From NCBI RefSeq assembly GCF_000003815.2, contig NC_049985.1, positions 4,024,267 through 4,088,266 of the forward strand: 64,000 nt of DNA, written 5' to 3'. Below the pieces are notes generated by a model, which saw only the letters and a program-made list of their open reading frames with translations, had not been told where the DNA came from and ran no database searches. A program made the position numbers and the translations under genes. Position 1 is the stretch's first letter. The number at the start of each line of letters is the position of its first letter. This document shows positions 1 through 64,000 of the stretch, piece after piece. Source of the stretch: Branchiostoma floridae (Eukaryota; Chordata; Leptocardii; Amphioxiformes; Branchiostomatidae).

Positions 1-745
1 GGCCACGTTGATTTGATTATATGGATGACATCCGCGCTCGCACCAATTTTCGGCCATTTCCAAAAAAAAAAAAAAAGTTTTCGACCACACAATAGATTGT
101 GCAAAGAAGCTGTAAAATGAGCACAAATATTCCATAGATTGAAAAAAAAAGTATCAGAAAACAGATAACTAATGCCATAGAATGCCAACATGAATCTAAA
201 GTCAAAGAGATGTGAAAGGACAGAAAGAAATAAAATCTATTGTTGGTTGGGGGAGGTACCAGTACAGAAAATTCAGGTCCAGAGGATCATTTCCAGGTCC
301 GGACATGAACCTGCCCCTGATTGTCTGTGGAAACTTGAGAACTGGCAATACTCAAAACAATGGTAATTGGTCAATTTTGCTACAAAGGAATCTGTTTGGT
401 GGATTATTGGACTCCCACTGCATTTTAAAATCCCATATCCATGAAATAAAGGCTAACTGTCTCTGTACCTTTGACTGTAGAAACTCAGTGCAATTGACTA
501 CATTGCATTGCTAACTCTACTTGACTTCACTCTTGTTGTCTTCTTGGCCCCCCGGTTGGACCCCAAATGGCTGCCGACATATTGTGTCCATCTTGTAATT
601 GGCGAAACCTGTTCCTCTGTTGTTGTTTTTTTCAGGTCTGTTTTTTTCGGATTGGTCCAAGAAGAAAAAAATGTTTTGCACCCGTATGATGTACTGGTCC
701 CTACACCTAACTGTTGGTATACCATACTATGTGTGTTCAGTCCTT
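1..745. mobile_element. Inverted-repeat (PIF/Harbinger-like) non-autonomous element, copy 1, truncated
   Basis: The first 33 bases match the left terminal repeat of the intact copies at 15814 and 47223 (GGCCAYGTTGATTTGATTAT, then ATGGATGACATCC). Alignment by eye with copy 2 continues to about 745, where it breaks off, so the right inverted repeat is missing. No transposase is encoded. It lies upstream of the first visible ASAH1 exon, presumably in intron 1 of that gene. Confidence 0.75.
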
Positions 746-993
746 GATAATGAATCTGTGACTTCTAGACTTTTTATGGAAATTATGGAAAACTAGCTGC
801 ATTGTTCACCTATATTTGTATACAACATTGTATTTCATTACAAGTCAGGTCAATATTTTTTCTTATATTTCATTGATGAAACTCAAGAGCGATTATCAAC
901 GGTTTGAAAGATACACATGCATCAGGCTATTTCAATGAAGGATCAGAACACTTATCAAAGTTATAACGTTACATTGAATGTTTTTGTTTTCAG
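746..993 (+). other. Probable intron 1 remainder of acid ceramidase
   Basis: AT-rich sequence between the truncated element and the 994 splice acceptor (pyrimidine tract followed by CAG). No signal-peptide exon is visible here; it is expected further upstream, outside the window. Confidence 0.5.
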
Positions 994-3900
994 TTTACAG
1001 AAAAATGTGAACATGGGATGTACCCACCAAAGGCTGAGTGAGTAATTACCTCCATTCATTTATATGTGACTACAATCTCTTTCTCTGATCATATAACCTT
1101 GTGCTATAACGTTATGATATCTATTTGTATCTGCTTCAATTTTTGTGCATGCCAGTGAAAAAAAAAATTGTTTCGTTTATTATCCCTCCGTATAGGCACT
1201 TTTTGCAAAGGAAAACAGCCGGAGGCATTAACGTGACATGTAACGTTACTCATGAATGTTACTGTATAATACCTGAGTGTGTTTTATAAAATCCTATTTT
1301 TTTCTTCAGGTCCAAGGTTGCCAGTTATGTGATAAACCTGGACCTCCCCCCTGCTGAGAGATGGACCAGTCTGGCCAAGGAGAAGGCACCACAGGTTGGG
1401 AGGCATTAATCTCAAAGCAGATGTCAAAAGCACAATCCTCATGCTTTGCTTAAACTGGCTATCACATGACAGACTGCTTCCCAAGATCTGATTGGAGACT
1501 AAAGACTGATACATTTTGTATATGCTAATCTTACACATGTTCAAGAAAGAGAACAAATGACTTCTTTACACATTGTCCAGTTGACATAACATGTTAAAGC
1601 AAAATGTAACTCTTGTATTATATTATCTCCCCTATTGTTAAACATAACCTTTGTGTATAGAGGGCATAGTCCAGGACTAATTGATCCTGACTGAGACAGC
1701 TTTTTTTTCTGTGCTGGTATAATACAACGTGTTGCTAATTTGGTTCCAGATAAGGGATATGATAGCAGAGATCAAGGCGTTTGCCGGAGCATTTGGTAAT
1801 GGAAGTATCATTGCCTTGGTGGACAAGTACCTGGTAAGTTAGTCTTCTTACCTCTGTGGAAGTTAGAGGTATTGTATTTGATACACTTTGATTAGCATAT
1901 CATGAAGCTTTGGATGGATTGTAACAATACATTTGAATATACTTGAAATAAAAGTACATGTAATGAAACTTGACTTTCATCGAATCTCCTTGAATACTTT
2001 ATTCAATAATATCATTGCAGAGCTTATTAGTTCTATCTTTCTGCACCAAAAAATGATAATTAACCAAATCTAAACCACCGCAACTTGTATAAGACAGATG
2101 TGTAAATTATAATTATCACAAATGCAATATTTTTCATCTGTTCTCTCGTGATCCAGGCCCCCCTAGCCGACACTCTTCCTTACCCGTTCGCTGATGAGCT
2201 CAAAGGCATTGCCAAGGCCACAGACATCCCTCTAGGTGAGCTAAGTACTATCTGATAACAAATGCCAAACATCCAAAACAAATTAATCAAACCTGAATTT
2301 TATAAGCTATGTATTTGTCCTCGTTTGAACTTTGCTGCACATTATCTGAATTACGTTAGTGGTATTTGGGCTTGCATGCATCTAACAGAAGTTGGTACCA
2401 AAAGAATTAATATTACTGTCTGTTACTTTCAGGCGAGGTTGTCCTCTTCAACGTTTTCTATGAGTTTTTCACCGTCTGCACATCCATAGTCGCTGAGGAT
2501 CCTTCAGGTAGTGTGATTTAGAAATTCATACATTTTTGCAAGGACTTGGTTTGGGGTTACGAGGGGAAAGGAGGTTTTGGTGGTGTTCTAAATTTATGGT
2601 TTAAGAAATGCAGTAGTACATTGGAAAGGCAGTGTTATTGCAAAAATTGAAAATTGAAATTAAAACAACCAGGATCATTTGAATATTTGTAATAGACAGA
2701 ATGACAAAACCAATAAATTGATGAACGTATAAATGAATAAATGAATGATATTAATATACAGAAGAACACAAGATACATATGTGTATGTGATGAATTTGCA
2801 ATCGTCATGATCTAAGGTGGAAATCACTTGTTGTGAATTTGATCACCATGGTAACCAAGTCATTTCCCATGTGTGTCCTCAGGAAAGTTGTTCCATGCCA
2901 GAAACCTGGATTTTGGGCTGTTTCTTGGGTAAGTTAGTTTTTACTAAGAGTTATGCATATCAAGCTGCTTTTAATTAATATGAATATTATTGAGAAACAC
3001 TTAATTGAATAAGGTGATTCCCCAACTTTCTCCAGAACATGGTTGGAAGTCAGAAATGTAGTCATGAGCAGGGTCATCTGTGGTTGGGAGTTGTTTCCTA
3101 AGTCTTTGAAAGTCATCTGCAACAGCCCATAGATAGATATTAAAAAGTCAAATTCCAGACTTCTCCCAACCCAGTGACAATCTTGACTGGGGAGTGGTTG
3201 GTTAGACTGGTTCTGAATTTGTAACAGGAACTTTTCAAAAGGAAACTGTTTTATAAAAAAAATTGACTGAAAATTTATATCAAAACATTTGCACAGGTGG
3301 GACATCAAGAATAACACCTGGGCACTGTCGGAGAAACTTCGACCAATCGTAGTGAACCTGGACTGGCAGCGGGGCGGGAAGACAGTTTTCAAGTCCGTCA
3401 ACTTTGCTGGCTATGTGGGACTACTGACGGCTGTCAAACCTGTAAGTTATGAAGACTACATTAGGGCTAAAGTACTCTAAATTCACTTACGTTCACAGAA
3501 CTTGAATTTACTGTTTTGGAATAATGAAGAGTTATCTTTTGATTTTACACTTTTTATGTTATATGATATCACACATTGTGCCATTTATGATTGTCAAGCA
3601 ATAATTCAACTAATAATCTTTTTAATCATAATAATTGTGTTCCTCACACAGCAAACCTTCACCTACAGTATGAACGAGAGGTTCTCTGCAGATGGAGGTT
3701 ACATTGGTGAGTGACAGGTTTAGTTCTTTTGGTCAAGTTTCTTTGAATTCATTTTTTCTGATTCAACCATTTCACAATAAATTTTCAACATCTCAAGCTC
3801 TCATCCAGAATGTTTCCAACATGGTTTTCAGGTGGACATTTCAGTTGTTTGTGCCAGATATTGTGTTTATTGCAATTGGACATCATCCTTTCTATTACGT

Positions 3901-5551
3901 ACACCTGCCATATTTAAGTTGATTAAGTCAACTCTATTGGTTAGTTGATCGATTGATTGACTGGTAGATCAATTGTCGGTTCATTGACTGACTGATTGAT
4001 GAATGGATGAATTCATTGATTAATTAATTGATTGATTGACACCTCAGGTCTGATTGAGTGGATCCTGGGCCAGCGTGACGGCTCGTGGATGGGGTTCCTG
4101 ACACGAGAGGTGCTGGAAAACGCTACCAGCTTCACAGAGGCGGAGACAATGCTGGCCAACAGGACCATGCTGGCACCTGCCTACTTCATCCTGGGGGGGA
4201 CCAAGTCTGGAGAGGTATGGGATGGTTAGGATATGGAAAGATACCCATGTTTAAGTGTGTTTCATGGTAAGGATATGAAAAGATACTGCAAGAACCCCCT
4301 CCCGCACCTGCAAAAAATATGTATTCCGTAATCTGAATTAGTCCGGAATCCCATGAATCTGAAATTTTGTATACATTACAGATACCACTCGCATCTGCTG
4401 GTATATGGTCATAAACCCCTTAAGGATACGGCATCATTTGACTGTGTCCAAACCCATTTTGTCCAGTGGTACAAAAGCTATAAACATGATCATGTCACCA
4501 TTTGTCATGTCAACATACAGCATGTAGTTGTCCTTACCACATATCTCCTGTCTCCCCCCTCTACAGGGAGCCATCATTACCAGGTCTAGGGAACGTGCAC
4601 TGGACATCAAGAGGTCTGTTCAACGCACAGGAACGCTTTCTTTGTGTGTTTGTTACTAAAATGCATGTCAAGTTGATTGTTATTAATGTATAAGTTTGTT
4701 GTCTGTCAGATCAAATATTTTGAATTATGTAGAAAATAAGCAGATTTCTTTCATGCCATCTCACAAAATTCTCCTATGTAATATTTGAGTGAAGAGAACT
4801 TGTCTGAAGTTAAGTTTCCTATGTAAAACATTCGTTCTCTTCAGCATCTGTCCTTTCTAGAAGATATATGAGACCAATTAGTACAGAAGTTACATGTTCA
4901 TAGCTAGCCAATGCATCACTATCTCCCCTCCCCTCCAGACTTGACCCAGCCAATGGCAGGTGGTTCCTTCTCCAGACCAACTACGACAACTGGGAGAACC
5001 CGCCGTTCATCGACGATAGGCGCACGCCCGGGGACAACTGTATGGCCAACATGACAACAGCTGTACGTCAAAACACTTCAAATGATACATTATACTGTAG
5101 TTTTTGCATTGTCTGTGCATGCATGACCCTTGTCTTTTCCTATCTTATTGTGTTACAAATGTTTGATGACTTTATTTGCTACCCTACAGAATACTGATCT
5201 CCCTCACATCTTTGATGTGCTGTCCAGTAAGCCTGTTCTCAACAAGGTAACTACAGCTATGAAGAGATATGCATTGGTGGCNNNNNNNNNNNNNNNNNNN
5301 NNNNNNNNNNNNNNNNNNNNNNNNNNNNNNNNNNNNNNNNNNNNNNNNNNNNNNNNNNNNNNNNNNNNNNNNNNNNNNNNNAAGAGAGAAATCCATAAAA
5401 CTTTTCCGTCCTTCCCTTCATGAACTGTTTCTCACTTGTTTGTTTTGCCCCCCTCCCCCAGCTGACGACCTACACAGCCCTGATGCAGGTGGATGAAGGT
5501 CACATTGAGTCGTACATCCAGGAGTGCCCTGACCCCTGTATCCCCTGGTGA
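994..5551 (+). CDS. ASAH1: Acid ceramidase (N-acylsphingosine amidohydrolase), 5' partial
   Basis: Lysosomal cysteine amidase that hydrolyses ceramide to sphingosine and fatty acid. Exons read by phase: 994-1037, 1310-1394, 1750-1833, 2157-2235, 2433-2507, 2883-2928, 3297-3441, 3652-3706, 4048-4214, 4567-4613, 4939-5062, 5190-5246 and 5462-5551; all junctions are GT-AG and in phase. Family hallmarks visible: [13 protein letters not shown], the autoprocessing nucleophile in VCTSIVAED (Cys codon 2477-2479), [48 protein letters not shown] and the C-terminus CPDPCIPW, close to human CPDPCIGW. The signal-peptide exon is not in the window. A 100-N gap (5282-5381) lies in the last intron; the phases on both sides agree, so no exon is required there. 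Downstream, a tandem repeat begins at the stop codon. Confidence 0.95.
5282..5381. other. Assembly gap (100 N)
   Basis: One hundred N, a conventional fixed-length gap in an ASAH1 intron. Real length unknown. Confidence 0.99.
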
Positions 5552-5830
5552 TGACCCCTGTATCCCCTGGTGATGACCCTCAACCACCGTATCCCTTGGT
5601 GATGATCCCTGGTGATGACCCATGACCACTTAATTTTGTTGAAATGACCCCTGATCACTTCATCTCTGATGATGACCCTTGTGTCACTAAGTGACAGATG
5701 ACCCCCACCCCTGTATTTCTTGGTGATGACCACTGACCCCTGCATTCCTTTGTGATGAACCCTGACTCCTGTGTCCCTTGACTGTTGACCCCTTTATTCC
5801 CTGGTGATTACCCTTGACCTGTTATCTGCA
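5530..5830 (+). repeat. ~21-base minisatellite overlapping the ASAH1 stop codon
   Basis: The last codons of ASAH1 (GACCCCTGTATCCCCTGG + TGA) are repeated almost perfectly immediately after the stop and then degenerate through about 5830 (GATGACCC...TATYCCYTGGTGATGACC). The coding end is the first unit. Confidence 0.8.
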
Positions 5831-6358
5831 GGGATGACCCATAGATAATCTCAGGTCTCCTACTGGTGAGGTCTCCTACAGATGTCATTTCATGTAGCGT
5901 GTCTACATGTGGCATGACTGTGTCACCACCATGTTGGTGTCCCTCTGCATATTGAAAAGCATCTGTAAATCTCAAGTAATTTTGGCTGGTTAAAATCTTC
6001 CATCAGAGTAATGTCATGGGATGTTTTTAAATGGTCATAATATTTTCAGCAAAACTAGTTTGGAATTCTCTTATGTTAGTAAACAAAAGAAATGTTTAGA
6101 ATATTTAGAATGTTACATTGAAGTGAAATGTATAACATGCCATTGAGTATTTTTTAATGATGGAATATCTTGCATGAACAAATGTTTTTAAATGCTTTCA
6201 TCAATATGCTGTTCTTATGATGTACAATTTGTGATGATATACGTCAGGGTATCCAAGGTGATAAAAATATGAAAATGATATAATCTTAAGGTCAAGTTAT
6301 GAAAATATTTCATCTTTAATACTCTCATACGTGATGATATGATAAGAATGAAAATAAA
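5831..6358 (+). other. ASAH1 3' untranslated region with polyA signal
   Basis: AT-rich, no coding signal on either strand. A canonical AATAAA at 6353-6358 is the best candidate polyadenylation signal, about 800 bases after the stop. Confidence 0.5.
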
Positions 6359-7904
6359 GCTCTTAACTAATTCAAAAGAGTGACATTAGACTGGCATTCT
6401 GAGGAGATTCATAATTATATATAAGCAAGGAACAGTCTTCAGGGAAGGTAATATACCACACAACAAGTGCATGATGGGTCGAATTAAAAGCCCCTCGTTA
6501 TTTTGTGTACTTCATACTCATCGTTACTAAAGCTTGTTTATCTAAATGAATCTATTTTTTTCTGAAGCCGTAACCTTACAATTACAGGGAAAGGAATTTT
6601 TAAAGAAAAATTAGAAAAATGCCTCTGGCTCTGAATCTTTTTATTCGTCTTGAAATTTGCTCTCTTAGGTATTCTCAATGTGAGAAAAAAACTTTGACCA
6701 GTCGTGGCGGGGCAAAGTCCTTTCCATGGCAAACTCCATTTCCCGGCATAAGAGAACCTAACCAATCTTGAAAAGCGCGAACCAAAATGATAAAAACAGC
6801 GCCGTTCCAAGACTGCAACGGAGGCTAGCCGAAAATATCGTCGGGCATGCTATGCTCCTGCTGTGCACCGCCGGCTTCAACAGATAGGTGTCCCTCTGTT
6901 CACATTACAACCGATCATAAAGACATACGTTTACGGTTAATTAAGAAATGTATTGAACCGTGGAGACAGAGACGACAACCTTTTTTACGACTCCATCAAG
7001 CATAACGACGTCATCATAACGGTATAGCCGATTCCTACTTCCCCGATTCCATTGCGAAACATTAACGTTAAATACTTAGACCAACGGTTCGCCTTAAAGC
7101 GCTACGCTTAGTCCACAGTAAGTCTAATTAACACACTAGGTTTAAAACATGTTTATACCAGCACCGTGGAACATACCGACATCTGACCTCAGCGTCCTTA
7201 CACAATTCTCCAATTACCCTATACAATAATAAGCCGAAGCGATTAATTTTAACTCCTATTGTTTACCATAACAAACCACGGCGTTAGTTTCCTAAAGACG
7301 CAATTGTGTTTCGTGAGTCGTTGACGAAACAGACGGGATTATCTTACTGTTTCCCTCCTTTAGTTACTGTTTGTAGCCGGCTTACGTGTGGTGGTGACTC
7401 CACTAGGGATAGAAACCAATGGATACACCATAACACTGTTACCCTTACTCCAACATGGCTGGCTACACTCTTCCGTCTTAGCTTCAATTGTGCCTATAAT
7501 GATGTCTTCAAGAACAAGGAAACGTCTTAAGAAGTTGCCTGTCTTAAGGATGATGTCAGGACGATCTTTAAGTCTGCTACTATAGGTAAGTGACCGAACT
7601 GACCCCGTACGTAAACACATTATATGGAGTTAGTCACTATAGGTAAACAACTGAAGATTACGATCATGAAAAGTTACAGTTGTATACAAATATCACCGTG
7701 CCTTTATCCATTCTTTAGCATCACTTTAAACTTTGTAATACTTTATTGATACCTATACCTGAACGCTAATTAGATACGTTTGTACCATTTGTACAAGGGT
7801 GTAAGTAAAGGTAAAAATATAGAGGTAAAAAATCTTCGTTTATCCAATTTGGAAAGTAAATGTAGTTCCGTAGCCCATCCTTTTCCTTCCAGTAACTTTC
7901 GCCT

Positions 7905-8035
7905 CTGAAGTCAGGTACCCATTTTTTTTTACACCTGGGGCACTTAGAGTCGTGTAAAGTGCCTTTCCGAAGGACACAGCGTCTAATGGTATGTCGATAA
8001 TCGAACCCGTGGTCTCGACGAAACATCGAATTTAT
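7905..8035 (-). mobile_element. tRNA-derived SINE-like fragment
   Basis: Read on the minus strand it has a pol III B-box-like GGGTTCGATTAT near 8010, then a stretch ending in ACACCTGGGGC-type and GGGTACC motifs that resembles a widespread deuterostome tRNA-SINE body. A weaker relative lies around 30500-30570. The family is named from general memory, not a search. Confidence 0.45.
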
Positions 8036-8188
8036 GGTCAATATAAAGAGTATAACGTTATACATTCTTTAATGTAGCATAGATTCTACCTAAGGAATAA
8101 GGATCGCAGTATCTCACGATGTAGTATTTTTTTTTTGACAGGTTAAGTGTATGAAACGTGTATAAACAAGTTCGATCATGTTCTACTT

Positions 8189-8812
8189 CGAACACCTCCG
8201 TCAAAAACAGCGCTTGTCAGACAGAACTGGCCGCCGCCGCTATTTAGCTGATAATGACGGCGGACTTTGGTTTAGCTTTTTTGGCCCTTAAATCCTCTCA
8301 AAACGGACCGACTTGAACATGCTATGCCTTCTTCGTTGAAGGCAACATTCACTGGCCATGGGTACAGTCGTTTGAAGGGGCGGATATCATGAGTTGAGGT
8401 GAGGGCATTATAATTCAGTCAAAGCGGAAGCGGTAGGCGCTCCATAGCATTACCTTGTTAGTTTCTGACATGCTGTATGCACGTGAAAATCAGTAACGTT
8501 ACATATATCTGTGACAGGGTTTCTACTGCGTTTGTTGCATGCATAACAGCTGCATGCATGCTCACGGCAGCAGCTTGGACACTCGTGGAGAGGGAGCCTG
8601 TACTACATGCCAACTAATAGGAAGTCTGCCAGTGCAGAGTCCCGTGTCTTATATTATACATACCCTGCTCTACACGTGCATCCTAACCACCAACAATGTA
8701 ATGCTATGCTGCGGCTCCCCCTCCAAAAAGCGAGTCTTCAACAAAGAATAGCATAGCATTTTTCATTGGCCATTTCTGTCTCACTAGGGCTGTTTTTGAC
8801 GGAGGTGTTTGA
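8189..8812. mobile_element. ~620-base terminal-inverted-repeat element
   Basis: The left end AACACCTCCGTCAAAAACAG (from 8191) is the exact inverse of the right end at about 8789-8810 (GCTGTTTTTGACGGAGGTGTT). No transposase ORF. Parts of the interior recur in inverted orientation at about 36450-36870 in a receptor kinase intron. Target duplication not clear. Confidence 0.7.
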
Positions 8813-9096
8813 AATAGAATAGGGGGTCTACCTGGTTCTATTTGTTCGATATAGCGTTAGATCAGGATCGGTCCAACTAATGATGATAATGGTGATAAAA
8901 GAATGTCATATCAATGACACCTGTTATGTGCTGTATTTCATTAATTTTCCGCATTGTACGGCACACCTAAATAAAAACAACCCCCCCCCCCCTTAACCGA
9001 TTGTTTTCCTTCTCTTACTCAGGTCTCTGAGAAAACAACAACAAGGTTACTAGAGGTCATTAGAAATTCAAGGTCAAGTTCGCTCTCCTGCCCAAC

Positions 9097-9221
9097 ATGG
9101 CGGTGGCCCTCCCCATCCACCCCACACAGTTTCCCGGCCTCAGGCGGAGTTCGATAGAACTGCAGCGGGGGCTGCAGCGGACGTCACTGGGCGAGTTCAC
9201 TCACCAGTCCCGGTCACGCAG
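9097..9221 (+). CDS. CNBD2-like A, candidate first exon 1a
   Basis: ATG in context AACATGG opens MAVALPIHPTQFPGLRRSSI and ends phase 2 at a CAG/GTGGGG donor, joining in frame to 10113. Contains LRRSSIEL, a PKA-type RRxS site. Confidence 0.65.
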
Positions 9222-12200
9222 GTGGGGATGACATGTTTTGTACTTTTTACGGGTTTCTGTTCATTCATGAGAAGCTCAAGCTACAGACCACTTTTCATTG
9301 AGGTCATGAGGGAAGGGGTAAGAGCCAGAAAATACACAACAGACTGAACAGATATGATTTACATCATGTACTTAGCCTTAATAAGAATAAAATTTTTACC
9401 CAAATAAGGTGCAAAATATATAAGAGAATTTAGAGCAGATACATGACATGAGTCTAGGCCGTTCCGTTCGTCTTGCTCGTTTCTGTTACTTTAATAGTCT
9501 TTTAAAGGAAGTCGGAGTTGGGACTGGGCGAATGTCCAGTGGTACACTTTTCCTACTCTCCAAGCAGGGGTTAGGCTCTGTCTGTTTTTTATTTTTTTAC
9601 CTTTTTAGGCGGTTTTATTGGGTAAAACGCATAAAAAGACGATAAAACCCCTGAAAAACGCAAAAACAAAAAAACAGTCGATGCCTAACCTCTGCATGGA
9701 GAGTACACTTTCTTCAGATAAACTGCTCTCATAAGTAAACAAAGACTCAAACAAACCAAACTGTGTCGTCTGTCAGGAGCCCGAGTTCGGGCTGTGTGAA
9801 ATAGACTGTTTTCATGAATTAACAAAGATTTAAATAAACAACACTTTTCTGTCAGGAGCCCACAGCCGCTGTCCCTGGCGCACATCTCGTTTTGGTCGTT
9901 TCTGTAACTTTAAGAGTCCTAAAAGGAAGCCAGATTTGGGGCTTTGTGAGATAGACGGTTCTCATGAAACAAAGGTTCAAACAAACTAACTGTGCTGTCC
10001 ATCAGGAGCACACAGCCGCTGTCTCTAAAAGGAGTTGGGGCTGTGTGAGATAGACTAGTAGTTTTCTTATGAATAAAAGTTTTCAAACAAACCAAACTTT
10101 GCTGTCCATCAGGAGCCCACAGCCGCTGTCCCTAGCGCACATCTCTGAGATCGCGGAGGGTGAGGAGGAGGCGGAGGAGGCGGCGCTCCGGCCCAGACTC
10201 CGCAGGTCCTTCTCCAAACGCGGCCGGAGGAGCATCTCCGATCTGGTGGAGACCAGCGTGACCCAGCTGCGGGTCAACATCAGGAAGGGTCAGGACGGAA
10301 GTGAACAGGTAATGCGTTATAGTCGGTTAGTTAATTAGTTGGTTAGTGAATGAGCTGGTTGGTTAATTCTTCAGTTCTTTGTCTTTTCATTCATTTAGTT
10401 AGTTGGCCGGTGAGTTGATTAGCTAGTTATTTAGTCTGTAAATTGGTTGGTTATCTGGTTGGTTGTCTAGTCATTCAGTCTGATGGTCTGTTGGTTGGTT
10501 ATTCATTGACAGTAAGTCAATTACTTGTTAATCAGTTAATCGATTATTCATTAGTTAGTCTATCTATCTGATGGTTAGTTCACTAGACTAAGTTATTTTG
10601 TCCGTAATTTCATCCATTAGTTCGTCATAAGTCCGTTCGTTTGTTCGTTAGCTAGTATTATGATGCCCTTCCAAATGAGCATCTATATACTCTCCAAGCA
10701 GAGGTTGANNNNNNNNNNNNNNNNNNNNNNNNNNNNNNNNNNNNNNNNNNNNNNNNNNNNNNNNNNNNNNNNNNNNNNNNNNNNNNNNNNNNNNNNNNNN
10801 NNNNNNNNCAGCTATCATAAACCATTCATTACTTCATATTTCCTTCATTCATTCCTTCACATATTCAGGGTCCGTTGACTGGTGAATCCGAGCTGACGTC
10901 ACCCACCTGGCCTGATGACGTCATTCCCAGACGACGCTCGTCCGTGAACGAGGTGGGACTGTTCCGCCACATCTCCCCCGCCCCCGGGCAGCCGGGTGGG
11001 GGGAGGAGACGCCTGTCCATCTCTCCCATGGAGGGGAGAACTATATACAGGTGGGTCGATGAATGAATGAATGAATGAATGAATGAATGAATGAATGAAT
11101 GAATGAATGAATGAATGAATGAATGAATGAATGAATGAATGAATGAATGAATGAATGAATGAATGAATGAATGAAGACCTTTATTACACATTTTTGCCCC
11201 ACTGGACTAAGTACAGGTCACATGGTAACAATCATATATATGCACATGTATATAAGCAGATATGCGTCTAATCTATTCTAGGACATTCGACTTCCTCTCG
11301 CTTCTTGGTAATTGCATGAATGTAGCTATTTGTATGGTTGATTAGAGTTGGTTGGTCAAAAGCTGTCAGGAATATAAATTTTTCTTTACTGTTCAAGTAT
11401 CTGAAGTGGGGATATTTACTTAACACATAGTCAAATAGAATGCTCCTATCGCTATCATACAAGGTTAGATATCCAGGTAATACAACTCTCACGCGGCGGC
11501 CATGATAGATCAAAACCTAGGCCAATGTGGCAAGCAAAATACTGTCCATCATAATTATCAGTTCAACCAATGATAGCATGGACATTAGGAAATCGACCAA
11601 TAAGAGAATGACTGCATGTCCTTGAAAATATTTGCATTATTCCGTTATATTTTTATTTTGTATAGGACTATGGGATCAGTCTACGTTACTCTAAATTCCT
11701 ACATCTTTCTATCCAACTATGTGTAAGATATCTATGTTTATCTTGTCTTCATAATGCAGTGATACTCAATTAAACGTATAATAAGTTGAAGTAACGGACT
11801 GCAAATAAAGTAGAGGTTATTTTCATCTATTGAGAGATTTAGAGCTAAACCAATTGTTCAGTTTATGTAGAGTGCGTTTTTGCGGTAACTCGAGAGAAAC
11901 TTGTATTTCAAATCTTATCAACAACATCGGTAGCTAACTCTATGTCTTAAGAACGCCAATTATTTTTCAAGACAACATCCTTTTGTGCCATGACCTTCTT
12001 GAGAAACTATATTCCCCCGTCATCGCACTGTTGCTAAACACACGTACGTGCTTGCTGGAGAATTTACCGAGGACGTTTATGTCGTATAGATCGAAATTCC
12101 GATAAGACACAAACACCTGTTTCTTAAGCGGATTCACTCTCTGGTCGGAGAGGAGTAGCAGGCTGTCTTCTGAAATCGCAGTTCCTTTATAAAACTTTAC

Positions 12201-15200
12201 AGCTTCGAGTCTGAGCAATCACTTTTAAAAACTGGTTTGAAATCTGGCTTCGAACAGATCAAACCACGGCTAGGAGTTCGGAACAGTACAAGCGTTTGAA
12301 CAGCTTCTAAACTGGTGTGAAATCTGTCCTTAAACGGATCCAACCGCTGCCAACAGTTTGGACTTTCAAGAACAGCTTATAAACATGGACCGAGTTGCCG
12401 ACATTTTCAGCGATTTTCTGACCAAGGTTCGAAGCAGTAACAGGTGCGTTACGTCGTATAAAATCCTTGGGAAATTGTTACTAAATTTGACACCGTAAAG
12501 TATCATGTTTTCATGGTGATTCCGCAAAAAAACATTGTTGCAATGGTCTTACGCTACTAGCAGGTACCTTAGAGCCGTAGCCTATGCTATTTCATTTCCG
12601 TTTTTGTTACTTGTGCACTTGGTACATTTTGTGATAACTAATACTACTAATGATGATGATGATAATGATAAAATGACTAGATTCATTTTTAGTCAGCGCT
12701 GTACGAATATCAGGCCTCTTGACAAGGAAGTCGGCGTCTTGCATGATAAAGTAAGGGAAACTTTGAACAACCTTGATATACGTATGAGGACTCACTGCTT
12801 TGTAAAAGAAAAAGAAGTAGACCATTCGCATGCTAATAATCACGACGATTACCTATACACATACGTGTGAATTTTCTGCTTGTTTTTCTTCTCCTTCTAA
12901 ACTACTGCAGGCCGAATCACGAAATATGTAAACAGCTGGTTCTTCATTTGGGACAGAAAAGTGGGCTTCTTGACCTACATTCTAAAACATGAAAGTGTTT
13001 GTAACTTACCGCGGAAAACTAACTTCACAATAACAAGTCAACCGGACAAAACATGCATACACAAACACTCTCCAATACGATGCGTGTTAATTATATTCTA
13101 GTGGCAACTGTTGCGCCAAACTTTTTTGTTCAAATGAACCTCGCGTTTCTTTTATACCGATGGTATTAACTAACCTGTAGTTTTTGCAATAGATGTAGCC
13201 CAAACTTGAAAGGGTATTGGACATGATAACTTCAGTATTAGTGAAGATTTTGTCAGGTTTTATGCCAAAATACCTATTCCGGTGGCTAAACCTTACACTG
13301 AACGTTTGCGACCAGCCCTGCGACCACAAGTGGACAATCCCCAGTGAGTCTTACAAAAATTGACGTTTGATACACCGTTGTAAAGAAACAGCTGACTCTG
13401 GGAAGGCGATCAAGAGGACGTCTGTGCGATCTGAAGTCTTGCTTCTTGCACCTGGTGGAGTCACAGTCCCCTGCTACGGGACCAAGAAACACGGAGTCGA
13501 CTGTNNNNNNNNNNNNNNNNNNNNNNNNNNNNNNNNNNNNNNNNNNNNNNNNNNNNNNNNNNNNNNNNNNNNNNNNNNNNNNNNNNNNNNNNNNNNNNNN
13601 NNNNGAATTCTTACCTACGTGGAACCTATAGATACAGCTCACTACATCTGCCTTTTTTTCTGTCACAACCGTTGGAAAACGTGTCTCTGTGAAGCTAGAA
13701 CTGGATTTTTTAGAATACGTTCCCGTTTTTCCCGCGCAAATTTTTCAGACGACATCATGACGCAGAAGTTCCAGAAGCGGGGACGGAGGATGTCTCTGGA
13801 CCCCTCCGGGATGTGCAGGTGGGCCGGGTCAGAATTAACCTACAGTCTGTTAAGATAGCCATTTTGGTACCATTTGTGTTCGTCATCATCAGGTTAGGAA
13901 GCAGGGAAAACGTTAAGTGAACTCTTGCTCCGCGGTCACATTCTTCATACGATTCATCATAGTTTCTGTCGTACGATTTTCTTCCAGTCTATTACAACAA
14001 AACCGCGACTGTGATCATGAAACCTTGAAGGCCTTTTCCTCACAAGAATTTCGTACAACACATGTACGACATTCCCTAGAGTGCCCTGAATATCCTGTTG
14101 TAAACCTAAATCGTGCACTGAACGTGACCCGTCTATTAGTACAGAATGTGTAATTTTTGGTTAGATTTCTACGTTTTGGCCAAGTCTTCAAGAAGTATAG
14201 CTTCTCTTTGAAACAATTACTAGTATATTGGGAAGACTTGCAAAAAAATAGAATAAGCGGACACCGACGAAGCATTTTACTAGAACCACGTACCCACCAG
14301 AGGGCTGGGACAAGTTCACCCCGGACCCTTTCAGTCAAACACAAGCAAAATTTCCTCCCTTTCTCAAATCTACCTCAAAGGAAGGAAATAATTGTTTTGG
14401 GAATGCCTTTGTGTGTCCATCTGTTTGTCAATGCTTGTGTTTTCCGAGTGTTCTGCGTAAAGGGGTGGGGATCTGCCTTCTTCGATTACCTTGTCGTAAT
14501 GTTATTTGATTAATATATGTATGTGTGTACTAAGAGATTTAGCGCCTCTGTTATAAGTTCCTTAAACTTGCTCGCTAGAACATACTCTGTCTCGCCAAAC
14601 ATTAATATTGCGCGACAACATGACATCTATGGAGCCATAAACAATTAGAATTCCCGCGTTGTTGGTACAGCGCACACATAGAGACGTGAGTGATCGCTGG
14701 TCTTAGCACCTTACCTACACCGCACTAAATCAATCTAAGGTCTTTAATACTGTACGGACAGCCTTTAGTGTTAGCACTCCTATCCTTTCACCGGGCACCA
14801 GCATACGGCACGGCACTAACGTTAACGCTAGGATGGACCTGGCCTACACTTTTCGATAAGTGTGACTCGGGGTACGGGTGTGGACTTCTCAAACACATTT
14901 ATCGTCCTATCCGACGGACGCCCGTAGCTGAAGTGAGGACGTCGAGTGAGGAAAATCTGTAAAGCACCACCTGCCCCCCAAGCCAGGGCACAACATAGAG
15001 ACCTACCAGAGATATATTAAACTCACGACGTCCAAGTTCTGAGTCTTCAGCTGTAGCCACAAGGCCATTGTGCCAGCTTTCAACATGGTTTTGTATGCAT
15101 ATGACCTGTATATAGCCCCAATGTGGTAATGTACGATGAAGCTAAGGTCCTCACTTAATCATTTGTGAACAACATCTCGGCACTACGAGTTCCGTACGAA

Positions 15201-18200
15201 AGGAGTTTGGCATCTGCAGTCTAAATCATGTTCCTGACGTCTTTGGCCGTAAAGCTTTTAGGTTTAACTTTTAAATCTATGTCAATGTAAGAACCATATA
15301 TATCAGACTGTGTCGACAGCCTTGTTGTTAGAACAGGTGTGTTGTATATCACTCAGGTCCGGTCATTGTTGTTTTGCTTACAATCAATCCTGCTACCGGT
15401 CAAATCCAGATGGCGCGAAGTGTTAACATTGTTATACCGTAACTCCCTTGAATAGCCTTCTTTGGGGACAAACCGATGTTAAAGACGGCGGGGGGGGGGG
15501 GGGGGGGGCCTGGGGGAATAACGGTCTCAATGCTACAGTCAACAGTCGGGGAAAATCAGGGAAATCCATTCTTGTTTGTTTCCAAACCTAGCGTAAACAA
15601 AAACAGAGAAACAAGAGCTATCTGTCACCTAAACAATCATGGTCACTGCAAGTTTAGAACATGTGAAAAAAACACACTTATATTAATTAAGGTTCTGTTG
15701 CAGTACCATTTACAGCCGCTAAATCTCGAACCAAATGCCTTTTGCCTACCCTTATAGTACCATACAGATCTATCCACAAGTATATATACGCGTTGTGTTG
15801 TCCACAGACCTTAGGCCATGTTGATTTGATTATATGGATGACATCCGCGCTCGCACCAATTTTTGGCCATTTCCAAAAAAAAAAAAGTTTTCGACCACAC
15901 AATAAATTGTGCAAAGCAGCTGTAAAATGAGCACAAATATTCCGTAGATTGAAAAAAAGTATCAGAAAACAGATAACTAATGCCATAGAATGCCAAAAGG
16001 AATCTAAAGTCAAAGAATAAGATGTGAAAGGACAGAAAGAAAAAAAATCTATTGTTGGTTGGGGGAGGTAGCAGTACAGAAAATTCAGGTCCAGAGGATC
16101 ATTTCCAGGTCCGGACATGAACATGGACCTGATTGTCTGTGGAAACTTGAGAACTGGCAATACTCAAAACAATGGTAATTGGTCAATTTTGCTACAAAGG
16201 AATCTGTTTGGTGGATTATTGGACTCCCACTGCATTTTAAAATCCCATCTCAATGTAATAAAGGCTAACTGTCTCTGTACCTTTGACTGTAGAAACTTGG
16301 TGCAGTTGACTTCGCTCTTGTTGACTTCGCTCTCTACTTGACTTCGCTCTTGTTGTCTTCTTGGCCCCCCGGTTAGACCCCAAATGGCTGCCGACATACA
16401 TTTAGTGTGTCCATTTTGTAATTGGCGAAACCTGTTCCTTTTTTTTCAGGTCTGTTTTTTTCGGATTGGTCCAAGAAGAAAAAAATGTTTTGCACCCGTA
16501 TGATGTACTGGTCCCTACACCTAACTGTTGGTATACCATACTATGTGTGTTTAGTCCTATGTTCAACCTTCCTGGCCACTTTGATTTCATACTGAAGGCA
16601 ACTTTTTTTTTTTGGCCAAACTTTTTTTTTATTCGCTCGCTCGCATCAGTTTTGGAGTTCCCGGAGGATGTCATCCATATAATCAAATCAACATGGCCTT
16701 ATTATTAGGAAAGCATGCTTTTGTAATCTAGAACGCCCTCGTACGATTTGGTAATTCATTGCAACCTCTTTGACGCCGGTCCCCTCCATGCACTACTGTG
16801 TGCTTTTCAAATTTGTTAATAGGGTGAGCAAATGTTGAATCAGCTACACGTAGTTTACAGTTTGAAAAATTGATGTTAGGTACAACTGAGGATTTGATGT
16901 TCATGGAAACAAGACGGGGTTTCTTACCTGAAGATTTCCTTAAAAATCACCATGAAGAAATTAGGGTAAGTCTTGTTATTCAGGTAAGAAGAGACGTGGC
17001 GCGAGTGACAAACTGTCGGGTGAAAGTGTTTGATGTGTAGTACATATAGTCTTCATTTCCAGGGAAGTAATTTCAAGACATATTGGGAGAGGGGGGGGGG
17101 GCTATGTGTCACCAGGGTACCCTCCAAGCAGAGGTTCGGCTCTGGCCACGAGACATATAAAACGGTACAAATAGAAAGACCGTAAAAAGCGCCTAAAATG
17201 CGTTTTAAGACATAAAGGAAACGATATAGAATTCAAAGCCCCGTAAAACGCCTAAAACACGTTATGAATCAACTAGAGCCGAACCTCTGCTTGGAGAGTA
17301 ACACCATAGGATTTAGGTCCGGTATCACCATAGGATTTAGGTCCGGCCTTAGCGACCGACACGCATGACTAGTGCGTCTCTTTTACCATCTACATGTCGT
17401 TTGTCCTCGGGTCATCTTTATCAAAAACGTTTCACCTGTCTCTTGCAAGGATTACACTGAGATCATATCAGGTTTGTCTTCATTCAGCGGACAACACGAC
17501 CTAGCTGCTCTTTCATACCCATGTAACCGTCCCGACCCCCCTCCCCACCCTGACAATGTCCTGAGACCCCCTCGCCCTGCTGAAGACCCCCCTAACGCCT
17601 CAATGGCCTCCTCAAGACGTAACACGATCCCGGTCTGCGACTTCTCCGAATTTCTCATTCCAAAGGGAAGAAAAACAGCAAATGTCCTCGAAGAACCAGG
17701 AAGGCGTCTTGACACGAGAAGACAAAGCGACAACTCCAACATTCCAAGACGATCGGAGAGACGTGCACACAGCGGGTCACGGTAACACTTCCACTTTCAC
17801 TGGACAACTTTCACTTTTTTACCTCCAAGTGAAGACTACGCCAGCGCATGAGATGACCACTTAGGAAAACTAGCTTAAAACTTCTCTAGACGTTATTGTA
17901 TTACAAACTTTGATATGGATACACGTACCACAGAACCGCGACCCTGCATCGCAAGGAACCCAGTCATACGACCGAATGCTGTGTCGTTGTTGTTGTCTAG
18001 TTGTGTCATTGTTGTTTTTATACCGATCCTAACGTTTTCAGTATCCGTCAACAGGAAACATAATCTTTAAGCAGGTATTCGGGGTGACGATTATAACATT
18101 TCATTTTCTCCCGTTTTCTTCAGCAGTTCCGCTTCTGAAAATTGATCCAAAGTACTAGTAGCAGCGCACGGGAAGGTTCTTTGCTTATCTATCTGATTGT

Positions 18201-21200
18201 ACAGTGGCTCTCAGCATTGTTTGGGGAGTGCGCTTATCTATTTATTTCTTTGTTCATTTCTTTGTTTATTTCATAGGGTAAACAATCTGGAGAAGAGCCC
18301 CAAAGACCACAATGTGTTTATCTATTTGGTCATTTATCTGTTTATTATCTAAAAAAATTATTTTCCTGCTGTCCGGAGAAGAGCCTCCAAGACCGCAGCA
18401 CTGAGGAAGTGTGTTCATACATGTTGTTTGTTTGTTTATTTATTTGTTTGTTATTCGGTCTTCCGGCCAGAGTAAACAGCCTAGAGAAGAGTCCCCTGGA
18501 CCGCGGCCCCAGACAGCGCTCGGGGAGCGTGTTCGTGGCCGGCGGCAGGAGAGCCTCCGTGTTCCGCGCCTTCAACTTCAACAAACCCGACCCCGAGGAG
18601 GAACGGCTTAAGAACATCAGACCCGGCTTCAAGGTCAGGTCAAGTTCTTTTTTTCCAAATCATAATTTTTATTGATGATGAAAAATATAATTTACAGAAC
18701 GAAAATCATGGCAAACGTACAAAACAAAGACACACATGAGTAACAACAAAACTGAAACCTAAAATTGGAGAACGGAAAGACTATGAATGATCACGAAACA
18801 TCGTGAGAACCATTGTAAATACTTCCCAACATGCTTCGGAATCTTATTAGGTAAGTTAAAGTTTGATAGTCTCTTCTAATCTCCAAGCAGATGTTGGGGT
18901 GGGAATTGCAACGTTTTCTGACAGAAAGAAAGTTTCCCTGACAGCCAGCGACTGTTAATGTGTGATTGTCAGAGATGCTATCAGAATAAAAACATAGAAT
19001 GCTCTGCACGGTACCGGTCTTTTACGGTGACCTATCACCGAAAAATTATTACATTGCAAATATGCGTTTCGTATCCCCACTACTGAACTACATTATTGCT
19101 TTAAATGCGAATTTGAAAGCAGAACACTGCGAAAGAAGTCGACCGTTCACATCCTGGTGCGAAATGTAGTCCCGCGAAAACAAATGAATTTACAGTATAT
19201 GTGTACTCTTTCCTAACCCCGAGTTGAGGGAAAGTGTTTCAGGTTGATAAGAAAACAACAGCGGCCGGTATCACTAATGGAGATCAAAATAAACCAAACT
19301 CCCACCTTTTTGTGTATATTTAATCTATTGTGATATCTCATAATCCAGAAGAGAGGATGCGCGACGTAATTAGCGATAATCCCCTATTGTGTTCGGCAAT
19401 CGATTAACCACAATTTAACCCACAAAATGGACACGTTTGCGTTACAAATGGGTTACTAAACTAGTCTCTATCAGAGTCCACAGGTCGCTGGGAAAATAGT
19501 AGACATTGGCAAATAAATAATATAACTTGCCAGCGGAGTTAGCGGTCAGAAGAGTAACGTTACAGCTTGTCACCTCAGGATAGTTAGCTGATGGCTATAA
19601 ACGTTATCTGATTGCCATAATAGTAATTAGCTAATTAAGTTTGCTACATGAGTTAGCTGATTGCTACGGATACGAAAGGAGTTTGATAATCGCTACATAA
19701 GAGTTAGACTGATTGCTACAGGATATAGTACAAGAGTCATTTGATTAATACAATAGTTACCTACACATGAGTGAGCTAATTGGTACAAGATTAAGCTGAA
19801 AAGTTGGCTGCACAGAGAAGGTCTTAGTTTTCCAGCACTCGCTACGTCCTAGGGTATCCACTCCGTGGTGTAAGTTTCTTCTCGTTTTTCTCTTTCCTCT
19901 GTTTGATCCAACATAATCCCCCTCCTAATCCTCTGTTTTGGTTGGCTTTACCCCTCGTGACGTCAGAGATCCCGGGGTCTATACGATAGTGATCAGTTAA
20001 ACAAAGCAAGAATCACTTTGCTGACATTCTATCTTCATCCCTCTTTTATCTAAGAGACATTATGTTGGAACTTATATCATATCTACCTTCAGGAGAGATG
20101 CCAACAGAAAGGGCGGCAAAACAAACTATCGTTAACTAAAATCTATGCATCTTTATCATCGTCAAACAAGAGTTTAAAGACACACCATTTACAAATTGAT
20201 GCAAACCACTGATACAAATAGGAGGTCTGCTTATCAATTGTACATACACACACGTAGCGTCATGTGGTGTCGCTGTGTTGTAATGGCAATGTTTTGGGCC
20301 CATAACCATAGGTCATGGGTTTGAGACCCATGACATTCTTTGAAGCTGAGCCATTGAAAAAAGACATTCACTGACACTAAGTTCCTCATTTCACTTAGGT
20401 GAAAATCAGATCACTGTTGTAATGATATTAATTATTTCACACATACAGTATTATGAGTGTATTGCAATTAAAGTTAAGACTTTTGAGCTTCTTCGAAATG
20501 CTTCTTTGCTTATTGATCTTCATGTTGCTGCACAGACGACTGAACTTCAGCACAAATATTAACCAGTCTCCTTGTCCTTAGTTAGGTTTAATATTTACCC
20601 TGAGCTCTGTACGGTATTTTCTGAATGTGTTAGCAGTTTATGAATAAGTAATAATCCCCATAAATCCATAACCGACGTGCGAGATTTGGCGGCTTTACTC
20701 CGTGTTTGTTCGTGTCTGTGTGCCGCTGTTTCACGGTACATGTGGCGGCGTCACGCGCGACCGGCCCCGCACACGAACCAACCCTGCCGTGACTAGGGTT
20801 AATGATGGGGGAATGTAGCCTTGATAGCAGGCTTCGCGGCGGGCGTTTGAACATCGACATGGTTAGGTTTCGCATTAGCGTGGGGTGTTTGGCCAAGAAC
20901 TCAGAAGTCCTGGTTTAAAACCCCAGGTGGCTTTGAAAAAAGCCGTCAGGCGATATGCTTCCACCCTGGTTAAATAAAGAATAAACAAACAATCAAATAC
21001 TACGTACCTATGTTGTGCTATATTGATGCTCTTTAAGGCATGCTTTTAAAAAGCGGACGTTTAGACCAAGAAAAGACACCTACATGTTTAAGTAGACTAT
21101 ACATTTTCGCAAAGCAGTTGCATACAAAGACTGAATTTTAATGTGGCATTTAGGACCGCTTAATGTAACCTATCAATCAAAATTACCTCATTACCTTTCT

Positions 21201-24200
21201 ATTTATCATTCATTAAAAATGTCATTAAGCATGCTTGACTATCTGATTTCGTGTATGGAGATTTTCTCAGCTAACATTGTGCTTTTTTCTTTTACAATTG
21301 CGATTGAATATGTCTTTACAATTGGAGAAAATTTCTGTACAGGGGAGCTTCTAGGAAAGTCTGGAAATAATAACCAGCAAGCACAAAATATCAAAGTGCT
21401 ACCCAAGAAGCCTGCTACCGAGACTAAGCTCTAAACACACACCGTGGTTACTCGGGGGCTTACCGCCTCATTTGTGTCCAATTTTTGGCAGAGTTAAATA
21501 ATGGATTCAGGACAACAGTCAGAGTATTTGACCCTGACTACGTGGCTGGAGATACACACTCCACCGTTCGACCGGTCTATGTTTGCATTTATATGCATTT
21601 TAAGGGTAGTGCTAACGTCAGCGAATTAGAACGGAAGCATTTGATATGTACGTTTCACTGTTATATAACTCAATACGACAATTTAAGAAAATCCGTCGTA
21701 CTGGAAAACAGCAACTGGTGATTATAATGTATGATTACTTTATAAAATTTGAAAGAATGTTTGCAGTTTTTTTCACAAACAAGGTGCACCCCCTTATCGT
21801 GAGTCAGGATGGTTTCGTCTTATTTATGACATCAATGCCTTACTTTCCTTCCAAAACAAGCCGTTTACTCCTATGTCCGCGGTAATAAGATTCATTAAGG
21901 CACAGTATATCCCAGAGACTAAGACTCGAGGAAGATGCGTGAAGAAGGAGAAAAGGAGAGACTTAAGGTGTGTGTGGAACCAAGCCTTGGGCTTGGTTGT
22001 GAATTCAGACTTCAGAAAACATCCCCATGCTTATAGCGCGTACTTGATTTGTTCTACTCGTGGTTTATGAGCGTACTAGTCTAAACGCCCCATCCGAGAA
22101 ATACATCGTACATCATTAGTAGAAATTCAGTGCCCTACAGGCTAGTACAGCCATCTTGGAGCCGACCTTGTAGGGGAGCTACTCACGGGTTGTGTTGCAG
22201 TCTCCTCTCAAAATTGTTGTGGATTCTTTAAGAATCTGTACAGTAGCTAAACCTGAGTAAATTTTAAAATGATTAAGGCGTATCGGCCTGCTTTATACGT
22301 TCGAGTCGCCTTTATTTTAGCTTTTCATATTCATTTGTTTGAAATATTGAAACTTTTTTTCAGGGAGTCGAACTTTTCCGCAAAGCTGTGCAGACAGTGC
22401 GCATGCTCAGACGGATCCTGTCTACGAAGGAGGTGTCAGAGGGGTGAGTCACGTGATCAACAACAGTCATCAACTTATCATATTAGTTAATCGTGAATAT
22501 TTGTGGTCTCCTTTTTAATTCGCCGAAGCTTGTCGCTCCTCTGTCTAAGAAAGGTGGCGAGACGAAGGATGTGTATATGTATAAATGTATGGATTGAAAA
22601 ACTAAGGTTTGATCTAAATTTGTAATCATGACATTACGTTATGTATGTATCTACATGTATGTATGTATGTATGTTTGTATGCATTATATATATCAAGCAA
22701 ATGATAATAGACAAACCTTTTCCGTACCCCTTAAACAGTATCAAGCAGCTGGAGAAAGGGCACAAGGACGAGCCGGGAGAGAGTTCGGGCTCCCCGTTCG
22801 TCATGTTCGCTGACTCGGTGGGAACGGAGGACACCAAGGCCACGTCAGACCCCGGACTCTCCTTCGATCCCAAGATATACAAGGCCAAGAAAGAGGTATG
22901 TACACGTACATTGATATCATTATACAGACTTAAATCATTATTGTATCAGTGGTTTGCTCAAGCTAAATTTCGTGGAGACAGTGGTCCAGGCTTGCGCCCG
23001 AGTATGGGAAGGACTGGAAAGGTGTCGCATGATCATAAGACCGGGGGCCGTGTGTTTGAAGCAGCGTATGGCGTCAAGCTTAGTAAAACACAGGAGTCGT
23101 AGCAAAGCTGCATTGTACTACAAGCTATCAAAACCGACATGCTTCGTCCTCAGTCTGGGCCGGGGTTCGACCACTTTACCTTTACGTTCATATTCATAAT
23201 TCAACAACAGTGATAGCACTCCTGTCATGGAAGATGGCACCATCAAGAAATTTTTCTTCAGAATCAACTTTTTCGTCGCAAGGTCACGGCATTATAACTG
23301 CCGTTGTCGTCACAATTGATCACGTGATGACTAATGTCACCCCTCGTTCCCAGGTTACTCTGAGCTCAGAAGCCAAACGTGTGCTGAAGTCGCGTGGGGA
23401 CGAGAGGACGCCGGAGGGCCTGCAGACCGCCCTGTACGGGCTCCAGACTATCCCGGCCTTCGCGGAGTACCCGCTGCACATGCAGGAGAAGATATGCAAG
23501 GAGGCCTGGCTGGAAGAGTACGTGTTCCATCTTTCATTTGTAACTAATGTGTTTTGGCTAATACAGTAATATTCAACGCATCTGAAATATAATTTTTTGC
23601 ATAGTTCTGTATATTCTCTTTTATTTGATAAAAGAGACTTAACTTTCCATAAACGGCGGTGATTGTGGAAAGCAAACTGCATTTTTCATCACACAACACT
23701 CGCATTTTTGCGCGTCTCACGAGAGTTTATCGGCGAGGGAGAAATGCCCTGTGGGGTTACAAATAATTTTTTGAACAACAAATGTCGCAATTGTTGTAAT
23801 TGTATAGTTTTAACTTTACGACTGTACAATTCATGAAAATCTAACGTTTTTCTTGTTTTTTGCAGGATTCCCGCCAAGCGAGTCATCATCCGACAGGGGC
23901 ACTTCGCCGAGAACTTCTACTTCCTTATCACCGGAAACGGTAAGAAGAAAAAACATATATATATTCTACAATAGCAAGAAAAAGGAATTCTTATTGCAGT
24001 AAGATGTTAACGACACTAATTTATGACAATTTTATGACAAATACAGAAGTACGACTGTGTCACACTGAATAGGCCACCCAGGCGTTTGAAAATAAACAAA
24101 CAAACAAACAAACAAACAAATAAATAGATCTAGAAAGGTCAGCTACTATCAATCTTATCTTCGTTTGTTAGCTAGTTGAATGGCCGAGTAAAACAATTTT

Positions 24201-27200
24201 TCTTGGCAACACTCCTAAGGCTAACGTCACATTTACGAACCGGGGCCCGGCCAGGCTGTTTGTGGAAACGAAAAATAGAAATGAATACGTGAAAATATAC
24301 ACAAATAATGCCAACGACTATTCTCTTTACGTCGATCTTTTGAAGATTGGTGTCTTTTATATCAAACTTTTCTTTCCCGAAAGCTGCCTGGCCGGGCCTT
24401 GGTTTTGAAATGTGACGTACAGTCAAACCTGTAGGGGCCATCTTTGCATAGCAGCCACCAGGCCATCGCGGCCACTTTTTGTCGGTCCCTTGGATTTTTC
24501 CTATACAGATGCATCATCCCTCTAAAGCGGCACCTAGCCTGGCTATAATGGTCACATTTGGCCAGTCCCTTGAGTGGCCTCTATAGACAGATTTGACTGT
24601 AGGCCTAACCAAAAGATGGCGCTAAGGTGAAAGAGATGTGCACGGTCCAAACGTGTCTAAACTTATGCCACCCTCGTTCTTGTTCCCACACAGTTATCGT
24701 TGACATCATGGACTTCGACCCAGAGGAGGACAACGCCCAGACCCGCCACGTGGCCGTGCTGAGGAAGGGAACAGCTTCGGGGTGAGTTCTGTTCTCCGGT
24801 CAACTCAGTTGTTAGCTAAGTCTGGGTTATGATATGAAATGGCAGACGCCACAGTACACACGCACAGTGTGAACCACGCATATTACAAAAGAAATTATTC
24901 TATTTTTCAATTTTGTTCAATCTTTGAGGGGAGGCAAAGGAAGAACTTTTTTGCGTGCGCTGCGTGCGCGACAATTGTCACAGGTACAATATACAATGGT
25001 ACAATGGAAGTTGAATGATGTACTATTGATAAAATCTAACAACGAATATGATCTAATTTATATCAATCTTGTAGGAAATGGCGTTTTTCCGGAACAAGCG
25101 GCGGACAGCCACGGTCATCAGCCAGACTCCTGTCCAGCTATTGGTCATCAGCGCTAACGTACGTCACTTGGTTTTAACCAATCAATACCGATTCATCCAT
25201 TCAATAACATAAATGGAAACATATTGGTTACATTTCACATATTAATTTTTTTACCGCAATTTGAGTTTTCTTTGACATTTTGTAACTGTATAAAACTGAT
25301 AACACGTTGATAAATCGTCAATTTTACAATTTTTTGAATGCAGATTTTATTTCTGTTGAGTAGGTATGATAAGTATTTATCGTTTACTCATTTCACTCCC
25401 CAGGACTTCTATGAGATGTTCCTCCCAGCGTACCGGATGGGGGAGGAGGAACCCGAACACGTCAAGTTCCTCAGGTTAGTTGCCATGGAAACCAGCGTCT
25501 GATGCCATAGAGACTAATGTCTGTTGCCATCGAGACCAACGTCTGTTGCCATAGAGACTGATGTCTGTTGCCATAGAGACCAAGGTCTGTTGCCATTTAG
25601 CAAAGTTTAGTTGCCATGGAGACCAATATCTGTTAACATTTACAGGAAGGTCAGTTGCCATAGAGACCAATGTCTGTTGTCATAGGAACGTAAACCTGCT
25701 GCCATGCACGTGACAACGCTTGGTTAGTAATAAACTAATAGATGCAATTCATCTCCCTACAGACAGGTGGAGTTTCTTGAAAACTGGCCACTGGAAAACC
25801 TGATTGCAAATCCTGACATCTGCATGTTTCAATACTTCACGTGAGTAATACCGAAAAGTTATACTTAAGTTCAATACTGTAAACACAACCCCTATGATAT
25901 CACTATTGAAAGAAAAAGAATGTATTTGCTTGAATGACATGTGATGTTTTCTCTTTTTTTTCAACAATTGCTTGGAAATGAATGATGTAATTAAATTATG
26001 ACCTCTGTCCCAGGAGAGGGAAGGTCATCGTTAAGAACAGCAGCCAATCAGAATGGATCTACATCATCAAATCGGTAAGTAAATAGCAACAACAACAACA
26101 TGCATGTTACGCATTTGTTTTGCGTATTTCTATATACTGTAAATGCAGAAATGTTCGCGGTGGATTAATGTTCGCGGTTTTTGCGAACTTAAAACCACCG
26201 CGAACAATTTTCTATTATAGTATTAGACTGCAGTCTATGTTGTTACCGCGAACTTAAATTCACCGCGAAAAGTCCCTTTTCCCGCTACCGCGAAATTAAA
26301 TCCCCGCGAACTTAAATGCATTTACATTATTTGTTTTTGTTTTTGAATAATCTATATTTGTACTTTACAACAACAAATTATCATAAGCATGAGTGCAGAG
26401 TAAAAGACAGGAAAAAAAGCAATTTGCTAACAATAAACTAATCTAGCCAGTCATGGTGTAATAAACTCTTGTAACGTTACAGGTGTTTATCAATAAATTC
26501 TTTACTTTTGTGCAATTTGCCAATTATATGTTCAGCTTTACGGCAACATATTAATATGCGATGAATATACATCTACCAGAAACTTTTTTTGAAAACCGAG
26601 AAGACCACTGGAACCCCAATTCGATATCTATTAATGACCTCATTAAGTATTTATGTTATTTCAAATGACTGTTTCAATAGTTGGTCATTGCAAAGTACAA
26701 CTACGAAATTTAGCGCGAGAATAATCTCACCTGCTGTTCCTCTCTCACCCGCCAGGGGACGTGCCAGGTGCTGAAGCAGCTGAGACCAGTGCGGCCGTGT
26801 CTGAGGGGAAAACCGCTCGTGTTCGATGGTGACATCATCTTGCCAACATTAGGTACAAACCACGCTTCTGGATATTTTCCAACACTTTAATACCTCTTTC
26901 CTGTTCAAATGAGAAAAAAAATATAGAAAAATCCAAATTTTGAGTAACAATTTTGGCAAAATCGTGAAATAGGTAATAAAAAGGACAATTTGAACTCCGC
27001 AGGTCCAAAAATCGACACCGGCAGAGGAATTCACGTGACCAGACCGGTGACAGATGACGTCACGCCAGGGATGACGTTCCTGTCGGAACCCAAGAGAACC
27101 AACTGGCGGGAAGAGGTGGGTACAGTCAAACATGTCTATAGCGACCACTCAAGGGACTGAAAAATATGGTCATTATAGTCTAGACAGGTGGCCACTATAC

Positions 27201-27993
27201 AGAAAATACTGATGAATTGGCCACGAGCAATAAGTTACACATGATTTCAGTACCCACTAATCTTTCTCACCAAGTAACATGTCTCGATCGTCTCAGAATT
27301 CAACTGACCCTGCCAAAGTAAAATCTGCTGCTTGATATGATTGATATTGTCATGTGAAATGTTGGTAAACAAGCCGACAAGGACATGTGCTCTAACGTTC
27401 AAGGCTCGCGTACCTTCCACTACCGTCAAAATGACGTCACGTGACTTTAAGCATCCAATAGGAGACCAGTAGCCTTAAAGTCAATCGTTTCGGAGTCATG
27501 GTTACACTTGTACTTGCCACGTTGATTTTCAACTATTCTTATTATATTTGTCCAACTCACCAATGTTATATTTTTCCCACAAGCTTATGGCCAAGAGAAA
27601 AGAAGAAACGCCCGGGTTAAAGGTCACCCCGGCTAGCGCCACGTCCGGAGAGACCGGCCCCAGCACGACAGACCAGCCTGGGGACGAGGCGGAGAAGGAG
27701 AGGCCCAGGTCGACTGGGACGCCGGTGAAGAAAACAACGCAGGGGAGAACGGTTCATCTCAAGACGGTGAGGCAGAAATCAGCATCCAATCCATTGATTT
27801 GACAGAAAATATATCCTACTTTTGATCAATCAACACCTCCGATTAGTCGTCTCAGAAGATTCAAACTTCTCCGAGAATACTTGCATAGCTAATACGTTCT
27901 CCCTCTCACGACTAAAAAAAGTAGCTCTTGTGCAGTTGTATGTATTTCAAGAAAGACTTTTTACGTCCACAGACACAGGCACAGACATGGACT

Positions 27994-28074
<81 letters not shown>

Positions 28075-29208
28075 TGCATGACAGTATTTAGAAATAGCAG
28101 ACGACATTGTTGAAACCTCTTGGGAAGTTCTAATCTTTCAAGGCTGTTTTACCAATGTAGCCAATTGTGTTTGCGTTTGCCAATTGCGTAATTCGACATT
28201 TTTCTCGTTTTTCCCAGACCCACTCTTTCATGAGGAGAAAGCCGCAGCCCAAGCCTCCTCCAGTCTTCGTACAGATCGACCTTCTGCACGAGAAAGACGT
28301 CTTCGTAAGTTTCGTAAAAAAATCGTTTTTTGTTGTTGTGGACGTGTGTAGCAACAACAGGTTTGTCCTTGGTGCTGAACTGCAGATTGGTGTTTTCATT
28401 TCCTGTTGATTTTTTAAAAATATTTTCCCATTTGGAAAAGAGTGTCAGCAAATGCAAATCTGAATGCATCGTAAGCACAGATTTTCATCTGAATTTGGAC
28501 AACGTTTTTACGTATTTTCACTCATGTTAGGAAGCATAGAGCCACTAGAAAATGTAACTTATGAACCTCTGTTGTTTTGTAGGGTCTGACAACGTTAAAG
28601 TTCGACTCAGGAATCGACGTCAAACAACCGAGCGTCTCACTGGTAAGAATGAAATATTATTAAAAGTATAAAGGTTTAAGAGCACTTCGACTTGGGGACG
28701 TATACGAGAAATATGCTATGCTATCCGGTAATGAAAGAAAAAGATCAATGTGACCATAGCGAGAGCGAAAGAGCAAAAGACAATAGACGATGGCAACTGA
28801 TTTCTAACCACTCTGACATTTGGAAACTACACTGCAGAAATACACAAAGACAAACGGATACACAGACACAGAAGTGAATAAATATCACATGTACGTAAGC
28901 ATTCTATCACAGAACCAAGCATGTGTAACCACATGTATGTGCTTTTCCGCAGCCTATAATTCGGTAGATCCAACAAAACTTTTCTGTGCATGTCATTCCA
29001 GGTCAGCAAAGGCGCGGAGTGTATCATGATCTCCAAGAAGTTCTTCCTGGAACACGCCAACGAGAAGGTCAAGGCGTTCCTCCGGAAAAACATGCGCCCC
29101 TACCCTTCCCATGATTCATTGCAGAGCAACCTACAGGACTACACTAACTGGGCATTCTTCAAGGACGAAACCGTCAATGACATTCTGGGTAGAAAGGCGC
29201 AATTCTGA
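9097..29208 (+). CDS. Cyclic nucleotide-binding domain protein, CNBD2-like, copy A
   Basis: Longest readable isoform, exons: 9097-9221, 10113-10308, 10869-11050, 18471-18633, 22364-22443, 22739-22895, 23354-23517, 23866-23939, 24694-24781, 25075-25158, 25404-25474, 25763-25840, 26014-26074, 26756-26852, 27003-27115, 27584-27766, 28218-28304, 28583-28642, 29002-29208. The N-terminal third is basic and Ser/Arg-rich with repeated RRxS. A conserved pre-CNB segment (VELFRKAVQTVRMLRRIL) precedes the CNB fold: IPAFAEYP, IIRQGHFAENFYFLITGN and a phosphate-binding-cassette-like GEMAFFRNKRRTATV with the key Glu and Arg. The C-terminal part (WPLENLI, RGKVIV, GAECIMISKKFFLEH) is shared with copy B at 60-63.6 kb. 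All junctions keep phase except 24781/25075, which is one base short. CNBD2 is a cAMP-binding protein linked to sperm motility in mammals; the role here is inferred. Confidence 0.85.
9555..9704. mobile_element. Palindromic MITE of the CTCTCCAAGC family
   Basis: Left end ACTCTCCAAGCAGGGGTTAGG is mirrored by CCTAACCTCTGCATGGAGAGT at the right. Related copies lie at 10688 (cut by a gap) and 17118-17301. Non-coding. Confidence 0.7.
9737..10135 (+). repeat. Tandem copies of the exon-2 splice acceptor and exon head
   Basis: The acceptor plus first coding bases of the 10113 exon (CAGGAGCCCACAGCCGCTGT) appear upstream at about 9774 (short), 9854 and 10004, each embedded in a ~110-150 base unit sharing GTGTGAGATAGAC and TCAAACAAAC. 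The last unit is the functional exon. Confidence 0.75.
10113..10308 (+). CDS. CNBD2-like A, exon 2
   Basis: Phase 2 in, phase 0 out. Acidic run EGEEEAEEAAL followed by basic KRGRRSISDL. It follows three decoy copies of its own acceptor. Its donor runs directly into a TTAGT/GGTTAGT-rich simple repeat. Confidence 0.7.
10309..10640 (+). repeat. Degenerate GTTAGT-rich repeat in intron
   Basis: Low-complexity GGTTAGTTAGTT-like sequence starting immediately after the exon 2 donor. Confidence 0.6.
10688..10708. mobile_element. Left end of a CTCTCCAAGC-family palindromic MITE, cut by assembly gap
   Basis: TACTCTCCAAGCAGAGGTTGA immediately precedes the gap at 10709; it matches the left terminus of the element at 9555. 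The hairpin structure probably caused the gap. Confidence 0.6.
10709..10808. other. Assembly gap (100 N)
   Basis: Fixed-length gap inside a CNBD2-like intron, at the edge of a palindromic element. Confidence 0.99.
10869..11050 (+). CDS. CNBD2-like A, exon 3
   Basis: Phase 0 in, phase 2 out. Encodes VIPRRRSSVNEVGLFR and GGGRRRLSISPMEG, giving two RRxS sites. The donor is followed seven bases later by a long tetranucleotide array. Confidence 0.75.
11058..11175 (+). repeat. (GAAT)n tetranucleotide microsatellite
   Basis: About 29 near-perfect GAAT/ATGA units beginning within ten bases of the exon 3 donor. Confidence 0.95.
12385..12443 (+). CDS. CNBD2-like A, candidate alternative first exon 1b
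   Basis: ATG opens MDRVADIFSDFLTKVRSSNR and the ORF reaches a CAG/GTGCGT donor in phase 2, exactly the phase required by the 18471 exon. The only candidate N-terminus without an RRxS/T site. Confidence 0.5.
13505..13604. other. Assembly gap (100 N)
   Basis: Fixed-length gap. The 120 bases before it are open on both strands and GC-richer than the surroundings, so a short exon could be hidden here. Confidence 0.99.
13757..13818 (+). CDS. CNBD2-like A, candidate alternative first exon 1c
   Basis: ATG preceded by a good acceptor (TTTTTTCAG) 8 bases upstream opens MTQKFQKRGRRMSLDPSGMC and ends at CAG/GTGGGC in phase 2, again compatible with the 18471 exon. As an internal exon the acceptor phase would not fit exon 3, which argues for an exon with its own start codon. 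Contains RGRRMSLD. Confidence 0.55.
13819..15813 (+). other. Intron sequence of CNBD2-like A
   Basis: No supported exon. Holds a poly-G run at about 15488-15508 and otherwise unrecognised AT-rich sequence up to the element at 15814. Confidence 0.5.
15814..16698. mobile_element. Intact ~885-base inverted-repeat element, copy 2 (PIF/Harbinger-like)
   Basis: Terminal repeats of about 33 bases: the left GGCCATGTTGATTTGATTAT... is the inverse of the right ...ATAATCAAATCAACATGGCC. It is flanked by TTA at 15811-15813 and 16699-16701, a 3-base duplication typical of PIF/Harbinger. No transposase; non-autonomous. Sits in a CNBD2-like intron. Confidence 0.85.
17118..17301. mobile_element. Palindromic MITE of the CTCTCCAAGC family
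   Basis: CTCCAAGCAGAGGTTCGGCT on the left pairs with AGCCGAACCTCTGCTTGGAG on the right, about 180 bases apart. Confidence 0.8.
17603..17781 (+). CDS. CNBD2-like A, candidate alternative first exon 1d
   Basis: ATG opens MASSRRNTIPVCDFSEFLIP, continues through RRLDTRRQSDNSNIPRRSER to SGSR and reaches a CG/GTAACA donor in phase 2, which fits the 18471 exon. The reading frame is open further upstream, so the start could be earlier. RRxT and RRxS sites recur as in the other N-termini. No 5' acceptor was identified. Confidence 0.5.
18200..18530 (+). repeat. ~100-base tandem units containing the 18471 exon edge
   Basis: Three or four degenerate units each combine a TTTATTTGTTT-rich stretch with a copy of the exon's start (AAACAATCTGGAGAAGAGCC at 18279; CCGGAGAAGAGCCTCCAAGA at 18373) and a GGGGAGYGTGTTCAT tail. 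The last unit is the functional exon. Confidence 0.65.
18634..22363 (+). other. Large intron of CNBD2-like A
   Basis: No supported coding exon. Contains a half copy of a palindromic element (about 19468-19545, related to 52240-52405), a degenerate GAGTTAGCTGATTGCTAC-like repeat (about 19580-19800), and tRNA-like fragments near 20260-20345 and 20880-20930. Confidence 0.5.
20258..20345 (+). mobile_element. tRNA-like SINE head
   Basis: An anticodon-arm-like palindrome and a B-box-like GGGTTTGAGACCC around 20318-20330 suggest a tRNA-derived sequence, but pairing is imperfect and there is no clean acceptor stem, so a SINE head is more likely than a functional tRNA. Confidence 0.35.
24226..24417. 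mobile_element. Palindromic MITE with GTCACATTT ends
   Basis: GTCACATTTACGAACCGGGG and its partner ending GAAATGTGAC share inverted GGCCCGGCCAGGC cores. A degenerate relative is at about 40478-40660. Confidence 0.65.
24418..24600. mobile_element. Palindromic MITE with CAGTCAAA ends
   Basis: CAGTCAAACCTGTAGGGGCC opposite TGGCCTCTATAGACAGATTTGACTG. It directly abuts the previous element; a partial relative follows the donor at 27115 (about 27122-27210). Confidence 0.65.
25475..25700 (+). repeat. ~22-base minisatellite anchored on a splice donor
   Basis: About ten to eleven units of GTTGCCATAGAGACCAAYGTCT; the first degenerate unit includes the GTTAGT donor of the exon ending at 25474. Confidence 0.85.
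26138..26326. mobile_element. Palindromic MITE with TGTAAATGCA ends
   Basis: Starts TGTAAATGCAGAAATGTTCG and ends CGAACTTAAATGCATTTACA; the interior is full of CCGCGAACTTAAA in both orientations. Confidence 0.75.
27997..28072 (+). repeat. (CA)n microsatellite
   Basis: Perfect CA dinucleotide run in a CNBD2-like intron. Confidence 0.97.
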
Positions 29209-29640
29209 CTTATAACCAATAGCCCATGACGCCGCCTTGTTCTATAGAGTTAGTAGTCGAAAGTAATATTCAATTCTGGATAGAAAAGCGCAACTCTGAA
29301 CGGACTTTGGGCCAGCATGTCCTTACGAGTAACAGTTAAAAATGTTAAGTGGTTCTCTGTGCAGAAAGTTGCAACTCTGTCCAGCCAATTCGAGTAGTCA
29401 ATGAGGCCACCATGTTCTGGACTGTAGACCTAGAGGTCAAACTGCTAATTGACATTCAGATCAGAGGCCGCCATGTTCTATAGGGTTAGAAGTCAAAGTA
29501 AATTCTGGCCAGAAAAGCGTAGTTTTGACTGGAGGCGGCCATGTTCTGTAGAGTTAGAGGTAGTAAGTACTTCAATGGCATTCGTAATGGGGAACTCTGA
29601 CTGGAGGCTGCCGTTCTCTAGAGATACAGGTCAAAATGTT
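29185..29640 (+). repeat. Tandem copies of the CNBD2-like A terminal coding bases in the 3' UTR
   Basis: The end of the coding sequence (ATTCTGGGTAGAAAGGCGCA, then ATTCTGA) recurs with changes at about 29271, 29358, 29503 and 29585, interleaved with GCCGCCATGTTCTATAGAGT-like spacers of ~90 bases. Confidence 0.7.
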
Positions 29641-30164
29641 GAGTGACGTTGTCATCTACTATACTTATGAAGAATTCGGCTTTAATTTATTATTGTACAA
29701 TGTAATCGACAGACATGCCGACAAAGGCAGTGTATTTGAGTATCAATGCTTCCAATTAGAGCTTTCAATGTCAATCTGATCAAGGAGCTGTCATCCGATA
29801 AACCCTCCTTAATCTGATACAATTCCGTTTAATTTAATATTAAGGAATTTAGAACTTTTGTATGATATGATAATGCATGCCAGACCTTTGAATGTAAATC
29901 TCTTTCTCTTAATATGAACATAACCACAATATTTTGAATAAACAGGAATATCAGTGAAAATTTAAAATGTAAATATTTTCTACCTGAGAAAACATTCCAT
30001 GACGCTAACAACAGGCAAATTAAACCGACCGCCAGGAGGCGTTGCTGTACAGTTTGAATGGAACACTGTGACTATAGCTTTATCATGTACATAACGTTAA
30101 ATAAATGTGCATGGCAGCAATGCTTGACAAGAAATGTGCTCAATACGACTCAATTCTTCCTCTG

Positions 30165-30227
<63 letters not shown>

Positions 30228-31047
30228 TGAGAACCGATACAATCAAATACACTAGGGGCCCTTTAGTTGGATGTTATATATCACATACGTGCATATACAT
30301 GTATATGACAAGTTCACTGGTGTTTTCACAAGCAGTCACATTTCCCGGATGAACAAAAACGAATAGAATTTCAGAAAATGCGAATGACCTCACCCAGTTT
30401 TGTGTGTGTGCTTGTAAACCGGTGCCTTTACGTGCTCGAGATGTGACTCCCCTCAAACACGTCCTATACTAGGGCCGTCCCTAACCGAAGCTTTAAGGTA
30501 CTAATTTTCACCTGTGTTAAAAGTCGTGTAATGTGCCTTTTCCAATGGCACACCGCCGTGGCATATTAGAGGATATGAGCCTGTGAGATCTTTGACAAAC
30601 TCCTTAGCAGTTACTCCGATACGACGCATGTCCATCTTTGTAAAAGCGTATCGTTGAATGTCAACGTCATTGTTTTTTTAGAAAATAAAACTTCCTCATA
30701 TGACGTCACCACGGTGGTTGTGGAAAACAAAGACCCATCTCAGTGGCATCGCCGAAGCATGGTCTGAACATACATACTCAACATACCAGTTCTGCACCAG
30801 GAGTTAAGAATGACAAGCACTGGTAGATTTAAAGCTTTAGTGTGAACCGGCGCACAGCCTGCATTTCTTTGGACGGTCATGGTAGTGGATAGTTCACAAA
30901 CAAGGAAACGGCAGAACGCAACCCCCAAAGTTAACAAGAGCGCACATATCGAAGTTCAGAACTCAGACAGGCAACCTGGAGTTAAAACTGTTGGTCTTTT
31001 AATCGAGAATTAGACTTAGAGGAATTGCGCTCAGAACACGGGCCACC
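29641..31047. other. 3' UTR end and intergenic region before the receptor kinase gene
   Basis: A possible polyA signal AATAAA is at 29937-29942. A (GT)n run occupies about 30170-30222. A weak SINE-like stretch is at about 30500-30570. The last few hundred bases should hold the receptor kinase promoter; no distinct element recognised. Confidence 0.5.
30170..30222 (+). repeat. (GT)n microsatellite
   Basis: Perfect dinucleotide run. Confidence 0.97.
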
Positions 31048-31725
31048 ATGACTGGGGCCTGTTGGACTGTACAAACGGCTTTGATCGCCATATTTCTGTC
31101 TGCTACACTGGTGAGGAATGGACTTGGACAAACAGGTGAGGTGAACACAACAAGCGACGAAATAGCTGGGCAAACTTGTTCATTTGATTTTTAGTGTTTA
31201 ATGTTTAATGTTTCACAGCTCTTCTAGATTTGCTTGTTTCTAGCTTACCTGGCGCAACATAGGCTTGTTAGACCATCTTAATCAGAGATAGTTACTGCTT
31301 CTTTTACTTTGCTGCTTTTGTAGTTACTTTGCTCCTTGATATCCCTATATTGCAAGAAAGCTCTACTTTAAACAAATTTCGTACAATTTTACAAAGTGTT
31401 TTGGTTTATTGCCATAATATCGTCAACTTGGGTGTACTTTATCCATACAAACCAAGAATGTGTTATCAATAGAAGCTGCTCGTTTTTGACAACGCCTCAT
31501 GTATCTGCACTCCTCAGACATCCAAAATGGCGGCATCGCTTACGTCACAGAGGGTTTTAATGCCGAACTACTGTGGACCTACACACTTCCACCGGGTATC
31601 ACACCGCTGTTCGAGACATGGAGAAAGCTGCCTGACACTGGCATCGCCAGCAGGACCGGCAATACGTACATTTCCAAAGCCTACCAGGTAAGCTTCAGGA
31701 TGAGCAAATTTGTAAACAATGACTA

Positions 31726-31761
<36 letters not shown>

Positions 31762-34700
31762 TAATGAGAAAAGTCTTGAAAAGACAAAAGAATTTTTTCA
31801 AAGTTACTGTTTGGCATGCATACCATGTTCTGTGTGTTCAGTCATCTGCGCAACCTTCCTGTGATTACTTAGTCTTCATGATAAAGATAAACGTGTTGAT
31901 ATGTGGTTGTGAAGGAAGAATCTTATCATGTAATTCTTTAGGGCCGAATAGAGCTATTTGGGGAGTCAGGCATGCGGCTGAAAAACGTCACAACAGCTGA
32001 CTCCGGAATCTACCAGCTCTACATTGTGTCGTCAGATGGAACATCGCAGGCTTTGCTGTTGACCCTTCAAGGTTAGCATTCCTACTCTTTAAATCTCGAG
32101 AGAAAAACCATGATTCTTTATTTTTGTAGTCAACCTTTTTAGGGGACGCTGCCATTTTATTTAGAATCCGAATACGGAAAAAAGGTTACATTTTGCATTT
32201 TGGGGGAAAACTCGACACCAGCAAGTCTACCCGTGCACTTTGTACCAAGAGTCGCCATGATACATTTAGACATATAACGTTAGACGTTGTCATTTCGCTA
32301 GATATACTTTCTGCGACATGAAAGCTAAAAACAATATTTAACAAGTCGCATAGTAACGCCCCACACAAAGGTGGTCTTCATGCCCATTCAACCTGAACTG
32401 ACTCGGTTAAGGGACAACAAGCTACTCACTGTTACCGACTAGACTATCAGGTTATTTCTCAGTCCCCCAAGTAAGACTTCGTTGTGTGAAATATTCAGTG
32501 CACTTATTTGCCTCTGACAATGGGATTAACTTCTAACATTCTTGGCTAAGTTTCTACACCGTTACTCTACTCTTTAGTGGATGATTATGTTTCCCTCTAT
32601 ACATAGCATAGGGGAAACATGCTGTTTTTTGCGAGTGCGTTCTTTTTACCTTCGTCAGAAGGTTATGTTTTGAGCGTTTTTGTCTGTCTGTCTGTTTTTT
32701 TTTACTTCTTCTTCTTCTTCTGTCATGCTTGAACTCCGTTTTTCATAGTTTCAAGTTAAGAGCAAATAAACAGTGACACTGACAGATCATGTTACAGTTG
32801 CTGGGTAATTGCTATTCTTATTACTTGGATGACTAACCTTCATCGAAAAATAAAGAGATGTTAATGATCTTTTGCATGGTGACCAAGTATCATGTTTCCT
32901 TTAAGTAAATGGTTCTGCCTAATGGTACATAGTAGAAAACGTATACCCATAACATAGGGCGCTTATGTTAAAGTAAATACAGTGACATATGCCTTATGCT
33001 AATTAGGACCTAATTTTCATAATTAATGCTCAGTAGGACTATTTTCCTTACGGTAAATGCTATCAATGTCATATTGGAGGTGAAGGTAGCTTTAGAAAAG
33101 GTGCATACAACGGAATGTGTATAACACTAATAAGTACCTCATTTGAATAATTAATTCAGAAACTACATAATTCTTTTGTGGTAAATGGTGGAGATTTCCT
33201 TTTGGAGATGTATGTAGCTTTAGGAAAGGTGAATTCAATGGAATGTGGGCTATGATAATGTGGCCGTGGTGGGAAGCATTCATAATCAAACATAAGTAGA
33301 TGGTAATGTATGAATAATATTACATGATTATTTTATCACCAAAGTGTACTTGCTTCCTGTGACTTTTTCTCGTTGTTGCAGTCGTAGCTGTAACAACTCC
33401 AGAATCAACGACAACAACCCAATCAACTACACAAACATCGACTCAAACTACCACAGATTTTCCAACAATAACAACAACAGAATCAACGACAACAACACCG
33501 ACTACCACAGATTTTCCAACAACAACAATAGAAGCAACGACAACAACTCTGACTACCACAGATTTCCAAACAACAACAGAAGCAACGACAACAACTCTGA
33601 CTACCACAGATTTCCAAACAACAACAACAGAAGCAACGACAACAACTCTGACTACCACAGATTTCCAAACAACAACAACAGAAGCAACGACAACAACTCT
33701 GACTACCACAGATTTCCAAACAACAACAACAGAAGCAACGACAACAACTCTGGCTACCACAGACTTTCCAACAACAGATGCAATGACAACAACACTGGTT
33801 ATCACAGATTTTCCAACAACAGAAGCAAAGACAACACTGGCTACCACAGATGTTCCAACAACAACAACAGAAGCAATGAGAACAAGACTGGCTACCGTTG
33901 CTCCATGTGGAGGTACCCTGACCACTCCCCCTGGAGGTACTGTGACATCACCGAACTACCCCGATAACTACAACACCGATGAGATTTGTGAGTGGACGAT
34001 CACAGTGCCAGAAGGAAGCGTGGTTCTCCTCACGTTTGACAGCTTCCAACTTGATCTCTTTTATGACTATTTGGCCATCTACTATGGAGGCAGTGCTACA
34101 CTTTTGCGATGGTAATTTTGTTACAAAGTGGAGAAGTTTGGATAATACAGCAAATGGTATGATTTTTAGCTTCAAAATTCAAAGTTTCGATATTTTCTGT
34201 GAAACATTAAAAGAGGCAAGAACGACTTATTTTGACTTTAGGTTAACAGGTGTCAGGACGCCAGACCCCATCACCAGCACATCTAACCAGATGTTTGTGA
34301 GGTTTACATCTAATTATATTGGAACGAGACAGGGTTTCCAGCTCTCCTACACAGGTAAGGTGTTAGATTACAGGTAGCAAGTTTGCTTTGTTATAGTTAC
34401 CTTCACCTTCACTGGAAGGTTAGGTATAATTTGGATGTTATGGACATTTGTTAGGTTTTTACTGATCGAAATACTCTCTACAAGAATTTCTGCGCTACAA
34501 AATCCACAGAACATACCTCCCTACTGAAATCATTCAACAAAAATTCTGGCTACCACAGATTCTATCACAACAACAACAGAGGCAACGACAACAATACTAC
34601 ATTTAACTACCATTGCTCCATGTGGGGGTACCCTGATGGCTCCCCCTGCAGGGACTGTAACCCACCGCGACCGTGCGCCTTGTGAGTGGACCATCACCGT

Positions 34701-37700
34701 GGATTGGAATAAAGTGGTTCTTCTCACGTTCCACACCCTCCTTCTTAACTACCGTGAATCTTTGACCATATACGATGGAGACAGCGATAGAGCTCCAGAA
34801 TTGAAGAGGTAATTTCTTACAAATTAGAGAAGTTTGGTCGACGCTGCGAGTGATTTCTCGTATAATATGCTAGCTTCAGAGTTCAAAGCTTCTGTATACA
34901 TATTCTTTGTAACATAAACAGAGGTTTGACAGATTAATTTTGGTTTTCAGCTTTACAGGTGTCGTGAACAACGTGATACCAGACCCCATTACTGGTACAG
35001 ATAACCAGATGTTCGTGAAGTTTACATCTGTCTATACTGTCAATGGTCATACCACGTTTCAGTTCTCCTACTCAGCCACAGGTAAGGTAAATACAGGGAG
35101 CAAGTTTGCTTTGTTAACTTTGTCAATAGTTGACGTCTTTTTGTAGCATTTGTTTCCTTAAAGCTTTGAGACTTTATCAAGAAAGTCCATTATCAGTTTG
35201 ACAGATGGTAACGTTACACCATAACGGGGGGAATCCCAAGTCCGGTAACTGTTCTAAAGTTAATGCGCATGGCTTTTGTTATCGTACATTTTACTGGGAA
35301 CCCATCAAAAACCATTTAAGATCTTTTTAACAATCCTTTAAATGTGATTGAAGCTATACAGACATATATTTCATTTAACGGCAGCATTCCGAACTGTAGT
35401 TTGAAAGCGCGCGAAAGTATTGGCAGGTTTTTGACGTTCTAATACAAAAAGAGGGTCCAAACTTAAAGTTAACAACCAAGCCATCTCTGCACATTTTAAG
35501 CGTCCTATGCAGGCAGAATAACACTAAACTTGTTTAATACTATTTTTGTCACAAATAAGTGCTATATTTTGAATTACGCTACTTATCTAAATACGTTTAG
35601 TTACAAAGTTTACTTCTCACGGCGAAACCAACTTACTTACATACTCCCGCTCGAACCAATCCAGAGAACTTCCTCCAGTGCACTTGGTCCTCCATGGCCC
35701 TTTGTAGCTCTTTGGTATCATGCAGACTTGTGTCACTACGCCTGTCGCCAAAAATAAAAATGGCGAGACATTCGTTTACATCTGCCTGTGATTACACGTT
35801 TTCACTTTCGGCTTCTTTAATTTAATTCCCACTTCAACTCGTTTTTAACAGCAGAAACGACCACAGGATTTCTTTAGTCGGTAGGGATCGATTTTCTTGA
35901 ATGATTGGTGCTCTACTGACGGGTTGACTAACGTCATCGTGTTGAGCATCGCTCGGCTTCCTTCAAAGTTGTTTGGCAAAGATGGCGGGGATGACAGGGC
36001 CGTGAACATGCGGCATAATTTAGCTCCGATTATCCAACTATAAAAGCAAAGACACGGCATAGCTGTTCTTCTTGAGGAAGTCTTATAGATATCCTTCTTA
36101 TCTGTGGTGGTATCTTTTCACATTCGTATTTTACGATGAATGCATTTAAGAGTTTCCCGGGCCATGCTCTCGATAAGTTCGCTCGTCAGCATGCACGGAA
36201 GGCGTCAAACTTGTGTTTTTTTTCAGTTGTTGTCTATTAGGGCTTACCAACTTGGACACATACTCAGACTTTTCAGTTATTTACAACAAGGTTAAGTCCA
36301 TAATGAGTTGTACTTATCATGTGCAGACACTTATGCATATCTCCGCAAAAATGATTTTAAAAATCTTACCGGAGTTTGGACCCCTACTGGACTTTGGATC
36401 CCTCCCGTTTTTAAAACGCGGGACTCTGCACTAGTGGTCTTTGCAGTAGGGTCCTATAAAGTTGGCATGTTCCGGTACTAGCTCTCTCTCCACGAGTGCC
36501 CGAGCTCTGCTTTCCTCTTAATTTCGTTCTTCTCCTGGAAATGTATCTAACTGTCATGTATGCAACTCATGCAGTGGAGAACTAGTGGCACAGATATATG
36601 TATTCTCCTATACACGTGCACATGTCAGAAACCGGGCACTCTGCCCACCAATAAGGTATAATAGCTATGCGGTGCCTTCCGCCTTCGCTTTGACTGAAAT
36701 TCTGGCACTATTACTGCAACTATATCTGCCCCCTCTTTAAACGACTGTACTCCGTGGATGCAGCCTTCAACAAAGAAGGCATATTATTTTTCTTTGGCTC
36801 GTACTGAGAGGATTTCAGGGCCTTAAAAGCTAAACCAAAGTCAGTCGTTATTATCAATTATCATATAGCCAGGCGCCACGGACCAATCAGAAGGCCCCGT
36901 TCCACCTTGGGTATGACGCCGTAACACATAGATTCCGGCCAGGCCGGTCTGTATCCTCCTTCTGATTGGTCAGAATGAATCGACACCCTCACCGGTGTCG
37001 ATTTGCATCGACACCGACAGCAGTGTTGATGCAAATGATTTTAAGAATTGTGCAGTCCATAGTGCTAGGGATAGCGCATTTCATACTTTAATTTTCATTC
37101 TATAACTAAAAAAACGCTTCTCCAAATAATTTCGTTTTTTGTCTTGGTTTATCTAGTGTAAAATGTTTGCAAAGTTGTTTGCGGCTTAGCTGATTAAGTC
37201 TAGGAGGTATGATTGGATATAGTTAAAATGTATTTGTAGTTAAGTCATTATCTATCGAAATGTCGGTAAGATCTACTTATATTTCCAGGTTACGACATCA
37301 ACAGAAAATACATTTCTACTGATAGCATTCAACAACTATGTCAACTACAGATTTTCAGAAAACAACAACAACAGTAGCTACGACAACAACCACTTTGGAC
37401 TGTTGGACCCCTGGGTGCGGAGGTATCCTGACGGCTCCACCTGGAGGTACTGTGACATCACCGAACTACCCATATAACTACTGCGACGATGAGACCTGTG
37501 AGTGGACGATCACCGTGCCAGAGGGACGCGTGGTTCTTCTCACATTCAACAGCTTCCACCTTGAGGACGCCTATGACTATTTGTATATTTACGATGGAGG
37601 AAGTGCTAGAGCTACACCATTGCAGAGGTAATGTTATCATGAAGTAGTGAACTTTGGATAATGCAGTAAATGCGTATCGGTGAAATTTGTACCTTCAAAA

Positions 37701-40700
37701 TTCAAAGGTTCAATATTTTCTATGTAACATTAAAAGAGGCAAAAACGATTTACTTTGATTTCCAGGTTAACAGGTTATCACATGTATATAAACCCCATCA
37801 CCAGTACATCTAACAAGATGTTCGTGAGGTTTACATCTGACGGCAGTATCACGGAGCAGGGGTTCCTATTAGTATACACAGACACAGGTAAGGTGTTTAA
37901 TTACAGGAAACAAGTTGTTTTGGTTACCTTCGTCAATAGTTAGCGTGTATGTATGTTAGCATTTGTTTGAGCCCTTTAGATTTTATCAAGAAAATCCTTC
38001 AGTGGTTTGCCCAAGGGTACAGCATACCACTAATCTTCCTGCCTGGAATTCTCGACAGACAATTCTTACAAAGTGCAAAAACGTATTACATACATTACAT
38101 CCATCAAACATTTGTACGTTATTAGTAGCAGTAGTCCTGTTACATTGTTGTTGGGACTGGCACAGTCGAGATCATTTCAATTCCATTTAAACCTGGACTG
38201 TTCACTAAGTCTGCATTTGAAGAATTTCAAGGATTGTGAGGTCTATAGTGCTAGTGATAGCGTATTCCATACTTTAATGAGCTTATAACTGAAGGATTTT
38301 TTAAAAGAATTTTTCTTGCTTTACCCAATTGTGAAATGTTTGTATAGATGTTTGTGGTTTAGTATTATAGCCATAGAAGCCGGTATATTTGGATGTTAAG
38401 GGGATTTATATACATAATCTCTACAAGCATTTCCAGGTTACGAAATCTACAAAATACATCTTCCCACTGAAATAATGAAACAACAACTCTGTCTACCACA
38501 AATTTTGTCACAACAACAACAATAGCACCAACGACAACAATCCTGGCTACCACGCATTCAACAACAACAGAAGCAACGACACTTGCTGCCACTACAGATG
38601 TTTCAACAACGACAACAACAGAAGCAACGACAACAACCCTCGCTACCACCACAGATGTTCCAACAACAACAACAGACGCAACGACAACAGATCTGGCTAC
38701 CACGACACCGACACCCTGCACTATACTACTAGGTGTTGAGCGTTTCAGAATCTATCTTCCAGATAGTGTTCATAAACCCTTGCAGTTTCATATGCTAGGA
38801 TCAGATGTGACAGGTCATTCAGTGTAACAAATCGAGCTAAAGCCGGGTATGTTTCAAGCATAAACTGATGACAAGTAGTAAAGGTACTGGGTTCAAATCC
38901 GTAGCAAGCCCCAATGTTTTTTCATCAGTTGGCTCAGGCTAAAATTAGTACCTCGCTTCGGTAAGCTACGTACGGTATAAAGCTAGGCGTTACACCTCAG
39001 TGTGTTTTACCGATTGTGTGAAACAAGAGGAACGTGCACAATTTTGCAAGCCTACAAAGCTGGTGTGTGTGTGACAGAAATTTCGATCATTATGCCCTAT
39101 ATGTCTCTAATATCCATCGACAACATATCGTGAACAAGTCGATCGTGGTATTTTAAGATAGACCATTGGCATTTGTATCTCTTAAAGAGGAGACTGAATT
39201 TTTGTTCTTTCTTGAAACTTCCTGCAGGTGAGAACGATATTTACCTTCTTGACAAAGGCATCGCCGAGGTTGCCGCGGGCGAGGATGCGCAGCTGAATTG
39301 GACCTACAGCCTCCGTGTCGACAGTGCCATTCTCCTCGAGGACTGGAAGGATCCTGACGGAAACTACATCATGCGCCGGATAGGGGGTGTAGTTTTTGAA
39401 AACGAGGAGTACAAAGTAAGTGGTCTATGACATTAGTGTCCGTTTTCCCATTCTTTATTCAATTTACGGCATATGTGTGCTAATTTTACAGCTGCTTTGA
39501 ACGATTTGGAGTATGTTCGAAAATGTATTTTTTTTGGAAACGGACGCACGTGCGGATGCCATCCATATAATCAAATCAACTTCGCCTGACGTCGCCTCGA
39601 TGAGGGAAAGCATTCCTCCGAAGGTCGCAATAGGGCACCCGGTGGAATCATGAGGGTTGGACTTTTGCTGTATGAAGTTTATCACATTGCCTTCTCCCGT
39701 GTTATATAGGGACGAGTGTCTCTTATTGGGGATTCCAGTCTGTTGTTGAATGGAACAGGCCCAGAAGACGCAGGGAGTTACACTTTAACTGCTTACTTCT
39801 GCGATGTCTCTGAACATGAAGCGGAGAGACAACTCATCGTCCAGTGTAAGCTGTTGAAAATATTCCAGAGGAAACGAAAGAACAAACCAGGCAATGACGT
39901 GAAAGTGAATTTATGTGTTCGACTGCATCTGTTGTTATTGCCTGTTGGCATTGACAGGAAATGCCAAAACGACCGGGTCGATTTTTGCTTGTCTTTGCCT
40001 TTGTATTTGTCCATTGTCAACCTTCAAATACAGTGTATATTCTTAGATGTTGAGACGACCAACACTTCTCTTCCATTTTTTAAAGATGCTCCAAAGTTAC
40101 CACAAATCGAGGTGACGCCAGGCCTCATCTCAACAGAAGGCGACACAATGATTCTTCAGGCAACAGCCGACTGTGTCCCCCCTGCCACATACACGTGGAG
40201 CAGGCTGGACGGATCCCTCCCGACCAACGCTGTGGTGAACACCACGCTGGGAACCTTGACAATCACAGAAGCGACTGTGGAAGACTCCGGTGTATACACG
40301 GTGGTCGCCGAGAACTACTTGGGCAACTCGTCGGTCAAGAATATCACAGTTGAAGTTGGTAAGCACACTTTCTTAATGGCAGCCGCTCCAGACCCTTGCG
40401 AGAAAGCTTGTGTAAGCTCCTCGCAATTCAGCCCCTGGCTGCTAAGAGAGAGTAGCTGGGCCACCCAATAACTGTACGGTCACATTTCCAAACCGAGAGC
40501 GCGGCCGGGACATTATCGGAAAATAAAATAAAATTGTTGATTAAGGAAAATGAACAAGTCATGGTCATGGCTGTTGTTTTACGTTCTGTTTCTTTTGTTG
40601 TCTTATATTATATGTTTCGTTTGCGAAAGCTGCCTGGCCTGTGCCTGTGGGCCTGCTTTTCATACATGGAGGGGCGATTTTGGACTGCGGTGATCCAATC

Positions 40701-43700
40701 TTCTTTATAGGGAAATATGAGTGAAATATGCTGTATTTGCAATTGTTGAGTTTCTAGTTGATTGTAAAGGTTTCTAATCCCCTTAAATGATTCAAAATGA
40801 CACTATTTGTTCACAGGGCCTATCCCGATCATTGGTGAAGTAGCTTTTGTAGCTTCGACTGCAGTTATTGATGGTGGAGGACCAGCTGTAAGCACAGGTG
40901 GGCTTAATGGCTTCTTGTCATTATTTCGGCCGCGTAACCGGATGTACGATGTTGGTATGTATAGCTGGTAAACAGCTCTATTTCACAATAAGAATCAATT
41001 GCCGACGCCACGTGTTCAGATTTCGAAAATGAAAAAAAGAGCACATGAGCTTTTGTCTGCTAAGTAATCACCGTCTGGTATGAGCTCTTGCACACTTTCG
41101 AGTACTCATGCGCAGCGGCAGGAACTGTGGGTAATAATATATCAAAGTTGAATGCCACTGAGACATAATCAAAATATGCCTAAACATCCTTATGCAGATC
41201 GACAATGGTCGGTAAGAGGTCAGGGACTTTCACCTTTGACATATTACCCACAATTCATGTCCCTGCACATGCGCATTCGGAAGTGCGAAATAGCTTATTA
41301 CTGTCCACCAACGTTCCGGAAGTTTCTCTGCTGCGGTACTCATGGGTATGACTGGTGGCGGAAGCAATGTGGCTATGTTGGTGAGTTTGTCAGTATAGTC
41401 TGATTAAATGCCATTCCAGATTTAATGCACTTTCCTTTCTAAAGGTCAGCATATCACTCCGCGTCTGGTCAACCCACCTGGCCTGTTGACAACCCTGGAG
41501 ATTGTGCTGATTGCGCTGGGCTTGACTCTGCTCGTCACGGTTTTGCTGGTGGGAGGGCTGAGGTTCTGGTGAGTCAAGAAAAAACGAGCGCGCGCAGGGA
41601 GAGATGGGGGACGGTGGTACTTCCATCCGTTTATCTTAGGTAGGTAGCGTCGGGGGCTAGTAGTGGCCTCGATTCTTTAAATGGCCTTGATTTTTTTCCG
41701 TCTGTCTCCCCAAGACGAAGTTACATTTTTTACTCAATTTTCTACCCTTTTCTCTGGTACTTGTAGATATAGAATTTGTCTTTTGATGTCGAATCTGAAA
41801 CAGATCAACTTTAGTCAAATGATTTATAAATAATTATATGTATTATATGTATCTATTTGGTCCTACACATTTAACGCAGAGTCCTTTGAGCACATGTCTC
41901 TTGCGAGTGAAAGAGTGCTGTGAAACAGTAGACGTCAATAAACAGGAGCGAGGGAGGATACAGACTTCTGGTACTGATTGCACATTGCTAAAGTCATGTG
42001 TCTGTAATACAACCTGGCAGAAGTATTGATTCTTTTCCCGACAAAGGCCTGGATGACGTCTGAAACTTTTATGGTGGTGCTCATGGACGCCAGGGAAACC
42101 AATATAGGATATCGATTTTTCTATCGCAAATAAATAACTTTCCATACTTCAATCTTGTTGCAATGTTTGCCGCAGATCGCGTCTACCCGTTGGCAGAGCA
42201 GCCTCCTCCACCGGTCCCAGCCCGTCCACAGTTCCTGAAGTACGAAGTGGACAGACAGGATCTGGAGCTGGGGGAGCAGATCGGCAGGGGTGCCTTCGGT
42301 GTCGTCTATAAAGCGGTTCTGAAGAGAACTGCAGCCGGACTGGTTACAAACAGAACCGTAGTGGTCAAGACTGTTCAAGGTAAGTCTCAGTTTTATCCAA
42401 TACAACAATATAAACCCAACATTTTGTGTAGGCTTTGCAGCCGCTTTTAGGCCAGTTGACACACACGTGGCTCCAGTGAAAGGTGTCCGAAGACTTACTA
42501 TCTAGTTTGTACCTTTTTTTGAATTTTATTTTCAGACCAAATATGATTACCTCGTGCTCTATGCTCTGGTGTTTAAAACAAAAGATTTGAAATTTGTAAC
42601 GGGGCATATGCCACATAATACCATTCACGTTTTTGGCATACACCACTTTGACATTCTTTTTGGGAGATGTTTATGCTATTTTGATACCAAACGTATATAC
42701 AGTGGAATCCGCTTCTTTGTATAGCTGATTTGTCCGGGCATTTTATTCTCCTAAGTAGTCGATTAACCCTCGGAGTTTGCACTGTACATGCTGCAGATGA
42801 CGCTAGTGTAGATAGAAAATACCACATTGCGTTTGATGCAATGTTTGATATTGTAAAACGTGTTTCTGCAAGGACATGGACTTGACCATTTTAATAACGT
42901 ATGTTCAGATGGCGCCGGTGTAGAGGAAAGGGTGACATTTGTCCGTGAGATCGAGACGACCATCAACCTGGGGGAGCACAAGAACCTGCTGGGGCTGGTC
43001 GGCTGCTGCACGCTGGCGAACCCGCCCTACCTGGTCACGGAGTACCTGCCGTACGGAGACCTCAAGAACTTCCTGCTCAAGTGTCGGCAGGTTTGTTTGT
43101 TTGTTTATGTGTTTGTTTGATCTGGATGGCTGCTGCACTCTAGAAAACTCACCCTACCTGGTCACGGAGTACGGAATAAGTTACATCATTGTGAAGTTCA
43201 AGCTCCCTTAATTGAATAGCGTAGACATCAGACATATTCTGTAGCACTAATTATTAGTTTTAGTGCAACGTATCCGTTATAATTTCTGTGAAATTAATAT
43301 CATATATTGAAGACATTGGTGATAGTAAAAACTTTGTATTTGAGAAATCTGAGGTTTTGTACTGAAATGACTATAACGTACTGACATCTGCAATTCATCT
43401 ACCCAAAGCCAGAGGCTGATGAGCTGAACAGCGTGTATCACATGACTGATCTGAAGATGTACCAGATCGGACGGCAGATAGCAAATGGCATGGTGAGTGC
43501 TGTAATATGGTATTCAAGCAAGTACATTTGTTTACTTCTCCCTACTGTTGTGGTAAATATTGGTTATGCTGTAACGCATCATGGAGTAGGTGGAGTTTAG
43601 TCATTTATATGTTTGAATCATCGAAATTCTGGACAATGTTTAGCTCTTATCTTTTTCATACATTGGTTTTATACCTACGGCGTGGGTTTTTATATCCAAT

Positions 43701-46286
43701 GCTGGAAGCAGGAAGAAGGTTGCGTTTAGAGAAAAGTGGTAAATATTTTTGAACCATCGAACTACTTTTCACCTCTTTGCTGAGCTATCTTTCTGTCATT
43801 GTTTTTGTACCAGGTTTTTATATCCGATGCCGGGTACGTACATGGAGACCTGGCGGCCCGGAACGTGCTGGTGGGGAAGAACGTTCTGGTGAAGATCGCA
43901 GACTTCGGGCTGGCCACAGACGTCTACGAGCGAGGCTACCAGCGGCAGGACGCGGAGCAGAAGATCCCCTTGAGGTGGATGGCGCCGGAAAGGCTTCTGA
44001 GGGAGGGCAGGTACACGAGCAAGAGTGACGTGTGAGTACCTCGGTTTGACCTTGATGTCTTAGGTGGACAACTAAGGGACATTTCTCGTGAGAAACGAAG
44101 TGTCATTAATGACAATGACAATGACAATGACAATGAAGTTTATTGCATATTCATGCCCCATTGGGGCTAAATGCAGATAATAAGAGGCGAGTTGCATATA
44201 ACAATATTCCTAACGAATGGAAGTAAAAGACGGAGAGAGCCGCTTGAATAATCAAATACACGTGATTCTGGACCAACCGGTAGCGGGTTTGAATCCTTCC
44301 TTTCCTGGCAAGGACGAAACTACTTATTACAAGTGACTCAACATTCTTCCCTCTATTCCAGGTCTATCTCTGTGTATATTATCTGGCATATTGTGTTCCT
44401 GTTTCTATTTGTTTCACAACATTCTGACAGATTAATGTTCTTGCAATTTTCAATATTGGCTAATATGGGATTTGGTATAAAAATAGTCTCGAGGGTAATG
44501 GTCAGCAGGCACAGTCATTAACAATGTGTATTTCTCCAACATCTTGATTCATGCATGTGGTCCTGTAATGTGAGCTACATTGCAGAATATTTGTACATCT
44601 TCCACCTACACAGCTGGTCATTTGGCGTGGTGCTGTACGAGATCGCGACGCTAGGGGACGTTCCTTACCCGAGTCTGGGCAGCACCCTGCTGGAGGAACT
44701 CCGCAGAGGACGGCGGGAGCAGCGCCCACAGCGGTGTCCCCGGGAACTGTATGTACAGACTTTCGTTTATTGCATGTAACACACGAAAATGGGCTACGAA
44801 CCTCTTCCAAATTATTGTAGAAATGCTCACAGATACTAAGATCTAGAGTTCTTGCTACAAAAACATGTTGCATAAACGTAAGTAGCGATTGGCACGTGTT
44901 TTACGTCGCCAATATTCTTGTATGTATAAATTTGCTGAAAGGCGTTTTGCTCCCCTTAACACTTTCTACAGTAACTGTATATTTTGCTGATGAATATAAG
45001 AATAGATTTTAGGGTAAAAGTTGACCTAATTATAAACGGTTGACTTTGCATGCCACGATAGTTTTGAATTGGTCTGAATAGATCTGATTCTGGGCTAGTA
45101 AATACAAGTGACAGCAGAAATGTGACAGTGTCTACACTTGTCACATGCCGCAACGGCTAAATGTATTGTCCACACTTGTCAGTGTTACCAATAAATATGA
45201 AATATTATATATACCAGTAGGTCTTCATCACTTTATACAAACACCACATTCTAAGGTGATATGGCGATAGCTTCGTTCTTACCGACATGTGGAAAGGCAA
45301 CATTTTAACTAAAGATATAACTCTTCAATATGTTAATTATTGGCAGGTACAACATGATGTTAAGCTGCTGGCAGTGGGAAGAGTTCAACCGGCCTGACTT
45401 CCAGCAGCTGTACCTGGAGCTGGACCGACTCGTGGAGACCAACGCTGACGTCAGCTACCTCAAGCTCTCTTCCGCTCCTTCCGGCAACGAGAAGAGTTCA
45501 GGGGACATCTTCACAGCCAGCCTCGCGTCTTGCCACCATAGTCTGGAAACCCAGGGCACCTCGGAAACTTCTGAGGCATCAGATCATCTTCAGGAAAGCA
45601 GAGCTGAGACTCAACCATTTGAGGAGGTCTTGGGATCTAAGGAACCGCAAGACGTTGCCATTGTTGCGGAAAATTCTGAGACAGCTCGCGACCAGATTTT
45701 AACAAACAGATGCGTTCCCTACAGCTTTCCACTCAAAAATAAATGGGTAGAGGAAAATCAGGGTAACTCTACCTCATCCTCTGTTAAGGTAGAGTTCGTT
45801 GATCCTCAAACGTCCGCGGGGAGATTCTCGACAGATCGAGTCAACATCGGGACAGATACGTGCGTTTACTACAAAGTTCCGCCCAGACCCAATCACAAGA
45901 AAGGTAATCCCAAAGAAGCTGAATCTTCCCAACTGCCTGATGAAGATGGCAGTGAATCCAATGAAGGGAAAGATGTAGCCAATGGTCAGGCAGACGATTC
46001 TGAAACGGATCATGACCAGATTTCGACGACCAAAGGCGCCCCCTACAAGTTTCTACACAAAAACAAATGGCTGGAGGAAAGTCAGGACAACTCTGACTTA
46101 TATTCTGCTGAGGTCCAGTTTGTCGAATCTCGACGGTCGACGAAGACACCGTTGACAGATCGCGCCAGGATCGGGGTGGATTCGTACGTTCATTACAAAG
46201 TGCCGACCAAAAACAATCACAGGAAACAGCAACAGGATAGTCCTGATGTCATCGATCAGATGGAAGTTGTAGATTTAGACCTTTAA
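31048..46286 (+). CDS. Receptor tyrosine kinase with Ig-like and CUB-like ectodomain
   Basis: Start ATG is in a strong context (GCCACCATGA). Exons: 31048-31135 signal peptide; 31518-31687 + 31942-32071 Ig-like 1; 33382-34111 Thr-rich stalk + CUB1a; 34242-34354 CUB1b; 34559-34808 + 34951-35081 CUB2; 37351-37627 + 37766-37887 CUB3; 38526-38732 Thr-rich stalk 2; 39228-39415 + 39710-39845 Ig-like 2; 40086-40358 Ig-like 3 (I-set); 40817-40897 linker; 41445-41568 transmembrane; kinase 42176-42379, 42909-43090, 43409-43492, 43814-44031, 44614-44748, 45347-46286. Kinase motifs: GRGAFGVV, VVVK, HGDLAARN, DFGLA, IPLRWMAPE, DVWSFGVVLYE, CWQWEEFNRPDF. Extracellular junctions are mostly phase 1, so domains are shuffle-ready. 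The TM-to-kinase junction does not join in phase, implying one unseen small exon. Ligand and subfamily unknown; the tyrosine-kinase class (WMAPE, HxDLAARN) is certain. Confidence 0.85.
31729..31760 (+). repeat. (TA)n microsatellite
   Basis: Dinucleotide run just after the donor of the Ig-like 1a exon. Confidence 0.9.
32072..33381 (+). other. Intron of the receptor kinase gene
   Basis: No exon seen. Contains two loosely similar stretches around 33030-33110 and 33140-33250 (TTGGAGRTGWAKGTAGCTTTAG), suggesting a local duplication. Confidence 0.5.
33430..33870 (+). repeat. ~51-base coding minisatellite of the Thr-rich stalk
   Basis: Eight to nine units of the type TTTTEATTTTLTTTDFQ within one exon, encoding a mucin-like, probably O-glycosylated stalk. 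Each unit carries the string ACCACAG/AT. Confidence 0.9.
35082..37350 (+). other. Long intron between CUB2 and CUB3 exons
   Basis: No exon supported. Includes an inverted partial relative of the 8189-8812 element (about 36450-36870), a small palindrome with ACCAATCAGAAGG arms (about 36889-36972), and a stretch (37040-37340) homologous to 38210-38500, part of the duplicated CUB unit. Confidence 0.55.
38860..38960 (+). mobile_element. tRNA-like SINE fragment
   Basis: B-box-like GGGTTCAAATCC at about 38889 within a tRNA-like context; no complete cloverleaf. A similar GGGTTTGAATCC occurs near 44286. Confidence 0.35.
39483..39581 (-). mobile_element. Fragment of the GGCCATGTTGATTTGATT element (inverted left end)
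   Basis: Reverse complement of the left ~100 bases of copies 1-3: TTTTACAGCTGCTTTG at the start and CATCCATATAATCAAATCAA at the end. The outermost GGCC bases are lost. Confidence 0.7.
43119..43173 (+). pseudogene. Relic duplicate of a kinase exon segment in the following intron
   Basis: Reads GCCTLENSPYLVTEYG in one frame, matching GCCTLANPPYLVTEYL of the exon ending at 43090. It lies 29 bases after that exon's donor, separated by a TTTG-rich stretch. Confidence 0.8.
44106..44138 (+). repeat. (AATGAC)n microsatellite
   Basis: Five to six hexanucleotide units in a kinase intron. Confidence 0.9.
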
Positions 46287-47222
46287 TTGTACCGAGACAG
46301 AGGAAAATTCCTTTTTTTTTACTTATCGAGTGGTTATTTCTCCACCGATGGATTACTTACCTACTGTTTAGTAAGCGTTTTAAGTTTCATTTGTATTCGT
46401 ATTCTGTAGTCTGTATTTGACTATATGAAAGCTAAGTCAAAGTTACAGTTTGGTAAGGTGACTCAAGTCAACTATGTAACCTCTTGTTGGCAATCTTTAT
46501 TATCGGTGATAATGTAAGATACAGGGTACTTGTTAATTCATGTCGGACAAGTCGTTTTTTCTTGGTAGAGTCCTTTTAATTTTTTCTAGTTATGTCTGAT
46601 CAATTAAACCAACATAAATTCGTTTTGTACATGGCCACGCTACTAGACTTGATCCGGAAGGATAGAAGAATACATTTGTATGTGTAGTTTGTTCAAGTAG
46701 TTCATTTCTAATAGAAACAGTATAGATGCCGATTTTGGAATACGGCTTGTATAAATATCCTAGTTCTGGTAGTTGTTGCAATGTGTAGTCAAAGTTCTAC
46801 TAACTTCAGGTACATTTCAATTTCATGCCTGACTAGTTCATGTAGGTAGATGACTCGTTTTCCGTTCATCGTTTTAATAATTGCATTCGTTTGTTTGGCA
46901 TTCAGTGTATATTATGTAATGAAATATTTTTTTTCGGTTTGAATAAGTCTATCAATAACAAGATAAAACTCAATCGTTATCCGTCATAGTTGTATTAAAA
47001 GGAGTCGTGCATTTTACGAGAGCATTTACATAGGTACTGGTAGAGGCTTTATTGTAATGATCTCTATTTGTTTGAGACGTTTTTACAATAAAGTTGATCA
47101 CATTGATTTATCAGTTGATGGAACCGATTTGTTTAAGTATGTAGATAACCATAGTTATTTGTTGATATAATGCACCGTGATCATCTACGCTACAAAGAAG
47201 ACAATTTTGTTTGCAACAATTA
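46287..47222 (+). other. Receptor kinase 3' untranslated region
   Basis: No coding signal. AATAAA at 47087-47092 is the likely polyadenylation signal, about 800 bases after the stop. An inverted-repeat element begins shortly after. Confidence 0.6.
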
Positions 47223-48027
47223 GGCCATGTTGATTTGATTATATGGACGCTCGCACCAATTTTCGGCCATTTCCAAAAAAAAAAGCTTTTGACCACACAG
47301 TAAATTGTGCAAAGCTGCTGTAAAATGAACACATATATGCAGTAGATGGAAAAAAAAGTATCAGAAAACATATAACTAATGCCATAGAATGCCAAAATAA
47401 ATCTAAAGTCAAAGAATAAGATGTGAAAAAAAATCTATTGTTGGTAGGGGTAGGTACCAGTACAGAAAATTTAGGTACAGGTTCCGTTCAGGTCCAGAGG
47501 ATCATTTCCAGATCCGGACCTGAACCTGATTGTGGAAACTTGCTATAGTCAAAAACAATGATAATTGGTCAATTTTGCTACAAAGGAATCTGGCGTTTTA
47601 AAATCCCATCTCCAAGTAATCAAGTTTCTGTACCTTTGACTGTAGAAACTTGGTGCAAATGACTATAAACTCTACTCGACTTCGCTCTTGTTGTCTTCTT
47701 AGCCCGGTAAGACCCCAAACGCTTGCTGACATAGTGTGTCCATTTTCTAATTGGCGAAACCGGTTCCACTGATTTTTTTCAGGTCTTTTTTTTATGATTG
47801 GTCCAAGAAGAAGAACGTTTTGTACCTATACGATGTACTGGTCCCTACACCTAACTGTTGGCATATCATACTATGTGTTTTTAGTCCTATGTTTAACCTT
47901 CCTGACCACTTAGATTTCATACTGAAGTCAACTTTTTTTTTTGGCCAAACTTTTTTTTTATTCGCTCGCTCGCATCAGTTCTGGAGTTCCCAGAGGATGT
48001 CATCCATATAATCAAATCAACATGGCC
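47223..48027. mobile_element. Intact ~805-base inverted-repeat element, copy 3 (PIF/Harbinger-like)
   Basis: Same terminal repeats as copy 2, flanked by TTA at 47220-47222 and 48028-48030. The left end lacks the ATGACATCC segment that copies 1 and 2 carry after the first 26 bases. Confidence 0.85.
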
Positions 48028-48469
48028 TTAAAAGGAAAACAAAATAAAACCATACCGTTTTCTGATCTGGTTTACAACGAGATGGCACAGGTTATTGCTT
48101 TTAGGCAATATGTTACTAATAGAAGCTTCGCAGGAAAGTAAACAGCTGGATAGTGTTAGCATAAAAATATCCACCATGCCTGTATTAATCGAATGTAATA
48201 TAACTTTATTGCACAACAATTGTACGAGGTACAAAGTATGGCATCTACATAACTACAGTGCTATAACTTAACTTAGGGCTTATCTAACTAATACAGGAGT
48301 TGTAGTATGGGATAAGTTTCTTACAATCATTGGAGGCTTTTACAATCATTTGGGGAATTTCTAATGTCAAAACCTTCTTTGATATATTAATCGAATAAAC
48401 CCCGACTGAGCGAGAATAACGCGACAATTGTGTCATAACTAGGAGATCATGTTTGACCCAGGACCACTC

Positions 48470-48632
48470 AATACTTCCGGGTCATCTCGCTGTGACTTCC
48501 TGTTTGCTGGAAGTTGCGAGATCGCGAGAGCGTTCCAGTTTCTGTCCTTCCAAAGCAAAAACCACAACTTTCAGGGCTTTAGACACAGCCGACCGGAGTA
48601 TTCGTGTAAAGCAAGGGTTCAAGTTTATTCAG
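48470..48632 (+). promoter_or_regulatory. Probable promoter and 5' non-coding exon of the zinc-finger gene
   Basis: An ETS-type ACTTCCGG (48473-48480), a second ACTTCC (48495), and TCGCGAGA (48522-48529) cluster upstream of a good donor CAG/GTAAGA at 48632. The next suitable acceptor (ATCTACAG) is 22 bases before the zinc-finger ATG. Motif identities are known mammalian-type promoter elements; use here is inference. Confidence 0.4.
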
Positions 48633-50370
48633 GTAAGACAGCATGAAGGACATGTTGTATTTTATGCTAAAACTTTTAAAAGTTTCGTAGCCAGAAAAGC
48701 GAACGTTTCGTGATTGAATGTTGCAATTTATTGAAGTTATATGGCACCTCCTGTTCACTGATGCTCAAAATCTCATGCTTTTGTCGTTTGTAGCGGTTGC
48801 AAAATAAACCAGAACTTAGAGAAGGAAATTTCATTGACGATTTTTCTGCTTCTGCACCAAAAAGGGACAAAGGGTAGTAAAACTTTGGACACATTGGGCG
48901 GTCATGGAAGAATGTTGCAAAGGAGAACGTACCAGTACGGGGTCTGTTAGGGGTTTACTTGGGTTTCATCGAAAATACTTTTGAGATTATTCATTCAAAG
49001 AAGACGGAAACGAAAAGTGTGCTTAGACTTATTCAAATAGCAGTCACTGTTATCTATCGTTAATGTGCGAGAGAGAAAAAACACATACGGGTGTGAAGGG
49101 CGCAGGTCGATTTTTGTAAGGTATACCCCAAGTCCCTCCGTCCGCCCATAGACTGGAAACCTCCCGCCAGACCAATATCTGTTGTTCTCAATGGCCTGTT
49201 CCAGATGTCTTCCATTACATCATACCGAGTAGTTGATATTTAAACATGTCTTTACAAATGTTAGGTACCATAAATTCTGCATACCCCTATCTTCGGACGG
49301 ATTTTTAATTACCTCAGAATGCAGGAGTGAGGCATGCTTGTTTTTATCCACAAAGTTGTTTTTAATAGAACTTTGAGAAAATTTTTATATGAACAATTCT
49401 ATGATAGAATTTACGTCCGAAATGAGGGACCCTCCGTTACGTAGTACCATACCCGCGGCGCTTGGTTGGTCCCGCTTACACAAGACAAGTGGATCACGGA
49501 AATGGCGTCCGAGCAAATTACATCTAATCTGCGTGTAGCTCTATACATGTCGGAAAGGGTTAAATAAATTGGGTGACAGGCAGCACATAATGCTAAAGCG
49601 GGCCCGACGTTAGTGTAACAAAGAAATCTAACTCCTTAACGGTTCACATGATGGACAGGCGGGCAGGCTTTGAAGTGTGTCGGGCGGCATGGCCGACAAT
49701 CAGAACAAGGATTAACGAGAAATCTGAAGGCATATTGAACGCATTAAACGAGCTGCATTAAATTTAAACGTTTCTTCCTCATTGCATGCCTAAAGAAATA
49801 AATCTATACAAACACGAAAAGGGTCCTCTGAGAAAATGATATTGATTCTTACGGTTTGAAATATTTCTTGACTTTGCACTAAATTGACTGGTATCACGGA
49901 AGATTTGCCGCATACTTAGAGGATAACATATGTTGTGCAGAGGTCGTCATGTCAGGTTCTGGCGTCAGAATTCTTGGCAACTGTGGAACGTGTAAGTAAT
50001 AGATTTGCGGCAATTTTTAAGATTTCAATAATAGGCCATTTATGTTAAACAAAATATCGTCTTTGGTATACCAGGCAATAGCTCTTCATTTTTTATGTGC
50101 GTTGTCTGTAAAAATAGACAATTGAGTACATGCATGACTGTATAACTTACAGAAACAAATGTCATTAAATGACCATAATTATTTAGGTACTGGCAGAGGT
50201 CCAGTCCTTTACCTGAACCACTGTACATATGCTAGTACCTGAAAGTTGTTTTCGTAGTACTATGTGTTACCAAGGGATGATTGAGGTGGGAAAGATGTGG
50301 GTTAGCTGATGAATGTATCCACTCTACGTATACAAATCCACCAATGTTTGTTCACCTTTTATCTACAGAA
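48633..50370 (+). other. Probable intron of zinc-finger gene
   Basis: No coding exon or clear repeat recognised in this stretch. Confidence 0.4.
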
Positions 50371-50390
50371 GTTGCATCACATCGAAGAAG

Positions 50391-50831
50391 ATGGCATCAG
50401 CAAGTACGAGTAACGCACAGGGTTTAGAGGCCGGAAGAAGAAAGTCGAAAAGGGAATCTTATTTCAGATCTAAGAGAGAAGGAAAGCTCTACAGGTGTGA
50501 GGAGTGCAGCAGGCAGTTCAGTGGGCTGGGAAGTCTGAAGATTCACATGCGGAGTCACACCGGGGAGAAACCTTACAGATGTGAGGAGTGCAGCAGGCAG
50601 TTTACTCAGCTGGGTAATCTGAAGACTCACATCCGGACTCATACAGGGGAGAAACCCTACAAGTGTGAGGAGTGCAGCAGGCAGTTTAGTGAGCTGGGTC
50701 ACTTGAAGAGGCACATGCGGACTCACACGGGTGAGAAGCCGTACGAGTGTGACTACTGTAGCAGGCAGTTCAGTGACCTGAGTAATATGAAGAAACACAT
50801 GCGGAGTCACAGGAAAGCTTTACAGATGTGA
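50391..50831 (+). CDS. C2H2 zinc-finger protein, four fingers
   Basis: 146-residue ORF in one coding exon, starting [20 protein letters not shown]. Four near-identical C2H2 fingers (C-x2-C-x12-H-x3-H) of the form [20 protein letters not shown], joined by classic HTGEKPY linkers; the fourth reads [20 protein letters not shown]. The predicted role is sequence-specific nucleic-acid binding in the nucleus. No KRAB, SCAN or BTB domain is present. An acceptor at 50371 and the ATG context suggest a 5' non-coding exon. The stop falls where a fifth finger would begin: reading one base shifted gives [14 protein letters not shown], so the gene looks shortened by a frameshift. Confidence 0.85.
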
Positions 50832-50895
50832 GGAGTGCAGCAGGCACTTCAGTGCATGGCGATCTAACTCGTGCACACGTAAGGAATCCTGAATT
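50815..50895 (+). pseudogene. Frameshifted fifth zinc-finger remnant
   Basis: In the frame shifted by one from the zinc-finger [17 protein letters not shown] continues the finger pattern, then degenerates without the HxxxH pair. Confidence 0.7.
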
Positions 50896-51911
50896 TGCCT
50901 AAGGGAACCCGATAGTTTAAGTTGCTGTTGACCCTGATGACCTACACACTGATGGTTTTTCAGTAGAGTCAAATGAGTTCTTGTTGAGGTAGCCTCTTTT
51001 TCCCATTATGAAAGTAATGTTACAAAAGTTACATTTTCTAGTTTACAAGATGCTAGTTTTGTTGTATAACATGTTCAAGTTGACTTCTTGTTTAAAAATG
51101 TACATTGTGTTGGATTGTTTTGTACAAAACTAAAACTTACCTAAGATTGAAACCCCTTAATTTTAAGGAGTTCAGTAGGCAATTTAGTCAGCTGGGGTTT
51201 CTTAGGAGACAAATGTGGATGACGTCAGTCAAATCAACACAGTCCATGTTGTGTTAGCATCATCCTTTCCAGTTGTACAAGTTATTTTGACTCCACTTAG
51301 ATACCGGTAGTTTAGTTTGTTTTGGCGTTCTATAAGTTACATTTGTAGGTACTAGGTTTGAAGATATTAGTTTTGTTGTACATGTAAGTGTATCAAGTAG
51401 AAGTTGATTTCCTACCTGGTATATTCTATAATGGAAAATCATACCTTTTGTAGCAAACGATGTATTAGTTCAGTGACAAGTGATGATTAATGTCAACGAC
51501 GGGAAATGTCTATTTGTTCTTGATAAGTGAACTTACAACCTGACAACTCAAGATACATTATAGTGTTTCATATAATTTAGGTTTACTGTTTGGATTTTAA
51601 TTGTAGAACTAGAAAACTAGCTCATAGAAGTGGTCCAAAAGTTTAAATATATAAGCTCAGTTCAGTTAAGTTGTTGAATTGGATATCATGTATATACATG
51701 CATTTGTTTTAATTTGCAATTGTTTGTGGTAAAGTTTCTTCGCTAACCTATTTAGGACCACACATTTCCTTGGTTGATAGTCCAAGAAGTGTTAGTCGGT
51801 TGTACGAACCAGTTCATTTTTATTATATATATGGTCTTAGCTTTGAGCTAGTTATAAAATGTGTGGAACTCGGGTAGTAGTTGGTTCAGGTGAAATATTT
51901 TTTTAAATAAA
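50896..51911 (+). other. Zinc-finger gene 3' untranslated region
   Basis: AT-rich and non-coding apart from the finger relic. AATAAA at 51906-51911 is the candidate polyA signal. Confidence 0.5.
51167..51235 (+). pseudogene. Degenerate zinc-finger relic
   Basis: Reads approximately KEFSRQFSQLGFLRRQMW, a finger with both cysteines and histidines damaged, 330 bases after the zinc-finger stop, inside its 3' UTR. Confidence 0.6.
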
Positions 51912-52239
51912 GTACCTGGTTTCAGGTTTTTTTTAGGCTGGTAGGGATGGTGAATTTTAGAGTGTGGATACCCGAGTAGCTATAGTAGGTAATTTTAGTA
52001 GCTGTTGTGGGGGCTAGGAGTACGCGGTAGAAAACATGAAGAATATCAGTTTACTTTGTTAAACTTTTAATGTAGCCCATATGCATAGCCGTTGCCATAG
52101 CAGACACTTCCAATTGCAACAACCCAAATTGTTTTGCTTGTTGTTGATGAAATAGTACAATTTTATTAAATGGGATGAAAGTCCCTCTCATTCTTAAGAT
52201 GGGGTCACACATGCCGTATGAAGCTCTTAGTCTCTAGCG

Positions 52240-52405
52240 GGCTCCACAGGTCGCGGGATAAATAGTACAAATTGGACAAATATAGATCAAAACATGCCAG
52301 ATGAGTTAGCTGACCGAGAAGTATGGTTAGCGACCCAGCTAACTCGTCTAACATGTTACCTGTTTACGTTTGTCCAATTTTTGTTACAACGACCTGTGGG
52401 GCCTG
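52240..52405. mobile_element. Palindromic MITE with CCACAGGTCG ends
   Basis: GCTCCACAGGTCG pairs with CGACCTGTGGGGC; inner arms share ATTGGACAAA/TTTGTCCAAT and GAGTTAGCTG/CAGCTAACTC. Related half copy at about 19468-19545. Confidence 0.7.
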
Positions 52406-52884
52406 GTGGAGGCAAATACTCCCATGCGCGCCTCATACGAACTTGAATACCATCCTAAAGGGCTCTGGAGATGAGGCCAAACCAGGTGCTTTTCCCTAGG
52501 GCCCTCTCTAGAATGTTCGTCATGTAAAAGAACTGCTGGCTAATGAGAAGGGATGTGTACATTTTCTCTATATGAAACTGATGTGTGACTACTACTTTCT
52601 ACTACTTCACTTCGTACGTATACTTTGGTGCCCATTCATTACTGATTCATTACATTACATCCTTTAGGTCTTTGTATTAGTTTTCTACTCAACAAAGCCC
52701 AAAGAATGTTTGGAAAACAAGTTGCTATTTGGGCACATCGGCATTGCTATAATATTCCAGGTTTACAGGTTAGTTTTACAGCGGAGAGCCGTTGTACAGA
52801 CACATGTACAACAATACAGATGTAGGTGTTACTCGATCGAAATGTTGCTTTAATTCCGATTACTTCGCTCTGCTGGTTTAGGTA

Positions 52885-53197
52885 AGGGCACAACCCGCCG
52901 TACGTGGTTTTTGTCTGTACGTTTTTTAAGACCACGACCGCCACGTTTTTCTGAAATGGCAAGAATGGTAAGAGCAGGGAGGGAGTACGTCAACGCACGT
53001 CACTCGCACGGCTGTGGTAATAAGTATGTGGTCTGCATGCCGTAAGTGGTTGCGTGCATCGTTCGTTGCGCAACTGGTAAGTTGTACGTGCTTACAACGT
53101 ACGGAGGCGGTACTAACGACTTGCGGATCGCAAAAGATTGCCCGCGTTTTTGCACGTAGACAGCACGCAGTTGCACGTACGGCGGGTTGTGCCCTCA
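52885..53197. mobile_element. ~310-base terminal-inverted-repeat MITE
   Basis: AGGGCACAACCCGCCGTACG at the left is the inverse of CGTACGGCGGGTTGTGCCCT at the right. Non-coding. Confidence 0.8.
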
Positions 53198-53346
53198 GCT
53201 TAATTTTACTACGGATGGCCGGGGAGCCGCTGCCAGTGGTGGTTCCACCTGTCGCCTATGGGCTTCCTGGAAAATGAACAGAATAGCAGGGATGGAATGT
53301 GGAATGATGTGTTTTGAAATGGTTTATAATCACAACACCTGAAATG

Positions 53347-53554
53347 ATTATAGAAAAATTGATAAACTTTATTTCCAACACTGAATTAACTATAGGGACT
53401 TACCCCTCTACATTTTCGGTCAATCTCCGTCGACCTTGTTCACAGAATGACCCTTTCTATCTCAAGGTCGACGGAGATTGACCGGAAATTTAGAGGGGTA
53501 TGTCCCTATAGTTAATTCAATGTTGGAAGTAAAGTTTAGCAATTTTTCTATAAT
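53347..53554. mobile_element. Foldback element: ~92-base arms, 24-base loop
   Basis: Left arm 53347-53438 and right arm 53463-53554 are near-perfect inverse copies (CAATCTCCGTCGACCTTG at the inner edge). It lies downstream of the lectin stop codon and contains TTTATT (53368-53373), which is AATAAA on the lectin strand. Confidence 0.85.
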
Positions 53555-53626
53555 GTACTCTACCAACAAAGATGAACTTTCATGATAAGACCAGAAATGA
53601 TGGCCGTGCTTAGTGACAAGGACACT

Positions 53627-56600
53627 TTATCTGTGCCATGTAACGTTATAGGAATTACCTGGAAAAGCCTGGCATATGAAGCGGTACGTCCAGTCGCATT
53701 TTGCGTCATTCCACGTGTCTTTCTGTGCGGGGTAGTAAACGCAATCTTCGTCGCCCCTCAAGCTGTCCGGTTGTCCCGGACTCCAGGAGGTGTATGCCCC
53801 AAGTGCAGAGCCATCTACCCACTCGAAGCTTCCCTCTTCGCGCCGATCGTACAGGCCGATCCAGAAGGCTCTCTCGCCGCTCAAGGAGACCAGGAAGGCG
53901 TTGGTCTCAGCGTCTCGGGGCATGGCGAGTGTGCCACCGTCTTCACCACAGGTCGCCGCCGCACCGCTGAAGGTTTTCTCTGTGTTAAAGAGCTTGTAGC
54001 ATACTCCTCTCCACATTGTGTACCCCTCAGGGCAGGATTCTGCTAAACACGTTTTGCATAAACATCGTTAACAGACAACTCTAATGTGTACACATGGGGC
54101 ATATTGATAAAGCAGCATTATACATAATTTAGGCACTAAGAAATCATTAGATACTTCATCAAAATACCGTACCTCCCAGTCCCCATTAGGTTGTGTGGTT
54201 TTATTTTATACCAGAATAATGAGTAAATGATATGAGTCAGTGAAACACAACTTTCTAAACGTTAACTTAACAACATACTTATACTAGTACACAATGAGTA
54301 TGATAAAGGATGCAATGTGATAAGGGATGCATTGTCGCATATATAACTTGTTTTAAACTAATATAGTCTTATGAACCTGCTCAGTATGACATTACAAATA
54401 GTGCACATAGCAACTTAAATCAAACTTGCCTGGGGACTTGCTCATCCCGTGAAGACACTGCTCCAATGCTGCGGTTCGGCTTCGCTCCTTGTCCAGATCA
54501 CGCTTCAGGGCGTCAACAGTGGCGGACATGTCATCTTGGGCGCGCTTTAAGGCGTCAACAGTGGTGGTAAGGTTGCACAAGTCGTCTTGGTCGCGCTTCA
54601 AGGCTTCAACAGTGGTGGCCAGTTTGCGCATGTCGTCTTGGTCGCACTTCAAGACGTCAACAGTGGTGGACATGTTGCCTTGGTCACGCTTTAAGACGTC
54701 AACAGTGGTGGTAAGGTTGCACAAGTCGTCTTGGTCGCACTTCAAGACGTCAACAGTGGCGGTCAGTTTGCGCATGTCGTCTTGGTCGCGCTTTAAAGCA
54801 TCAACAGTGGTGGTCAGTTGAGTTATTTCCTTGAGACGAACGTTAGAATACAAAAGTTAAGAAATCGTTAAGGGAAAACAGCAGCATGTTATGTCTTGAT
54901 TACCCCCTAAGAATAAAAGAAGAAACAGAGATTGCTTGAAAATATTGTGTTTACCTCTTTATTGATGAACGTCAGAGGGGCGATTCCCACAGCGACAAGG
55001 CTTAGCAGCACGGCAATGCCGGCGGCCAAACAGCTTTGGTGGGAGCGGATGAAGCTACAGATAGCACGGTGGCTGCTTGCTCCAACCGGATACGTGCGGT
55101 CTATGAGAAATATATGTCTGTCTTAGGTTTGGAGTAGGAAAATAAGTAATACTAAGTAAGGCCACAGCAAGTAAATTTTAAAGATGACATCAGCGCGCAC
55201 ATTAATTTTCGCCTGATTTCAGAAGAAAAAAAAACAGAATTTTTCTTCTGCAGGGATGGTCAACATGACGATAAAGTACAACCCTACTCTTATAACACTA
55301 CAAAAGAAATTCACGCGAATAGCCTCTGCCCCTGACTTTCTCTCACATACAGCCCTTCTATTTCTAAAAAAAAAAGAGAATATTGAATATGCATGATATC
55401 AATAACTTGAAAATTAGTATATTCACGTTTAGCCTCCTTTCCAGCAAACTCCCCGATATACAGTATTTGAAAATTTTCGAAACCCTAGATCACCTGTACA
55501 CAACTATCATACCATGCAAAGAAATCAATTATTTCTCTCTTCCGCACATCATTAGCGCAGTTCTCCGTAAAATACAGATGTGTCACAATATGGAACAGCC
55601 TCCAGACAAATATACTAAAAACTTCTTCTTTTCTTACGTTTAAAATTGCCCTGAAAACCCATCTCATAAACCACCCTAGCCCCTTATAGTAGTCTCGTAT
55701 ATATTGTCAGTTATTATCTCAATTTCGATTATTATTATTATTACCTCCATGAAATGTCATGGAATGGAGGTTATATTTTCTGTTATGTGTCTCTGTCTGT
55801 GTAGATGATTACTCAAGAACGGCTGGATGGATTGGTTTCATACTTGTTGTGTTGGTGGGGTGTGATGAAAGCTCGAATCGATGAGATCTTGGGAGCCGTA
55901 TCTGTCGTTATAATCGATGTAATAATATCAGAAATCACCCCTATATTTGAGATATATTGGTACAGGCATCATGGTTTCCCTCTTTGTTAATCACCTTATC
56001 TCCAAGCAGGTGGTGAGGTGATTTGTTTCGCCAGTGATAGCCATGAACATATGTTTTTTTAGATCAGTTGACAACAACTGTTTGGGGGAAACGATAGCCT
56101 CGACTCAAGAACGGCAGGGTGGATTGGTTTCATTATTAGTGTGTTGGTGGAGTGTGATGATAGCTGGAATTGATTAGATTTTGGGCCTCGTATCTGTCGA
56201 TATAATCGATGTAAAAATATAAGAAATCACCCCTATATCTGCGATATATTGGAACAGGCATCGTGGTTTCCCTCTTTGTTAATCACCTTATCTCCAAGAT
56301 AGCCATGAACATAAGTTTTTTTGGATCAGTTGACAACAACTGTTGGGGGGAAACGATAGCCTCGACTCAAGAACGGCAGGGTGGATTGGTTTCATTATTA
56401 GTGTGTTGGTGGAGTGTGATGATAGCTGGAATTGATTAGATTTTGGGCCTCGTATCTGTCGATATAATCGATGTAATAATATACAAAATCACCCCTATAT
56501 CTGTGATATATTGGAACAGGCATCGTGGTTTCCCTCTTTGTTAATCACCTTATCTCCAAGCAGGTGGTGAGGTGATTTGTTTCGCCAGTGATAGCCATGA

Positions 56601-58627
56601 ACATATGTTTTTTTTTTATCAGTTGACAACAACTGTATGGGGAAAACGATAGCCTCGACTGAAGAACGGCTGGGTGGATTGATTTCATACTTGATGTGTT
56701 GGTGGGGTGTGATGATTGCTGGGAGTGATTAGATTATGGGCCCCGTATCTGTCGTTATAATCGATGTAATAATATCAGAAATCACCCCTATATCTGCGAT
56801 ATACAGTTGACATCGTAGAGCATCTGTTGGGGGGAACCAGGACAATTCTAAAAGTGATAATAAATTGTATTTATGTACTTGTGCGTTTAGGAACAAGCTG
56901 TATTATATTTCTTTTGTGCTGTTAGATGTTATGTGGTCCACCTTGCGTCACGCTGAAGTTTTGTTAGTATGTACTCGGTTTTATTAGATATATATTATGT
57001 GGATGTGTTTGGTATTACCCTATCTGAACAGTTGACGTCATATAGCAACTGGTTAGGGCATCTGTAACAGTTGACTCCTTAGAGCAACTGTTTGCCGATC
57101 CTGGACAATTTGAATTTGATAATTAACTTTGTATTCATCCACTTGTGCCTTTGGGGACCTGGTGTGTTATACTTCGTTTATGCTGTTAGATGTTTTGTGC
57201 TCCACGTGGCGTTATGCTGATGTTGTGTTGGTATGTACTTGGATTATCATATATCTGGCATAAACTTGTCCCCGTAACCTATATGTGGGTATTGGTTGAT
57301 GGACATTTTGTGTCTTATTGCTTGTGTTGAAGATGTGTTTGTATCCTGATGTGTCGCAGTAATTTGTTATGGATTCTGAAACATACTCTCTAACTTGCAA
57401 GTTGCCAGTACTATCATAACATGATAATATAAACATCATAAAGATTCCGCACACCTGCTGCATGTTACCATAGTGCCCATGTGATAACTATCCACACAGC
57501 TAGTAGAAATAACACGAATATCATTACATACAAGTCATCATCAACAAGCATAAAATCGACAAAAACACTCAATATTTCATGGAGGTATGAGGTCGCCGAA
57601 CTCTAGTTTGATTATCCTTTTGTATTATCATTACATCCTATGAGTTACTCTTCTTTGTTCTTTACCGATTACTATACATTTTGTTTAGTATAAAGGAGGA
57701 TGGCATAGTACAAGCTGTTTACGATTTTTCCCTCCTCATGGCTTGTTTTTTATGCATTCTTTTCTGTATTATTTTGTTGTGCGAATTATTGGACAAACAA
57801 AACAAAGTACCAAAATGAGCAAATATGTTGTCTATGTAGCCTGATACTAGTAGTTGTAAAAGCGACACTTGCGAGGTACCCATGACTGTAGTTGTAGAAA
57901 TTAAACTTAATTGTTGGATAGTTCAAGGAGGTTAAACCTCCTTGGATAGTTGTAAAAGTGACAGCAAGGATTGGTGACAGCAATATGGAAGCCATGACTG
58001 TGGTTGCCAACTTTGTTTGTGATGCCAGTCTACCACTCTAGTGTCACTTTTACCACACCAGTACATTTCTTGAATATACAGGAATGAATGCCTTGTTGGC
58101 TCTGATACCATGTTTTGTCCCTTTAATTCTTGTTACAATTGCAACGTTTATCACAACTTTATCGGGCCTGTTTTGAAAATGTAGCTATCTTGTTTTTTCT
58201 TACCCATCTTTTTTTTTGCCCTATTGCACTATTTTTGCAGTCTGCAGAGGACTTCATCCATAAAATTTACTTGCTGTGGCCTAAGTGGTTATTCGCGATC
58301 TCTTCGGGATATTGTGTCTCCTTATTGTGATACTACCCAAGTAAATTACTGAAAAGAAGGTAAGTTATAAAAACGTCGGATACCTGCAGACACGTGCTTT
58401 GGCTTTGCGTAACGTTCCTCCTCGGCATTTTCGTACGTGTGTGAAGACGCTTCTTGTTCTTTCAACTTGTCAGAAGCGCCAACTCCATGGCTGACACTCC
58501 GATGTACATCAGCACCGGTGACATGAGGAGGTTGTGACGGCGGTCTGCTGGTTTGTCCGCTGTTAGGGTGCAAGAAAGGGGACCGGACCGGCTCTGCTTG
58601 CTCGTACATTTGGACTGTACTGTACAA
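53627..58627 (-). CDS. Type II membrane C-type lectin-like receptor
   Basis: Minus-strand exons in transcript order: 58627-58384 cytoplasmic tail; 55100-54955 transmembrane; 54829-54430 stalk; 54039-53627 CTLD with stop. The tail has HTYENAEEERYAK, with possible phosphotyrosines. The TM exon reads SCLAAGIAVLLSLVAVGIAP. The stalk has about seven ~16-17 residue coiled-coil units (TTVDALKRDQDDMRKL). The CTLD begins CPEGYTMWRGVCYKLF and has FWIGLYD, a QPD motif (galactose-type rather than EPN), WND and the terminal FICQ cysteine. Start is either 58627 or the in-frame ATG at 58609. All junctions agree in phase 1, 0, 1; the third intron uses a GC donor (CAG/GCAAGT). Likely a cell-surface glycan receptor. 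The 3.1 kb inverted-repeat element fills much of intron 1. Confidence 0.88.
55279..55672 (+). pseudogene. Non-LTR retrotransposon ORF2 C-terminal remnant
   Basis: Shifting frames read LITLQKKFTRIASAPDFLSH, then IWNSLQTN and TFKIALKTHLIN, the characteristic tail after the reverse-transcriptase domain of CR1/Jockey-like elements. Frameshifted and 5' truncated, nested inside the 55160-58281 element. Confidence 0.6.
55742..57587. mobile_element. Nested ~1.85 kb repeat with 14-base inverted ends
   Basis: TACCTCCATGAAAT at 55742-55755 is mirrored by ATTTCATGGAGGTA at 57574-57587. The first ~1.1 kb consists of four tandem ~260-295 base units (each with CAAGAACGGC or GAAGAACGGC, TCTGTCGWTATAATCGATGTA and AAATCACCCCTATAT). 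Confidence 0.6.
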
Positions 58628-59078
58628 GACACCAGGGGAACAGTGCAGCAGCCAAGGACAAGGTTCGTGAATATGGACAATAAGGCCATGATTAGTCTGA
58701 AGAAGTGTGCGTATTTATGGCCATATTTGGAGGGATGGCGCAGTATGACGCATGTTGTTTTTCTGCCAGGGGCAGGCCAATTTTCTGGGACAAGCGAACC
58801 TTCGGGGGTGGTAGCTCGAGGTAGAAACACGAAATACGTTCGTGCGAATTATTCATATGGGGTACTTTCCGTGTGAGCCATCACGAACATGACAAGAGAG
58901 AAGGTCCTTTGTGAATTTTAACGAAAGTTCATATTTAAACCCCTATGTGAACCTCAGCGAAGATTGATATCAGAACCCCTTTGTGACCCCAACGAATATT
59001 CAAGCCCCTCTGTGATCGTGTTGCAGTTTACCCCCAAAAGGGGCACACACACACACGCACACACAAACACACACACGT

Positions 59079-59117
<39 letters not shown>

Positions 59118-60058
59118 AAAAGACACAAACACAAACACATGCAAACTCATGTAGACCCTCAAATGCTAGCCTGTTCTGTCCATTCCCATCGCATTTGTAA
59201 ACATTTCTATACGGCTAGTCTACAGATAGACACTCTCCCCCTAATCAGAGCCTTTGGATTGGTCCTTTATCTGGTGATGGTGCCACTATCTCACGGGGGT
59301 GCAAAAAAAAAATAAAAACGAGATGGAGAAAGGTCATATTTTTGCAACTGATTCAACAAGTAAAAGGTCTTTTTAACCTCAGCCACTTCAAAGCTGACCA
59401 GATCTAACAGAAAATCTCACCAAGATAGGATTTTAAATGGATTAAAGCCTTGTTTTTATTTGAGCTCACTGTGGGGTCTAGGCGCAGGCGCCAACTTTTA
59501 CGTCACCCCTGTACATAATGTATGTATATGTGCGTGCGTTCGTGTGTAACGAAGTGAGGTACACAGTCAAGAGCGTTTGCAGACAACAATGACTGGATAA
59601 TCTTTGGTGCTTTAAACCATTTAGCTTTACAGTTTAATCATGATTTGACTGGAAATTTCAAGTACAAAAATACTTTGATTTAAATGAAAACAACATTGTT
59701 ATGTTTAGTATGACCACTTGGTCATTTGGACTACATAAGTATATTTACATAGAATATATATACACCAATACAAATTTTCCGTCAAAATTGATATATATAT
59801 ACAAAAATTTGACATTTAGTTTAAACAATTTTTAATATGTACACCTTCTAGTAGTCATCCATGTATGACTTTATATATGGCCAGAAAGTTCAAGGTATAC
59901 TCTTTTGGATATGGAATGAATATGTACAGTCTTATATTTCTATCCTTTAAAGTTTAAACACATATGACAACAAATGTACATTTCTAGATCATATATACAA
60001 GAAACATGACTGCTAGAGGGCGTTGTTGCACAGTGTAGCCGTGAGACCAGTGCTGCTG
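58628..60058. other. Intergenic region between lectin and CNBD2-like copy B
   Basis: Contains the lectin promoter area (58628-58900, no clear motif), a (CA)n run at about 59042-59112, and AT-rich sequence that should include the copy B 3' UTR. TTTATT at 59455-59460 is a possible AATAAA on the minus strand. Confidence 0.45.
59042..59112 (+). repeat. Imperfect (CA)n microsatellite
   Basis: Interrupted CA run followed by an A-run. Confidence 0.95.
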
Positions 60059-63000
60059 CTATGAGTGGACGGGGTTCTGCATGAAGGACACAAGCTCTTT
60101 ACTGGCGACCAGGTCCTGCACAGTCCGGGTTTTGAACTCCTCCCAGTTGACTTTGTCCTGAAGCTTCTGCTGGAGGCTCCGCTCGGATGGGTACGGCTGG
60201 ATCTGCGGAAAATGAACCGTTCTAGGGTCAGATAAGTTTGACCATGATAGTTGGCTTTATGCAAATTTCGTCAATCAAAGACACACAAGACTAGAGCTGT
60301 CACGCCTTTCTGTTATGTTATTGGCTGTTACTGAACTGAACTGTTATTGGGTGGGCCGACATCTCGCTCTCGGCAGTCAGGCTTGTGAGGAGCTTACAAC
60401 TTGATAGGCGGGGGCTAACTCGCAAGGGTCTCGAGCGGCTGTTATTCGGCGATAACAGGTGACCTCAATACGACAGTGATTGCCCCAGGTGCGGCTAAAG
60501 GACTATATTCACCACGAGACCAAGACGGCCAACTGAGCGGTTGATAAATGGCACCTCACACAACAAAATGATACTTACCGTGCTCCTAATCTTTCTGCGG
60601 ATGTCAAGGTCAAGATGCTTCTCGAAGAACTTCCGTGAGATGAGGATGCACTCCGCGCCGTCTGACACCAGACTCATCCCGGTACCCCCCTCCGCAGGGC
60701 TGAACACCACGTTTACTAGGCCCTGGAACAAAAGCATACCAATTAATCATAATGGTATGTAATTATACTCAATAACTGAACAACTGATTTTAATGGTACC
60801 CATAGCTTATGTTACTAAATTTAGTTTGAAAGTTAAAAAAATATTGATAATTCTAGCATGAAAACTCATCCCTGTTGATATGTAGATCATATTAGGTGTA
60901 TTCTTGTAACGTTGTGGTCACGTGCTCTGACGGGAGAAGATACCGACTTCCAACTACCTTTGACCCGTTGTCACGTCACAATTCCGTAAGGTCACGTGAT
61001 ATAAGCAATAGGTATTAGATTATTCTTCTGAAGACAAGAGGACACCTAACTTGAATCCGTCTTGCGTTATTTTCAAAATTAAGAAGACAGACACCACATG
61101 TTGAAGACAATATGCACTTAAAAGGTACCCAGATTGGACCACATGTAGCTCTTAAATGAGTAACTTACAAAGACGTCGCCTTCCTTTAGTGTTTGCACTT
61201 GGATGAACACTTCACTGTCCCCCGAAGAGTCGGAGATGGTATCGTCCTGGTGTGAGAGGTCAGGGGTCGTCCGTTCTGACGCAGGAAGCACGGATCGCCT
61301 CTTGGCTTGCTGTGTCGTCATGGTGATGAAGAATGAGAGAGAGAAACAAAGGAAAACGTGAGTTTCAGTAGAATACACCCTAATTATCTTGAATTTAATT
61401 ATCTTGAAATTATATTCTATCGCTATAAAACTCGCACTTCGTACTTTCATCTCTGAACTCTAGAAATAAACACCTTGTTGACTATCGTTGTTAGTCATGA
61501 ATACTCACAGGGTGTTGTATTATGGGCAAAGGTTAAAGATTGAACTTGCCTTTACCAACAACGCATCACACTAAATATGCGCACTTCCAATTGTGAACTG
61601 GCTTATTACTTAAGACTTACCGATATCGTTAGTCTCTCATTAAAGAGTTCTTCAAGCTGCTGTTTGTGCGACGAAGCGTCTTCTGGTAGACCTGAGATGA
61701 GATGATTGAAGACATTAGATGAAAGTTGAAAAGATGGAAGTCAACACTCATCATTGATATCGGATCTGATGCCGAAGTAGCACACAAACAAACAAAAACG
61801 TAGCTCTTTCATCCACCGTGTTGCTACCTTAACAATACAAAGATTTGACTTTTCTATGCTTTGGGGGGGTTAATTACGACATTTTCTGGATATTTTGGGG
61901 CAGCTGAGTGAAAGGTCAATGATGGCTTTACGTTGTAAGCTCGCAGAAACTTACAGGTTGCCTTTTTTACATTTTACATTTTCAAATCTAATCAGTGTAG
62001 TCAATCCCGCTTACCTGTCATGGGAGTTTTCATATAGATGGGCGGCAGGCCGGGGCTGTCTGTGCGGGGCCTGGTCGCCGAGCGGGTCTGCCGTCTCCGG
62101 GCGGGGCCAGGGTACGTGTACGCCCGTAGGGGGTCGCTGGAGCGGCTCGATGAGGAGGCCGGCGCTGTTTCCTCGGAGTCGTCTGATGCAGAGGAGGCAA
62201 CGGACCGTGGGCTGAGGGAAGGACCTATGGGAGGGGACGAAAAAAAATGTACCAAGCATGGCTTTGTTTCAACATACATACTGACACTCAGTTTCCGATC
62301 GCTCATTTTTCCACCCTCTTCAGAAAGAATGACCGGCTACTCAGAACACGTGACCAGCAATGGGTCAAGGCTGGCATATGGTCGCTTTTACAAGACAGAT
62401 TGAAGAAGGCCGGTAGACTAGTCTACATAGGCCACATAAGGCCACATAAGTGTTTTTACTTAAACATCAAATGCTTCATCATGTTTTGTTTTATTCACAT
62501 GTATTAAGTTTCATGTTAGGACCAGGAACTTTCCCCCGCTCTCTGATAAAAACGATTTGTAGTCGAACCTGAAAAGTCTGTTGGTACATTTCTTCTCCTT
62601 CTTGATGAAAACTGTGGAGTGGTCGGTCGCAGGGACTTCAAGACTCGGCAACGGCCCTGTAGAAAACAAGAAAAAGTAGAATATTTAACGTTATACGAGT
62701 TTGTGACAAGTCGGGTGACATAGCGACAAGTGGTGGTTTTAGATTACCTAAGCCAAGAACTGCGGCCTTGACAAGGACCTTCTTGTATAGATGCACCAAG
62801 TCATATAACACTTTCCCACCACAAATGAAAGCAACCTCACCTTCCATTTTCAAAACACACATTGTGAATTGGATCCGGACAAAAATCAACACAAACAAAC
62901 CCTTGCAGGATTGGTGGTAGATGAATTTGTATGTTGATATGATGTAGATAATTGACTTGTGTTGTGGATATTTTCTTTGTTAATTACACCCATTTGGTTA

Positions 63001-63614
63001 TTTTATTTATGGTTTCAACGATTGTTGTTTTGTTACTTATGTTATAGCCTTTGACCTCTGACCCCTCCTCATTACTTCTGTTTACTGAGTTTATGATACA
63101 TTTTTGTAATCAGTTCACTTCAGTTTTTCTTATGTCATACAGTATACATGTACTTTTGTTGACTTTATGTTATTTGATGGTTTTAATTTGTAATGTTGAT
63201 GGACGACTCCAGGAAGAATAGAGTTATGATAATAATTGTAACTCTAATTGGAGATCGAAATAAACAAACAAACAAACATAGCGCTTCCTAGCGTTTTTTT
63301 CGATTGAGGGAAGGGACCACTACAGACTGTCGACGATGTCATGGAGGGAATTCGAAGTTACAGCTGAGAAAATACAGAATATTACTCAATCGACTCACCG
63401 TTACTACGACGTATATCTTGTCCGCCATACTGCTGTCCTTGCAGATGACGAGACCCCGCCTGAAGAAAGTGTACAGGCACACGTCTGGGTTGTGCTGGGG
63501 CAGCTTGTCCACAGGCCAGCCCTGCAGTTCTGGCACCTTCCGCAAGAAGCGCACGTGTTCTGGCTCCCGGCCGTCGGGTTTGCCGGTGCCGTGCATGAAG
63601 ATGCTGACAAAATC
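60059..63614 (-). CDS. Cyclic nucleotide-binding domain protein, CNBD2-like, copy B, 5' partial
   Basis: Minus-strand exons in transcript order: 63614-63399, 62656-62569, 62224-62015, 61691-61621, 61309-61169, 60722-60579, 60202-60059 (stop TAG). All splice in phase. It aligns with the C-terminal half of copy A: DFVSIFMHG / EPEHVRFLRKV / WPVDKLPQHNPD / RRGLVICK, then CRVLKSLRP, a Ser-rich linker (SVASSASDDSEETAPASSSS), VFIQVQTLKEGDVF, SDGAECILISRKFFEKH and the end IQPYPSERSLQQKLQDKVNW. The CNB core is expected upstream, outside the window. Relative to copy A it lacks three introns and has one that A lacks. Confidence 0.85.
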
Positions 63615-64000
63615 CTGGGTGGTGTGCGGAAAAAGGGCACAGACGTTATTCACTAAATAATGTGAGGTCCATCACTCGCTCGCTAACTCACTCATGATCA
63701 TGAGACAGACGCTGTGCATATGTAGTTTACTAGTACTTTTATATCCGTAAGATAACTACAAAGAAAGCCATATTATGAATCGTACTTGTTTAACTAAAAG
63801 TGCGTGCATTGCTGAAGCTATATATGACGAAACCTATTCTGTTTCGCCTCGATCTATGGGCACCGCCATGTTTATTTTTGACATCATGGTCGGCCATCTT
63901 AGAAGCAAAAACTGAGACTAAAACCAAGCATAGAATGAATTGGCGCGGGCACGTACTCAATCACAAGTAATTTTTCAAGATTGCTTGGCTTAATTGCTCT
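63615..64000. other. Intron of CNBD2-like copy B
   Basis: Sequence 5' of the 63614 acceptor on the minus strand; no further exon recognised before the window edge. Confidence 0.4.

Follow-up and report, generated by a model that had tools for sequence, protein, structure and literature searches.

The window, a 64,000-nucleotide stretch of Branchiostoma floridae contig NC_049985.1, carries on its plus strand 21 exons (31048-46286) that we rebuilt and that probably (about 65%) form one gene for a single-pass receptor kinase, the TGA in the assembled copy being an assembly error or an allele making a kinase-less membrane form. From N- to C-terminus, the exons encode a signal peptide, a V-type Ig domain, three units of a Thr-rich stretch with a CUB domain, a further Thr-rich exon, a second V-type Ig domain, an I-set Ig domain, a stalk, a transmembrane (TM) helix, a kinase, and a tail. 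The exon rebuild and a Pfam search bore out these modules in the order given by the original prediction. One chain of phase-compatible exons had also been proposed; this held at 19 of 20 junctions but not between the TM exon (E15) and the first kinase exon (E16), where the junction is either out of phase or passes through the TGA. Read literally, the assembled copy encodes no receptor kinase.

Table 1 Features of the predicted receptor-kinase locus (positions within the window).
Feature	Position	Strand	Description	Evidence
E1	31048..31135	+	Signal peptide MTGACWTVQTALIAIFLSATLVRNGLGQ from a start codon in the context gccaccATGa; phase 0 to 1	First-exon scan
Ig1 (E2 31518-31687, E3 31942-32071)	31518..32071	+	V-type Ig-like, no Cys; phase-0 intron between exons	V-set E 0.039, below cut-off
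CUB1 unit (E4 33382-34111, E5 34242-34354)	33382..34354	+	Thr-rich stretch and CUB domain 1	CUB E 1.6e-25
CUB2 unit (E6 34559-34808, E7 34951-35081)	34559..35081	+	Short Thr-rich stretch and CUB domain 2	CUB E 1.3e-10
CUB3 unit (E8 37351-37627, E9 37766-37887)	37351..37887	+	Short Thr-rich stretch and CUB domain 3	CUB E 8.5e-25
E10	38526..38732	+	Thr-rich exon	Exon rebuild; weak acceptor and donor
Ig2 (E11 39228-39415, E12 39710-39845)	39228..39845	+	V-type Ig-like, one unpaired Cys	V-set E 0.013, below cut-off
E13	40086..40358	+	I-set Ig domain (Ig3), single exon, phase 1-1	Ig_3 E 6.2e-12; I-set also passed
E14	40817..40897	+	Membrane-proximal stalk, phase 1-1	Exon rebuild
E15	41445..41639	+	TM exon, donor 41568 or donor 41639	Hydropathy, splice scores
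In-frame TGA	41570..41572	+	Directly past the TM segment (GGLRFW-stop-VKKKRARAGR)	Translation of E15 extension
E16	42176..42379	+	Juxtamembrane, glycine-rich loop (GRGAFG), beta3 Lys	Pfam, motifs
E17	42909..43090	+	Alpha-C Glu, LGEHKN loop, hinge	Pfam, motifs
E18	43409..43492	+	Short kinase insert and following helix	Exon rebuild
E19	43814..44031	+	Catalytic loop HGDLAARN (HGD for HRD), DFG, activation loop, APE	Pfam, motifs
E20	44614..44748	+	WSFG region of C-lobe	Exon rebuild
E21	45347..46286	+	Kinase end, C-terminal tail, stop codon	Exon rebuild, repeat and motif scan

Several observations lead us to favor a single gene. All junctions are in phase within E1-E15 (14/14) and within E16-E21 (5/5), and the eight extracellular modules (E2-E3, E4-E5, E6-E7, E8-E9, E10, E11-E12, E13, and E14) are all symmetrical 1-1 units, which supports the earlier proposal of phase 1 exon shuffling. 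A first-exon scan of positions 28000-42100, filtered for a hydrophobic leader (11-residue mean above 2.0) and a donor scoring above 2, returned four rows from two start codons, and only the one at 31048 had a phase-1 donor; under these filters, no second signal-peptide-like first exon with such a donor was found in 28.0-42.1 kb. Together, the exon rebuild, Pfam search, and scan give the predicted protein the signal peptide and extracellular domains of a receptor tyrosine kinase. Hydropathy (19-residue windows) exceeds 1.6 at starts 4 (the signal peptide), 938 (one window), and 976-992 (maximum 2.77), the last marking one dominant TM helix. On the kinase side the frame is open for 587 residues and Lys, alpha-C Glu, DFG, and APE are kept. 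The sequence beyond the TGA resembles an exon end that has been lost. Against a single gene stand the TGA itself, the post hoc cut-offs described below, poly(A)-signal-like hexamers, the HGD motif, and acceptors that are mediocre for E6, E8, and E18 (68th-73rd percentile) and poor for E10 (score -7.2, 32nd percentile). Splice scores were taken from a simple consensus table made for this analysis rather than from a trained model, and acceptor percentiles are ranks among the AGs in 31.0-46.3 kb.

At the failing junction, the donor at 41568 (GTGAGT) is strong (score 6.1) but ends in phase 2, where E16 needs phase 1; the donor at 41639 restores the phase and gains a typical basic juxtamembrane sequence, VKKKRARAGR, but crosses the in-frame TGA. 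Spliced from either donor to the good acceptor of E16 at 42176 (91st percentile), the protein ends just past the TM helix (RFW-stop or RF-stop). For a reading frame joining the ectodomain to the kinase (Pfam PK_Tyr_Ser-Thr, E 1.7e-78, above cut-off), the well-scored route contains the TGA, and the stop-free routes have poor splice sites. The window has 6549 stop trinucleotides, counting both strands. Of these, 6 precede at least six Lys or Arg in the next ten codons, 45 precede a phase-1 donor scoring at least 4.6, and a single one, the TGA at 41570, precedes both, with cut-offs that were chosen after this site was known. The joint count remains 1/6549 with at least five Lys or Arg and a donor of at least 4; with at least four Lys or Arg it rises to 8/6549 (donor at least 3) or 12/6549 (donor at least 2), above the product of the two rates.

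The gene could instead be intact, the mature message being freed of the TGA by splicing the strong donor at 41568 to an acceptor at 42108, which keeps the frame open without a stop (1616 residues), or to a small, poorly scored exon. We consider this unlikely, given that acceptor 42108 scores -7.7 (28th percentile) and that it would yield a hydrophobic juxtamembrane sequence, ISIFLSQINNFPYFNLVAMFAA, overlapping the tract that belongs to the ordinary acceptor at 42176. As for a linking exon, 17 phase-correct, stop-free candidates lie between donor 41568 and E16; all were rejected for their poor splice sites, none having a combined score above -5.9. A division into two genes, one for a membrane adhesion protein (E1-E15) that ends at the TGA and one for a tyrosine kinase that starts at E16 or earlier, appears quite improbable. 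The TGA itself is consistent with it, as are the hexamers at 41937 and 42129 between the TM exon and the kinase (among 16 such hexamers across 31.0-47.5 kb) and an ATG just 5' of E16, in a reading frame that is open from 42064. Moreover, lancelet gene models that combine domains in unusual ways are often in error, Banyai, Patthy, and colleagues having ascribed differences in domain architecture between lancelet orthologues to gene-prediction errors in the cited accounts (PMC6071037, PMC4967905). However, an in-phase basic juxtamembrane sequence followed by a donor lies behind the TGA, the filtered scan of 28.0-42.1 kb gave no further signal-peptide-like exon with a phase-1 donor, and a good acceptor at 42176 would be needless in a first exon.

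It is very improbable, in our estimate, that the TGA is a genuine, fixed feature and that the locus yields mostly a kinase-less membrane receptor (a decoy or adhesion protein) with a little full-length kinase arising by read-through or alternative splicing. Such a dual product would fit the two splices that stop just past the membrane and the clean 587-residue kinase frame, but a recent null allele or an error, as in the single-gene reading that we prefer, accounts equally for the clean frame.

Pfam recovered the predicted ectodomain in part: all three CUB domains passed the curated cut-off, as did Ig3 and the kinase, but Ig1 and Ig2 fell below it. These two V-type domains are related (tblastn E 2e-4; 31% identity), and the Ig2 intron is identical in phase and place to that of Ig1. 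Pairwise dN and dS are 0.22 and 0.47 for CUB1/CUB3, 0.40 and 0.51 for CUB1/CUB2, and 0.42 and 0.41 for CUB2/CUB3; CUB2, with dN close to dS, also misses seven residues around SPNYP. By eye, only the first Cys pair is present in CUB1 and CUB2; in CUB3, two additional Cys lie close to the start of the domain, and the positions where a second pair is usual hold none. In E4, a 51-bp unit repeated 9.1 times in tandem (33447-33896) makes up the Thr-rich stretch, which may therefore vary in length. E10 is probably the remnant of a fourth Thr-rich/CUB unit without its CUB, and its inclusion in the message is uncertain. When Ig, CUB, TM, kinase, and tail sequences were run against the window by tblastn (E up to 5), no paralogous copy turned up outside the locus, where all matches had E 0.6 or worse; Rfam gave no matches.

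Because Gly replaces the HRD Arg in the predicted kinase, its activity is not assured. The tail contains two diverged repeats (45635-45902 and 45956-46226; dN 0.41, dS 0.63), and three of its seven tyrosines, two of them within the repeats, lie in YxxP, described as the consensus of the CRK/CRKL SH2 domain (PMC5043372). A 51-bp, 84% copy of part of E17 sits in the following intron.

By identity, the predicted kinase appears nearest to the FGFRs (39.5% to both FGFR2 and FGFR3; 36% to MUSK). Among PDB sequences its best matches are FGFR2 (207 bits) and FGFR3 (206 bits); a tandem EGFR construct ranks higher, but its total adds up two copies of about 123 bits each. A kinase phylogeny, suggested along with the original prediction, was run on 14 rows, and 11 groupings were asked (10 by AU tests, 1 already a branch). 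It rejected the groupings with VEGFR2+KIT, RET, EPHA2, and SRC (p < 0.05) but singled out no family: FGFR2+3 (p-AU 0.085, not a branch of the tree), INSR, TIE2, MUSK+TRKA (0.32), MET, and EGFR did not fall under 0.05. The wider set that takes in VEGFR2, KIT, RET, and TIE2 besides the FGFRs forms a branch with support of only 62/45, and the end branch of the lancelet kinase has a length of 2.51. The LGEHKN loop lines up its Asn with that in HKN of FGFR2, a position at which MUSK carries Asn too; this residue may correspond to the conserved brake Asn described for the hinge region of the FPVR kinase subgroup (PMC8662651).

In a working receptor, the Ig and CUB domains on their mucin-like stalks would bind a cell-borne or matrix partner. 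This binding could cluster the receptors, the clustered kinases would trans-phosphorylate activation loop and tail, and Crk-type SH2 adaptors may dock on phosphorylated YxxP sites in the tail. In the assembled copy, the TGA past the membrane helix would separate the ectodomain half from the kinase half. If transcripts confirm the single gene, shuffling of phase 1-1 exons would have given a receptor kinase its adhesion and CUB modules, and duplication of units within the gene would have come next; intermediate steps would then be visible in the CUB units duplicated with their introns, the fourth unit seemingly without a CUB, and the fast-diverging CUB2. If the TGA is a real allele, one codon would switch signalling off and leave the adhesive portion at the membrane. 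A confirmed gene would also bear on the question of whether unusual lancelet domain architectures are real.

To our knowledge, and in agreement with the original prediction, no vertebrate receptor kinase has this ectodomain order. Neither a CUB-bearing receptor kinase nor this domain order was found in the literature searched, a scope outside which lie the amphioxus kinase survey of D'Aniello et al. 2008 and the lancelet protein sets. One chordate chain uniting adhesion-type, CEACAM-like Ig domains, neuropilin/cubilin-like CUB domains, and an FGFR-like kinase, with a segregating stop that would leave a kinase-less decoy in some animals, seems to us rather unlikely. A joint profile of Ig1 and Ig2 finds CEACAM N-domains, CEACAM6 first (whole-chain E 3.2e-6, best single stretch 3.9e-4), the likeness running over the GR...NVTxxDxGxYxL half (profile positions 61-104 of 108); since pIgR, DCC, JAML, and CD2 also match among 130 sequences, the signal may be a generic Ig one. 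CEACAM N-domains are not known to have the canonical disulphide. The resemblance is confined to the V-type domain: in CEACAMs, C2-type Ig domains come after a V-type N domain, with no known kinase, and the lancelet architecture otherwise differs. A profile of the three CUB domains finds cubilin (E 1.3e-58, four repeats), PCPE-1, and neuropilin-2; the CUB likeness is shared, but cubilin, PCPE-1, and the neuropilins, which are described as acting as separate co-receptors (PMC6387129), carry no kinase. With the FGFRs the lancelet protein has in common a membrane-adjacent I-set Ig domain and a short kinase insert, and its LGEHKN corresponds to the [IL]GxHxN loop of the FGFR2, FGFR3, VEGFR2, KIT, and TIE2 rows. 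The FGFR ectodomain, however, comprises three Ig domains with an acid box, whereas the lancelet chain has CUB and mucin-like Thr-rich modules, V-type Ig domains without the usual Cys pair, and HGD for HRD. MUSK and ROR are likewise receptor kinases that mix Ig domains with a module of another kind, which is frizzled-like or kringle there and CUB here.

We read the region from 30.7 to 46.6 kb for exons, setting borders at splice sites scored with a simple consensus table of our own making; since the window contains three runs of 100 N, it is a scaffold with gaps in which assembly errors are possible. The chain begins at 31048, where the start context is good, and opens with a signal peptide. 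The exons up to and including the transmembrane exon (E1-E15) form a single phase series with 14/14 fitting junctions, and the kinase and tail exons (E16-E21) a second uninterrupted one (5/5 junctions; 587 residues, stop at 46286). The one phase-compatible chain of the original prediction thus holds at 19 of 20 junctions and fails between transmembrane segment and kinase, where the strong donor of E15 at 41568 (score 6.1) leaves phase 2, whereas E16 requires phase 1.

Splicing at this donor terminates the protein immediately (RF-stop). Reading past it leads to an in-phase donor at 41639 (score 4.6) through an in-frame TGA (41570-41572), giving ...GGLRFW-stop-VKKKRARAGRDGGRWYFHPFIL, continued by DRVYPLAEQ from E16. 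Such a basic run is the expected look of a juxtamembrane segment. Among the 6549 stop trinucleotides on both strands of the window, 6 precede a basic run (6 or more K/R in 10 codons), 45 a phase-1 donor scoring 4.6 or more, and 1, the E15 TGA, both; when the cut-offs were relaxed, the joint count out of 6549 was 1 for K/R ≥5 with donor ≥4, 8 for K/R ≥4 with donor ≥3 and 12 for K/R ≥4 with donor ≥2, figures that are indicative, the cut-offs having been picked after the site was known. The 17 candidate linking exons between E15 and E16 were all poor (best combined score -5.9), and the acceptor at 42108 preserves the frame, yet lies at the 28th percentile. The TGA may be an error of the assembly, mark a null allele or be fixed, each of which fits the sequence; most simply, the assembled copy would give only a kinase-less membrane protein.

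It is possible that E1-E15 and the kinase exons are two separate genes, the refutation named in the original prediction. Poly(A)-like hexamers at 41937 and 42129, between the transmembrane exon and the kinase, favor this, but they are among 16 in 31.0-47.5 kb. Moreover, when 28.0-42.1 kb was scanned for first exons encoding a hydrophobic leader, two start codons yielded 4 rows, of which a single one, at 31048, carries the phase-1 donor needed by an Ig or CUB exon. Because of this sole phase-1 first exon and the in-phase juxtamembrane stretch behind the TGA, one gene is the better reading.

The domain search proposed earlier recovered CUB in all three CUB pieces (Pfam E 1.6e-25, 1.3e-10 and 8.5e-25), an Ig domain in E13 (Ig_3 E 6.2e-12, I-set E 1.8e-9) and a tyrosine kinase in the kinase exons (E 1.7e-78), while the two V-type pieces, Ig1 (E2-E3) and Ig2 (E11-E12), stayed under the Pfam cut-off (V-set E 0.039 and 0.013; 14.6 and 16.1 bits versus 26). 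Ig1 and Ig2 are related (39.5% over 43 residues, E 2e-4; 31% overall), and a phase-0 intron splits each at the matching place, between YQ and GR or YK and GR. Among the best 60 of 130 sequences (E up to 1), their joint profile matched CEACAM N-domains best (CEACAM6, with E 3.2e-6 for the whole chain and 3.9e-4 for the best single stretch, spanning about 40% of the domain) and CD2 and CD48 more weakly; pIgR, DCC and JAML were likewise present. By eye, Ig1 has no cysteine and Ig2 one, the usual pair being absent from both, and E13 has a single cysteine. We take Ig1 and Ig2 for V-type Ig domains that lack the canonical disulphide, on good though not conclusive evidence. The predicted protein further shows a signal peptide, one dominant membrane helix and mucin-like Thr-rich linkers, threonine making up 24% of its first 1006 residues.

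All eight extracellular modules (E2-E3, E4-E5, E6-E7, E8-E9, E10, E11-E12, E13 and E14) have phase 1 on both sides, which supports the exon shuffling originally proposed. The three Thr-CUB units (E4-E5, E6-E7, E8-E9) are tandem genomic duplicates, introns included (1 vs 3, 74.6% over 606 columns; 1 vs 2, 67.8% over 603; 2 vs 3, 66.3% over 735). Because the upstream flanks of E10 and E8 match (66.4% over 363 columns), E10 appears to be the Thr-rich beginning of a fourth unit whose CUB was lost. CUB2 lacks seven residues around SPNYP and has dN close to dS (0.40/0.51 and 0.42/0.41; CUB1-CUB3, 0.22/0.47), and in E4 the Thr-rich part consists of 9.1 tandem copies of a 51-bp unit. The intron after E17 holds a 51-bp, 84% copy (43122-43172) of part of that exon (42995-43045), reading DGCCTLENSPYLVTEY, which may be an exon-duplication remnant or an unused alternative exon.

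The C-terminal tail is also duplicated (45635-45902 vs 45956-46226, 70.5% over 271 columns), each copy carrying PYxF...KNKW and YKVP motifs. Three of its 7 tyrosines lie in YxxP (YSFP, YKVP, YKVP), reported in one study as the CRK/CRKL SH2 consensus, recognised already by a choanoflagellate homologue (PMC5043372). The kinase frame is intact. Adhesion-type ligand contact by the Ig and CUB domains would cluster the receptors and allow trans-phosphorylation by the predicted kinase, with Crk recruitment as the final step.

Other features of the window. The intron repeat of E11-E12 is probably a mobile element; the lectin domain and heptad-like repeat look like one stalked C-type lectin gene.
Feature	Position	Strand	Detail
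Runs of 100 N	5282-5381, 10709-10808, 13505-13604		
Repeat in E11-E12 intron	39424-39593		
Its whole or partial copies	1-181, 15807-15989, 16666-16699, 47222-47388, 47995-48028		alignments 34-183 columns, 73-91% identity
Another dispersed repeat, long E7-E8 intron	parts of 36412-36856		matches 8249-8651 on opposite strand, 68-71%
C2H2 zinc fingers x4	50313-50831	+	single open frame beginning with ATG
C-type lectin domain	53627-54067	-	Pfam Lectin_C E 6.2e-23
Heptad-like repeat	54392-54856	-	upstream of lectin domain

We know of no vertebrate receptor kinase with this Ig-CUB-Ig module order. Open-literature searches, mostly judged from listings and not extending to the 2008 survey of amphioxus kinases by D'Aniello et al., turned up no paper announcing a CUB domain in a receptor kinase ectodomain, so the gene may already figure in that survey. 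Words beginning with CUB are absent from the main text of the holozoan kinome paper (PMC8662651), which describes extracellular shuffling as wide in the kinases it treats. Two papers (PMC6071037, PMC4967905) caution that unusual domain architectures in lancelets frequently stem from faulty gene prediction, and that agreement between lancelets on an architecture does not prove it.

Among the best 60 of 903 PDB sequence matches at 1e-20, the kinase scored highest with a tandem EGFR construct (249 bits, the sum of two copies at about 123 bits each), followed by FGFR2 (207 bits) and FGFR3 (206 bits). Pairwise identity was 39.5% with FGFR2 and FGFR3 and 31.6-37.2% with the remaining 11 kinases tried. 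Its branch in a 14-row tree is long (2.51) and its place not fixed: AU tests on these rows did not reject an FGFR clade (p-AU 0.085) or groupings with INSR, TIE2, MUSK+TRKA, MET or EGFR. Groupings with VEGFR2+KIT, RET, EPHA2 or SRC were each rejected (p under 0.05). The HRD motif is changed to HGD, and the remaining motifs sought are all retained. We regard it as a putative FGFR-like receptor-type kinase without family assignment, whose loop LGEHKN resembles the IGKHKN of FGFR2.
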